43,988 nt of DNA from positions 1-43,988 of the IMG/VR virus record IMGVR_UViG_3300010151_006521; one strand, given 5' to 3'. The notes beneath the pieces are model-generated. The model saw nothing but the letters and a program-made list of their open reading frames with translations. It made no database searches and was not told the origin of the DNA. Origin of the DNA: a virus. Shown here in pieces: positions 1-43,988 of the stretch (position 1 is the first letter of the stretch; each line of letters starts with the position of its first letter). A program made the translations under genes and the position numbers.

Positions 1-1647
1 CCCATAAGTGACCTTTGCCAGCGTTGAGGAGGGAACCGTGAAGTTGGCCCCATTAACCACCGCGAATGTCCCGGGGTGAACAATCTCAAAAGAATCTTCG
101 TCTAGGGATGTCGCGTTTGTGTTATTTCTGGTTCCGGCAATGACCCCAAACCCCAAGGTGGCAGCTTGCGTGGATGCGCTCAGGGTGGCTCTCCCGGCGG
201 CTGCGTTGGCGGCAGTCATCAATGATCTGCCTGTTGCGGTGGAATCAGTTACGTCGGTTGCAATAATTTCCCCCGCCCCACTGGCACAGATGGCTAGATT
301 CCCGTTAGCGTCTGGAACAGCAATGCTCCTAGTGCTTGAAGAATCAAAGGTGAGCTGGGCATACCCCCCGGAGGGGCCATCCATCCTAATCATGTTGGAG
401 CCACTCGCGGGGTCGATTGTGATATTCCCGGTGAAGGTGTCCCCTGCGATATTGGCAGCCGCAAGTGCCGTCCGGAATGCCGAGGCTGAGGTTACCCCCC
501 TCCCGTCTCCGTCCACCAGCTTCTCAGTGCTACCCCCGCCATGGGGAAGCTGAAACTTGGTGGTGTTCGCCGCGTCCTCCAAGGCGAGTTTTGCGCCAGA
601 GCTAAAGTTGTAACCCTCTGATGTAGAAGAGGTCACCAAAGTCTTGGCGAATGTCGGGGAGTCGGCAGCAGCCACTCCTAGAGCGGTTCTGAATGCCCCG
701 GCGTCCGTTATTCCCCCTCCATCTCCAAGAACAACCGTCCCATCCGCATCAGGCCATGTCACTGCGCGGTTGTCAGTGAGGGTGCCATGGTCGATCTCCG
801 AGTAATAAGAGGACGCCGTGTTGTATAGGCGCACCTTGGACCCCGTGAGAACCTCGAACATGTTGCTGCCCGAGTGCCTAGCCGAAAGGATAACAGCGCC
901 AGCCGCCTGATTGTTATCCGCGATAAGGCCCACCCCGCTGCTGCCTGCGTTATAGAAGTTCCCCCCAATTCCGCTGGCCCCCGTGTTCGATCCATACACT
1001 GCGGTGCCGCTGCCGCCCGAGGAAAGTCCAGATATCCCCTTGCCGCTGCTGCCTGTGGCTGTCGCATAAACTGCTTTTGTCGAGCCAGTTGACGCAAAAT
1101 TAGCCTCCCCGGTAGAGCCCCGCTTTACGACCTTGCTGACTGTGGCCGCAGCGGTTGCATCGCTAACTTCTGCGCTGGTATGGGTGTGCGATGTGGCGGC
1201 CTTTCCCGAGATGGCCGTGGCATTAGTTGCAACATCAGCGGTGAGCGTTGCAAGATCGCTAACGAGATCGGTAACCGTGTTTTGGGCCTGCGCTCCAGTG
1301 TGGTTGGCACGGGCAAGAAGGGTCGCGGTGGTCTGCCCACTGTCCTCAATAAGGCCGTCGGCCTTGGACATGAAAAGGTTTCCGGCAGTTGGGGTCCCGT
1401 AGATTTTCGTGTAGATCCCAGTAAGGAAAGTCGTGACCCAAGCGGTGGTTGGGATTTTCAACGAGTTGTCGGACGCGCTGACCGGAGTGGTGGTCGTTGG
1501 GGCTCCAGTGAAGATGGGAGAGGCCAAGTTCGCGACCTGAGCGCCGTCTTGGTAAATAGTCTGCCCCCGGACCTCAGCCCACTGAGTTCCAGATTTGCCA
1601 AGTTTCCCTGTGTTGTTGGCGCTGGGGATTACATTTGGAGTAGCCAT
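1..1647 (-). CDS. Tail fibre / receptor-binding protein, C-terminally incomplete
   Basis: An uninterrupted frame of 549 codons runs from ATG at 1647 off the left edge, so no stop is seen. The N-terminus (about residues 5-40) has the GKLGKSGTQWAEVRGQTIY pattern typical of phage tail fibres and spike stems, where a loop-strand repeat packs along a trimeric shaft. About residues 265-290 contain LTDNRAVTWPDADGTVVL, the 'LTANRTWTLPDASGTI' type repeat common in tail fibres. Much of the rest is Gly/Ser/Thr/Ala-rich with short repeats, and residues near 370-385 (DTFTGNITIDPASGSNMI) resemble fibre beta-repeats. It is the distal gene of the minus-strand virion operon, 4 bp after its neighbour. Role: host recognition at the tail. 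The receptor cannot be inferred. The fibre identity is firm from composition and motifs; whether it is a main or side fibre is not. Confidence 0.85.
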   Translation of the reverse strand, partial: MATPNVIPSANNTGKLGKSGTQWAEVRGQTIYQDGAQVANLASPIFTGAPTTTTPVSASDNSLKIPTTAWVTTFLTGIYTKIYGTPTAGNLFMSKADGLIEDSGQTTATLLARANHTGAQAQNTVTDLVSDLATLTADVATNATAISGKAATSHTHTSAEVSDATAAATVSKVVKRGSTGEANFASTGSTKAVYATATGSSGKGISGLSSGGSGTAVYGSNTGASGIGGNFYNAGSSGVGLIADNNQAAGAVILSARHSGSNMFEVLTGSKVRLYNTASSYYSEIDHGTLTDNRAVTWPDADGTVVLGDGGGITDAGAFRTALGVAAADSPTFAKTLVTSSTSEGYNFSSGAKLALEDAANTTKFQLPHGGGSTEKLVDGDGRGVTSASAFRTALAAANIAGDTFTGNITIDPASGSNMIRMDGPSGGYAQLTFDSSSTRSIAVPDANGNLAICASGAGEIIATDVTDSTATGRSLMTAANAAAGRATLSASTQAATLGFGVIAGTRNNTNATSLDEDSFEIVHPGTFAVVNGANFTVPSSTLAKVTYG

Positions 1648-1651
1648 TGCA

Positions 1652-1936
1652 TTAAGTGGAATTAACGATTAAATCTTCTGAGGAGTAGCCAGAAACGGTG
1701 AAGAGGGAGTTGGTTATCGGAGAGGCCACGATGGTTATGTCCCCGTTCTCGTCATCCTCCACCCAGACTGAGGAAACGCCCCTGAAGCCGTTACCCGTAT
1801 CACAGGGCGTCAAGTCAGAGCCTGCAAGGACCCATGGGGCTTCTGTGCCGCTGGCTCCTTTGCCTCCTCCTAAAAGCTCTGTTCCTGATCGGGTAATCAC
1901 GGTCCTAATGGTATGATAATTAAGGCGATCTAACAA
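1652..1936 (-). CDS. Small virion-module protein of unknown function
   Basis: A 94-residue protein I do not recognise. It is rich in Gly, Ser, Thr, Val and acidic residues with a probable beta-rich C-terminal half (DDENGDITIVASPITNSLFTV), the composition often seen in small tail or fibre-associated proteins. Its start overlaps the end of the upstream gene by 17 bp, and its TAA lies 4 bp before the tail-fibre ATG, so it is almost certainly co-transcribed and coupled. A start further downstream is possible. Position suggests a tail accessory or fibre chaperone role, but nothing in the sequence proves this. Confidence 0.6.
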   Translation of the reverse strand: MLDRLNYHTIRTVITRSGTELLGGGKGASGTEAPWVLAGSDLTPCDTGNGFRGVSSVWVEDDENGDITIVASPITNSLFTVSGYSSEDLIVNST

Positions 1937-2222
1937 TTGGATTTCTCTGTTGGATGGGGATGGTGAACCTCAGGACAACACCTTTGTCCTCGTTAGTCGT
2001 GGTGACCGTTCCCACCCCGGTGTTTGTTCTGGTCTCCGTTACGTCACCCACCTTGGCTTCGGTGGTGGTGACGGGGTCGAGGAGGTTGGTTGTCTCTTCA
2101 CTTACAAGGGTCGGGGAGGATACTTTCCTAGTCGTCGAAGCGTCATACTCCTGCGTGGATGTCTGCCCCTTGAACTGCTCGCCATCCGTTACCCGTTTAG
2201 TTATGTTGTCTGAACTAGCCAT
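1920..2222 (-). CDS. Small Thr-rich virion-module protein of unknown function
   Basis: A 100-residue protein rich in Thr, Val and Glu with repeated TTT/TETRT runs (VTTTEAKVGDVTETRTNTG, VGTVTTTNEDKG), suggesting beta-strand repeats. It resembles the Thr-rich second half of the upstream 138-residue protein (TRTNNASEGDGTTTTTR), so the two may be related parts of one connector or tail decoration. The 5 bp gap upstream and 17 bp overlap downstream show tight operon packing. No catalytic motif or membrane segment is visible. Function unknown; structural by context. Confidence 0.6.
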   Translation of the reverse strand: MASSDNITKRVTDGEQFKGQTSTQEYDASTTRKVSSPTLVSEETTNLLDPVTTTEAKVGDVTETRTNTGVGTVTTTNEDKGVVLRFTIPIQQRNPIVRSP

Positions 2223-2227
2223 ATTTT

Positions 2228-2644
2228 TTACGCGTCTGCGTCTCCGTAAGTGTAATTCACCTCCTCCCAGCTATTGTCGCCCCCGCCCCCGGTTGTTGTG
2301 ACCTTGGGGTGGGTGATAGTTGTGCTTTCGGTGTGATTTCTGTAGACCCTTGCGACCCTCGTGGCGTCGTTGGTCTTGGTTGCAACTTCTTGCGAGTGGG
2401 GGCCAGCGGTGAGGTCTGCCACTCCAGAGGACCTTGTGGTGGTCGTGGTCCCGTCGCCCTCGGACGCATTGTTGGTCCTAGTGACGACATTGATGTCCGT
2501 CCCCGTGACCATATTCACCTCAAAGTCAACGGCCTCGGGGAGAAGGACAATAACGCCCTCCTGACGCATTTCGTAACATGCGTCATTGATTTCTTGCAGG
2601 GCCTGCTTGACTGCGGCCTTTAGCTTGGTGGCGTCTGCGATCAT
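2228..2644 (-). CDS. Probable tail/connector accessory protein, unknown
   Basis: A 138-residue protein. Residues 1-40 form an amphipathic helix-rich segment (TKLKAAVKQALQEINDAC), and residues 50-138 are Thr/Gly/Asn-rich and likely beta-structured. The ATG follows the TAA of the upstream adaptor-like gene with no spacer, so translation is probably coupled. A helical head followed by a beta domain downstream of the adaptors fits a head-tail completion or short tail component. I cannot assign a named family. Confidence 0.6.
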   Translation of the reverse strand: MIADATKLKAAVKQALQEINDACYEMRQEGVIVLLPEAVDFEVNMVTGTDINVVTRTNNASEGDGTTTTTRSSGVADLTAGPHSQEVATKTNDATRVARVYRNHTESTTITHPKVTTTGGGGDNSWEEVNYTYGDADA

Positions 2645-3580
2645 TTAATATCCGGGTCTGGTTCTTGCATAGTTTGCAGGAGATCCCCTATTGGGCTGCA
2701 TGGTCCTGTTTATCGCCGCGATGGCCGAAATCCCCCTCTGGAGGGAGATTTCCCTTTCCTCCTTGGTCCCTTCCCAGATGGGCGTGATGGAAAGGTCGCT
2801 GAGAGCCAATGGCAGAACGTGAGGCCTGACATACTGGTCGGGGACCGCCACCGCCACTGCTCCGTCCATTTCGGATAGATCGTGTGTTGGCGCGTCGAGG
2901 ACGGCATCAAAAATGATGGTCATTTCCTTGTCTGGGATAGGGTCAAGGCGGATCATCATCCTTGCCTCGTCCTTTTGGGAGACGCCCGTATTCTCAATGA
3001 CATACCTAGTGGGGTCCCCAAACTTCTGGACAGAGCTTGAGGATGCCGTGGTCCCCAAGGTCCCTGAGAACGCCCTCATTCTTCTTTCTGCCCCGATGAA
3101 CCGTAGGCCATCCTCGTCCCTGTAAAGGGTGATCCCGGTGTCTAGGATTCTGGGGTGATTCACCAACCGATTGATGCTCTGGTCAGTGAGCATGATGGTG
3201 TCGAAATGGATGGTGGCGGAAACGGACCCGGTGGACCCGCGAAACTGATTCAACATCTTGGGAGTCCCCGTCACCGAGATGATCTCATTCATGTTTGTCT
3301 CCCCGCCAATCTCAAGCGCCGCCCCCAGATGGTAGTCCTGTAAGCTCGCCCCGGTCATGTCGTTGCCGCCATTTGTAGCGGTGAACGTGATAGTTTCCTT
3401 GGCCCTGATAAGGTGCGACACTGTCGTCATCCTCATGTTTTCCGGGGCTGCGATAAACCAGTTGAATACGGCAGAGTTGATGCAATCGAGGAGAACCAAG
3501 CGGTCCTCAACGCTCATCTGGGATAGAGTTTTACTACCCGTCCACCTCGCAAGCCTCTGTGCTAATTCCTGAACGGTCAT
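2645..3580 (-). CDS. Head-tail adaptor-like protein (copy 2)
   Basis: A 311-residue protein. Residues 1-50 are helical (VQELAQRLARWTGSKTLSQM, then a helix with LLDCINSAVFNWF), the middle (about 55-255) is beta-rich, and the C-terminus (about 270-300) is again helical (EGTKEEREISLQRGISAIAA). This helix / beta insert / C-terminal helix order is what I know from podoviral head-to-tail adaptor or tail-tubular-A-like proteins (SU10-type). The second protein upstream has the same architecture, so they look like ancient paralogues. Position directly downstream of capsid genes supports a connector role: docking to the portal or forming the next ring. Family assignment rests on architecture and synteny, not on a diagnostic motif. 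Confidence 0.55.
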   Translation of the reverse strand: MTVQELAQRLARWTGSKTLSQMSVEDRLVLLDCINSAVFNWFIAAPENMRMTTVSHLIRAKETITFTATNGGNDMTGASLQDYHLGAALEIGGETNMNEIISVTGTPKMLNQFRGSTGSVSATIHFDTIMLTDQSINRLVNHPRILDTGITLYRDEDGLRFIGAERRMRAFSGTLGTTASSSSVQKFGDPTRYVIENTGVSQKDEARMMIRLDPIPDKEMTIIFDAVLDAPTHDLSEMDGAVAVAVPDQYVRPHVLPLALSDLSITPIWEGTKEEREISLQRGISAIAAINRTMQPNRGSPANYARTRPGY

Positions 3581-3592
3581 GGTCGGGGGCGG

Positions 3593-4357
3593 TTATTCTT
3601 CATCTTCCTTGGCGGCGAATTGTTTTCTGAGCTGCTCGGCCATGTGGGACTTGGTCCCCATCTCCGGGTCAGTGACTTGCAACGATTGCAAGGACCTCGC
3701 GGCGTCCTGCTCAAACATGGGGATCTTGTCCTTCTCAAAGAAGAAGTGGGATCTCATTGCATACATTCTAGCAAGGGGGAGAAGGATTGTCTCTACCGCA
3801 TCTCCCGGGACGGCGGTCACTTCTGCCCCCGTCCAAGCCTTAACCGTGGCTGTGTCGTATGAATCAGCCTTCTTGGCAACGATCATCGATACCCCTACTG
3901 ATGCTGCTGGCGCTGGCTTGATCACCAAGGTTACCAAGGATGAGTCCCTGCCTGAGTCCTCAGACCCCCTCCGCGTCCTGACAAAGTAATAGCTGGGAGC
4001 AGGAACCCCCGCCTCAACGGCCTGAGTCTCTGTTTTCCCGTAAAACCTCTGGAAGAACTGGTTGAACTCGGATTCATCAGTGATCCTATGTAGTTCCCTG
4101 CCTGTTGCTGTTATCCAGACGGGCCCAATTAGTTCATTTGCCCCAAGGAGGGCGAAGAGGTCCTTTGTGGTTTCCCCGCCTGCAAACGTAAGGTCCCCCT
4201 GCTCCTTGCGAAAATAGTCCAGAGGGCTCTGGTGCATAAGTTGCAACGCAGAGTTGATCGCCGTGGTGGCGTCCTCGTAGATGTAGTCAGGAATGGTCCC
4301 GGCCCCCTCCAACCAGAGGACCCGTAACACATTGTCTCTAAGCTCTTTAAGAGTCAT
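3593..4357 (-). CDS. Head-tail adaptor-like protein (copy 1)
   Basis: A 254-residue protein beginning with a helical segment (TLKELRDNVLRVLWLEGAG), then DYIYEDATTAINSALQLM, a central beta-rich part containing the short VPAPSYYFVR motif near residue 125, and a C-terminal helical hairpin (ILLPLARMYAMRSHFFFEKD, then AARSLQSLQ). This matches the general plan of the SU10-type phage adaptor family: N- and C-terminal helices line the ring that extends the portal, and the beta insert faces outward. It lies 13 bp before the second adaptor-like gene. Likely role: completing the portal after packaging. A neck or stopper protein is the main alternative. Confidence 0.6.
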   Translation of the reverse strand: MTLKELRDNVLRVLWLEGAGTIPDYIYEDATTAINSALQLMHQSPLDYFRKEQGDLTFAGGETTKDLFALLGANELIGPVWITATGRELHRITDESEFNQFFQRFYGKTETQAVEAGVPAPSYYFVRTRRGSEDSGRDSSLVTLVIKPAPAASVGVSMIVAKKADSYDTATVKAWTGAEVTAVPGDAVETILLPLARMYAMRSHFFFEKDKIPMFEQDAARSLQSLQVTDPEMGTKSHMAEQLRKQFAAKEDEE

Positions 4358-4363
4358 AGTCTA

Positions 4364-4381
4364 CTACCCTCCGGAGGGTGG
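4364..4381. repeat. CCCTCCGGAGGG palindrome, capsid/adaptor junction copy
   Basis: Reads CTACCCTCCGGAGGGTGG, one mismatch from the perfect intergenic palindrome at 31744. On the minus strand it encodes Pro-Pro-Ser-Gly-Gly-stop, ending the gene that contains it. Confidence 0.8.
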
Positions 4382-4690
4382 TGACAGTTTGGCGGGTAAC
4401 TCCCTAGCCACCTTCTTCTTGGCGGCCTTCTTGGCGGCCACAGACTTCAGGATAAGCGGGACTACCCGCATTTTCCTCCCGTGGCAGAAGGGGATAACGA
4501 CGGAGCAGGCTTCGTTGAAGTCCTCCCGGTCCTCATCTTTGGAGAGGTCGTATGTGCGCCCACCGAGGACCCAGATTTCCTTCTCCATTCCCGGGACCTT
4601 GGATTTAAGGAAGTCCCCGTGGCGCGTTCCGTATTTGGTGGGGGCATATTCACCCCGGTCAGGATACTGCAATACTGCTAAAATAGCCAT
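4364..4690 (-). CDS. Small protein between capsid and adaptor genes, unknown
   Basis: A 108-residue protein with basic, Lys/Ala-rich C-terminal sequence (AAKKAAKKKVARELPAK), suggesting contact with DNA or an acidic partner. The N-terminal part (ILAVLQYPDRGEYAP) is not recognised. The last residues PPSGG and the stop are encoded by an almost perfect 18-bp palindrome (4364-4381) that recurs elsewhere, so the C-terminus may have been created or replaced by that element. It lies just downstream of the capsid gene's terminator, so its expression depends on read-through or an unrecognised promoter. It could be a capsid cement or head-completion protein by location only. Confidence 0.55.
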   Translation of the reverse strand: MAILAVLQYPDRGEYAPTKYGTRHGDFLKSKVPGMEKEIWVLGGRTYDLSKDEDREDFNEACSVVIPFCHGRKMRVVPLILKSVAAKKAAKKKVARELPAKLSPPSGG

Positions 4691-4705
4691 ATCGGGAATA
4701 TAGCG

Positions 4706-4744
4706 AAAAAGGGCCCCGGTTGCAAGAATTGCAACGCGGGGCCC
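4706..4744 (-). terminator. Intrinsic terminator after the major capsid gene
   Basis: On the minus strand an 8-bp GC stem (4711-4718 with 4737-4744) continues after a one-base bulge into a 7-bp stem of GTTGCAA/TTGCAAC with a 3-base loop, then five T (4706-4710). It lies 36 bp after the capsid stop codon, as expected for a terminator that caps the abundant capsid transcript and lowers expression of the connector and tail genes behind it. The upper stem is built from two copies of the over-represented hexamer TTGCAA. Confidence 0.9.
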
Positions 4745-4779
4745 CTTGAGTTTATTTCCTTACCCTAAGGGATCAGGGG

Positions 4780-6312
4780 TTAGCTGGTCACGGTCGGGAA
4801 CGGGACTCCTGCGTATTGCAGTGCGTGAGTCAGGATAAGGTATCCCGGCCTACGCCCAGCAGCATCTTGCACAGGCTCCTGTCCGAAGACGGAGGTGACG
4901 AAGATGTCCTTCACGAAGCCTCCCTCATGGGAGTCCTCAGAACGCTGGTTGCGATACTTGCCGTATGCACGACGAGCAGCCTGCTTGCCCATGAGCAAGG
5001 TGTGTCCGTAGGGAACTCCATGCTGATTCACAAGGTAGATACTGGCTGTTCCAGCATCGTGGGTTTCGGTGTGGATGTCGCCGTCGAAAGCGGGAAGCGA
5101 ATGGAAGTCGCCATCACTGTTATCGCTCGCTTGGAACTTGTCAGCCACGGTCAACAGGTTCCCAGAATTGGCCTCTAATTCGTAGTAGCCGATTTTGTTC
5201 GCGTGGGTAGCCGCGTTGGAGTGGTTCACAACGGCAACAAGAAAGTTCCCGCTACCATACAAGCTGCTTGCGGCAGCCAGAGTGTCAGTTGCAAGGAACT
5301 TGAACGCGAAGAGCGGGAAATACTTGAAATAAGAAGGGGCCGTAAGGGCTCCTGCCGTTTCAGATCCGCCGCCAGCAATTCTAAGGGATGCAACGCCAGT
5401 AGTGGTGTTGGTCATGAACCCATCGGTGGTCGAGCAACCAAGCTCTGCCTTGGGGTTCAGCGGAGAAGCAATCGCACCGTATCCGTCATGGTCGATGGGA
5501 TTGTATTTCTTGATGATATTGCCCCGGACATCGGAATACCCACCAGCGAAAAGCAGGTTGGAGTAAGCGTCCGGACCAGCCTGTTCGTGAGCGTCCTTGT
5601 AATCGCCGTCCTGCTCAAGAGAGAACAGAGCGTCGGTGGTCGCAACAGTGCAGTAGCGGTTGATCGCGTTGCCGTTCTTGTCGCGTCCCATCTTCGCAGG
5701 GCTCCCGCCAAGGCGAGAAAGCTGCGTATTGGAAGAGACGATGCCGTCCCAGTCAAGGGTGTCAGCACTGAACAGAGCGTCTGAATCAGCTTTGCTGTTG
5801 GCGATGATGTGGTTTGCAGCGCCGCCGTGGTGCAGGAAGCTCATAAACAGCTTCTCGCTCTTATTGCGGCCCATCCACTTGCCAAGCTCGCGGGGGATGC
5901 CTACGGCGATTTCGCCGCGCATTCCCATGAACTCTTCAGCGCGTTCGGTGAAACGAACGCCGTGGCGCATGAAGTCCACGGACAGGGTTGCGGAGTTGAT
6001 CTTGATCGACTCAAAAGCATCACCGTCATCGAAAAGCTCATCACCGTGCTTGGGCTCATTGTAGAGACCAGCCATTGTGGTGAACGTAATCTTCTGACCG
6101 CGACCTTTAGTGGTGTCGGTGACCGTTTGCAAGATAGCGTCGTTGCCGCCTTCAAGGGGAGCGAAGAAGTCAGTGGTCTGTTCGTAGACCTCGACTCCTT
6201 TGCGCCACAACTCTCGGACCGCCCCGGCGTTACCGAATGCGTTTGCTGGGTCGTTGGAAAGGGCGTTGCCGATTCCCTGACCCGTAACATTAGATGAATG
6301 GAAATCAGCCAT
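4780..6312 (-). CDS. Major capsid protein (N4 gp56-like)
   Basis: A 510-residue protein. Residues about 74-81 (KITFTTMA) and 110-135 (LSVDFMRHGVRFTERAEEFM) followed by a helix containing RELGKWMGRNKSEKLFMSF match the pattern I know from N4 gp56-like HK97-fold capsid proteins, where strands of the P domain precede the long spine helix. Length is in the range of podoviral major capsid proteins. It lies directly downstream of the acidic scaffold gene and has the strongest terminator of the minus-strand block behind it, as expected for the most abundant virion protein. The leader lacks a Shine-Dalgarno sequence and has an A/C-rich tract with a small hairpin (6336-6353). It forms the icosahedral shell. 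Confidence 0.85.
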   Translation of the reverse strand: MADFHSSNVTGQGIGNALSNDPANAFGNAGAVRELWRKGVEVYEQTTDFFAPLEGGNDAILQTVTDTTKGRGQKITFTTMAGLYNEPKHGDELFDDGDAFESIKINSATLSVDFMRHGVRFTERAEEFMGMRGEIAVGIPRELGKWMGRNKSEKLFMSFLHHGGAANHIIANSKADSDALFSADTLDWDGIVSSNTQLSRLGGSPAKMGRDKNGNAINRYCTVATTDALFSLEQDGDYKDAHEQAGPDAYSNLLFAGGYSDVRGNIIKKYNPIDHDGYGAIASPLNPKAELGCSTTDGFMTNTTTGVASLRIAGGGSETAGALTAPSYFKYFPLFAFKFLATDTLAAASSLYGSGNFLVAVVNHSNAATHANKIGYYELEANSGNLLTVADKFQASDNSDGDFHSLPAFDGDIHTETHDAGTASIYLVNQHGVPYGHTLLMGKQAARRAYGKYRNQRSEDSHEGGFVKDIFVTSVFGQEPVQDAAGRRPGYLILTHALQYAGVPFPTVTS

Positions 6313-6335
6313 TGTCTTAGGTGGTTGTTAATTGG

Positions 6336-6353
6336 GTTGGTTTGAGGACCAAC
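6336..6353 (-). promoter_or_regulatory. Hairpin in capsid gene leader
   Basis: A 6-bp stem GTTGGT/ACCAAC with a 6-base loop lies in the 58-bp gap between scaffold and capsid genes. The rest of the leader up to the ATG at 6312 is A/C-rich with no GGAGG-like site. Possible roles are transcript processing or stability, or keeping the start accessible; this is inference. Confidence 0.4.
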
Positions 6354-6370
6354 GGCTCACCCCTTCAATA

Positions 6371-7639
6371 TCATTCGGCCAATCCCGACCTGAAAACCTT
6401 GTCTGCTAATTCGTCAAAGTCATCAGGGCTAGTGATTTTCGCCACCTGATCAGAAAGTGTAGCCGCCTGTCCAGTTTGGACGCCAGCAGTGCGCGAAGCG
6501 CCGCTGGCTGCGGGTAGTTGGCCGGGCTTTTCAGTCCTTGGGGGCTGGGGCGAAGGGGATTTCTGCTGAGGCGTAGCTTGCTTTTGCTCTGGAGGGGCCT
6601 TTGGGGGGCCTCCCATATTTGGCGCTATATTAAGCTCCTTTGCGACCATTTGAGCGATCAAAACGGGCTTATTAGCGTCAAAGTAGCGATTATCGTCAGT
6701 GTCCCGAAGGGCCGCGTCGATCTCTGTTGCTCTGGCGTAGAACTCTGATCCTTCGTTTCCGAATTCTGGATAAAGCTCGTTTGCTTTTGCAACTGCGGAA
6801 TCAAAAGCATGATCGTGCTCATTTACTGCTGCCGTCGCTTCTTGTTCTTCACGACTGGCGAGCAATTCCATAAGCTCTTCAGTTTCGCCAAGCTGATCCA
6901 TTACGTCTGCGGCCTCATCAAGGTCGCCGTCACGGAGTGCTTGGCTATGCTTTTTGCGAAGGTCCTTTAGTTCCTGCTTGGCCTCAGAAAAGGTTATCTG
7001 AGATACCGGGTCGTCCTCTTCTGCCTCTTGAGCGTCGTCTTCTTCAACTGGCTCAATTCGGGCTGTCGGTCTCTCTTCAATGCCTAACCGCTGTCTTGCA
7101 ATATCAAGTGCCTGTGAAAGGTTGATCGGTGCATCAGCGGCATCTGCGGCCTTCATTATTCGCAATGCCTCAGCATCCACTTGCTCTGTCGGACGTAATC
7201 GGAATTGTGGGATTTTCTCCCCCTCCTCTTCTACGTCTTCGGCTCCGTCTGGCTGACTTTCTTCTGCAACTTGCTCTTGCTCAACGGGTTGCTCTTCTCG
7301 TTGCTCTGGCTCTCCCTCCGGGGGGGCCTGCGCCTCCTCCTCATTCGTAGCCGTTTCCTCAGAACCCTGTTCATTTTCGAGGTTCTGCAAGAGTCCGGGG
7401 TTTTGCTCAATCTCGGCCATTAAGGCCTCGTATTCAGCTATGTCCCCGGCATCAGATATCCTGTCTGCCATTGACGGTGTGGCTTGTTCAGCAGTTTCCT
7501 GCTGGCTATCCACCTCGCCCGAACCCCCCAGATCGTCATTCCCGATCTCGGGTGCATTTTCTTGGATGCTTTCAGTGTCTGGGGCGGCTGCCTCCTCAAC
7601 TGCTATATTTTCTCCCGAATGGGCCTCTGCCTCACTCAT
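6371..7639 (-). CDS. Capsid scaffolding protein
   Basis: A 422-residue very acidic protein. Residues 1-170 are Glu/Gln/Asp/Pro-rich and low-complexity, residues about 195-300 are a charged helical region (EAKQELKDLRKKHSQAL, then ETEELMELLASREEQEA) with coiled-coil character, and the C-terminus is Pro/Gln/Ser-rich with a short helical end. Scaffolds that line the inside of procapsids and leave or are degraded after assembly have this make-up, and its place between portal and capsid genes is canonical. I chose ATG 7639 (MSEAEAHSG): a start 25 codons upstream would add a basic, aromatic stretch unlike the rest and would overlap the divergent gene at 7693. No protease domain is visible. Confidence 0.75.
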   Translation of the reverse strand: MSEAEAHSGENIAVEEAAAPDTESIQENAPEIGNDDLGGSGEVDSQQETAEQATPSMADRISDAGDIAEYEALMAEIEQNPGLLQNLENEQGSEETATNEEEAQAPPEGEPEQREEQPVEQEQVAEESQPDGAEDVEEEGEKIPQFRLRPTEQVDAEALRIMKAADAADAPINLSQALDIARQRLGIEERPTARIEPVEEDDAQEAEEDDPVSQITFSEAKQELKDLRKKHSQALRDGDLDEAADVMDQLGETEELMELLASREEQEATAAVNEHDHAFDSAVAKANELYPEFGNEGSEFYARATEIDAALRDTDDNRYFDANKPVLIAQMVAKELNIAPNMGGPPKAPPEQKQATPQQKSPSPQPPRTEKPGQLPAASGASRTAGVQTGQAATLSDQVAKITSPDDFDELADKVFRSGLAE

Positions 7640-7692
7640 TGTGCTGGGATTTTGGTCTTTATTTGATACTTTGCAAGACTTAAATTGCAATC
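7640..7692. promoter_or_regulatory. Divergent intergenic region, scaffold / plus-strand island
   Basis: This 53-bp gap separates the minus-strand scaffold gene from the plus-strand gene at 7693 and must carry start signals for the latter. It is AT-rich compared with its surroundings and contains two TTGCAA hexamers 14 bp apart. On the plus strand TTGATA (5 of 6 to a -35 box) is visible, but no good -10 fits with enough room before the start codon. No confident promoter can be named. Confidence 0.35.
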
Positions 7693-8382
7693 GTGGCCAC
7701 TCCAGCAATCCCATCGGCGGAATTTAACTTCCCAAACCTGCTCTCTCCTCCGCCGGGACTGACGGTTGATGAGATGGATGTGGGGCAGGCATTTACCCAA
7801 AATGCCAACTCCACAAACGAGGGAACAGACAAGCTAAGGTCCCTGTTGATATATTTCCACATGTTTGAAGAGGTGGAACTTGTTGATAATAATGGCTTTA
7901 AGAGGGTTTGCTTGGTTAGGAGAACGGGCAAAGAGGAGGCTCCCACCACATGCTCCTTGGGGACCTTGTTTACCGACCCCACCGATGGCGATAAGAGATA
8001 CTTGCAACAGGGGACGGTGAATTCTCTTACCGCTCACACAGTAATTGGCGGGGAGGACACCAGCTTCCACCCAGAGACGAGCAGTTTGTTTGTCAGGCTA
8101 AACATAACAATGGAAACCGAGGGGGAAGGGGAAGATGCCTTTTTCACCGGGTTGTGGGCGGCCAATTCCCCCCCGGAACTGGTTCAAGACGTATCCACCC
8201 CTATTGATGATGAGATTCGCTCCAGCAAGCCTTCGGACCTTAACATTTACGCCCCCTTGGGGAGATGGGACGAAAACACAAACGGGGATCTGGTTTGGAG
8301 CCCTGAAGGGTGCGGGGCGGTCACCTTCCAGATATGTCTGCTAAACGCCTATTGGGCCCAAGCCCATTACTTTAGGTCATAA
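7693..8382 (+). CDS. Plus-strand island gene 1, unknown
   Basis: A 229-residue protein I do not recognise, starting with GTG at 7693 (MATPAIPSAEFNFP); no ATG fits before residue 28. It is rich in Glu, Asp, Thr, Pro and aromatics with alternating hydrophobic patterns (SLFVRLNITMETEGEG, GAVTFQICLLNAYWAQA), suggesting a beta-sandwich. No signal peptide, transmembrane segment or catalytic motif is visible. Its stop overlaps the next ATG (TAATG), so the two genes are coupled. Both run against the flanking virion genes, as for a moron-like insertion; a decoration or tail-associated protein is the most plausible guess. Confidence 0.7.
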   Translation: MATPAIPSAEFNFPNLLSPPPGLTVDEMDVGQAFTQNANSTNEGTDKLRSLLIYFHMFEEVELVDNNGFKRVCLVRRTGKEEAPTTCSLGTLFTDPTDGDKRYLQQGTVNSLTAHTVIGGEDTSFHPETSSLFVRLNITMETEGEGEDAFFTGLWAANSPPELVQDVSTPIDDEIRSSKPSDLNIYAPLGRWDENTNGDLVWSPEGCGAVTFQICLLNAYWAQAHYFRS

Positions 8383-9392
8383 TGCCCTACGGGACTGAAA
8401 GAGAGAGGCTGTCTACTGAGGTCTTCCCAAAAGATGGGTGCATCTGCTGCGCCGGGTTACCCTGCCCTCCGCCAGAATTTTTCATCGAGCAGACCGAAGG
8501 CCTATACCTTGGGTTTCAGGCCAGCCCGGCGGGATTTGACCCCTCAATAGTCAACGCCATGCCCCCGAGCGGGTTTCGTATGCTTTGGCTGACTTATGTG
8601 AACGGTGTCCACCACGACGGCGAGGTGACCACGACTCCCTCCGGGGGGCCTGCCGTTAGCCACACCAAGACCAATGTGATTGATTATGATCAATACATCT
8701 TTTGGCCAGAGGCGATGAGGACCTTGGGAAAGCTGGAAAACCCTACCTCTCCAGAAGCCATCAAGGTTAGCTCTGGATCGGAGGACAATGGGACAAGGTC
8801 TGGAACTTGGGGAGTGGTGGGCGCGGTCGATCCACCGGACATGGAAAGAGGATATTCCTCTAATGGCACCGGGCTTCTAACCTACTCGTCAGGGACGCCT
8901 GCCACGGACACTCATGCGGGAACCACCTTTGCCTCAACTGGAAGCACCACGGAATATCGCGCCGCTGTGTCCGATACTGATTTCCTGCAAGTTGCAACAG
9001 TCATAGTAAATCACTCCCCCGGAGGAGGAGGAACTGCATATGCCGGTAAATACACTATTCAAAAGGGCTTCAAAGACCCACTGCCATTCGTTTACAGGGT
9101 GCGGCTTCCGTTCCCAACTGCCGACAGCCCAATGATGGAGGTCCTCTGGGATGTCGAGTTCAGGGTTGAGGGGGCGGCTGAATACTCCAAGGTGGGGACA
9201 GAAAGCTGGGAGGCAGTTGGGTCTGACGCCTTGAGTCTTGGCCAAGCCTTTATGTGGGAGTATCCAACCCTCGGGGACTTCCGGATCACAAATGTCCGCT
9301 TCAGATGCGGCCCGAGCCAAAGGTTTAAGGATTACGCGGTAGAGACAACAGACGGTCCTATTGCCCTGTCTACAGAAACCGCCTTTGACTAG
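8382..9392 (+). CDS. Plus-strand island gene 2, unknown, beta-rich
   Basis: A 336-residue protein. The first 35 residues contain a Cys cluster (CICCAGLPC) that could bind metal or form disulphides. The rest is Gly/Thr/Ser/Pro-rich with aromatic residues and predicted beta-strands (PLPFVYRVRLPFPTADSPMM, MEVLWDVEFRVEG), similar in feel to fibre or decoration proteins. A PSGG stretch near residue 87 is encoded by CCCTCCGGGGGG, part of a dispersed motif. The gene's TAG overlaps the stop of the convergent small gene on the other strand (9389-9391). The family is unknown to me. Confidence 0.7.
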   Translation: MPYGTERERLSTEVFPKDGCICCAGLPCPPPEFFIEQTEGLYLGFQASPAGFDPSIVNAMPPSGFRMLWLTYVNGVHHDGEVTTTPSGGPAVSHTKTNVIDYDQYIFWPEAMRTLGKLENPTSPEAIKVSSGSEDNGTRSGTWGVVGAVDPPDMERGYSSNGTGLLTYSSGTPATDTHAGTTFASTGSTTEYRAAVSDTDFLQVATVIVNHSPGGGGTAYAGKYTIQKGFKDPLPFVYRVRLPFPTADSPMMEVLWDVEFRVEGAAEYSKVGTESWEAVGSDALSLGQAFMWEYPTLGDFRITNVRFRCGPSQRFKDYAVETTDGPIALSTETAFD

Positions 9393-9676
9393 GAGAGCTT
9401 GGCAGCCACTACGGCTCGCATGATCTTCCCTGATCTAGCCTCACTGTAGGCCCGGTATCCCAAGACCTCGTCGCAAGCCTTTATGACTCCCCTGTTTAGC
9501 TGGGTGGTCAACTGGTCACTATCCGGGTCGTTGACAATGGACTGCGCCTCGTCCCTCCTCTTTTGGATCATGGGAATAAAGTGGTCACTCCACCCTTCCT
9601 CCCTGCACATCCTCTCTACTCTCTCACCTACCTTCTGGGCGCGGTCATACTCTTGCTTCTCTTTGTCGATGCTCAT
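9389..9676 (-). CDS. Small helical protein behind portal, unknown
   Basis: A 95-residue charged, mostly helical protein (EKQEYDRAQKVGERVERMC; MIQKRRDEAQSIV). Its ATG overlaps the portal stop by 4 bp (ATGA), so it is translationally coupled to the portal. Small helical proteins after portal genes are sometimes head-assembly cofactors, but no family is evident. The 3' end meets the convergent plus-strand gene with a 3-base overlap and no terminator between them. Confidence 0.6.
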   Translation of the reverse strand: MSIDKEKQEYDRAQKVGERVERMCREEGWSDHFIPMIQKRRDEAQSIVNDPDSDQLTTQLNRGVIKACDEVLGYRAYSEARSGKIMRAVVAAKLS

Positions 9677-11925
9677 ACTACAGGAGGCTGCTGTCCGGGC
9701 ATATTATCCTGCGTGTTTATGGCCTGAGGATTTCCGCTCCCTCCGGAGGGAGTGCCTTGTGGGGGAATCTGGAAGCCGGGCTGGATAATCTCGTCCACAT
9801 GGGAAACCTGCATTGCCTTTAGCATCTGACGGTAAAGCTGGGCGGTGCGAACCTGTAATTCTGGGGGGAGAGAATAAAACTCAATAACCTTGGCGCTGGC
9901 CTGCTGCGCCTGAACAAGCTCCTGCTCATTCTTGTATCTGGTCATCTCTAGGCGCACATCCATGTCCACCTGCTTATCGACGTTCTCTGGGCCGAATTGC
10001 AGCATTTGCGCCGCCTCGTCCTCTGTATACATGAATGCCTCCCGCACATCGAGATAGGCAAGGGTGTATACGCAGAACTGCTTGAGGAGGTCCTCTAGGC
10101 CATCTTGCAACTGGCTGAGGTAGATGGAGAACATCTCCTGACCGGATCTCTCGATATTCTTGACCCCGGTAGCCAGTTTGGCCGTATCCATCCCGAGCAT
10201 GGCGGCATCGTTCACATGAGAAACTCCGCTCATGTTGATTGCAACCTGCATGAAGAACTCGATCTCCTTGTAGATTTCCCGGCCCTTAACGTCATAGAGC
10301 GGGATGACCTTGAGGATGGTCTCTGGGTCGATGTTACCCTTGGGGGTGTATGTCCTGCCGCCATTAAGCTCCAAGTGGGGGTTCTCTTCTCCCTCCAGAG
10401 TAAGCTCAGGGTTCCAGAAGATGACATTCCCAGAGCGGGACTGAGAGTGGTTCCACCTGTTGACCAAGAGGTCCACTACTTCTTGCAAGGGCTGGAACAC
10501 CTCCATGGTGCCTATCCCGTGCCAGCGCCCCTCTACCCGGTTTACCCGGGTGACATTAAACGGCCTGCGGCCATCAGGGGTCCGGTTTGCAACATAGTCG
10601 TAGAACAAGGGCCTCCGGTTCTTCTTGTCCAGCATGATGACGATGTCCTCCTGAACGCCGTCTTCGTCCGCATCAAAATGGATGTAGACCTCAGCAATCT
10701 CCACGACTGGCTCTCCCTCTAGCCCCGTGTCCGTTTTCCTGTTGTCGTCTTCGGAGTTGACCTTGTCGTGCCCCGAGCTTTCCCCGAGTTCTGGCCTCTC
10801 CTTAGTCCCGAATGCTTTCCTGTTGTCGTCAATGCGAACAAGCTCTTGCAACGACTCGAAAATCTTGGTGGCCGTCTCCCTAGTGGTCTCACCCTCATTA
10901 TCTAGGGCCGAAACATAAAGGGACGCGATTTCGATTGCTGGCTTGTCATACAGGTGGACGCATATGTCGGCCTCTCCAAGGCTTGGCGCGTCGAGGGGGG
11001 CTAAGAAGTCCTTGTAGTAAATAGGCTTGGACTCTGCCCCCCGATACTGGACCTTCTGCCTTGGGACAATCTGCACCTCAAACCTGAGCATTTCCGGGCT
11101 TTCAAGCCCCTCTGGAAGCTGTGTTTCGCCATCCCTAACCAGAATCCAAATGGGATCGCTTACCACCCCGGGGTCCTGCTCGCTCTGGGTCGCCACTTGG
11201 GCCCACTGGTCATCCTCATAGATGTAGTCGGCATCTGCTGCCACAAAGGGAACACCCGCCGAGTCCACCGCGATAGAGGCCTCTTTGTTGAATTGGGTCC
11301 ACTCTTGGCGGTAAATGGTTTTGGAGACCGTCTCCCCCCTGATGATAGCTCCCTCGACGGCGGCCATAATAGCCCCCTTGAGGTCGGCCTCCTTGGCCTT
11401 ATACTTGCAATACTTGTCTGTTACGTCCGCAGGCTCTTCATCGCTTTTGCTCACCGGGTAGGCCCCGAACCATGGCTCGGTCCCAAGGAAGTAGCTAACG
11501 GCGCGGGAAATCTGTTGTTGGGCAATCCTCCTAGACAAGGGAACCGTGAGGTTGGATTCAGCGAAAATCCCCCCGACCAAGTATGCCCTCCAGTCGATCT
11601 GGTTATGGAAGGTCATCTCGTAAAGCTGCCTTTTGCCCATAAAGGACCCAGCGGCCTGCTTTACCGTGTCGTCGTGCCCCCTGCCATACCAGCTCGCTTG
11701 CGACGTTGACCCGCGACCAAGCTCATTCTCAAGGGTAGAGATCCTAGCCATGGCGTGAGTGATCAGGCGGTCCTCCTGCCGCGCAGTAAGTTGCAACGGG
11801 CTGCTAAAGACAACCTTGGGCTTCTCCTTTTCCCCGGCGTTCAGGGGTGGCTTAGGGGCGGTAATCACCTTCTCGGCAACCGCCTGAACTTGGCTTATGG
11901 CGCCAGATTGTCCTTCTTCACTCAT
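9673..11925 (-). CDS. Portal protein
   Basis: A 750-residue protein with the features of large podoviral portals: an early helical/wing part (IDWRAYLVGGIFAESNLTVP), a central beta-rich clip/wing segment, and the diagnostic late region from about residue 550 (AINMSGVSHVNDAAMLGMD, ATGVKNIERSGQEMFSIYLS) leading into the long stem/crown helices. The C-terminal ~60 residues are Gln/Gly/Pro-rich and partly encoded by the CCCTCCGGAGGG palindrome (TPSGGSG). Twelve copies would form the vertex ring for DNA packaging and tail attachment. It is coupled by ATGA overlaps to the giant protein upstream and the small protein downstream, which suggests that portal and giant protein are made together and may assemble together. 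Confidence 0.85.
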   Translation of the reverse strand: MSEEGQSGAISQVQAVAEKVITAPKPPLNAGEKEKPKVVFSSPLQLTARQEDRLITHAMARISTLENELGRGSTSQASWYGRGHDDTVKQAAGSFMGKRQLYEMTFHNQIDWRAYLVGGIFAESNLTVPLSRRIAQQQISRAVSYFLGTEPWFGAYPVSKSDEEPADVTDKYCKYKAKEADLKGAIMAAVEGAIIRGETVSKTIYRQEWTQFNKEASIAVDSAGVPFVAADADYIYEDDQWAQVATQSEQDPGVVSDPIWILVRDGETQLPEGLESPEMLRFEVQIVPRQKVQYRGAESKPIYYKDFLAPLDAPSLGEADICVHLYDKPAIEIASLYVSALDNEGETTRETATKIFESLQELVRIDDNRKAFGTKERPELGESSGHDKVNSEDDNRKTDTGLEGEPVVEIAEVYIHFDADEDGVQEDIVIMLDKKNRRPLFYDYVANRTPDGRRPFNVTRVNRVEGRWHGIGTMEVFQPLQEVVDLLVNRWNHSQSRSGNVIFWNPELTLEGEENPHLELNGGRTYTPKGNIDPETILKVIPLYDVKGREIYKEIEFFMQVAINMSGVSHVNDAAMLGMDTAKLATGVKNIERSGQEMFSIYLSQLQDGLEDLLKQFCVYTLAYLDVREAFMYTEDEAAQMLQFGPENVDKQVDMDVRLEMTRYKNEQELVQAQQASAKVIEFYSLPPELQVRTAQLYRQMLKAMQVSHVDEIIQPGFQIPPQGTPSGGSGNPQAINTQDNMPGQQPPVV
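9737..9752. repeat. CCCTCCGGAGGG palindrome, portal copy
   Basis: A perfect 16-bp palindrome CTCCCTCCGGAGGGAG lies near the 3' end of the portal gene and encodes part of a TPSGGSG linker. Confidence 0.85.
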
Positions 11926-14900
11926 CGCTTATCCTTGAGTTTTTTGTTGAATGTCTTTCTTGCCTCTAATTGGAAGTCGATGTTGCCGTAGGCGATTCCT
12001 CTTGCCGTATCGCTGGCTCTCCTCCGGGCCTTCGAGATGTCGCCAGCAGTTCTAACGGAAATTTGCTCCTCTTGCCAGACCCTTTGATAGGCTCGTTGGA
12101 AGATGTCATATTGCAACGAAGTCATCTTGTGCTTCTGCTTGAGCCCGGTCGCCTCGTCAGTGTAGACGTATGCATTGCTGACACGGGAAGGCATTATAAG
12201 GTCCTCCCTGTAGGGCTCCAACTTCCTCCCTCTGTTGATCATTTGGTCGTAATACTTGGGAGTGTAGGGCTGCTGCCTTGTAATCCACGAACCAAATCCC
12301 CGGGGCCTCTTGAGAAGGTCTCCATATGCGTCCCTTTGTGATCCGGGGGCAAATTTGTTTCTAGGCAGGTCTATGCCAAGCACCTTGCTGTCCATGCTGG
12401 GATACATCTCGTAGAGAAGAAGTTTCCAGACGGGGTTGGCGTCTCCAAGAGAAAGCCTAGCATCGTATGTAAGGTTCCCATCCCTAATAGGCTGCCTGAA
12501 CACGTTGGGGATTAGGAATGTCGCAAATTGCCTCGCGGCCCATTTCTCAGCAGAGATTTTGCCACTAGCTATGCCGAAGGCGTCATTCATCCCCCTCAGC
12601 GAAGTTTTGTCTGTTAGCTGGCCAAAAAGAGTGTCCGTGAATAGTTCGTATCCGGCTTCAGCTATGTTGCGCTCTTTTCTGCCAAGCCTCTTAAATGTCT
12701 TCACCCAGTCTACTGTGGTCCCTAGGGTTATGGCCAACGGATCAATTCGCCCATAGTCGAAGGTGACTCCCTCCTCCCCCTCCGGAGTAACCATCTCCCC
12801 TATCGGGATAGCGCCAAACAGCAATGTCGCATCTCTTTTTATCCGAATCTTAAACGGACCCAGCCCGGCCCTGATGGCCGCCTCCCTCTCTGCTGGAGCG
12901 CCCTTTGTGAACTTGGGCATGGAGCCAGTAATCAGAATTGGCTTCTCCTCGTCATCTTCATCCCCTTCAAACATCGCCAAGATTGCTGCTGCCAAAACGG
13001 TCGAAAGAAGCTGCTGGGATAATTTCCTGATGGATTCTGCCGCCTTGGGGTCTGGGTTTCCTCGGTTTTTGGCTAGATACTGACTGAGCTTAAATGAGTG
13101 GTAGGCTACTGAGAAGGGGTTGGGGATTCTCGCATACCCCTCTCGGACAAGGTTGGCCAACACCCTTGCAAATGGAATTATTGTAATGCGGGTCATCCCG
13201 AGAGCGATTCGCAAGGAGTCCATCTTCGCAACCTCGGTAAGTCTTATCAGGCCGGATTCTGTGACCCTTGAAACTTCCTTGGATGCCCTCAGGCCCTTCT
13301 CTGCGTTTTTGACTTTCTGATCAATTGCGTTAATTGCATAAGCAACCGCATCTCCCACAGACGCCTGTGCCCCTGTAAGATCAGATGGGAGGTCCTTGGT
13401 GAAGACAGAAACATTGGCTTCTTCTGCCGCGAGCGTCCAACTAGAGGAGCCGGGGACGGTCATCTCCCTGTGGATGAACTGCTCTAGTTCAGCGCCCTCA
13501 AGGCCTTTTCCAGTGCCCACCCTATAGGCGATTCCGCCCACATGGGAGCCTGCGACAACGAACCTCATAAACTCGTCCACTCCCATGTTGAACCTAAGGA
13601 TGTTTCTCCCGAAACCGCCAAAGCTGACCTTCCTTTTAGCGCCCTTTTCCCCCAAGGCTCTTCTGGTCAGGGCTGGTCTTTCCCACTGTTTCCCAAACAT
13701 TTTTTCTAGGCCCTGATCGACATAGTCGAGCAAGTGGCCCATTTGGTAGCCACGCACCTCTTCGTGGGTTTCCCCCCTGTATTCCCCTCCCTCAACGCCG
13801 CCTTTTACGAAGGAGTTGAAATAAGCTGTCTCGGTGTCGTAAGCGAGGAATCCTTGGTATATCGCCATGCCAAGATAGGTCTTCATCCCCCTTGCGATAT
13901 ACTTGAACTCTCCCATCTTGGCCGCCTCCGGGTGCTTTGCCAACTTGTTCAAAAGAGACTCTGCCGCCTGCTCCCCAATCATCCTGTATCCCGCGAAGGG
14001 GACGGACATAAGGTTCACAAGAACAGTTTTGGCCGAGAACACGTTCCCATACCAAGACCCGAACGTCCGCGTCACATAGTCAATGTCAATGTCATCAAGG
14101 GATCTGAAGGCGGCCTGAACGTGTATTGGGTTGTTTACATTAAATCCTTTTTGGGCGAGGGCCTTCACGGACGCCTTAAATGATCGGTCTAGGACCTTAT
14201 TGACATCCTGATCGGTTCCGGGCTCCGCCTTTCCGGACAGGGGGGTGCCGCTTGCAAAGGACCCCATGTTGTTCTCGTTATATCCGCGCTTAACCAGCTC
14301 TCTCACCTTGGGCTCCAGAAGACCTCTGAACTTCTCCATGGCCCTTCTTTGCCCGGCCTTAGAGACGCCAGTCGCCGCCTCAATGGCCGCTGCATCAGCC
14401 CCCTCTCTGGCCATTTGCACGACCTTCCGGAATTTGGGGGTTAGCTCTCCAAGGGCCGCCTGATCGGTGGTCGTCCCAATTGCGACCCCGTCATTGGAGG
14501 AGTTGAATATTTCCTCTACAGACATGCCGTCACGACTAAGGACCCGCTTGGATTGCTCCAGCCTGTTGCGTTGCAACTTTTTCAGGTCCTCATCAAAGGC
14601 CGCTTTGCTGGACTTGGGGACACTATACCCCGCGTCCTTCTTTCCCCCGTGCTTCTTTCTTAGGGCCTGCATCTGACCCGGGGGCACCGTATTCATCGCC
14701 ATGCCAAGTGCATACGCCGCTCTTTGTGCCGGGGTCTGGAACGGGTCCCTCATCGAGGTCATCGTTCTTGCAATTTCGCCTCGCAGCTCTTGCAAGGCGT
14801 GGGCAAAGGCCATCACCTTGTCAATTTCAGCTTGGTTTCCAGATGTCAGTGCTTTCTGGAAGTCATCTGCCAGAACCTGCATCGAGGCTATTTGGAACTC

Positions 14901-17900
14901 AGGAGTTCCGGGCTGCCCCAGCTTTTCCGCCGACTCAAAGACCCTCCTCCTGATCTCGTCGTCGCCCTGTGACTTTCTCTCTGCGGAGGCCCCAGTCTTC
15001 CACTGAGGGAAGTTCTGCGCGATGAATGTCTCTTCGTAGATTTCCTGAGAAACGTCATATGCGTTCCGGACCTCTGGGGTTTCCCCCACCTTGGCCCTAG
15101 AGGGGTCGCCCTTGACGACTTTCTCCCCAGCAGCATTCCTAGAGTCTCTTTTCTTGAACAACTTGAGGCGCTCCCGAAGGGTCTTGCCTCTTTTGTCCAT
15201 TCTCCCCTTGGCCCTTTCCGCGCCCTCCTCGGAGTCTTTTGGCCCCCTCTGGAGGGTGGGTCCTACAGTCCCCCCTCCCGTTTCCTGATCGAGGTCATCT
15301 TTCCCCTTATCCGAGACATCTGGCTTTCTAGCGCGATCATCTCCCTTTCTGCTTCTTTGCGGCCTGTCAATTCTAAGGCCGTATCCTTTAGCACCTTGCC
15401 CAGTAATAAATGCCTCCGCCTCTTCTTCATCAAAGTCTTGTTCAAACCTTTCATAGTAGTCGTGTAGTGTGTCTGTTTTCTCTTTTGATTTCCTTCTCAG
15501 GACATCAATATCGTTGGTTCCCAAAATGTCTGCCACCGTTGCAAACCCTTGCAAGGAGGTTGCAAGTCCACCAGCAGAAAACGTGAGCCCCCTTGCAAGC
15601 TCCTGCCCCTCGCTGTTGATGTCTTGATGCAGCCCTTCGTGCAAGGCGACCCCCCCCACCTCGTCCAGAAACAACTGGTATAGGCCTATGTGATAGTTTT
15701 CCTCCACGCCTCCAGCTACCTCAATGATCTCCTCCATGCTATGGGTGTCTCGTACATGCCACAATGTTGACAGCGGATCATGGTAAATGACGGTAGGGGG
15801 GGCATTCATCGGCTGGTCAGCCTTGGTCTGCTCGTCTGTAATATACGATATAGGAAGGTGAAGTCCGTATGCGTTGGTCCCAACTGCAAACCCGGCAAAT
15901 CCCGCCCTGCCAAATTGCTCGTTACTTTGGTATCTCGTCGCGAGATACTTCAGGACCCTTCCTTGGACCTGATAGTAATCCTCTGCAATATCGGCAACCA
16001 GTGGGTCAGTCGCGAACTCTTCAACAAGTTCGGAGTCAAGAGTCCCCGACAAATCTAGAAAATGAAACTCGCCGGGAACGGCTGCGTCTCTGGGATCTTG
16101 CCCCCACTCCTTGACGGCGGCGTACCGAGCAAACTTTTCCGCCTCCACGCCATACTGCTCTTCATTGCGCCACGGCCTGCGAATAAGAGCAGTGTCCCCT
16201 CTGCGGTCTATCCACTTCTGACGCCTTTGGATGTAAGCCATTTGGGACAGCTTGCCCATGAATAGCTCGATTTCGTCTTTGACCTCTTTCGAGACAGAGT
16301 TTCTGTCGAGGCTAAACGGGTAACCTGCCTCCCCGGCGTCAACTTTCGATCTTATATTGATCGCAATGCCACTAACTGGGACAAGGGCCTCCTGATCCAC
16401 GCCAACAGCAAAATTTTCTTCAAATTGATAGATTGTTCTATTGAGTATTTTGCCCGTAACCGCGTTGCTTTGATGCTTCTTGTCCCCGTCCTTCGCGAGA
16501 ATTTCTATCTCAAACAGGTCCGTTTCAATGTTCCCGTCCTCAATCACGACCCAGTCTTCGTCAGGATAACTCGCTTCGTGCGCCGCGTATCCACTGGGCT
16601 TCCATCTCGCTATGCCAGCGAAATCACTAATCGATGGCCCCTTTAGCGCCCCGCTCCAATCTGTCTCAATTTGTTTGATGATTGGGCCGCCGGGACCGGG
16701 GAAGTTCTCCTGAATACGTTCTTTATGTGCCTCGATTCCAGCAATGACGTATTTCCTTGTTATCTCTAGTGCCGCCTCTGGCGAGTAGTCATCAAACCAA
16801 CTCCTCGGGGAAAGGCCGGGGTCTATGGGGGTGCTCGCGGGAGAAGTCGCCCCTTGTTCTACATACCCGGCGTCCTCGTATTCCCTCCCGACCCTGAGTG
16901 TGGGAGTTAGCTTTGCCGCGCCCTCTACAAAGGCAGTGGCGTTAGTCCAACCCCTCCCCCACTTTTCGTTAGCCTTGTCATTCGCATTCGGGAATCCCAA
17001 AACATATGCCGTCCCCGTGTCGCCACCCTCAGGGGCATGGCTCACGGTCAACTTCATGCCCGGAAGGATTTCTGTTTCGTTCCCGGGCTCCAGCATATTT
17101 TCTGGAGTTTCTATTCTCCCACGGGTTAAGTAATCCTCGTATGCGCCGGGGCCTAGTTCCAGTTGCGTCAGAATCCTCTCGCCTTTTTCGTTTTCGTTGA
17201 TCGTGGACACCCTGACATTGTTGGGGCCCATCAGGAAAACGAGCTTTGCAATCCCAAACCCGCCGCCTTCTCCAACGCCCTTGCCCGAAACGAAGGCAGG
17301 GAGGAATTTCGTCCATACAAGTTCAGGAGACATTCCCACCCCATTGTCGGACATCGCGAATAGATTCCCTGCATAGGCGTCTCCATTCTTGTCCACCAAT
17401 TGCACCTTGCCACTGTCTTGCCACGCGAACCCTCCCTGATTGACCAAAATCGTGGGGTGGTAGGCCTCAAACCCTTTGGGGAAATCTCCAAAGTCAGCAC
17501 TTGCCTTCCAGTTTCTGACCATGTTTTCCACAAGGACCTCGTCTTGAATACCCGCCTTCAGAGCATCTGCGCGAACAAACTCTTCTATCCTATCGTGCAA
17601 CTTGGCCTCTTCTGCGGCCTTCTTCTTCATGACGGCATCCACAGAGTTCTGGAAAAGCTCTTTGCCCAAAGTCCCAGTGGGGTCGGTGCCATACATATTG
17701 GCGCCAACCAGCTTCAACATTCTCTTTATGTCGAAGGTGGAGGACTCCTTCAGGTCCGCTGGCTTGTCTGCGTCAGCGTCATCAATTCCTCGCTGCAATG
17801 CCGGGGCATTGATGCGCGGCACGATCTTCCTGAAGTCAGCCTCCAGTTGCTTGTCTAGTTTTCGGGACTTCAGGAATTCCCCCAGATGGGTGGGCCACGT

Positions 17901-20900
17901 TAATTGGTCATGAAAGCGCCCCCAGTGACGCCCGATCATGAGATCAAATGCAACGGCCTTCCCGTTCTCTATTGTGAAATTATTCGACCCTGCGTCACCA
18001 ATGCTCAGATCCTCTGAGGGATCGTAAAAATTATATGCGTCAATAGGGATCATCCCTATATCGATCATATGCAATACCAGTTTCCCCTGCTTGAGGACCT
18101 TGCCCTTGCGCTCTAGGCTTTCATAGTCGGGAGCTACGGGCCCCAACACATCCGAGTCTTCTTGCGAGTATGGCTGCCTGACATGTGCATGGAGCTTTCC
18201 GTTCTTAACTATGAACCCAAGAAGCTCGTATGTCGCTTCGGGGAAATAGTGGTTGTGCCATATAAGCCTATTGAAATACTCCAAGAAGGAATCGTCGCCA
18301 TGGAATACCTTCTCTACATACTTCCCCTTGTGGATAACCCAGTTCTCGTATCCACCCATCCCCACCGCTGCATGGTCGTGGAAAAATCGAGCCGAATCGT
18401 TGATGAGGTCATTATCCTTTGCCCATCGCTTCAGGAGCTTCCCTTCGACCTTTTTGACCCCCGGGTAGGCATACATTCTGGTTTTGGGGTCAACCCCCGC
18501 CGCCCTCAGGACCCCATTAAACGCTTCGTCTGTTTCGTAAAGTCCTCTAAGGTGGGCGTAGGCTTCTTCGCCCGACTTGCCGATAGTTCCGAGGCTCTTT
18601 TCAAGGACTTCTTGTGACGGTCCCGCCTCCGTTTGGCGAATTCCCGTGATGGTGAGTTCCTTCTCGCGCTGAAGGGTGGGGGTGCTTTGTCCTCGTCCTC
18701 GTCCTCGGGGCCCCTTAGTTCTTGGAGCGCGACCCGTGGCAGGGACCAGTCTAGTCCCATCTTTTTGAGGCTTCTCTGCACCCTTTTTAGTTTCTGGATC
18801 TCGCTTTCCGACAAACCATTCAGGATAGAGGGATCGACTTCTCCCGGTGATGATTTTTCTTGCTCTGGCATTGCTGTTATTCTGCCACGTTTTGGTGGCC
18901 TCAGCTAGATGATTCGGTTTTTTTTCTCCGCTGGGATGGATAAGGCGGATTCCCTCCCAAGCGATTGACTGCATTTGCCGTGGCTGGATACCCCTGCGGC
19001 GAGCGGCCTCTCTGTATGCATCAGCATACAAATGATACAGCCCCGAAACTCCCTCAACTGCCGAGCCTGCCGCTCCCTTGCCGCCGAAGTTGTGTTCCAC
19101 CGCAAGTGCTGTTATCCCCCACGGCATCAAGTGCGCTGCCGCCACCGCGTGAGTGTCCATGGTGACATCTCCCATCGGGCTATTAGGCGCGACTATGTTG
19201 TTAAAGAAACTCCGGACCTTGTGTTCGGCTCCGAGAATCCTGTTAAGGTTTTCAAGGCTCCCATTCTTTAGAATTGAAATTGCATCTGCAAGTTGGGCGG
19301 CAGACCCCCAGCCATGCGTCGAGGGGGTTCCTTCTTCCCCGGATCGCAATTGAGCTTGTGTGGGGCTGTTTCTTTGGACATGCAAAATATCCCCCTCCGG
19401 GGTCATCACATCGTATTCGGCCCCCCAGTGGTGATCAGCCAGCAATCTCAGGGCCCACGCTTGAGCTTCCGCGTCTATTTTCCCTAGCTGGTTGATGGTG
19501 TAACCATAAAGGCCCTCCATGATCACACGCCTATCATCCCTCTTCATCTCATCAAGCCTCCTGTTATAGGCTTGCCGCAGTGATGTTTGCCTCGGCGTCT
19601 CGCCATCACGCACTTTCTTCCTTGCCGACGGTGCCGCCTGCGCCTTGGCGATCATTCTCTCTATGGCTTCCCCATGAACCTTGGGGTCTATCGCCTCGTT
19701 CCGGTTATTCGCCCAAATATCAATAACCTTCTTGGCCTGTGCCGCGTTCTTGAACCAGTTATTCTTCGGGGAAAGAGATGCAATGACGCCAGCAACCTGA
19801 ACCTTGGTGTATCCGTATCTCTTTGCTAGGCGATTTGCAAGTTTGCTGGCCCCGTCATACCAATGCGATGCCCTTTCTCTTACTTCCGTTGGCAGGGCGT
19901 CATGAACGGCCAAGATATTTTCGACCATCCACTCAATTGCCTTTTCTCTCTTTCTGTGCGGATTCTTCTCTGACCGAATGCTTTGCGGGAGATGATCGTA
20001 ATCAAACGACTTCATGTGCGCCGTCAGGAGTTCCTCGCTCACCGACGCTATGCCAATGTTACTGCTGGCGTCCCGGCGCTTTCTGGAGGTCGTCGCCGTT
20101 TTCCTTGCAGTCCCAACGCGGAACCTGTCATTGCTTGCATTGGGCTTGGATGCGGCTGATTTCTGGAGGGAGAGACCGGATGTCAGCCTGCCTCTGATGG
20201 ACTCCCACTCTGCCCCAAGATCAATTCCTGCGTAGAACTTGCCATCATGCTCAATAACCTTGGCGGAATTTCCATATATGGGCTTGTAGAGGTTTTCTAC
20301 CAGCTTCTCGGCGGCGGCGCGTTTCTTGAATCCGGTTTGAGGCCTGCCATTAGGAAGCGCGAGGACCAAGTCCCTTTCGTCTACCGCAATGGCTCCATTG
20401 AGAAGATTTCTGTGTAACCGGGATACTAGCTCGGCATCAGCCCCCAAGGAATTCCCAACGATTTCGTTGTCTGCAAATAGCTCGGCAAAGGCTACTCTCG
20501 CCTCGTCAGTGAGCTTATACCCTCCCTCCTTGGTTACGTCCTTATAGATGGCGTAAATGGCTGGGGCTAAGGTTGAAAAAGCTCCCTGTAGACCCGGTTC
20601 CGGAGACTTGCCTTCCTGCAAGAAGGCCTCAAGCCCTTCTGCCATTGTCTCGATAGGCCTTGAGGGATTGACCTCCTCTGCCCATGCGTTCATTTTGGCG
20701 GCATTTTGGGGCCCGATAGCCGCATCTAGAAGACTTCCTCTGGACGCGGGGTCCTGAATCTTCTGCAACACATGAACGAACTCATGCAGAAGAGTGGACG
20801 CGTCGCCTTTTTCAGAAAGGCCAATGTAAACCCTAGAGCCAGCGGGGTCTGCTTCGGCTATCCCCTTTACTTCAAGTTCGCTCTTGGCCCTTGTCTTCCG

Positions 20901-23900
20901 AACATATTCAGCATCTGCTTTTTTGTATTCGGTTTTTTGATCCTCTGTCGCCTTCTCTATCTTCTGGTCTACGTCTACCAGCTCCTTTTTGAGTTTGGCC
21001 ACTTTGGGGTCAACTCCCCCCTCCCAGACAAGGGCAAGGCCCTCCGTTACAATTGCCGATATCTCTTCAGTTATCTGTTCTTTACGAGATACAAGCTGTT
21101 GCAATTTTTGTATCCCCTTTTCAGAAGGCCCTTTTCCGACCAAAGCCAAGAATCTGTCTTTGGCTCTTCGGAGTGCTGGGATGACTGCGGGGTTTCCATC
21201 TGCCACATCGGCGGTAATGGAGGTAACCATCCTACTGGCTGCCAAAGCCCTACGAGCGCGTTCCGTGAAGGTCGCGTTTTCCAGAACGGAGCTAAGGCTT
21301 TCATTTATATTTGTAACTTTTCCCAAGTAAGACTTAACCGCAGATTCAAGGGCGCCCGATCTTGCTTCTTCCCCGGCTTTAGAGGCTTTCACCCACTCAT
21401 CCACAAGGGAGGTAAACTCTCCGCCCACTTTTACTACGTTTACAAAGGCGTAGATAGTCTCTTTTGAGAGATCCGTCTTTGTTGACACTGCCGCGACCAT
21501 CCCCTTGATGGCTTTCAGGACCATGTCCAGCTCGTCAACTGACAGGCGTCCCCTTACGACCTGCGAAGCGTACGCGGTTCTAGTTGCTTCATTAACCGTG
21601 TCCTCATACTTGTGCGCGTTTTTCTCTCTCGCCTCTGCGCGAGTTGCAAAGGTTTGAGTTCGTCCCCCGGGGAGGGTTACTTCGTATTGGCCTCCCCGTA
21701 GCCTTCTAATATTTGGAGGAAGAACCACATCTTTGCGGTCTGTGATGCGGCTTTCTGGAACGGCCACGCCGAGATCGGCAAGAACTCTATCGCTTGTGTT
21801 CTCGGCAATGAGGGCCATCGCCATGCGCTCATAAAATTTCAACTCCTTCTCCAGCGTGGGGTTGCCAGCAATGATAGTTCTGATCCGGTCTAGGAACCTC
21901 CTGAGGTATTTGAGGAACAGGCCAAGGGGGCCATTTCTTACCGCTCCTCTGGCCGCCTTGCTTCTCCCCCCCTGCTTGATGGCCTGCCGCATCGTGGCCA
22001 CTAATAGTGGGTCCGTGATTAGGTTTTCTACAAAGTAGCGAAGCACATCGGCATCAGAGGCGTCCTCGCCTTTCAGCGTCGCGCTCCTAGCCCTTTTGGC
22101 CATTAACTCTTGGGCCTTAGGCGGGAAGAAGTCAAAAAGGGCTTTGGCCTCTGCGTCAGAGAGAACCCCTTTGGTGCCCAACTTGGCAATGATTTCAATT
22201 TCTATCCTTCTCTGCTTCTGGTCAGACATTCCGTCCACCTTGGAGCTGAGAATTACATCTCCATCTTCCGTTATGACGTAATTTTTCCCTTTGGGAACGG
22301 GAGACTCCTCGGTCTCGGTTATAACCTTCCTAACTAGGCCAAACCCTTGCAACGCGGAGGCTACGTCCCTGCTCTCCTTTGGAGTCTTGGCGGCTGGCTT
22401 TTTCTTGGCTGGAGCGGTTTGGGTTGTTGGGGCGTCTCTGCCAATCTCCTCCACTGAGGACAAAGTCTCAGGGGCATTTATTTTGGCCGCCGCAGCATCC
22501 CCGGCCTCTGACTTGGTTTCCGCCTCTACTACAAACGTCTTGGTCTTCCCTCTGCCAACATTGATTGTGGCCCTCCACTTCTTCTTCCCTCCGGAGGGAG
22601 CGGCCTCTTCACCCGCGACAGGTTTTTCCCTAACGACAAATTCCCCGTCTTTTACTTCGACAACCTCGTAGAGGTCCTTGTCGATCTTGGGAGTCTTCCC
22701 ACCGGAGAGCGTTCTTAGCCGAGTGTCTGCTTTTTGCCTAGTGTCATACGGCTCGCCTTTCGCATTTTTTATGACCTGTCTCCCTCCCTCAACGGAGACG
22801 CCCTTGACCTTGCTGGGGTCAGCAAGGCCCTCCCGCGCTTTCGGCGCTGCCTTTTCAGGCTTGGCCGCTTCCTCAGGCTTGGCCGCTTCCTCAGGCTTGG
22901 CCGCTTCCTCGGGCTTGGCTTCTTTGGGGGCAGGTTCGGCTGCTTCCTCCTTAGGTTCGGCTACCTTGGGTGCAGGTTCGGCTGCTTTGGGCGCAGGGGC
23001 CTCCCTGACTTGCTTGAGTCTGGCTTCCTCATTTAGAGATATTAAAAATTTGGCCGCATCGGGATCTAGCTGCCTAACCGTCCTTATCCCGTCCTCTGTA
23101 ATTACAAGCTGGCCGTCTACCTCTCTAATAGCAGGATTCCCCTGCTCGTTTGTCGCTTTGTTTACCGCCCTGAACTCGGTTGAGGTTAGCTCGCTATCGT
23201 CATTAACCTTGCCGCTTGCAATTTTAAGCAAGCCCCGAGCCTGATGCACTTTGTCGATTTGGGCTTGCGCTTCCTCGACAAGGTTTTCGTTCCCTAGCTC
23301 AGAATAGTAGTTCCTGCTTCCAGCGGCGGATTCCTCTATGTTTTTGAGATTCTTGTGAGCCTCGATTGCAACTTGCAAGTTTTTGGCCGCAACGCCACCA
23401 TCATTAGAGCCTTTCCCGGGGTTGAAGTTTATTAGCTCCAGCCCGGCCTCAACCTCCCCTTGGGTATATTCTGTTTTCCCAAAGACATCGCCAAGTGCCG
23501 CACGGGCAGTCTTGGGGTCAGAGAAGTTTTCTGCCGTCATCCCGGTTTGCCCGGCAGACATGGTCGCCCCCATGAATCCTCCAAGGACCAAACCAGCAAC
23601 GCCAGCGTATGCTGATCGACCAAGGACCTCGGAAAACGAAGCGTCATCAAAGGATAGACTAGAGATGAGCTGATCGGAGAATTCTTCTGCGCCCTCGTAG
23701 AGGGAAGCGCCTGCGACGGACTTGACTGCTGATATGAACTTTTCTTTTCTTTTTGTCCCCTCGGCTCCAATGGCTCTCCAGAAATCTCTAACGGTCCACT
23801 GGTTTACTACTTTTGGTGCGAAAACCTTTTGAATGCCCGTAGTCCCAAAAGCCCTGACCACGCTCGCGGTAATCACCCCTGTAACCATCGCCCTGCCCCG

Positions 23901-26870
23901 CACCGCTGGGCTGGAAGCAAGTTCATCTTCTTCCTCTTCGGTTAGAATCCTCCCAAGCTTCTCTTGGAGCTTTGACTTGGACTCTTCATAGTATAGTCCC
24001 CATGATAGCCCCGCAGACTGGAACCCGGCTCCGGCAGCCGACCCGCGAATGCCCCATTTTGCAGCAGCTTTATCTAGGTGTTTAACTTTCTCCTCGGCGC
24101 TCTTTGCCTTGCTTAGGGCTCCTTTAGTGACACTGCGATTGATGGACCTTTCGATCCCCTTGGTCATTGCCTTTCTTCCCACTGTTGCCCCCGCTCCGCC
24201 GGGGACAAGCGAGAACAAGAGGGACGGTCCTTCCTCAAGCAGGATGTCCGAGGCCTTGGAAAGGAGCGCAAAAGGGCCCCATGTCATTTTCGTCCCCGCG
24301 AAATCTCTGCCTTCTCTCTGCTCGGCCAAATTGTCAGATGCCCATATTGTCGCATCTTTTGCTCCGGGGATTGTAAGGACTGCGCCTATTCCTGTAAGAG
24401 TTTGAACGAACTTCCCGCCCCCCATCATAAGGCTTCTAAAGGGCCTTGATGCCGTTGCAACGAATCCGTCTCTCTTGCCTTCATACTTGGCCACATAGGC
24501 GGCCATCTGGTCATTGAAGCTGGGGATCTTCTCCCGGGCCTTTGCTTGCATGTCACGGAGGCTTTCCATGCCCTCCTCAAGGTTTCGGGCGCTCTCCCTG
24601 AGATACGAAGCGTCTTCCCCTGACTTCTCCTTTGTGGAAATCTCATCCCTCAGCTCTGCCAACTTCTCGCCTCTTTCTTGCAAGCCAGACTCGTAGCTTT
24701 TCCAGTCATAATAAAATTTCTTCCGGAACTCGGCTGGGGTAGGAGTCCCGCCGGGGACGGCGTATGCGGCTGAAGCGCCGTCATATATGCTGCTTGCATA
24801 TGTAGTTAAAAGCCTTTGATAGGTTTGCTCGGAAAGATAGTGGTCCCTAATAACTTGCGGGGCCTTGGAGGCGTTGATAGCCGCCTTGTATCCATCCGCA
24901 TCGAACAGGTTTGTGTCCGGATGGAACAGCATGGTTCCATCGGACCTAAGCCTTATAGCCTCTTGGTCTGCCTTCTTTGGCCACGGCTTGTGGGTCTTCT
25001 CGACGTCCTCAAGGGCCTGAAACCTCTCCTGCTCCGAATACCCCTTTTCGTCGAACCACTCGTTGATCCTTTTGTGCTGCCCGGGCTGGTCGCCGTATTG
25101 CTTCCCACGCTTCGCTGACTTTACAGCAATGGCACCGCGCCGCATTAGGGCATCGAGCATACCACCAGCCGTATATGCTAAATTCTCGTAGAAAGGGCCA
25201 GAAGTAACGTCCGTGCCTGTTTCGTGCCGGAAGGACAATGGCAGCCCCATTTCGGCTTCGCCTTTGTTTAACCGGACACCAAAGCCATGCTTGCCAATTG
25301 CCTTTAGGGACCCCGGGCTGGAGCCAGCCATCTCATACAGCTCGGTTGAAAGCTCCGCAAAATTCTCGGAATTTTTCGCAAAGGCCTGCTGAACTTGATC
25401 AGATATGTTGCGCTCCAGCTCTAATACCCTTTGCAGGATATACTCCTTTTTATTTTCGGGAGTATTAGTCAGCTTGCTAATGCGGTCATCTCCCGGGACC
25501 CCCTCGTCTGCTGTATGCCCCGCAGGGCCTTGCAGGAAATATTCAATGTCATCAGGAATCGCCTTATAGCGGCCCCTGATGAGCTTCTTCATCTCTTCGT
25601 AAGATTCGTGGATCTCTTTGTGGTAAGAGGGAGCGATGGTCTCCCCCCTGCCTTGGGTTCCCAATAATCCGGTTACCTCTTTTTGGCTCCTCGATATCCC
25701 AGATATGGTAGACTCAATGGCCTCTTTTTGTTTCTTCTCCCACTCCTCGTGACGGGCCTTGGTGAAGCCCCGCATGTCCTCAATGGCATCACCGATAATC
25801 GGCCTAAGGAGATCCAAGGACTCGCTCCTTGCCTTTACCTCTTTGACTCCTTTGTCGTATTCAAACCTCTCCCTCAGGTAGTCCTTCGTGGCCTCTGCCC
25901 ACTCTCCCCTGAGGGTAACGCGCCCTCTCTTAATCTGATCCGGTGTCGCCCCGGATTGCAACCACTCCATGAACCCCTCTTCAAGTTCTTGGACGTTTTT
26001 GTGATATGCACCAGCGGCCTTCTTCTCGTCCTCAGAGACGGATTTGGCTCGCTCATTATTAATGCCTACCTCTCGGTTATAGGCGTCAATAAACGCGCTT
26101 GTTCCCTTGGGGTCCTCCTCAGCTTCTGGGGCCTCCCATGTTCTTCGCCCGTAGGTGCCGGGTCGGTCTCTTGCAAGATCCTCGGGGAAGCCCTCTGAGA
26201 TTCTCCCCTGCCTCTTGATCTGTTGGTCGATTTCGGCTATTTCCGAAACAGACTTATCATCAGCATCTAGAGCTGCCCTTTGCGCGGCAATAGACTGCTG
26301 TTTTTGCTCCAGAAAACTTTGCGCCGCTTCATCGCCGTTTTCAGCTCGTTCACGAAGAGACTCAAGGTAGTTTAGGTCTTTATCTAAATCCTCTTCAGCC
26401 GATCTTCTTTTGGCCGGGGACATCGGGGCCCTAGCCGGGTCTTTCCTGATGGCATCTATCTGGTCACCCAGACCCGAAATCTTGGCCTTGGCGTTTGCCC
26501 TGTCGGACTTTTCCCTTTGGAGGTCTTTGAGGGTCTGCCTGTGATCAGCGACCTGCTCGTCAGAAAGGGATAGCCTCAATCTGCCATCTTCGTCCTCTAG
26601 AAGATAATCAGAAAGCCCCTCATCCGAGGCTCTGGTTCTGGTGATCTTGTTCTGCCTAGCAACCCTATCGTTCTGGATTCTTTCAACTTCGGCATCCCTA
26701 GCCCGTTGCTCTCTCTCTTTCTTCTCCTTCCTCAGTTCTTGCTCTCTATTTAGAGCGTCGAGTCTCCTCTGGTGCCTAGCTACACCAGAGCGAAGTTCGG
26801 ATAAGCCATCAGAGTCCCCATAAGGATTCTGGATAGGCGCATCCTTATAAGGGTCCTCTATATCAGCCAT
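11922..26870 (-). CDS. Giant polyvalent (injected) protein, 4,982 residues
   Basis: One uninterrupted 14.9-kb gene, a third of the window. Visible parts in order: charged coiled coils (1-550); Gly/Ala-rich hydrophobic segments (about 815-910, 1085-1110); a Pro/Ala/Lys/Glu linker (about 1285-1345); zinc metalloprotease motif HEFVH (2029-2033); a domain with SPKNNW (2367-2372) and MDTHAV (Asp2572); a protein-kinase-like domain of the polyvalent type (candidate Lys2854, Asp2959-Asn2963, Asp2976); a GHKL ATPase (N-box E3071..N3075..D3078, D3175-N-G-V-G, glycine lid about 3196-3206); a second metalloprotease motif HEGLH (3744-3748); then a long C-terminal virion-protein-like part with a hydrophobic helix near 4617-4630. 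[PS]-x-L-Q-[RK] motifs sit at Q2236, Q2734, Q3026 and Q3874, between domains. Such proteins are usually packaged and injected. It overlaps the portal by ATGA. Domain identity is firm for zincins, kinase-like and GHKL; targets are unknown. Confidence 0.9.
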   Translation of the reverse strand: MADIEDPYKDAPIQNPYGDSDGLSELRSGVARHQRRLDALNREQELRKEKKEREQRARDAEVERIQNDRVARQNKITRTRASDEGLSDYLLEDEDGRLRLSLSDEQVADHRQTLKDLQREKSDRANAKAKISGLGDQIDAIRKDPARAPMSPAKRRSAEEDLDKDLNYLESLRERAENGDEAAQSFLEQKQQSIAAQRAALDADDKSVSEIAEIDQQIKRQGRISEGFPEDLARDRPGTYGRRTWEAPEAEEDPKGTSAFIDAYNREVGINNERAKSVSEDEKKAAGAYHKNVQELEEGFMEWLQSGATPDQIKRGRVTLRGEWAEATKDYLRERFEYDKGVKEVKARSESLDLLRPIIGDAIEDMRGFTKARHEEWEKKQKEAIESTISGISRSQKEVTGLLGTQGRGETIAPSYHKEIHESYEEMKKLIRGRYKAIPDDIEYFLQGPAGHTADEGVPGDDRISKLTNTPENKKEYILQRVLELERNISDQVQQAFAKNSENFAELSTELYEMAGSSPGSLKAIGKHGFGVRLNKGEAEMGLPLSFRHETGTDVTSGPFYENLAYTAGGMLDALMRRGAIAVKSAKRGKQYGDQPGQHKRINEWFDEKGYSEQERFQALEDVEKTHKPWPKKADQEAIRLRSDGTMLFHPDTNLFDADGYKAAINASKAPQVIRDHYLSEQTYQRLLTTYASSIYDGASAAYAVPGGTPTPAEFRKKFYYDWKSYESGLQERGEKLAELRDEISTKEKSGEDASYLRESARNLEEGMESLRDMQAKAREKIPSFNDQMAAYVAKYEGKRDGFVATASRPFRSLMMGGGKFVQTLTGIGAVLTIPGAKDATIWASDNLAEQREGRDFAGTKMTWGPFALLSKASDILLEEGPSLLFSLVPGGAGATVGRKAMTKGIERSINRSVTKGALSKAKSAEEKVKHLDKAAAKWGIRGSAAGAGFQSAGLSWGLYYEESKSKLQEKLGRILTEEEEDELASSPAVRGRAMVTGVITASVVRAFGTTGIQKVFAPKVVNQWTVRDFWRAIGAEGTKRKEKFISAVKSVAGASLYEGAEEFSDQLISSLSFDDASFSEVLGRSAYAGVAGLVLGGFMGATMSAGQTGMTAENFSDPKTARAALGDVFGKTEYTQGEVEAGLELINFNPGKGSNDGGVAAKNLQVAIEAHKNLKNIEESAAGSRNYYSELGNENLVEEAQAQIDKVHQARGLLKIASGKVNDDSELTSTEFRAVNKATNEQGNPAIREVDGQLVITEDGIRTVRQLDPDAAKFLISLNEEARLKQVREAPAPKAAEPAPKVAEPKEEAAEPAPKEAKPEEAAKPEEAAKPEEAAKPEKAAPKAREGLADPSKVKGVSVEGGRQVIKNAKGEPYDTRQKADTRLRTLSGGKTPKIDKDLYEVVEVKDGEFVVREKPVAGEEAAPSGGKKKWRATINVGRGKTKTFVVEAETKSEAGDAAAAKINAPETLSSVEEIGRDAPTTQTAPAKKKPAAKTPKESRDVASALQGFGLVRKVITETEESPVPKGKNYVITEDGDVILSSKVDGMSDQKQRRIEIEIIAKLGTKGVLSDAEAKALFDFFPPKAQELMAKRARSATLKGEDASDADVLRYFVENLITDPLLVATMRQAIKQGGRSKAARGAVRNGPLGLFLKYLRRFLDRIRTIIAGNPTLEKELKFYERMAMALIAENTSDRVLADLGVAVPESRITDRKDVVLPPNIRRLRGGQYEVTLPGGRTQTFATRAEAREKNAHKYEDTVNEATRTAYASQVVRGRLSVDELDMVLKAIKGMVAAVSTKTDLSKETIYAFVNVVKVGGEFTSLVDEWVKASKAGEEARSGALESAVKSYLGKVTNINESLSSVLENATFTERARRALAASRMVTSITADVADGNPAVIPALRRAKDRFLALVGKGPSEKGIQKLQQLVSRKEQITEEISAIVTEGLALVWEGGVDPKVAKLKKELVDVDQKIEKATEDQKTEYKKADAEYVRKTRAKSELEVKGIAEADPAGSRVYIGLSEKGDASTLLHEFVHVLQKIQDPASRGSLLDAAIGPQNAAKMNAWAEEVNPSRPIETMAEGLEAFLQEGKSPEPGLQGAFSTLAPAIYAIYKDVTKEGGYKLTDEARVAFAELFADNEIVGNSLGADAELVSRLHRNLLNGAIAVDERDLVLALPNGRPQTGFKKRAAAEKLVENLYKPIYGNSAKVIEHDGKFYAGIDLGAEWESIRGRLTSGLSLQKSAASKPNASNDRFRVGTARKTATTSRKRRDASSNIGIASVSEELLTAHMKSFDYDHLPQSIRSEKNPHRKREKAIEWMVENILAVHDALPTEVRERASHWYDGASKLANRLAKRYGYTKVQVAGVIASLSPKNNWFKNAAQAKKVIDIWANNRNEAIDPKVHGEAIERMIAKAQAAPSARKKVRDGETPRQTSLRQAYNRRLDEMKRDDRRVIMEGLYGYTINQLGKIDAEAQAWALRLLADHHWGAEYDVMTPEGDILHVQRNSPTQAQLRSGEEGTPSTHGWGSAAQLADAISILKNGSLENLNRILGAEHKVRSFFNNIVAPNSPMGDVTMDTHAVAAAHLMPWGITALAVEHNFGGKGAAGSAVEGVSGLYHLYADAYREAARRRGIQPRQMQSIAWEGIRLIHPSGEKKPNHLAEATKTWQNNSNARARKIITGRSRSLYPEWFVGKRDPETKKGAEKPQKDGTRLVPATGRAPRTKGPRGRGRGQSTPTLQREKELTITGIRQTEAGPSQEVLEKSLGTIGKSGEEAYAHLRGLYETDEAFNGVLRAAGVDPKTRMYAYPGVKKVEGKLLKRWAKDNDLINDSARFFHDHAAVGMGGYENWVIHKGKYVEKVFHGDDSFLEYFNRLIWHNHYFPEATYELLGFIVKNGKLHAHVRQPYSQEDSDVLGPVAPDYESLERKGKVLKQGKLVLHMIDIGMIPIDAYNFYDPSEDLSIGDAGSNNFTIENGKAVAFDLMIGRHWGRFHDQLTWPTHLGEFLKSRKLDKQLEADFRKIVPRINAPALQRGIDDADADKPADLKESSTFDIKRMLKLVGANMYGTDPTGTLGKELFQNSVDAVMKKKAAEEAKLHDRIEEFVRADALKAGIQDEVLVENMVRNWKASADFGDFPKGFEAYHPTILVNQGGFAWQDSGKVQLVDKNGDAYAGNLFAMSDNGVGMSPELVWTKFLPAFVSGKGVGEGGGFGIAKLVFLMGPNNVRVSTINENEKGERILTQLELGPGAYEDYLTRGRIETPENMLEPGNETEILPGMKLTVSHAPEGGDTGTAYVLGFPNANDKANEKWGRGWTNATAFVEGAAKLTPTLRVGREYEDAGYVEQGATSPASTPIDPGLSPRSWFDDYSPEAALEITRKYVIAGIEAHKERIQENFPGPGGPIIKQIETDWSGALKGPSISDFAGIARWKPSGYAAHEASYPDEDWVVIEDGNIETDLFEIEILAKDGDKKHQSNAVTGKILNRTIYQFEENFAVGVDQEALVPVSGIAINIRSKVDAGEAGYPFSLDRNSVSKEVKDEIELFMGKLSQMAYIQRRQKWIDRRGDTALIRRPWRNEEQYGVEAEKFARYAAVKEWGQDPRDAAVPGEFHFLDLSGTLDSELVEEFATDPLVADIAEDYYQVQGRVLKYLATRYQSNEQFGRAGFAGFAVGTNAYGLHLPISYITDEQTKADQPMNAPPTVIYHDPLSTLWHVRDTHSMEEIIEVAGGVEENYHIGLYQLFLDEVGGVALHEGLHQDINSEGQELARGLTFSAGGLATSLQGFATVADILGTNDIDVLRRKSKEKTDTLHDYYERFEQDFDEEEAEAFITGQGAKGYGLRIDRPQRSRKGDDRARKPDVSDKGKDDLDQETGGGTVGPTLQRGPKDSEEGAERAKGRMDKRGKTLRERLKLFKKRDSRNAAGEKVVKGDPSRAKVGETPEVRNAYDVSQEIYEETFIAQNFPQWKTGASAERKSQGDDEIRRRVFESAEKLGQPGTPEFQIASMQVLADDFQKALTSGNQAEIDKVMAFAHALQELRGEIARTMTSMRDPFQTPAQRAAYALGMAMNTVPPGQMQALRKKHGGKKDAGYSVPKSSKAAFDEDLKKLQRNRLEQSKRVLSRDGMSVEEIFNSSNDGVAIGTTTDQAALGELTPKFRKVVQMAREGADAAAIEAATGVSKAGQRRAMEKFRGLLEPKVRELVKRGYNENNMGSFASGTPLSGKAEPGTDQDVNKVLDRSFKASVKALAQKGFNVNNPIHVQAAFRSLDDIDIDYVTRTFGSWYGNVFSAKTVLVNLMSVPFAGYRMIGEQAAESLLNKLAKHPEAAKMGEFKYIARGMKTYLGMAIYQGFLAYDTETAYFNSFVKGGVEGGEYRGETHEEVRGYQMGHLLDYVDQGLEKMFGKQWERPALTRRALGEKGAKRKVSFGGFGRNILRFNMGVDEFMRFVVAGSHVGGIAYRVGTGKGLEGAELEQFIHREMTVPGSSSWTLAAEEANVSVFTKDLPSDLTGAQASVGDAVAYAINAIDQKVKNAEKGLRASKEVSRVTESGLIRLTEVAKMDSLRIALGMTRITIIPFARVLANLVREGYARIPNPFSVAYHSFKLSQYLAKNRGNPDPKAAESIRKLSQQLLSTVLAAAILAMFEGDEDDEEKPILITGSMPKFTKGAPAEREAAIRAGLGPFKIRIKRDATLLFGAIPIGEMVTPEGEEGVTFDYGRIDPLAITLGTTVDWVKTFKRLGRKERNIAEAGYELFTDTLFGQLTDKTSLRGMNDAFGIASGKISAEKWAARQFATFLIPNVFRQPIRDGNLTYDARLSLGDANPVWKLLLYEMYPSMDSKVLGIDLPRNKFAPGSQRDAYGDLLKRPRGFGSWITRQQPYTPKYYDQMINRGRKLEPYREDLIMPSRVSNAYVYTDEATGLKQKHKMTSLQYDIFQRAYQRVWQEEQISVRTAGDISKARRRASDTARGIAYGNIDFQLEARKTFNKKLKDKR
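22586..22599. repeat. CCCTCCGGAGGG palindrome, giant-gene copy
   Basis: A perfect 14-bp palindrome TCCCTCCGGAGGGA inside the giant gene, coding Pro-Ser-Gly-Gly in frame in a low-complexity linker near residue 1427. Confidence 0.85.
22858..22911 (-). repeat. 18-bp tandem repeat in giant gene
   Basis: Three tandem copies of GGCTTGGCCGCTTCCTCA (plus-strand reading; the last copy has one change), coding KPEEAA units in a Pro/Ala/Lys/Glu linker. A further partial unit follows. Copy number is likely variable by slippage, and the linker separates the N-terminal membrane-like part from the protease region. Confidence 0.85.
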
Positions 26871-26887
26871 TTACTTGACGGGTTATT

Positions 26888-27598
26888 TCACCGGGAGAGC
26901 CCTATCTCCCTGCCGCCTGCTGCGTTTATGCGGCTGCCGCCTGCTGCGTTTATGCGGCGTCTCGGCTTCCCCGTCGTCCCCGTTGCCCCGCTTCCTCCGG
27001 TCGCTCCCTTGTTTCCGGCAACCGTTGTGCCATCTCCATCTTTGCCTTCACCATACTCAGGGACTTCAGTTTCGGGCGTCTTCGGCTTCTCCGTTGGATT
27101 CCTGTTCCGGAAGTCATAATCGAAATCTTTCGCAAGTTTGGCCTCGTCGGTGAGGGACTGAATATTTCGCTCCCGCTTCTTGGCGTAATCGCCTTCGTTC
27201 ATGGGCCGGAACTGATCCCTTTGCTTGTCGGACATCTTCTGGAATTGCCTGTGGGCCTGAATATCGACCTCCCCCTGTGTCATGCCCTTGTGCTTGCCTC
27301 CCGTGTATCTATATGCCCCTTTTGTCTTGCTGGACATGGTCCTTCCTCCCCTGTTCCCGCGATGCAGGGCCAAAAATCTCTCAAACCCAGTATTCCCAGC
27401 TCCCGCATTCTCAACGGGGGCGACACTGGCGGCCTTTCCTGTTGGGTCTGTTTCAGTAGCGCCGGGGAGATCGCGGGACCTCTTCCGAATATTGGACTTG
27501 CTAAACATTTCGCCATATCCTCCCATTTGATTCCAAGAGGTTGGCCGCTGGGGGATGGCCATGGGTGTTTTTGGGCGCGTTACAGGTGTTGGGGGCAT
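26888..27598 (-). CDS. Basic Gly/Lys/Arg-rich protein upstream of giant gene, unknown
   Basis: A 236-residue strongly basic, low-complexity protein (many KK, RR, NxGG), ending in a duplicated octapeptide (RRINAAGG, SRINAAGG). No transmembrane segment or catalytic motif is visible. It is the first gene of the minus-strand block, 17 bp before the giant gene, and so is probably co-transcribed with giant protein and portal. A DNA-binding or internal head protein co-packaged with the giant protein is a reasonable guess. Its ATG (27598) has no Shine-Dalgarno sequence. Confidence 0.6.
   Translation of the reverse strand: MPPTPVTRPKTPMAIPQRPTSWNQMGGYGEMFSKSNIRKRSRDLPGATETDPTGKAASVAPVENAGAGNTGFERFLALHRGNRGGRTMSSKTKGAYRYTGGKHKGMTQGEVDIQAHRQFQKMSDKQRDQFRPMNEGDYAKKRERNIQSLTDEAKLAKDFDYDFRNRNPTEKPKTPETEVPEYGEGKDGDGTTVAGNKGATGGSGATGTTGKPRRRINAAGGSRINAAGGREIGLSR
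26910..26957 (-). repeat. 24-bp tandem duplication
   Basis: Two identical 24-bp units (26910-26933 and 26934-26957, beginning CTGCCGCCTGCTGCG) encode the duplicated octapeptide at the C-terminus of the basic protein. Perfect identity points to a recent duplication. Confidence 0.9.
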
Positions 27599-27653
27599 GG
27601 TCTTTAGTCTTTAAGAACTTGCAACATTACACCATGCAACTTATTTCCTTGCA
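27599..27653. promoter_or_regulatory. Divergent intergenic region between the two main blocks
   Basis: This 55-bp gap separates the minus-strand virion block from the plus-strand block, so at least one promoter must lie here or within the flanking gene starts. It is AT-rich and holds two TTGCAA hexamers and one ATGCAA. No convincing -35/-10 pair with correct spacing is visible on either strand, so a phage-specific or unusual host promoter is possible. Confidence 0.4.
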
Positions 27654-28295
27654 ATGCCTAAAAAGAAGCCAGAAAGCATACCTTTGCCCTCCTCCCCTCC
27701 GGAGGGAACAGTCGAGAGGGAGACAATTGTCAAAGAAACGGAAGGCAAAATCAAAAAAGCAGCCGAAGAGGGCCGCCTTTCCATCCGAGCCGCTGATCTG
27801 GCTCCCAAGATCATCGAGTCACTTGCAATTAAGTTTGGCCCGGATCAGGTAGTTGCAAAAATTGCAGAGTGCATGTCGGCCACCAAGACGATGGCCATTG
27901 GGGGGAAGCCGTTTGAGACTCCGGATTACAAGACCCGGCTGGATGCCCTGAAGCTCCTATTGCAATATCAGGTTGGGATGCCCGTTTCCCGCAGTGAGGT
28001 GGTGACCCATAATGTGGATACCATGCAAACACTGGAATCCAAGATGCAGAAATCCCCGGCGCTGAGAAGGGCGGTCGGCAGAATGCTTGATCGGTCGAAA
28101 GAGGAGGATGGCGAGATTCTGGAGATCACCAATGAGCCAGTCGTCGATGGCGACATAGAGGAGGCCGAGGAGGTCTTGCAGGAGAGGCCTGAGCCCAAAG
28201 AAACCCCTGTGGAATCAGAGGTGAGAAAGAAGATCCTTTCTAAAGATCTCAAGGTCAAGGGGTCGCTGGGGGCGGTGGAGAAATACTCCCGGTAA
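27654..28295 (+). CDS. Possible small terminase subunit
   Basis: A 213-residue charged, helical protein. A basic N-terminus (MPKKKPESIPLP) is followed by a helical core (about 45-125) containing DYKTRLDALKLLLQYQVGMP and VVTHNVDTMQTLESKMQKSP, then an acidic tail. The segment 'PDYKTRLDALKLLLQYQVGMPVSR' type (Asp-Tyr plus a helix ending in GxP) resembles small DNA-packaging proteins that pass DNA to the large terminase, and the gene stands at the edge of the virion module. The resemblance is partial and no HTH is clear; the large terminase is not in the window. A regulator or head protein is possible. PPEG near the N-terminus is encoded by the CCCTCCGGAGGG palindrome. Confidence 0.45.
   Translation: MPKKKPESIPLPSSPPEGTVERETIVKETEGKIKKAAEEGRLSIRAADLAPKIIESLAIKFGPDQVVAKIAECMSATKTMAIGGKPFETPDYKTRLDALKLLLQYQVGMPVSRSEVVTHNVDTMQTLESKMQKSPALRRAVGRMLDRSKEEDGEILEITNEPVVDGDIEEAEEVLQERPEPKETPVESEVRKKILSKDLKVKGSLGAVEKYSR
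27695..27706. repeat. CCCTCCGGAGGG palindrome, early plus-strand copy
   Basis: The 12-bp core CCCTCCGGAGGG near the 5' end of the gene at 27654. Here it is read in a different frame from other in-gene copies, giving Pro-Pro-Glu-Gly. Confidence 0.85.
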
Positions 28296-28338
28296 TTTAC
28301 ACTTGTAAGTGCCTTGCAAATGTGGATTATAGTAGGGC

Positions 28339-28578
28339 ATGGACAGGCCACAGAGCCCTGTTAGTGAGTTTCCGCCTATTTTAAAGGAAGGCGGGTGGGT
28401 CGATATCGGCTACGACTCGGCCCTAAAATTTAGCGAGGGTAAACTTTGGCACAGGCTGAACGGGAAAATTGTTTCCCGTCCTGAGGGGTGGCTCATGGTC
28501 GAAAGGCCATTGCTGGTTTGGATTCTGCAATACGCGACTCGGGAAACTTGTGTTGACACAGGGTGTAAGCCTGCGTAG
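28339..28578 (+). CDS. Small protein, unknown
   Basis: A 79-residue protein with several Trp (GWVDIG, LWHRLNG, GWLMVERP, LVWILQ) spaced like a small beta-barrel or SH3-like fold. Two Cys lie near the C-terminus (CVDTGC). It follows the previous gene after 43 bp and ends 10 bp before the next ATG. I do not recognise it. Confidence 0.55.
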   Translation: MDRPQSPVSEFPPILKEGGWVDIGYDSALKFSEGKLWHRLNGKIVSRPEGWLMVERPLLVWILQYATRETCVDTGCKPA

Positions 28579-28588
28579 GCTGACACAC

Positions 28589-28789
28589 ATGGATGCAGAA
28601 CTTCTAAGCCAGCTCAAGGCCACCCTATATGCTCATGCCAAAACCGTTGAGTGCCTAGCGACACTTAACGCAATGCGTGTTGAGAACGAGGATCACAGAT
28701 CAAAAGGAAAACCCGACCCCCATCCCGCTGAGTCTTTCAGGGATGTAGCAACAGAGATTTCCCAATATGCCGAGGAGCTTGCAGACTAG
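28589..28789 (+). CDS. Small helical protein, unknown
   Basis: A 66-residue helical protein starting at ATG 28589 (MDAELLSQLK). An earlier in-frame ATG exists 40 codons upstream, but it lies inside the preceding gene and gives unlikely sequence. The end overlaps the XRE-type gene by 23 bp, a usual arrangement for a small co-factor of a regulator. TTGACA and TAGGCT, spaced by 17 bp, occur just upstream (28553-28581); the second hexamer is a poor -10 and would leave almost no leader. Confidence 0.5.
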   Translation: MDAELLSQLKATLYAHAKTVECLATLNAMRVENEDHRSKGKPDPHPAESFRDVATEISQYAEELAD

Positions 28790-29075
28790 CTTCGACACAC
28801 GCGAGGAAGCCTATTCTGCATTGCCAGACTGGCTTGGTCATTACCAGCCAGTAAACATATCCTCACAGTGGGTATTTGACTGGGAAGCGATTGGCTCACT
28901 TGTTAGGAAGCGGCGAATGAATACGGGGATGTCCCTGCGTTCAATGGCGAAGTGGATGAGCATCTCCGCGACATACCTTTCCGATCTGGAGAGAGGTCTG
29001 AGGCCGTGGCCTCTTGAGAGGTTACATGATGCGTCGAGTGTTTTGGATATGGCCGAGAGAAAACAATCTGAATAA
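28767..29075 (+). CDS. XRE-family helix-turn-helix regulator
   Basis: A 102-residue protein. Residues about 44-92 form a Cro/CI-type HTH: IGSLVRKRRMNTGMSLRSMA (helices 1-2), then KWMSISATYLSDLERGLRP (turn and recognition helix), with the SxxYLSxLERG pattern typical of the family. The N-terminal 40 residues are not part of the HTH and may mediate dimerisation. It probably regulates early phage transcription by binding a palindromic operator; candidates include the dispersed CCCTCCGGAGGG or ACAAGGCCTTGT (31896) sequences, but that is speculation. It overlaps the upstream gene and is directly followed by the next ATG. Confidence 0.8.
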   Translation: MPRSLQTSFDTREEAYSALPDWLGHYQPVNISSQWVFDWEAIGSLVRKRRMNTGMSLRSMAKWMSISATYLSDLERGLRPWPLERLHDASSVLDMAERKQSE

Positions 29076-29594
29076 ATGGCTAAAGAGGAAGAAATAGAAA
29101 CTCCGGAGGAGATCATTGAGAAGATCCTCCCCGAGGAGAAGGATCAGGTTAAGCAGTTAGTCACCGGGCTAACGAACGAGTTGATGGAGAAGGACCAACA
29201 ACTCCGAATGCTTCAAAAGGAGCTAAAACAGGCCATTAAGCGCAAGAAGCCAAAGTATGACCCGCGACTTGGCAAGGTTGCCATGGTGATGTTCTCCCGG
29301 CCCAAGGAGGAGGATGCCAAGATCAGGATGCACACCGCCGATAAGGTTCAGGCGAACTTGGCATTACAGACGGTGAAGAACATGCTCTCCGACTCCGATA
29401 ACGATTTCATTGGTGCCTATTTCCTATGCCCCATGAAGGGGTATGACGATGGGTATGAGAGACTCCAGACTAATGCCGAGGCTGCTTGGCACTTGTTTGA
29501 GTTGCTGGACAAGGACCTGAAAACACAAGACCCAGATGCTAAAAACCAAGATACCGGACAAGAGGACGAGGAGAAACCTCAGGAAGAAGAATAA
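29076..29594 (+). CDS. Charged protein of unknown function
   Basis: A 172-residue protein: an acidic coiled-coil N-terminus (about 1-52, TPEEIIEKILPEEKDQVKQL), then a compact alpha/beta-looking domain (about 55-145, KYDPRLGKVAMVMFSRPKEE; IGAYFLCPMKGYDDGYERLQ), then an acidic Glu/Gln/Asp tail. No catalytic motif is recognised. The ATG directly follows the XRE gene's TAA. Its 3' end overlaps the next gene by 59 bp in another frame, the overlap falling in the low-complexity tail. Confidence 0.6.
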   Translation: MAKEEEIETPEEIIEKILPEEKDQVKQLVTGLTNELMEKDQQLRMLQKELKQAIKRKKPKYDPRLGKVAMVMFSRPKEEDAKIRMHTADKVQANLALQTVKNMLSDSDNDFIGAYFLCPMKGYDDGYERLQTNAEAAWHLFELLDKDLKTQDPDAKNQDTGQEDEEKPQEEE

Positions 29595-29988
29595 CTTCAA
29601 GATCACAACGGAGGACTGTGGCTTCTGCTATGTCTCCTCTGGGATTGTCACCGGGTGTGACCCCGGGCGCGAGGCTGGCGAGGATGGCTATTGCAGTCGA
29701 TGCAGGTCGCCCCTGCCCCCCAAGGGGAAGATACTCTCGCAAAAGCGGCTTGAAGTTCTGGACGCTGACAAAGATAAAGTTGCGCTGGGATATGTCATTA
29801 AAGTAAAAAGAAAGCTCGACGGCAAAGAGGACTGGTATCTCTTCCACTGCACTGGGGGCGCTACGAGCAGGCTATTCGGGGCGATGGGGATGGATGCGGA
29901 GGGAATTAAGGGGTTCCTCGCGGAGAAAAACTTGGTAGCATTCTGGCCGAGTGGACCCGCTCTCTCATTCTGCCCATTTGCAACATGA
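29536..29988 (+). CDS. Zinc-ribbon protein, unknown
   Basis: A 150-residue protein with two CxxC knuckles (C28-C31 and C53-C56) expected to hold one zinc ion, then a beta-rich domain (KDKVALGYVIKVKRKLDG; WYLFHCTGGATSRLFGAMGM). The first 22 residues are very basic and overlap the previous gene; a later non-ATG start near residue 22 cannot be excluded. Zinc ribbons in small phage proteins are often nucleic-acid binding or host-protein binding. The stop overlaps the ATG of a tiny membrane protein (ATGA). Confidence 0.6.
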   Translation: MLKTKIPDKRTRRNLRKKNNFKITTEDCGFCYVSSGIVTGCDPGREAGEDGYCSRCRSPLPPKGKILSQKRLEVLDADKDKVALGYVIKVKRKLDGKEDWYLFHCTGGATSRLFGAMGMDAEGIKGFLAEKNLVAFWPSGPALSFCPFAT

Positions 29989-30071
29989 TAGCTGAAGACA
30001 CTGAGCTATTCGTCTTTCTGATAATCGCCACCTTGATAATTGCCTTTGCGTTGAAGACGTTGGACGAATAG
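29985..30071 (+). CDS. 28-residue single-pass membrane protein
   Basis: A very short gene whose ATG overlaps the preceding stop (ATGA) and whose TAG lies 2 bp before the next ATG. After an acidic start (MIAEDTE) comes one hydrophobic helix of about 16 residues (LFVFLIIATLIIAFAL) and a short tail KTLDE. Perfect fit between two coupled genes, a clean transmembrane segment and no stop within it argue it is translated. It could be a tiny holin-like, superinfection or membrane-anchoring protein; which one is unknown. Confidence 0.6.
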   Translation: MIAEDTELFVFLIIATLIIAFALKTLDE

Positions 30072-30073
30072 CA

Positions 30074-31030
30074 ATGGAGGACCCTACCAAGTCTATCCCG
30101 GCTGACCGGGAAAACATCATCAACCTCTCGCTGTGCGATGACTTGGTGCCCGGGGAGGTTTTCGCCGCGCTCAGGGAGAACATAAAGTCATACCGCCTGC
30201 GCGTGTGGGACAAGCTATTCTGCCGCGACAAGCTGGGACACAAGAAGATCACCCCGTGGGGGGTGTGGACTCACCGCAAGAAGGGTATGGCCAGCTTGGA
30301 GGGCTCGCTCAATAATGTCTGGCTCGACTCAGACCTCTCATCTCCATTTCTGGATGGTGAGAAACAGGAGTCCCTCCAAGAGGAGATGAGGCTCGGGGGA
30401 GGGGTGACATTGCAAGATAGCCTTTTTGCAAGAATGCAGGTCCGGTCGATAGCCCGGGATCTGATTTCCCATAGCGGGGATAATGTCCCCAAGGAGATAC
30501 TCGACCTGATTCCCTTGTTCCTCCCCCCAGAGGGAGAAGCAGTCAAAGATAAGTGGATATTCCTCGATTTGCCCTCATTGGCGACCCTGAGTTGGGACGA
30601 AATCAGCAATTGCGGCGAAAAGGTGTGGTTATTGTGGGGTTTAAGGGCCTGTCTGGCCGGATTTCCCGCAGCCGTGGTCAGTAGGGAGGGGATGTTGTCC
30701 CCAGAGAGGCCTTTATCGCCTGTTTCTGCCCGGTTTGACCCGATTCAGGCCGTAATTTCAGCCTGCTGGGCGCTAGGAGCGGCTGATGATTACCAAGTAG
30801 TCATCTCACTTGACCATCCAGTTAAGAAAAAAAGAGGGGCATACATCAGGGCCTCGTTCTCCGGGGAAGGGAGGTCCCGCCTGATCAGCACAAACGCCAA
30901 GCTGGGCAACTGGAAAGAGGCAAAACTAAACCCCCCATCGGGGATGGGCGACCAGACAGGGTCAGAGGTGGTCGAGAAATACAAACAGGCCAAGCACTCG
31001 TTCGTGAAGCGCCCCTCCCAATCACAGTAA
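30074..31030 (+). CDS. Unknown 318-residue protein
   Basis: I do not recognise this protein. The N-terminal half is mixed (SIPADRENIINLSLCDDLVP; FRDKL-like KLFCRDKLGHKKITPWGVW), the middle contains conserved-looking PKEILDLIPLFLPPEGE, and the C-terminal third has strands (DDYQVVISLDHPVKKKRGAY) and a helical end. No transmembrane segment, zinc site or NTPase motif is visible. It is the last gene before an intrinsic terminator, so it closes the 27654-31030 transcription unit. Confidence 0.6.
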   Translation: MEDPTKSIPADRENIINLSLCDDLVPGEVFAALRENIKSYRLRVWDKLFCRDKLGHKKITPWGVWTHRKKGMASLEGSLNNVWLDSDLSSPFLDGEKQESLQEEMRLGGGVTLQDSLFARMQVRSIARDLISHSGDNVPKEILDLIPLFLPPEGEAVKDKWIFLDLPSLATLSWDEISNCGEKVWLLWGLRACLAGFPAAVVSREGMLSPERPLSPVSARFDPIQAVISACWALGAADDYQVVISLDHPVKKKRGAYIRASFSGEGRSRLISTNAKLGNWKEAKLNPPSGMGDQTGSEVVEKYKQAKHSFVKRPSQSQ

Positions 31031-31037
31031 TAATTAA

Positions 31038-31076
31038 GCCCAGATCGGCGCAAGCCGGATGGGCATCATTTTTTTT
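31038..31076 (+). terminator. Intrinsic terminator closing the 27.7-31.0 kb unit
   Basis: An imperfect hairpin (GCCCA at 31038-31042 with TGGGC at 31060-31064; inner CGGC/GCCG) carries a GCAA tetraloop and is followed after four bases by eight T (31069-31076). It lies 7 bp after the stop at 31030 and separates that unit from the non-coding region. Confidence 0.85.
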
Positions 31077-31163
31077 CGGGAAAATGGGCACTTCCACCGC
31101 GTAAGCCACCAAGGAGCCAGTGCAGCAAGCCCATCAATGGTCATCAGACCCAAATCCCCATCT

Positions 31164-31222
31164 GGAGTCCCGTTCCATCCCCGGAGTCCCAAAATAGGGG
31201 TCCCAAAGCAATTAGGAGTCCC
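31164..31222 (+). repeat. GGAGTCCC iteron-like direct repeats
   Basis: GGAGTCCC occurs at 31164, 31183 and 31215, with a one-base variant GGGGTCCC at 31197. The spacings are 14-19 bp, all in the same orientation. Ordered direct repeats of this size are typical for initiator or regulator binding clusters. Confidence 0.7.
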
Positions 31223-31743
31223 GTATTCACCAGTAGAAGCCCCGGCCTAGACGTAAGGGTATCTTTACGTGGGGAGACCTCGGGCCCATGGGACCCAAAG
31301 CGGGGGTTGGGGTATGCCGGGGTGCCCCCTTGCAACAGTTGCAACTGATTGCAATGGCAGCGGGGTGTTGATAGTTGCCCGGGTGGCCATGGCTCTGGGG
31401 TGGCTGGCTGCAGTTGGCATGGCATGGCAGGCCAGCAGCAGGGGGATGCAATTGCAAGAGGGGGGGGTGGCAGCGTTCCACATGGAACATCAACAGCCAG
31501 TGGCAGGTCAGGCCATGGCCTCAGGCATCATGACAGGATGGTCGCCGTGCGAGGGGGGAGAGATGGTATGCCGGGGGGTGCTGTCTGCTGTCTCTCTATC
31601 TACTGTTGGTTGGCTGTTCACTGGCTGTTGGTGCTGGTCTCTCTCTATTGGGAGATCTTGTCTGGGATACAGGGGCGCGGGTAGGTTGGCCCTCCCCTTC
31701 CGGGGGCTGGCTCTGGACAGGTCTATAGTAGGGCGCCGGGGAG

Positions 31744-31761
31744 CTACCCTCCGGAGGGTAG
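31744..31761. repeat. Perfect 18-bp palindrome, intergenic copy
   Basis: CTACCCTCCGGAGGGTAG is perfectly self-complementary and almost identical to the coding copy at 4364. In RNA it would fold into a hairpin with a very small loop; as DNA it is a good two-fold operator. Confidence 0.85.
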
Positions 31762-32504
31762 GGTGAGTGGGATTCTCCCGGGAGACTGGCCGGGTGGCCC
31801 GGGGAGGGGGATTGCGGACAGCAGGGAGGGCTATTTCGCCCTTGTAATACAGGGGCTGGAAAGAAAGTTGCATTTTTTTGTCCAGCAGGGTTGACACAAG
31901 GCCTTGTTTGCTCTTTCCTTCAGGTCCCGGGGCAACCCGGGAGCTTCAGGGCCCTTCCCGCCACCTAGCCTCAGTTTGGCACGGCGGAAGCGGGGCGGGG
32001 ATCGCAAGGCTGGCCCCATTCCTGAAGCCGAGGTCTGATCCGGGTAACCCCGGTGCAGGCCCCCCTCAAGTAGCTAGGCGCTCGCCACAAGCTCTGATCT
32101 GAGGGGACAGCGACAGCCCCCCCGGGGTCAGGGCATGGTAACCAATCCATGCACGGCGGGGAGGGTCGGAGGCAGGGCGCAACGGAGTTGTGATTCCCCC
32201 TCGAAGAGAAGGTCCTGAAAGGGTGCCCTTCTCACCAGCAGCAACCGCTCATTCCTGAGCTACCCTGATCCCCGGGATGCATCCTTAGACGGTTCATCGC
32301 CAGCACATCCCCGGACAAGATCAGCAAGGACCAGCAGGGAATGAGGAACGCCACAAAGTGGCAGCAGCGGAGAGGTTAGAAGCTTGCAAGATCGCCAAGA
32401 CGGTGGAGGTGGCAGCGGTGCCCCCAATTCTCATGAGATGGGCCCAGAGCGATTACCCTTGCGAGCCACAAGACGGTGGAGGCTGTCCCGATTCCCGGGA
32501 CGGT

Positions 32505-32593
32505 TTCCCCTTCAGCTTCTCTCCCTCCGGGGGGGCGGCTGAAGGGGTGACCCGGAATGATCCGGGCCCCGTTAACAATCCGTAGCAGATACC
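32505..32593 (+). promoter_or_regulatory. Structured leader, copy 1
   Basis: An 89-bp leader ending right at the ATG at 32594. It has a perfect 10-bp stem (CCCCTTCAGC 32507-32516 with GCTGAAGGGG 32538-32547) whose loop carries CTCCCTCCGGGGGGG, a second hairpin CCCGG-AATGAT-CCGGG, and the constant tail GTTAACAATCCGTAGCAGAT. A second copy stands before 33060. The three differences in the long stem all keep pairing (C-G to T-A, G-C to G-T, C-G to T-G), which is strong evidence for an RNA element. There is no Shine-Dalgarno sequence. Confidence 0.75.
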
Positions 32594-32944
32594 ATGCAAT
32601 TATCAGTCAATTATTCAGCCGTTGAGACCTTTAATGACAAGGCCCCAACCCTCGCAACTCGCTCCTTTAAAATCGGCAAACACGCCGTCACTCTGGAAGC
32701 GATTGTAGACGCCTACTACACCTTCAATACCCGGGTTGGATTGAACGGCGCAAAGCCTTCATTCCACGGTGACTTGGATTGGAAAACCAACGGCATTGGA
32801 GAGCGGCGACTCTGGCGGGAACAGGACCGCCTGTTGGAGGAAGTCGCGAAGGCCACCCCGCTCCACGGCCCGGCATTCGGCTTGCGTCACCGTGATCCCT
32901 ACAGTGGCTTCAGCCGGGGCCCGTGGGCTTCTTACTCAGGCTAG
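32594..32944 (+). CDS. Small protein behind leader copy 1, unknown
   Basis: A 116-residue protein. The core (about 10-90) mixes strands and helices (MQLSVNYSAVETFNDKAP, ITLEAIVDAYYTFNTRVGLN-type, GERRLWREQDRLLEEVAKA). The last 25 residues are rich in Gly, Arg and aromatics (FGLRHRDPYSGFSRG). It shares its complete leader with the AAA+ ATPase gene downstream, so the two are probably co-regulated. It might be a partner or inhibitor of the AAA+/vWA pair, but no family is recognised. A CCCTCC palindrome variant follows the stop directly. Confidence 0.65.
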   Translation: MQLSVNYSAVETFNDKAPTLATRSFKIGKHAVTLEAIVDAYYTFNTRVGLNGAKPSFHGDLDWKTNGIGERRLWREQDRLLEEVAKATPLHGPAFGLRHRDPYSGFSRGPWASYSG

Positions 32945-32952
32945 GCGACAGG

Positions 32953-32968
32953 CTCCCCTCCGGGGGAG
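32953..32968. repeat. CTCCCC-TCCG-GGGGAG hairpin after the small gene
   Basis: A variant of the dispersed palindrome: six-base arms with a four-base centre, 8 bp after the stop at 32944 and just before leader copy 2. There is no T tract, so it is not a standard terminator. Confidence 0.65.
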
Positions 32969-32971
32969 TCA

Positions 32972-33059
32972 TCCCTTCAGTTTCTCTCCCTCCGGGGGGG
33001 GCGATTGAAGGGGTGACCCGGAATGATCCGGGCCCCGTTAACATCCGTAGCAGATACAA
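32972..33059 (+). promoter_or_regulatory. Structured leader, copy 2
   Basis: An 88-bp leader matching copy 1 nearly base for base from the long stem to the ATG at 33060. The stem is TCCCTTCAGT (32972-32981) with ATTGAAGGGG (33004-33013), with two wobble pairs. The second hairpin CCCGG-AATGAT-CCGGG and the tail CATCCGTAGCAGATAC are identical. It precedes the MoxR/CobS-like ATPase. The duplicated leader should give both genes the same response. Confidence 0.75.
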
Positions 33060-34598
33060 ATGAGCGTAAACATTACTCATGCAAGAAAGGTGCTTGGCCT
33101 GATGGTCAAGTACGCCCCGGAGGGCCACCCCCTCCATGGTCTCCCCGTCACGGCCATTCGCCAAGGTGCGAGCGGCTGGAATGGAGACCGCATCTGGCCC
33201 CTGTTCGAGTCCCTTGCTTCCCACTTGGGCGGCGACCGGGTGGCAATGGTTTCCTTCCTCCTCAACAAGGATGGCGAGGCCGCGCTGGACTATTGTTCCA
33301 GCTTTGACTTCACGCCATGGGTGGCCACCACTCTGGCGGGGTCGAGTGACGGCAATAACCCGGCCCCCCACATCTCATCGCTTTCCGCTGATGAGGTTGC
33401 AGCTGGTGTTCACAAGGCCCCGGCTGATGACAAGGCGGCGACACTGGCGGCGATCCTGACCGCTACCCTCTCTGAGGGTGACGCCAAGACCGGGGATCAG
33501 ATTGCGAAATTGCAGGCTGATCTCACCAAGCTGGCTGAAGCCATGGCTGGCGATATGGCCAGCGTCGAGGCCAAGGCTATCGAGGCCGCTGAGGCTGCTG
33601 CCAAGGCTGGTGGCGCCACCCTCGCCCCGGCTGCTTTGAAAGCCGCCGTCTCTGAGGCAATCACCGCCCTCGCCCCCTCCCCGGAGGTTGTCGAGAATGC
33701 CGCTGAGGGAGCCCGGGAGCTTCCTCCGCTGAAGTCGGTCGATGACCTGTTCAAGGAGCCCTCCGACTGGTTTGATTCCTTTTGCGGCTGGCTGGCCGCT
33801 GGAGTCAATATGGTCATGGGCGGCTCCTCCGGGGCTGGCAAGACCTACCCGGCCAAGCAGGCTTGCAACAAGCTAGGCCTGCCATGGAAGCTGATCAGCG
33901 GCAACGATGTGTTGCAGGCTGATGAGCTTCTCTTCACCGCCGGGATCAAGGGTGGCACCAGCTACTACAGCGACGGCCCCCTGACCCATGCCATGAGGCA
34001 CGGCTACGTGCTGATCGTGGACGAGGGCGACCTGCTCTCTCAGGCCACCAGCATGATCTTCAATGACGCGCTGGAATCCCGGGAGATTACGATCCCGCCC
34101 ACTGGCGAGGTTGTGAAGGCGGCGGCTGGCTTTGTAGTTGTGTTCACCTCCAACAGCATTGGAGATGATCAGGGCCACTACAACCGGGAAGGCTTCGACG
34201 CCTCCCTGAAGCAACGCCTGCTGTCAGTCATCGCCTCCCCTCTCCCCCAAGCGGAGGAGGTGGAGATTCTGCTGAAGCTGAAGCACCCCGATACCGGGGA
34301 CAGACTCAGCCGGGATGAGGCCACCTTGCTGGCCAAGTGGGCGAGCGTGAGCCGCCCCCTTCATTTCGGCTTGAACGGTCATGAATCCGTTCTAGAGGAG
34401 CCATGCTCCACACGAGTGCTGGTCAACGCCGGGTGTCTCTGGCTTGGCTACAGCAGGGAAACGGGAATGACCCATCCCGGCCTCAAGGAGACTGCCAGCG
34501 ACGTTCGCGAGTCCCTTTATAACACCTACGCTAACCGCGCTGGTGAAGAGGGCCGCGCCGCCCTCCGGGCTGCTGATCTGTGGATCTTCAGCTCCTAA
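33060..34598 (+). CDS. MoxR/CobS-like AAA+ ATPase
   Basis: A 512-residue protein. Residues 1-100 are an unrecognised domain, 100-225 an Ala-rich helical stretch, and 226-470 a AAA+ module: Walker A GGSSGAGKT (254-262), Walker B with D321-E322, sensor-1 VVFTSNS, arginine finger R386 (LKQRL). The short Walker B-to-sensor distance and the QRL motif fit the MoxR/CobS/CbbQ branch. Such ATPases work with a vWA protein; here the CobT-like partner follows after 112 bp. With no CobN or other cobalamin gene nearby, a metal-chelatase role is unlikely; remodelling of a protein complex (host takeover or virion maturation) fits better. It is expressed behind leader copy 2. Confidence 0.85.
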   Translation: MSVNITHARKVLGLMVKYAPEGHPLHGLPVTAIRQGASGWNGDRIWPLFESLASHLGGDRVAMVSFLLNKDGEAALDYCSSFDFTPWVATTLAGSSDGNNPAPHISSLSADEVAAGVHKAPADDKAATLAAILTATLSEGDAKTGDQIAKLQADLTKLAEAMAGDMASVEAKAIEAAEAAAKAGGATLAPAALKAAVSEAITALAPSPEVVENAAEGARELPPLKSVDDLFKEPSDWFDSFCGWLAAGVNMVMGGSSGAGKTYPAKQACNKLGLPWKLISGNDVLQADELLFTAGIKGGTSYYSDGPLTHAMRHGYVLIVDEGDLLSQATSMIFNDALESREITIPPTGEVVKAAAGFVVVFTSNSIGDDQGHYNREGFDASLKQRLLSVIASPLPQAEEVEILLKLKHPDTGDRLSRDEATLLAKWASVSRPLHFGLNGHESVLEEPCSTRVLVNAGCLWLGYSRETGMTHPGLKETASDVRESLYNTYANRAGEEGRAALRAADLWIFSS

Positions 34599-34607
34599 CA
34601 CTCCCGC

Positions 34608-34667
34608 TGCTACGGGTTGCACCCCGTAGCAATTGCGGGGTGCAAGCCTCCCCCTCCGGGGGGAGGC
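34608..34667 (+). promoter_or_regulatory. Mutually exclusive hairpins between ATPase and vWA genes
   Basis: Arm 1 TGCTACGGG (34608-34616) pairs with CCCGTAGCA (34623-34631), 9 bp. TTGCACCCCG (34617-34626), which overlaps that second arm, pairs instead with CGGGGTGCAA (34636-34645), 10 bp. Both cannot form at once. A third hairpin, GCCTCCCC/GGGGAGGC, follows (34646-34667) with no T run. This is the layout of an attenuator or switch controlling the ratio of ATPase to vWA protein; the function is inference. Confidence 0.6.
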
Positions 34668-34710
34668 ACCTTTCAAAACGCTAAACAACATTCAATCCAA
34701 TTCAATCATC

Positions 34711-36555
34711 ATGAACAATCAATTCATTCTCAACTGGCAGGCCATTGGCGTCGATGACGACCGGGCCCGATTCATCAACAGCCGCATCGACAAGCGCCTT
34801 GGCTCCAAGGTCTGGCGCCGAAGGGGCAAGCTCCAAACATGGTTCCCTCAGGCCAAGGGCGAGGCCCGGGAGGCGCATGAGATTCTGCAAGCTGCCACCC
34901 TTGGCCTCCTCCGGAAGGACGAGCTGCAAAACCTGCAAGACCTTGAGCCTGAGCCTGAGCCTGAGCCTGAGCAGCCCGGCCAGCCCGGCGAGGAGGAGGG
35001 CCCGGAGGGCCAGCCCGGTGAGCCTCAGCCCGGTGAGGGCGAGGGAGAGGGAGAGCCCGGTGAGGGCGAGGGCCAAGGCGACCAGCCCGGTGAGGGCGAG
35101 GGCGAGGGAGACCAGCCCGGTGAGGGCGAGGGCCAAGGCGACCAGCCCGGTGAGGGCGAGGGCGAGGGAGACCAGCCCGGTGAGGGAGAGGGCGAGGGAG
35201 ACCAGCCCGGTGAGGGAGAGGGCGAGCAGCCTGAGCCCGAAGAGGGAGAGCTGACCGGGGAGCAGCAGGAAGCCAGCGAAAACGGCGAGGCCACCAAGGG
35301 CGGGGGCGGAAACCCCAACCATGGGGCCCATGTTGATGACGCGGCAATCTTGCAAGCTATCAACAGTCTCGCGAGCGGCTCCGGCGACCCCATCTGGGCG
35401 CCCGGCGAGGAGATCACTGAGGCGGCTACCAAAGCCTCCTTCAGCTACTGGCGCCAGAACCTGAGCAGGCTGGTCAATAGGCTCAGACGCAACGCATTGG
35501 CTATCGCCCGGAACAAGTGCAAGCGGTACCAACGCTCCGGGCGGCTCGACCTGAAGGACCCCGTCCGGATCGCGACTGACTCGCCCTACTGCTTCCAGCG
35601 GAAGTTGCGGGGGACCAACCGCCGGGTGGCCGTGGCCACCATGATGGACTACAGCGGGTCCATGCAGGGCTCGACCAAGTTTCGGGGGGAGGCCGCTGCC
35701 AAGCGGCTCATCACTACCCTGCGCCGCGTAGGGCTCACTGAGGAGGCCGCTGAGTTTGCCAAGGTTCTCCAGAGCCCGGCTGGCGACCTTGGATGGGAGC
35801 CATGCCTCAGCGTCCACATGAACGGCTCACACGCCTTTGGCAACCGGGCTGGCCTGAGCCATGGCAAGAGCGAGGACAGCAAGGGGGGCCACCGCGTCTA
35901 CCTGTCTATCAACAAGGGCCACGAGAGCTACCAGTGCACCGTGAACGAGCCAGTGCTCGCGCAGCGGCTCGCCGCCCTCTTCCAGCGCCTCCACGGCCAG
36001 TGGATCGGGGCCAACCTGATCCGCCGGGCATTTGAGAAATGCGGAATTGCCAACTATTGGGGAGCGTTCACAGGCGACAGCCACAAGGTCAAGGGCTGGA
36101 ATGACAGGGGCCTCATCAATCCCCCAACCGTCAAGAGCCTTGGGAACTCCACCTGCACCGCGTCAGCCATGAGGGCGGCGGTCAGGGAGCTGAGGACGCG
36201 CCGGGAAGAGCGCCGCATCGCGGTCATTTTCTCTGACGGGTCCTTCGGAGTAAGGACCGCCACCAGCGACAACGCAGGGAATGCCTCAGCGAACAAGCCC
36301 GGCGAGGGAGAGTTCAAGACCGCCATGGAATTCTGCAAGGAGGCATGGTCCGAGGGCATCGAAGTCTACTACATCGGCATCCATGTCTCCGACAGCGAGA
36401 TCGCCAGCGCCGAGTCCATCCTTGGCAAAGGACACGCGGCGGGAGTGACCGACATTGCAACTGAGCTTCCCGCTCTCCTCGACTCCATCATCGGGATGGA
36501 CGAAAGGGACCTCCGCAAGACAGCGGACGGCAAGGGCTACAAGCTCAAGAGGTAG
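34711..36555 (+). CDS. CobT-like von Willebrand factor A protein
   Basis: A 614-residue protein. I start it at ATG 34711 (MNNQFILNW); the longer frame would add hairpin-derived sequence. The N-terminal ~75 residues are helical, residues about 80-190 are a Pro/Glu/Gly/Gln tandem-repeat linker (EPEPEPEQPGQ), and the C-terminal half is a vWA domain with the MIDAS motif D313-Y-S315-G-S317-M and a later IFSDGSFG strand (about residue 507). An acidic linker plus C-terminal vWA is the plan of CobT. It forms a two-gene unit with the upstream MoxR/CobS-like ATPase. Together they may act as a AAA+/vWA remodelling machine; the substrate is unknown. Confidence 0.85.
   Translation: MNNQFILNWQAIGVDDDRARFINSRIDKRLGSKVWRRRGKLQTWFPQAKGEAREAHEILQAATLGLLRKDELQNLQDLEPEPEPEPEQPGQPGEEEGPEGQPGEPQPGEGEGEGEPGEGEGQGDQPGEGEGEGDQPGEGEGQGDQPGEGEGEGDQPGEGEGEGDQPGEGEGEQPEPEEGELTGEQQEASENGEATKGGGGNPNHGAHVDDAAILQAINSLASGSGDPIWAPGEEITEAATKASFSYWRQNLSRLVNRLRRNALAIARNKCKRYQRSGRLDLKDPVRIATDSPYCFQRKLRGTNRRVAVATMMDYSGSMQGSTKFRGEAAAKRLITTLRRVGLTEEAAEFAKVLQSPAGDLGWEPCLSVHMNGSHAFGNRAGLSHGKSEDSKGGHRVYLSINKGHESYQCTVNEPVLAQRLAALFQRLHGQWIGANLIRRAFEKCGIANYWGAFTGDSHKVKGWNDRGLINPPTVKSLGNSTCTASAMRAAVRELRTRREERRIAVIFSDGSFGVRTATSDNAGNASANKPGEGEFKTAMEFCKEAWSEGIEVYYIGIHVSDSEIASAESILGKGHAAGVTDIATELPALLDSIIGMDERDLRKTADGKGYKLKR
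35053..35229 (+). repeat. 30-bp tandem repeat in the CobT-like gene
   Basis: About six imperfect 30-bp units beginning near CAGCCCGGTGAG, most with a clear 30-bp period from 35083, coding QPGEGEGEGD-type decapeptides. Two unit versions alternate (GGCCAAGGCGAC and GGCGAGGGAGAC), giving a 60-bp higher-order period. Acidic linker between the two halves of the vWA protein; prone to copy-number change. Confidence 0.9.
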
Positions 36556-36576
36556 CCCCTCCGGGGGGGGCGGAAA

Positions 36577-36607
36577 GAGCCCGGGGGATATACCAGCCCC
36601 CGGGCTC
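36577..36607 (+). terminator. 11-bp GC hairpin after the vWA gene
   Basis: GAGCCCGGGGG and CCCCCGGGCTC enclose a 9-base loop ATATACCAG, directly after a CCCTCCGGGGGG motif. There is no T tract, so it is more likely a transcript-stabilising or pausing hairpin than a full intrinsic terminator. Confidence 0.5.
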
Positions 36608-36676
36608 TCAACAACATCAACATCATGAGCAGGGCCTTCCAGCCCGGCTGCTTAAAAACGAAACCATACCAGAACC

Positions 36677-36892
36677 ATGAGCGCAACACCAAATTGCAAC
36701 AACGATGATAGCTGCCCCGAATGCGGGGAGACTGGCAACGAAGGAGAGCTTTGCTCTACCTGCCTGCCCGAGGGCCCCCAGTGGACCAACGAGGACTGGA
36801 GAGAATTTTATGCTGACGACCGCATCAACGACGGCGAGAGCCCTGACGGGCCGAGATATTTAGATGCCAGTAAACCCAACCCAACCGACTAG
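36677..36892 (+). CDS. Small zinc-ribbon protein
   Basis: A 71-residue protein with C13-x2-C16 and C26-x2-C29, a compact zinc ribbon, then an acidic aromatic segment (WTNEDWREFYADD). Many phages encode such proteins as nucleic-acid or polymerase-binding factors; no specific target can be inferred. The leader is A/C-rich without Shine-Dalgarno. The stop lies 2 bp before the next ATG. Confidence 0.7.
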   Translation: MSATPNCNNDDSCPECGETGNEGELCSTCLPEGPQWTNEDWREFYADDRINDGESPDGPRYLDASKPNPTD

Positions 36893-36894
36893 CT

Positions 36895-37395
36895 ATGGAA
36901 ACTCAATCCGAAACATTGCAACCTACTTGCAAGCAGGAGAGGAGCCTAGCTCTTCTGGGCTGGGATTGGACAAACTCCGCCTTGCGCGACCGCCGGGTGG
37001 AGAGGGAGGAAGAGCCCTCCCCGCCCGACCATGAGCAAATCTTGGAGGAGGCGGCGATTCTGGCCACCCGTGAGCCCTACGGGCTGGCCCTCGTAAGGAT
37101 CAACCCCACAAAGGCCTACATTGGGCCCTACGTTGTCCGTAGGCGGCGAGCAGGGGGGCCATGGTTCCTTCGGTTCCGGAGGAGGATACTCACCTCAGAG
37201 AGCGTCGAGGTTCTCTTTTATCGCCTTGTGAAGGTGCTTGATCAGGACCCCATCGTTACCAAGGAGGGCATCACCCATGACGCCGTCCTTCCCGCCCAGC
37301 GCAAAAATCGGGCAGATTGCGACGATCCCGAGCTAGAGTCCTACGAATGGAATCGCAGTAGATGCCGTTATTGGGAACACTCACTAACTCAATAA
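36895..37395 (+). CDS. Unknown 166-residue protein
   Basis: Not recognised. An Arg/Glu-rich front (ALRDRRVEREEEPS) is followed by an alpha/beta stretch with strand-rich centre (YGLALVRINPTKAYIGPYVV, FLRFRRRILTSESVEVLF). The C-terminus has scattered Cys and aromatic residues. Basic patches could bind nucleic acid. It is coupled to the zinc-ribbon gene upstream and followed by a 221-bp structured intergenic region. Confidence 0.6.
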   Translation: METQSETLQPTCKQERSLALLGWDWTNSALRDRRVEREEEPSPPDHEQILEEAAILATREPYGLALVRINPTKAYIGPYVVRRRRAGGPWFLRFRRRILTSESVEVLFYRLVKVLDQDPIVTKEGITHDAVLPAQRKNRADCDDPELESYEWNRSRCRYWEHSLTQ

Positions 37396-37420
37396 ACTTT
37401 CTGGCCCTTGCAATATCAGC

Positions 37421-37561
37421 TTGGGCATGACGCCCCGCCCGGGGGATAGTACCGGGACTGGCCGACGTAGCTCAGGCCAGATTAAACACCCGCGCTACGA
37501 GGAGATGCCCCCGCCTCTCCCATGCAGGGTATGACGCCGCCAAGCGCGTCTGCCCCGCATG
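37421..37561 (+). ncRNA. Structured RNA with H-type pseudoknot
   Basis: Inside a 221-bp gene-free gap. Hairpin GGGC/GCCC (37423-37435) and CCCGG/CCGGG (37438-37456) precede a pseudoknot: stem 1 CTGGCC (37458-37463) with GGCCAG (37475-37480); stem 2 CGTAGC in its loop (37466-37471) with GCTACG (37494-37499); loops of 2, 3 and 13 bases, the last A-rich (ATTAAACACCCGC). A 41-base hairpin CATGC...GCATG with inner GACGC/GCGTC follows (37521-37561). The layout recalls small pseudoknot riboswitches, but I match no known class. It precedes the gene at 37617. Confidence 0.5.
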
Positions 37562-37616
37562 TATAACCAACCCGGAAAAAGGGGGGCAACAACTTCAACC
37601 CAACCAACCAACCATC

Positions 37617-37847
37617 ATGAAATTACAAGAATTCCTCAACGAACTCAGCCGCGCATCCTCCTGCCAGCACGGGCGCACCCGGGGCCCGTATGTGTATGTG
37701 CAACTTTGCAGGCACCTCGAAAAGCTCCACGCGGAGATCCAAAAGAACCCCCGCTTCGCAGACGCATTAGCGGAGGAGAAGCATTATGAAATTTTGAAGC
37801 AGGAAAGCATCAAGGCATTTGACGAAGGCCAACAACCAACCAAGTAG
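37617..37847 (+). CDS. Small helical protein behind pseudoknot leader
   Basis: A 76-residue charged helical protein (MKLQEFLNELSRASSCQHG; EKLHAEIQKNPRFADALAEE). Not recognised. The leader ends in a CCAACC repeat tract (CAACCCAACCAACCAACC) and ATG without Shine-Dalgarno. If the upstream RNA is a regulatory element, this gene and the operon to 40903 are its likely targets. Confidence 0.6.
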   Translation: MKLQEFLNELSRASSCQHGRTRGPYVYVQLCRHLEKLHAEIQKNPRFADALAEEKHYEILKQESIKAFDEGQQPTK

Positions 37848-37861
37848 AAAGAACCAAGACC

Positions 37862-38167
37862 ATGGGATATTACAACACCAACACGCCAGCAGAGAGGATT
37901 GAACCCAAGTTCCTTCCTGACACCATCACCGCAACGCCAGCAGCCGTCGAGGCTATTGATCAGGAGAAAGCCGCCGAGCTTCTCTTTCGTCACCTCGTAG
38001 GCGATTGGGGCAATGTGGACGACCACGACCACAAGGTCAACGAGCAGGCCCTCGCCAGCAACGAGCGGCTTATGTCCGTATTCAAGTCAGATGAGCATCC
38101 TACCATCTGGATCATCACCGAGCGCGGTCATGAGATCACGACAATCCTCACTCCCAACGACTACTAA
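37862..38167 (+). CDS. Conserved small 'plasmid-related' type protein
   Basis: A 101-residue protein. The pattern DTITATPAAVEAI, then LLFRHLVGDWGNVDDHDHKV, ERLMSVFKSDEH and WIITERGHEITTIL resembles a widespread family of about 100 residues found on plasmids, phages and in bacterial genomes, often called a plasmid-related protein; its function is unknown. An alpha/beta fold is likely. It lies 3 bp before the SNF2 helicase, so it may be an accessory of it. Confidence 0.65.
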   Translation: MGYYNTNTPAERIEPKFLPDTITATPAAVEAIDQEKAAELLFRHLVGDWGNVDDHDHKVNEQALASNERLMSVFKSDEHPTIWIITERGHEITTILTPNDY

Positions 38168-38170
38168 GTC

Positions 38171-40330
38171 ATGAGCCTTACGCTACCAACCGGGGTTGCA
38201 ACACCCCTCCCCCTCCCCTCGTTCTCCCTTAGTTGGGAGGACAAGGGCGAGGTGAACACACGACAGGGGCCCCGGCACCTGTTCGTCTCCCCCATGCCTG
38301 ACGGCTGGTGGGACTACTGGAAGCTCCACAAGGACGCCCTGAAGAAGCAGGGGTTCTCTTGCGGCAAAGATGATAGCGGCGCGTGGCAGGTCACCTGCTG
38401 GCTCGTCCCGGCCAACTCAGCGCCCAAGGCAAACTACAGCGAGATCCTCTTGGAGTTGTCTCGCTCTGACAAGCCTGCCATGGGAGCGCCTGAGCCCGGG
38501 GTCCTGTTCCCGAAAGAGGTGACCCCCTACCCCTACCAGCTATCCGGAATCGAATACGCTTGTGCCCGGCCCCGGGTCATCATTGGAGATGACATGGGAT
38601 TGGGCAAGACGGTGCAAGCCATTGGGGTTTGCAATTCGTCCAAGGCGGAAAACATTCTGATCGTTTGCCCGGCATCTCTCCGCCTCAACTGGGGCGAGGA
38701 GTTGCAAAAGTTTGGGATGAGCCTGCCTGCGCCCTACCCGGTGCTTGCCAAGGCCGACATCCCGGGCATCGCCAACGAGAGAGCGGTGATCATCAGCTAT
38801 GATCTCATGGCCCTCCCGGCGGCTCAGAAACTTCTGAGGGACCGCGAGTGGGATGTCCTGATCGCGGACGAGGCTCACTACCTCAAGAACAAGACAACCA
38901 AGCGAGCCACTGGCCTGCTTGGTCTGCCTCCCCGCGCTAGGTCCAAGACTCCCGCCCCTAAGGAGCCTATCCCGGCCAAGCGATACCTGCTCCTGACCGG
39001 GACCCCGGTTAGCAACAGGCCCGAGGACTTCTGGAACCTGCTGCGCTTTTGTGCCCCGGAGCATTTCGGGGCGTGGAGCAGGTTTGCAATCCGATTCTGT
39101 GATGCTCGCCGCGTCCCGTTTGGATCGGGTTGGGACACCAGCGGATCAAGCAACTTGCAAGAGTTGCAAACCATGGCCCGGGGAACCTGCATGGTGAGGC
39201 GCCTGAAAAAGGATGTTCTCAAGCAGCTCCCGGCCAAGACCAGAAAGATCGTCTCGCTCCCAACCCCGGTGGAAACCATTCGGGAACTGGATGCGCTCAC
39301 GCTGGACTACAAGACCAGCGAGAAAACGGTCGCGATTGCAAAGCAAAAGCTGGCCGAGGCCAAGAGCGCCGGGAATGCAGAGACCATGGCCTACGCCGTG
39401 GACTCGCTCCGCTCTGCCGAAACCGCCCTGTTCACCGAAACCAGCAAGGTGCGTAAGCACATTGGCCTATCCAAGGTCGATGTGGCCGTGGATCATATCC
39501 GCAACGCGCTGGATGCAGGGGGCAAGGTGATCGTAGGGGCCCACCACAAGGACGTTATTGCTAGACTCAAGAGCGCCCTCAAGGACTTCAGCCCCGTAGT
39601 GGTGACCGGGGACACCCCTCCTGTGAAGCGGCATGAGGCCGTGCAGTCATTCCAGAACGATCCCAAGGCAAGAGTGTTCATTGGTAACATCCTCGCCGCC
39701 GGGACCGGGCTCACACTGACCGCCGCTCCTCATGTCATCATCGTGGAGCCTGATTGGGTCCCCTCCAACAATGCTCAGTTTGAGGACCGCGCTCACCGCA
39801 TTGGGCAAAAGAGCCCGGTGCTGATTGAGTATCTTGCAATGGAGCAGACCATCGACATCCAGATCCTACGGGCCAACGCCCGAAAGCTGGATGTGATTGA
39901 ACAGGCCATAGACAACGAGGGGGATGCCGACCTTAACCCAAGGGACATCAACTATGGTCCCAAGGGCCCGGCAGAGCCCACGCGGTCCGTGGCAGCGCGA
40001 GAGCAGGATGATAGCGACCAGCGGAAGCGCAAGATGGCAGCAATGAAACTCGGGCAGAGCCTCTCTCCCGGGGAGATCATGTTGGCCCACACTTGCGTCA
40101 GGCACGTTGCAAAAATGGATGGCGACCACGCCACCGCTCGCAACGATGTTGGATTCAACAAGATGGATTCCGAATATGGTGGCCGTCTTGCCAGAAAACG
40201 TCTAGAGAACTTGACCGACTTTGAAAAAGGCCGGGTGGCCTCTCTGGCTTGGAAGTATCGCAGGCAATGTGACCCCGCATGGGTGGCCCAACTAAGGGAC
40301 CCCAAAGCATCTAACCCCACAAAGCCATGA
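38171..40330 (+). CDS. SNF2-family helicase-like ATPase
   Basis: A 719-residue superfamily 2 protein. Motif I D141-M-G-L-G-K146-T147, motif II D233-E-A-H236, motif III LLTGTPVSNRPEDFW, and the C-terminal lobe with VFIGNILAAGTGLTLTAA and motif VI R540-A-H-R-I-G-Q546. The DMGLGKT and RIGQ forms place it in the SNF2/SMARCAL1 group, which moves along double-stranded DNA and remodels forks or displaces proteins rather than unwinding. A central helical insert (about 370-430) and an unrecognised C-terminal part follow. In phages it probably supports replication or recombination. The stop overlaps the next ATG (ATGA). Confidence 0.9.
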   Translation: MSLTLPTGVATPLPLPSFSLSWEDKGEVNTRQGPRHLFVSPMPDGWWDYWKLHKDALKKQGFSCGKDDSGAWQVTCWLVPANSAPKANYSEILLELSRSDKPAMGAPEPGVLFPKEVTPYPYQLSGIEYACARPRVIIGDDMGLGKTVQAIGVCNSSKAENILIVCPASLRLNWGEELQKFGMSLPAPYPVLAKADIPGIANERAVIISYDLMALPAAQKLLRDREWDVLIADEAHYLKNKTTKRATGLLGLPPRARSKTPAPKEPIPAKRYLLLTGTPVSNRPEDFWNLLRFCAPEHFGAWSRFAIRFCDARRVPFGSGWDTSGSSNLQELQTMARGTCMVRRLKKDVLKQLPAKTRKIVSLPTPVETIRELDALTLDYKTSEKTVAIAKQKLAEAKSAGNAETMAYAVDSLRSAETALFTETSKVRKHIGLSKVDVAVDHIRNALDAGGKVIVGAHHKDVIARLKSALKDFSPVVVTGDTPPVKRHEAVQSFQNDPKARVFIGNILAAGTGLTLTAAPHVIIVEPDWVPSNNAQFEDRAHRIGQKSPVLIEYLAMEQTIDIQILRANARKLDVIEQAIDNEGDADLNPRDINYGPKGPAEPTRSVAAREQDDSDQRKRKMAAMKLGQSLSPGEIMLAHTCVRHVAKMDGDHATARNDVGFNKMDSEYGGRLARKRLENLTDFEKGRVASLAWKYRRQCDPAWVAQLRDPKASNPTKP

Positions 40331-40710
40331 ACCTGTCCCCCCAATCCCGCGAGGTGATCAGCCAAATCGGGCACAGCCTCGCTGATATGTTCACTCAGCG
40401 GTTCACGCCCTTGCAAATCCTGATCCTTGTCGAGATCCGTCACGCGGAGGCGGGTCTTGGCAAGGGGCAGCACCTCTTTGCAAATTCCACCCGGAAGAGC
40501 ATAGAGGAGCTATACAGGGGCAAAAGCATCGCCCCCCCAACCCGTCAAGCCTTCTGGGATGCGTTCTACGCATTGCAACAACAGGGGCTTTTATACATTG
40601 CGCCCCACAAAACGGGCACAAGCAAGAGGGCCCTTGCCCTCACCGCAAAAGCGGTGAATTTATTCACCTACCCAAAATCAATCCACCCATTCAAGAACCA
40701 TGGAAAATAA
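40327..40710 (+). CDS. Possible winged-helix protein coupled to SNF2
   Basis: A 127-residue helical protein (SREVISQIGHSLADMF; PLQILILVEIRHAEAG; RQAFWDAFYALQQQGLLYIA) whose last part, helix-helix-strand (GLLYIAPHKTGTSKRALAL), has the feel of a winged-helix domain. It overlaps the helicase gene by 4 bp and the following zinc gene by 11 bp. A DNA-binding partner of the helicase is plausible, not shown. Confidence 0.55.
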   Translation: MNLSPQSREVISQIGHSLADMFTQRFTPLQILILVEIRHAEAGLGKGQHLFANSTRKSIEELYRGKSIAPPTRQAFWDAFYALQQQGLLYIAPHKTGTSKRALALTAKAVNLFTYPKSIHPFKNHGK

Positions 40711-40903
40711 CAAAACGAAAGAGATCGAAACCCTCAACGAGAAAAAGACTTGCTGCATTTGCAGTGAGGACTTCACCGAATGGGGCAATAACCCCGACCC
40801 TGTGAAGTCATTTGACGAAGGCCCGTGCTGCAATTCTTGCAACGACCTCCATGTCATTCCCGCTAGGTTGCGTTCCCTCCAATTATCGCCGTTGAAAAAA
40901 TAA
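40700..40903 (+). CDS. Small zinc-binding protein
   Basis: A 67-residue protein with C18-x2-C21 and C44-x2-C47, spaced for a treble-clef or ribbon fold, and basic ends. It starts within the preceding gene (ATG 40700) and is the last gene before the 25-bp hairpin terminator. Role unknown; a nucleic-acid or protein adaptor is typical. Confidence 0.65.
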   Translation: MENNKTKEIETLNEKKTCCICSEDFTEWGNNPDPVKSFDEGPCCNSCNDLHVIPARLRSLQLSPLKK

Positions 40904-40969
40904 TGCTTGCGGCCTGCCCGGCCCCCGGGTAGATGTGTCGCCAGCATGATTACCTTCAGCTTTATACAG

Positions 40970-41055
40970 AGCCCCCTCGGGGTCGCCTGTCGCATGATCC
41001 GTTCGCGGGTCAAACTCATGCTTATGCGACAGGCGATCCCGGGGGGGCTTTTTTT
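40970..41055 (+). terminator. Very long hairpin terminator
   Basis: A 25-bp stem (40970-40994 with 41025-41049) contains only two wobble pairs and no mismatch. Its 30-base loop carries an inner hairpin TGATCCG-TTCG-CGGGTCA, and the stem is followed by seven T (41049-41055). It is much longer than a normal intrinsic terminator and closes the plus-strand unit 32594-40903. The other strand has no T tract, so it acts in one direction. Confidence 0.9.
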
Positions 41056-41078
41056 GTGCCGTGATTGAGAGGTTCATG

Positions 41079-41366
41079 GCGAGGTAGCGCGGTCGCCTTT
41101 GATAGCTGCGCGGGACACGGGACGCTTTACCGCATAGGGAGGCCTCTCGTCCCCTCTCCCGGGCTTGGACCCCGCGAGAGGATGAATCCTCAGCTTGCGC
41201 TTCGGCGCAGGGGGACGCAATGGATGGCTCGGGAGTGTAAAGCGATTTGATCGCATGGCTGGCCCGAACGATGGTCATCGTTGCGCGGAATCGTAATCGA
41301 CCGACCGCCATACGGCGCAAAATTATCCGCTGCTTCCCTATAGTTTCCAGAGGGGGACTATAGGGG
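41079..41366 (+). ncRNA. Candidate structured non-coding RNA
   Basis: A gene-free stretch with several hairpins: GGGACG/CGTCCC, CTCTC/GAGAG (41154-41180), GAGGA-TGAA-TCCTC, TGCGC-TTCG-GCGCA with a stable UUCG loop (41196-41209), a long-range pair CGCTTTAC (41123-41130) with GTAAAGCG (41237-41244) closing them, AACGAT/ATCGTT (41267-41282) and CCCTATAGT/ACTATAGGG (41336-41365). A multibranched RNA fits; no known class is recognised. No promoter or terminator flanks it clearly, apart from the sigma70-like promoter downstream. Confidence 0.4.
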
Positions 41367-41515
41367 GAGCTGCGAATCCCACTCCCTCCCACCTCCGGTG
41401 CAAAACCTAGCCGCTGCCGCCCGGCAGATGATGATACCTTCATTCTGTGTCCACCCATTTTTTGGGGAGGCAATGCTCATAACGTGGGAAAAGTGAAGAA
41501 ACTTCCAAATAGTGC

Positions 41516-41544
41516 TTGATATTAATTGAGCCCCTGTTTATACG
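41516..41544 (+). promoter_or_regulatory. Sigma70-like promoter for the 41587 gene
   Basis: TTGATA (41516-41521) and TATACG (41539-41544), 17 bp apart, in an AT-rich stretch 43 bp before the ATG at 41587. Five and four of six bases match the consensus hexamers. It stands after the big terminator, as expected for a separate transcription unit. Confidence 0.6.
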
Positions 41545-41586
41545 GTATCCCAACAACTGACTACAACATCTAGAGCCCTATTTCCA

Positions 41587-43293
41587 ATGCCTATTGCCGA
41601 CGACTACAATTTCCACCCGACCCCCCTTTGCCAGCAAACAGATCGTGCTGTTGTCCTGCATGAGCACTATGTCTCGACCTCTGGTCTGGCATTCTGCTTC
41701 CAGAACAATTTGTCCCCTTGCGTGGTCCCTAAGGACATTGGCCGCTGGGGAACCAGCAGACACATATGGTCGTATATGCTCAAGGTCGCCATCTCGGATG
41801 GGGCTGAGAGCCTGACCCGCGTCTTCACGATGAAGGCCCTGCAAGAGAGGTCCCTCAAAAAAGGCAAGAAGAGAGCCAAGCCCTCCAAGGACTCTCCCTT
41901 CTCCCTGATCGACATAAACCAGATCGTCCATGACCGGGCTGGGTTCACCGTAGAGGAGACTGCAAATCCTGAGGCGCTTTTCTCTGGCTTGCTGGACATT
42001 AAGAACACCCTTAATTCCCAATTGGCCTCAGAGTTTGTCAGCAAAATACTTACCCTCCGGGCATACGATGATGCAATTCTTGCTCACTCCCCGAGGGGAC
42101 GAGCAGGCTCAAAGGGGGAAAGGGACGAGGGCCTGCCCAGCATTCCCACAATAGAGGACTTGGACAAGTGGGTTGCCACTCACGGCATCGGGTTTACCCG
42201 CTGGATGGGGGATGGAGATTTTTTCGGATGGGACGGCAACCCAGACTCACTCAGCCTAATCAACCCCACCGCAACCGCTCAGTATGAAGATGTTGGGAAA
42301 GTGGCTGGTTGCCCCCTTCCTCCAGTCGGAGTCCACGTTCTGGGATGGGCAGGGGAGGACGAGGATGAGGATGAGGATTTCGCTAACAACCACATGGTGT
42401 GCCTCCTGAGCGCGTTCGACGATGTGTCGCACCGCCGATACAGGGAAATGCACTGGCACTTGGAGAACAGGTCCTTTGAGCAAATGCCCCACAGCGCCAA
42501 CCTGAACAAGCTGGAGGACAACCTATGGTCAACCAAGCTACACAACTGCCCCGACTTTGACGCCGGGAGAGCATGGATCGGGGGCTCCAAAAGAATGCGC
42601 TACCTGATTGACGAGGGGATCAACAGCCACATGAGCCTCTTTGGGGGCGTCATCCTTGGGGACCACTTCCAAGGGGCGTCTGATGCAATAGGGGCCCACT
42701 CCAAGACCTACCCGGTTGGCTATGATCACTCTGACCAGTTCTGGATCAACGCTCTCGCCAGCTTGGCCACCCGCATGATTGCAAGCTACGGGATCACGGG
42801 GGCCTCCATCGTGGAGACAATGATGCCCGGATACATGCTTCTGCCATACCCGGTGCAAATGGACATCAACGGCGGGGAGGACGAAATCAAGGCCATCCAG
42901 CGCATGAGAGAAAGGCCATTCATTCTGGAGCCAATCCTGAGCAAGGAGGTAATCAAGAGGCTTTCAGAGGAAGGAGAAGACAGGGATGACTTCGTGGAAA
43001 TTATCCACCACTCCCACCTCTCTCACATGGAATACAACGAGGTGGAGGCCGAGGTTGATTGTGCCCTTGCAAAAGTGAAGGCGACCATCGACAGGGGGCA
43101 TGATGATAATTGGATGGATCGTTGTGCGGAAATGGTGTGGGAGGACAGCGAGAGAGGGGAGAGCCCGGCGATAAAGTTCAGCGATGGCTTGGACAGGTTC
43201 ATAGAGGACTACATGTTGGATTGGAGCGAGTCGGCGGCAAACGCCAGAGCCGAAAAAGAAAGAATTTCACAACTGGGTGCTGACCCCTTTTAA
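41587..43293 (+). CDS. Orphan 568-residue protein, unknown
   Basis: A large soluble protein I cannot place. Residues 1-130 are mixed, 165-180 basic, and an acidic run EDEDEDEDF lies near residue 260. The region 280-420 has many His, Trp and Asp (REMHWHLENRSFEQM, HSKTYPVGYDHSDQFW), and the C-terminal quarter is helical and acidic. No NTPase, nuclease or polymerase motif is evident. It has its own promoter and precedes an SSB-like gene by 34 bp, so a DNA-replication or host-takeover role is likely but unproven. Confidence 0.75.
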   Translation: MPIADDYNFHPTPLCQQTDRAVVLHEHYVSTSGLAFCFQNNLSPCVVPKDIGRWGTSRHIWSYMLKVAISDGAESLTRVFTMKALQERSLKKGKKRAKPSKDSPFSLIDINQIVHDRAGFTVEETANPEALFSGLLDIKNTLNSQLASEFVSKILTLRAYDDAILAHSPRGRAGSKGERDEGLPSIPTIEDLDKWVATHGIGFTRWMGDGDFFGWDGNPDSLSLINPTATAQYEDVGKVAGCPLPPVGVHVLGWAGEDEDEDEDFANNHMVCLLSAFDDVSHRRYREMHWHLENRSFEQMPHSANLNKLEDNLWSTKLHNCPDFDAGRAWIGGSKRMRYLIDEGINSHMSLFGGVILGDHFQGASDAIGAHSKTYPVGYDHSDQFWINALASLATRMIASYGITGASIVETMMPGYMLLPYPVQMDINGGEDEIKAIQRMRERPFILEPILSKEVIKRLSEEGEDRDDFVEIIHHSHLSHMEYNEVEAEVDCALAKVKATIDRGHDDNWMDRCAEMVWEDSERGESPAIKFSDGLDRFIEDYMLDWSESAANARAEKERISQLGADPF

Positions 43294-43327
43294 ACAAACA
43301 ATAGAAACAACCAGACAGAAAAACATT

Positions 43328-43768
43328 ATGTCACTAGAAGCAACAGTAAAGATAGGGGACGCCATCAGCGTCAGGGTTGACGCCACCAACATGGTGGACC
43401 TGATCAAAGGGGCCGCTAAGGTCGCAGGGTTCCCGCAGAAGTGCGGACATTGCAAGTCGGGGAACCTCTCCTTCATGCACCGCCAAGCGGGGCAACAGAA
43501 GGAATACGACTACTTCCACCTCAAGTGTAACGACTGCGGGGCGCAGTGCGACATTGGCCAGAATAAGGGTTCCAATGTCGGGGATGTGTTCTTCCGGTTC
43601 GACCCGAACAAGGGGGCCAATGGCGAGCGCCGCAATCCAGAACTCATCAACGTGAAGGACTCGTTCTACAAGTATTTCGAGCAGCCCAAGCGGGGCGAGC
43701 AAGGGGTCCCGGGGGGAGAGCATCCTGTCGAGGTTGACCCTGACCCGGAGGACGAAATCCCGTTCTAA
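43328..43768 (+). CDS. SSB-like zinc protein
   Basis: A 146-residue protein. Residues 39-42 (CGHC) and 67-70 (CNDC) form a zinc ribbon inside a beta-rich domain resembling a widespread small phage protein that I know by its 'KCGxCxSxNLxFxxR ... YYELRCNDCGA' pattern. The C-terminus PDPEDEIPF is the acidic tail typical of SSB proteins, through which partner proteins bind. I start it at ATG 43328 (MSLEATVKIG); the extra 17 upstream residues overlap the previous gene and look unlike it. Likely a single-strand DNA-binding protein with a zinc ribbon; the ssDNA activity is inferred from the tail. Confidence 0.65.
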   Translation: MSLEATVKIGDAISVRVDATNMVDLIKGAAKVAGFPQKCGHCKSGNLSFMHRQAGQQKEYDYFHLKCNDCGAQCDIGQNKGSNVGDVFFRFDPNKGANGERRNPELINVKDSFYKYFEQPKRGEQGVPGGEHPVEVDPDPEDEIPF

Positions 43769-43769
43769 A

Positions 43770-43988
43770 ATGAGCAAGAAAGGCGATCTCCGCGATGTTT
43801 ACAAGCGATCCAAAAAAGACGACGACCCCGTTCAGCTATGCGCGGTGTGCAAGGAGAGATCGCCAAAGGCAGATATGGAGCCTCACCACCCGAATGGTCG
43901 TCGGGGCTCTGATCTGCTTTGTTACATATGGTTGCACCCGCTGTGTCACAGATGGGTTCATGACAACCCCAAAAAAGCAGAAGAACGA
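43770..43988 (+). CDS. HNH-like nuclease, C-terminally incomplete
   Basis: The first 73 codons of a gene running off the right edge; the ATG is one base after the previous stop. C24-x2-C27, then EPHHPNGR (His39/His40), and LHPLCHRWVHDNP (Cys59, His60, His64) reproduce the zinc-bound beta-beta-alpha-metal pattern of HNH nucleases, as in small phage HNH proteins. Probably a DNA endonuclease. Whether it is a homing or recombination enzyme cannot be told from this piece. Confidence 0.65.
   Translation, partial: MSKKGDLRDVYKRSKKDDDPVQLCAVCKERSPKADMEPHHPNGRRGSDLLCYIWLHPLCHRWVHDNPKKAEER

Follow-up and report, generated by a model that had tools for sequence, protein, structure and literature searches.

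The closest described systems are the polyvalent proteins (Iyer et al. 2017, PMC5512222), which carry many unrelated domains per chain, including zincins, Kinase-PolyVal and ART domains, and whose genes lie among virion genes. Ejected phage proteins are a second point of comparison. The virion RNA polymerase of N4 (gp50, 3,500 aa) is an ejected giant that lacks cysteine, contains an HExxH domain and has been proposed to unfold during ejection (PMC12633501). T7 gp15/gp16, P22 gp7/16/20 and SU10 gp20-24 are Cys-free products of virion operons; the SU10 proteins are present in virions and gone after genome release (PMC9509320), and no effector enzymes are recognised in the ejection proteins of T7, P22 and SU10 except cell-wall hydrolases. 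Bbp10 of phage BPP-1 (2,052 aa, one cysteine) has a published zincin, residues 700-1000 being filed with the CLCA-type zincins (PMC3650047). Finally, a Bergerat plus transducer fold is found in T4 RIIA, Hsp90 and topo VI-B; an overview of jumbo phages names GHKL only for topoisomerase and RIIA (PMC7824862), and the words GHKL, Hsp90, gyrase, histidine kinase and HATPase are absent from the text of PMC5512222.

The window analysed here, a stretch of 43,988 bases from an IMG/VR virus record, contains an ORF at 11922-26870 (minus strand, as are all features of its product given below) for a giant polyvalent-type protein of 4,982 aa (549.9 kDa) without a single cysteine. The giant is a polyvalent protein by class: at least two disparate domains occur in one chain (Kinase-PolyVal, DUF7178, GHKL and zincin 1), and its gene lies among phage virion genes; its relatives also carry ART domains. 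Compared with the polyvalent proteins of PMC5512222, it adds a GHKL-transducer-zincin payload, and a scaffold and a payload can be told apart across five phage lineages. It resembles N4 gp50 in its size, its HExxH motifs and its lack of cysteine but differs from it in carrying another payload, with no profile match to an RNA polymerase domain when the whole chain was searched with Pfam and ten pieces of it (covering the chain outside aa 1300-1500 and 1720-1980) with Pfam and PHROGs. Bbp10 shares a homologous zincin 1, but it is less than half as long and gives no match to DUF7178, kinase or GHKL. The predicted Bergerat plus transducer fold is common to the giant and RIIA; whereas RIIA is a separate protein, the ATPase is here one part of a giant chain, with a zincin-like domain after it.

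The ORF has an ATG start, a single terminal stop and no internal stop, and every motif listed in a preliminary description of this DNA lies in this one frame where it had been placed. The proposed coupling to the portal gene by a stop/start overlap (ATGA) is equally real: the neighbouring ORF (9673-11925, minus strand) encodes a 750-aa SU10-type portal protein (SU10_portal, 3.8e-13), and the surrounding virion block also holds a SU10-like adaptor (weak, 2.4e-4) and, nearby, a capsid gene. A portal search in IMG/VR gave 14 loci, including a contig (IMGVR_UViG_3300037634_005735) that is 100% identical over 31 kb, therefore not independent evidence, and was set aside and left out as confirmation. 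At the other portal loci a giant frame is open wherever sequence upstream of the portal is present, and four records from other metagenomes contain complete, intact giants upstream of the portal, of 5,706 (G003), 5,900 (G004), 4,334 (G005) and 4,917 aa (G006), measured stop to stop. Because intact giants occur in these divergent relatives, the ORF is not an assembly artefact, and the hidden frameshift about which the preliminary description had cautioned was not found. Its length of nearly 5,000 residues, first called exceptional, is not unique since relatives reach 5,900 aa; the family, known from few sequences on metagenome contigs, ranges from about 4,300 to 5,900 aa. All segments of the giant are under purifying selection, dN/dS against G003 or G004 being 0.09-0.29 in every segment with unsaturated synonymous sites. 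Immediately upstream of the giant, a 236-aa ORF (26888-27598, minus strand) also has no cysteine and is possibly a further ejection protein. Elsewhere in the window, two plus-strand ORFs (7693-9392; 229 and 336 aa) lie between the portal gene and a scaffold-like ORF, opposed to the virion operon, and relatives likewise have opposite-strand ORFs at this place; at 33060-36555 (plus strand) an AAA_5 ATPase precedes a VWA/CobT-like protein, forming a CobS/CobT- or MoxR-VWA-like pair.

Comparison of the five complete giants divides the chain into conserved ends and a variable middle. Residues 1-1500 (22371-26870), the zincin 1 region and residues 3860-4982 (11925-15293) can be aligned in all the relatives, even in G005, where identity drops to 22-33%. 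The N-terminal part includes a Gly-rich hydrophobic stretch within aa 870-1110 (23541-24263), and aa 939-1132 match residues 391-559 of an unrelated phage giant on another contig, L048 (hhalign 63%, E 7e-5); the C-terminal part gave no match to Bbp10, L048, the giant of Rhodobacteraceae phage LS06-2018-MD07 (LS06) or INPHARED phages. The middle changes from phage to phage: it holds DUF7178 and ART-PolyVal with no kinase or GHKL match in G006, no Pfam domain that could be found in G005, and an extra ART, placed after the kinase and before GHKL, in G004. Judged by sequence comparison, the conserved ends are thus a putative delivery scaffold and aa 2300-3860 (DUF7178, kinase, GHKL with zincin 2, ART) a swapped payload. 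In identity per 100 aa, G003 is the closer relative outside the middle (34-96%) and G004 in nearly all intervals from 2301 to 3900, so that the nearest relative changes from G003 to G004 and back, with switches at about aa 2300 and 3860. Synonymous sites follow the same course: pS to G003 is 0.29 in the C-terminus against 0.74 for GHKL; in DUF7178, G004 is the closer of the two (0.57). Since synonymous divergence tracks the protein pattern, relaxed constraint is not the only cause, and these patterns indicate recombination of payload blocks. Cassette-like variation has been suggested for Verrucomicrobium kinase loci (PMC5512222).

At the border of the N-terminal and zincin 1 modules lies a 51-nt DNA island (22564-22614) with the palindrome TCCCTCCGGAGGGA, identical to G004 at 50 of 51 positions and to G003 at 48, its N-terminal flank being similar at close to chance level; an exact 31-mer search found the island in this phage group and nowhere else. 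Five copies of the 12-bp palindrome CCCTCCGGAGGG lie in the window (4367, 9739, 22587, 27695 and 31747) against 0.006 copies expected; G003 and G004 have six each, several copies being at matching places, and G005 has none. As a guess, it could be an operator, a recombination site or a packaging site.

For a protein composed like the giant, chance predicts about 0.10 HExxH motifs; it has two (P for at least two = 0.004, 0.4% of shuffles). The first, HEFVH (residues 2029-2033, codons 20772-20786), belongs to zincin 1 (aa 1980-2140, 20451-20933), which is present in all five full-length giants with HE(F)xH and a downstream E...AE..E invariant in 5/5 in the alignment. Profile comparison makes zincin 1 a homologue of the zincin published for Bbp10 (hhalign 93%, E 3e-7). 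Its homologues are large proteins that adjoin genes for an internal virion protein and a transglycosylase in BPP-1 and an internal virion protein gene in the phage LS06. Zincin 1 is part of the conserved scaffold in all relatives, even in one where no DUF7178, kinase or GHKL was detected, so that a role in self-processing or assembly is no less likely than an attack on the host.

The payload of the window's giant begins with DUF7178 (PF23802; aa 2300-2700, 18771-19973; Pfam 1.8e-26), predicted to be all-helical, followed by Kinase-PolyVal (PF18762; aa 2806-2980, 17931-18455; Pfam 6e-13, 49.5 bits against a Pfam cut-off of 27), in which K2854, Q2899, D2959, N2964 and D2976 are invariant in three phages. 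The kinase model shows N-lobe and catalytic-loop elements only, at low confidence there, and neither kinase nor DUF7178 gave a PDB fold match (model mean pLDDT 58). An HhH-GPD DNA glycosylase had been considered for DUF7178 from its motifs LSPQKDW, HKVRxFY and TIDTHA and from the annotation of gp63 of phage S-CRES3 (N-glycosylase/DNA lyase); since the model (pLDDT about 70-92 in most of the domain) matched no PDB fold at E <= 1e-3, the idea was abandoned.

The rest of the payload consists of a GHKL (Bergerat) ATPase (aa 3040-3330, 16881-17753), a transducer-like domain of the Hsp90-middle/topo VI-B type (aa 3430-3570, 16161-16583) and zincin-like domain 2 (aa 3600-3840, 15351-16073; HEGLH at residues 3744-3748, codons 15627-15641). 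Pfam HATPase_c scores below threshold on the giant (0.034), and it is conserved motifs and a fold search that identify the ATPase: the N-box KELFQNSVDAVMK from about residue 3070, the G1 box DNGVGM at 3175 and the G2 box VGEGGGFGIAK at 3199-3209 have residues that are invariant in four divergent sequences, and the predicted model (mean pLDDT 51) has 59 PDB matches at E <= 1e-3 (Foldseek), the best 50 of which are all GHKL proteins (topo VI-B at 2.3e-8, TRAP1/Hsp90, the gyrase B family). Most align over about 480-640 columns, so both the Bergerat and the transducer-like domain are covered; the TM-scores, about 0.2 by query length, support the fold class and not its details. Motifs and model together thus support a genuine GHKL ATPase of Bergerat fold. 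In zincin 2, the HExxH and a downstream Glu are invariant in both alignments used (A1 and A2), the HExxH being conserved in all copies including those of loci L012 and L048; among the best 50 of the 59 PDB matches of its model there is no zincin, and it is a zincin-type domain by motif conservation only. GHKL and zincin 2 are conserved together, in the same order and at about 30% identity, in L048, and the best viral structure match (BFVD A0A516L4L2_1, 794 columns) spans both, which is why we read GHKL, transducer and zincin as one module. The predicted fold also matches RIIA models (about 1e-4). In other collections, a scan of GTDB genomes for the unit gave three matches, all ordinary histidine kinases without HExxH, and tblastn gave no match in plasmids and INPHARED phages; as the collection scans used short exact peptide patterns, which miss distant copies, rarity of the unit is a weak claim. 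The L048 giant itself (1708-13773, at least 4,022 aa) has three HExxH motifs and ART-like sequence in addition to the unit, and L048 and G005 share a 36%-identical stretch.

The domain reading of the preliminary description is thus altered in several respects. The polyvalent-type kinase-like domain and the GHKL ATPase hold, the kinase with K2854, D2959 and D2976 at the positions named and the ATPase with a transducer domain added; DUF7178 and the exchangeability of the middle had been missed. Two metalloproteases had been proposed: both zincin motifs are there and zincin 1 has its homology to Bbp10, but neither region gave a zincin fold match (for zincin 1 in a fold search of a weak model, mean pLDDT 58), nor did Pfam find a zincin in the giant. 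Zincin 2 is part of the GHKL-transducer-zincin unit rather than an independent domain. The combination, held to be exceptional, is probably not unique, as A0A516L4L2_1 already matches across GHKL and zincin 2. With mean pLDDT of 51 and 58, the models of the giant's structure are weak, and PDB sequence-profile searches with six regions gave nothing convincing, the sole match below 1e-3 being a coiled-coil chance match.

The five complete giants are entirely free of cysteine: their 25,839 residues contain none, where 22-61 per giant would be expected from the remaining ORFs on their contigs. The 3,120 residues of the LS06 giant likewise contain none, and the L048 giant has one. The same depletion marks proteins known to be ejected: T7 gp14-16, N4 gp50-52, P22 gp7/16/20 and SU10 gp20-24 have a single cysteine among their 10,820 residues, whereas 13,855 residues of other virion proteins from these four phages contain 80, a plain contrast even though its Fisher P of 5e-19 is too small, residues within one protein not being independent. 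Since some other virion proteins are also free of cysteine, the signature, though strong in long proteins, is not exclusive. Outside the giants, phage S-CRES3 encodes a stand-alone DUF7178 protein with 4 cysteines in 199 residues, and in shorter DUF7178 ORFs on other IMG/VR contigs their number is 0-6. Almost no cysteine is seen across the window's giant, G003-G006, loci L060, L061 and L063-L066 and the known ejected proteins. By analogy with the latter, the signature suggests, indirectly, that the whole chain may be ejected. We found no statement of a cysteine-exclusion rule for ejected proteins in the open-access literature searched. More tentatively, with doubt slightly the heavier, we propose that phage proteins threaded through tail and envelope are in general marked by cysteine exclusion, so that long Cys-free chains could be recognised as ejected from their sequence, and that the entire 550-kDa chain may be injected, an ATP-driven GHKL-zincin protease with it.

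Three indirect lines agree on ejection: the position in the operon, the internal-virion-protein slot of the zincin 1 homologues, and the absence of cysteine. The synteny with SU10 is partial, because gp20-24 are placed after the tail genes there. We consider it probable that the giant is a large ejection protein of a short-tailed phage with an SU10-type portal, equipped with interchangeable effector domains. Alternatively, the giant could be a precursor, cut during assembly by zincin 1, zincin 2 or both, so that only some fragments enter the head. Two zincin-type motifs do flank the payload, and DdrB of P1 is cleaved to about 76 kDa prior to packaging (PMC5512222); yet every part of the chain is Cys-free, as expected if all parts are ejected, and N4 vRNAP, another protein with an HExxH domain, is packaged in one piece, making this course of events unlikely. 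A non-catalytic internal core protein, with decayed payload domains, that fills the head or builds a DNA channel would fit with the long scaffold regions being the best conserved part and with the ejection proteins of T7 and P22 mainly forming conduits. We doubt this strongly, given that the HExxH, K/D/D and N/G1/G2 residues are invariant in divergent copies that have these domains and that dN/dS in the payload domains is 0.11-0.29 where estimable. Least probable of all is a late or early intracellular protein that is not ejected, serves superinfection exclusion or host takeover and adjoins the portal by chance: GHKL proteins such as T4 RIIA, whose models the predicted fold matches, do work inside the infected cell, but the gene lies inside the virion operon and its product departs so far from the cysteine content expected.

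As a large ejection protein, the giant would play the role of T7 gp16 or of the N4 virion RNA polymerase. The N- and C-terminal scaffolds would serve packaging, tail threading and probably envelope anchoring, and the chain may unfold and thread as proposed for N4 vRNAP. Zincin 1 most likely cuts the chain so that the payload is freed, as proposed for the zincins of polyvalent proteins. The GHKL-transducer-zincin unit could be an ATP-gated clamp that feeds or regulates the protease and, together with the kinase, might be aimed at host proteins at entry. That the protein is packaged and injected to act on host targets had been suggested at the outset; synteny and the Cys-free signature favour ejection, but for zincin 1, which is borne on the scaffold, a role in self-processing or assembly has at least an equal claim.

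The giant could therefore be seen as an unusually readable case of an ejection protein used as a delivery vehicle, with fixed ends and a swapped payload in five lineages, and the GHKL-transducer-zincin unit as an addition to the domains of polyvalent-type giants. If the cysteine rule is general, for which unfolded passage through the oxidising periplasm is a plausible cause, it would provide a simple sequence test for which phage proteins enter the cell.
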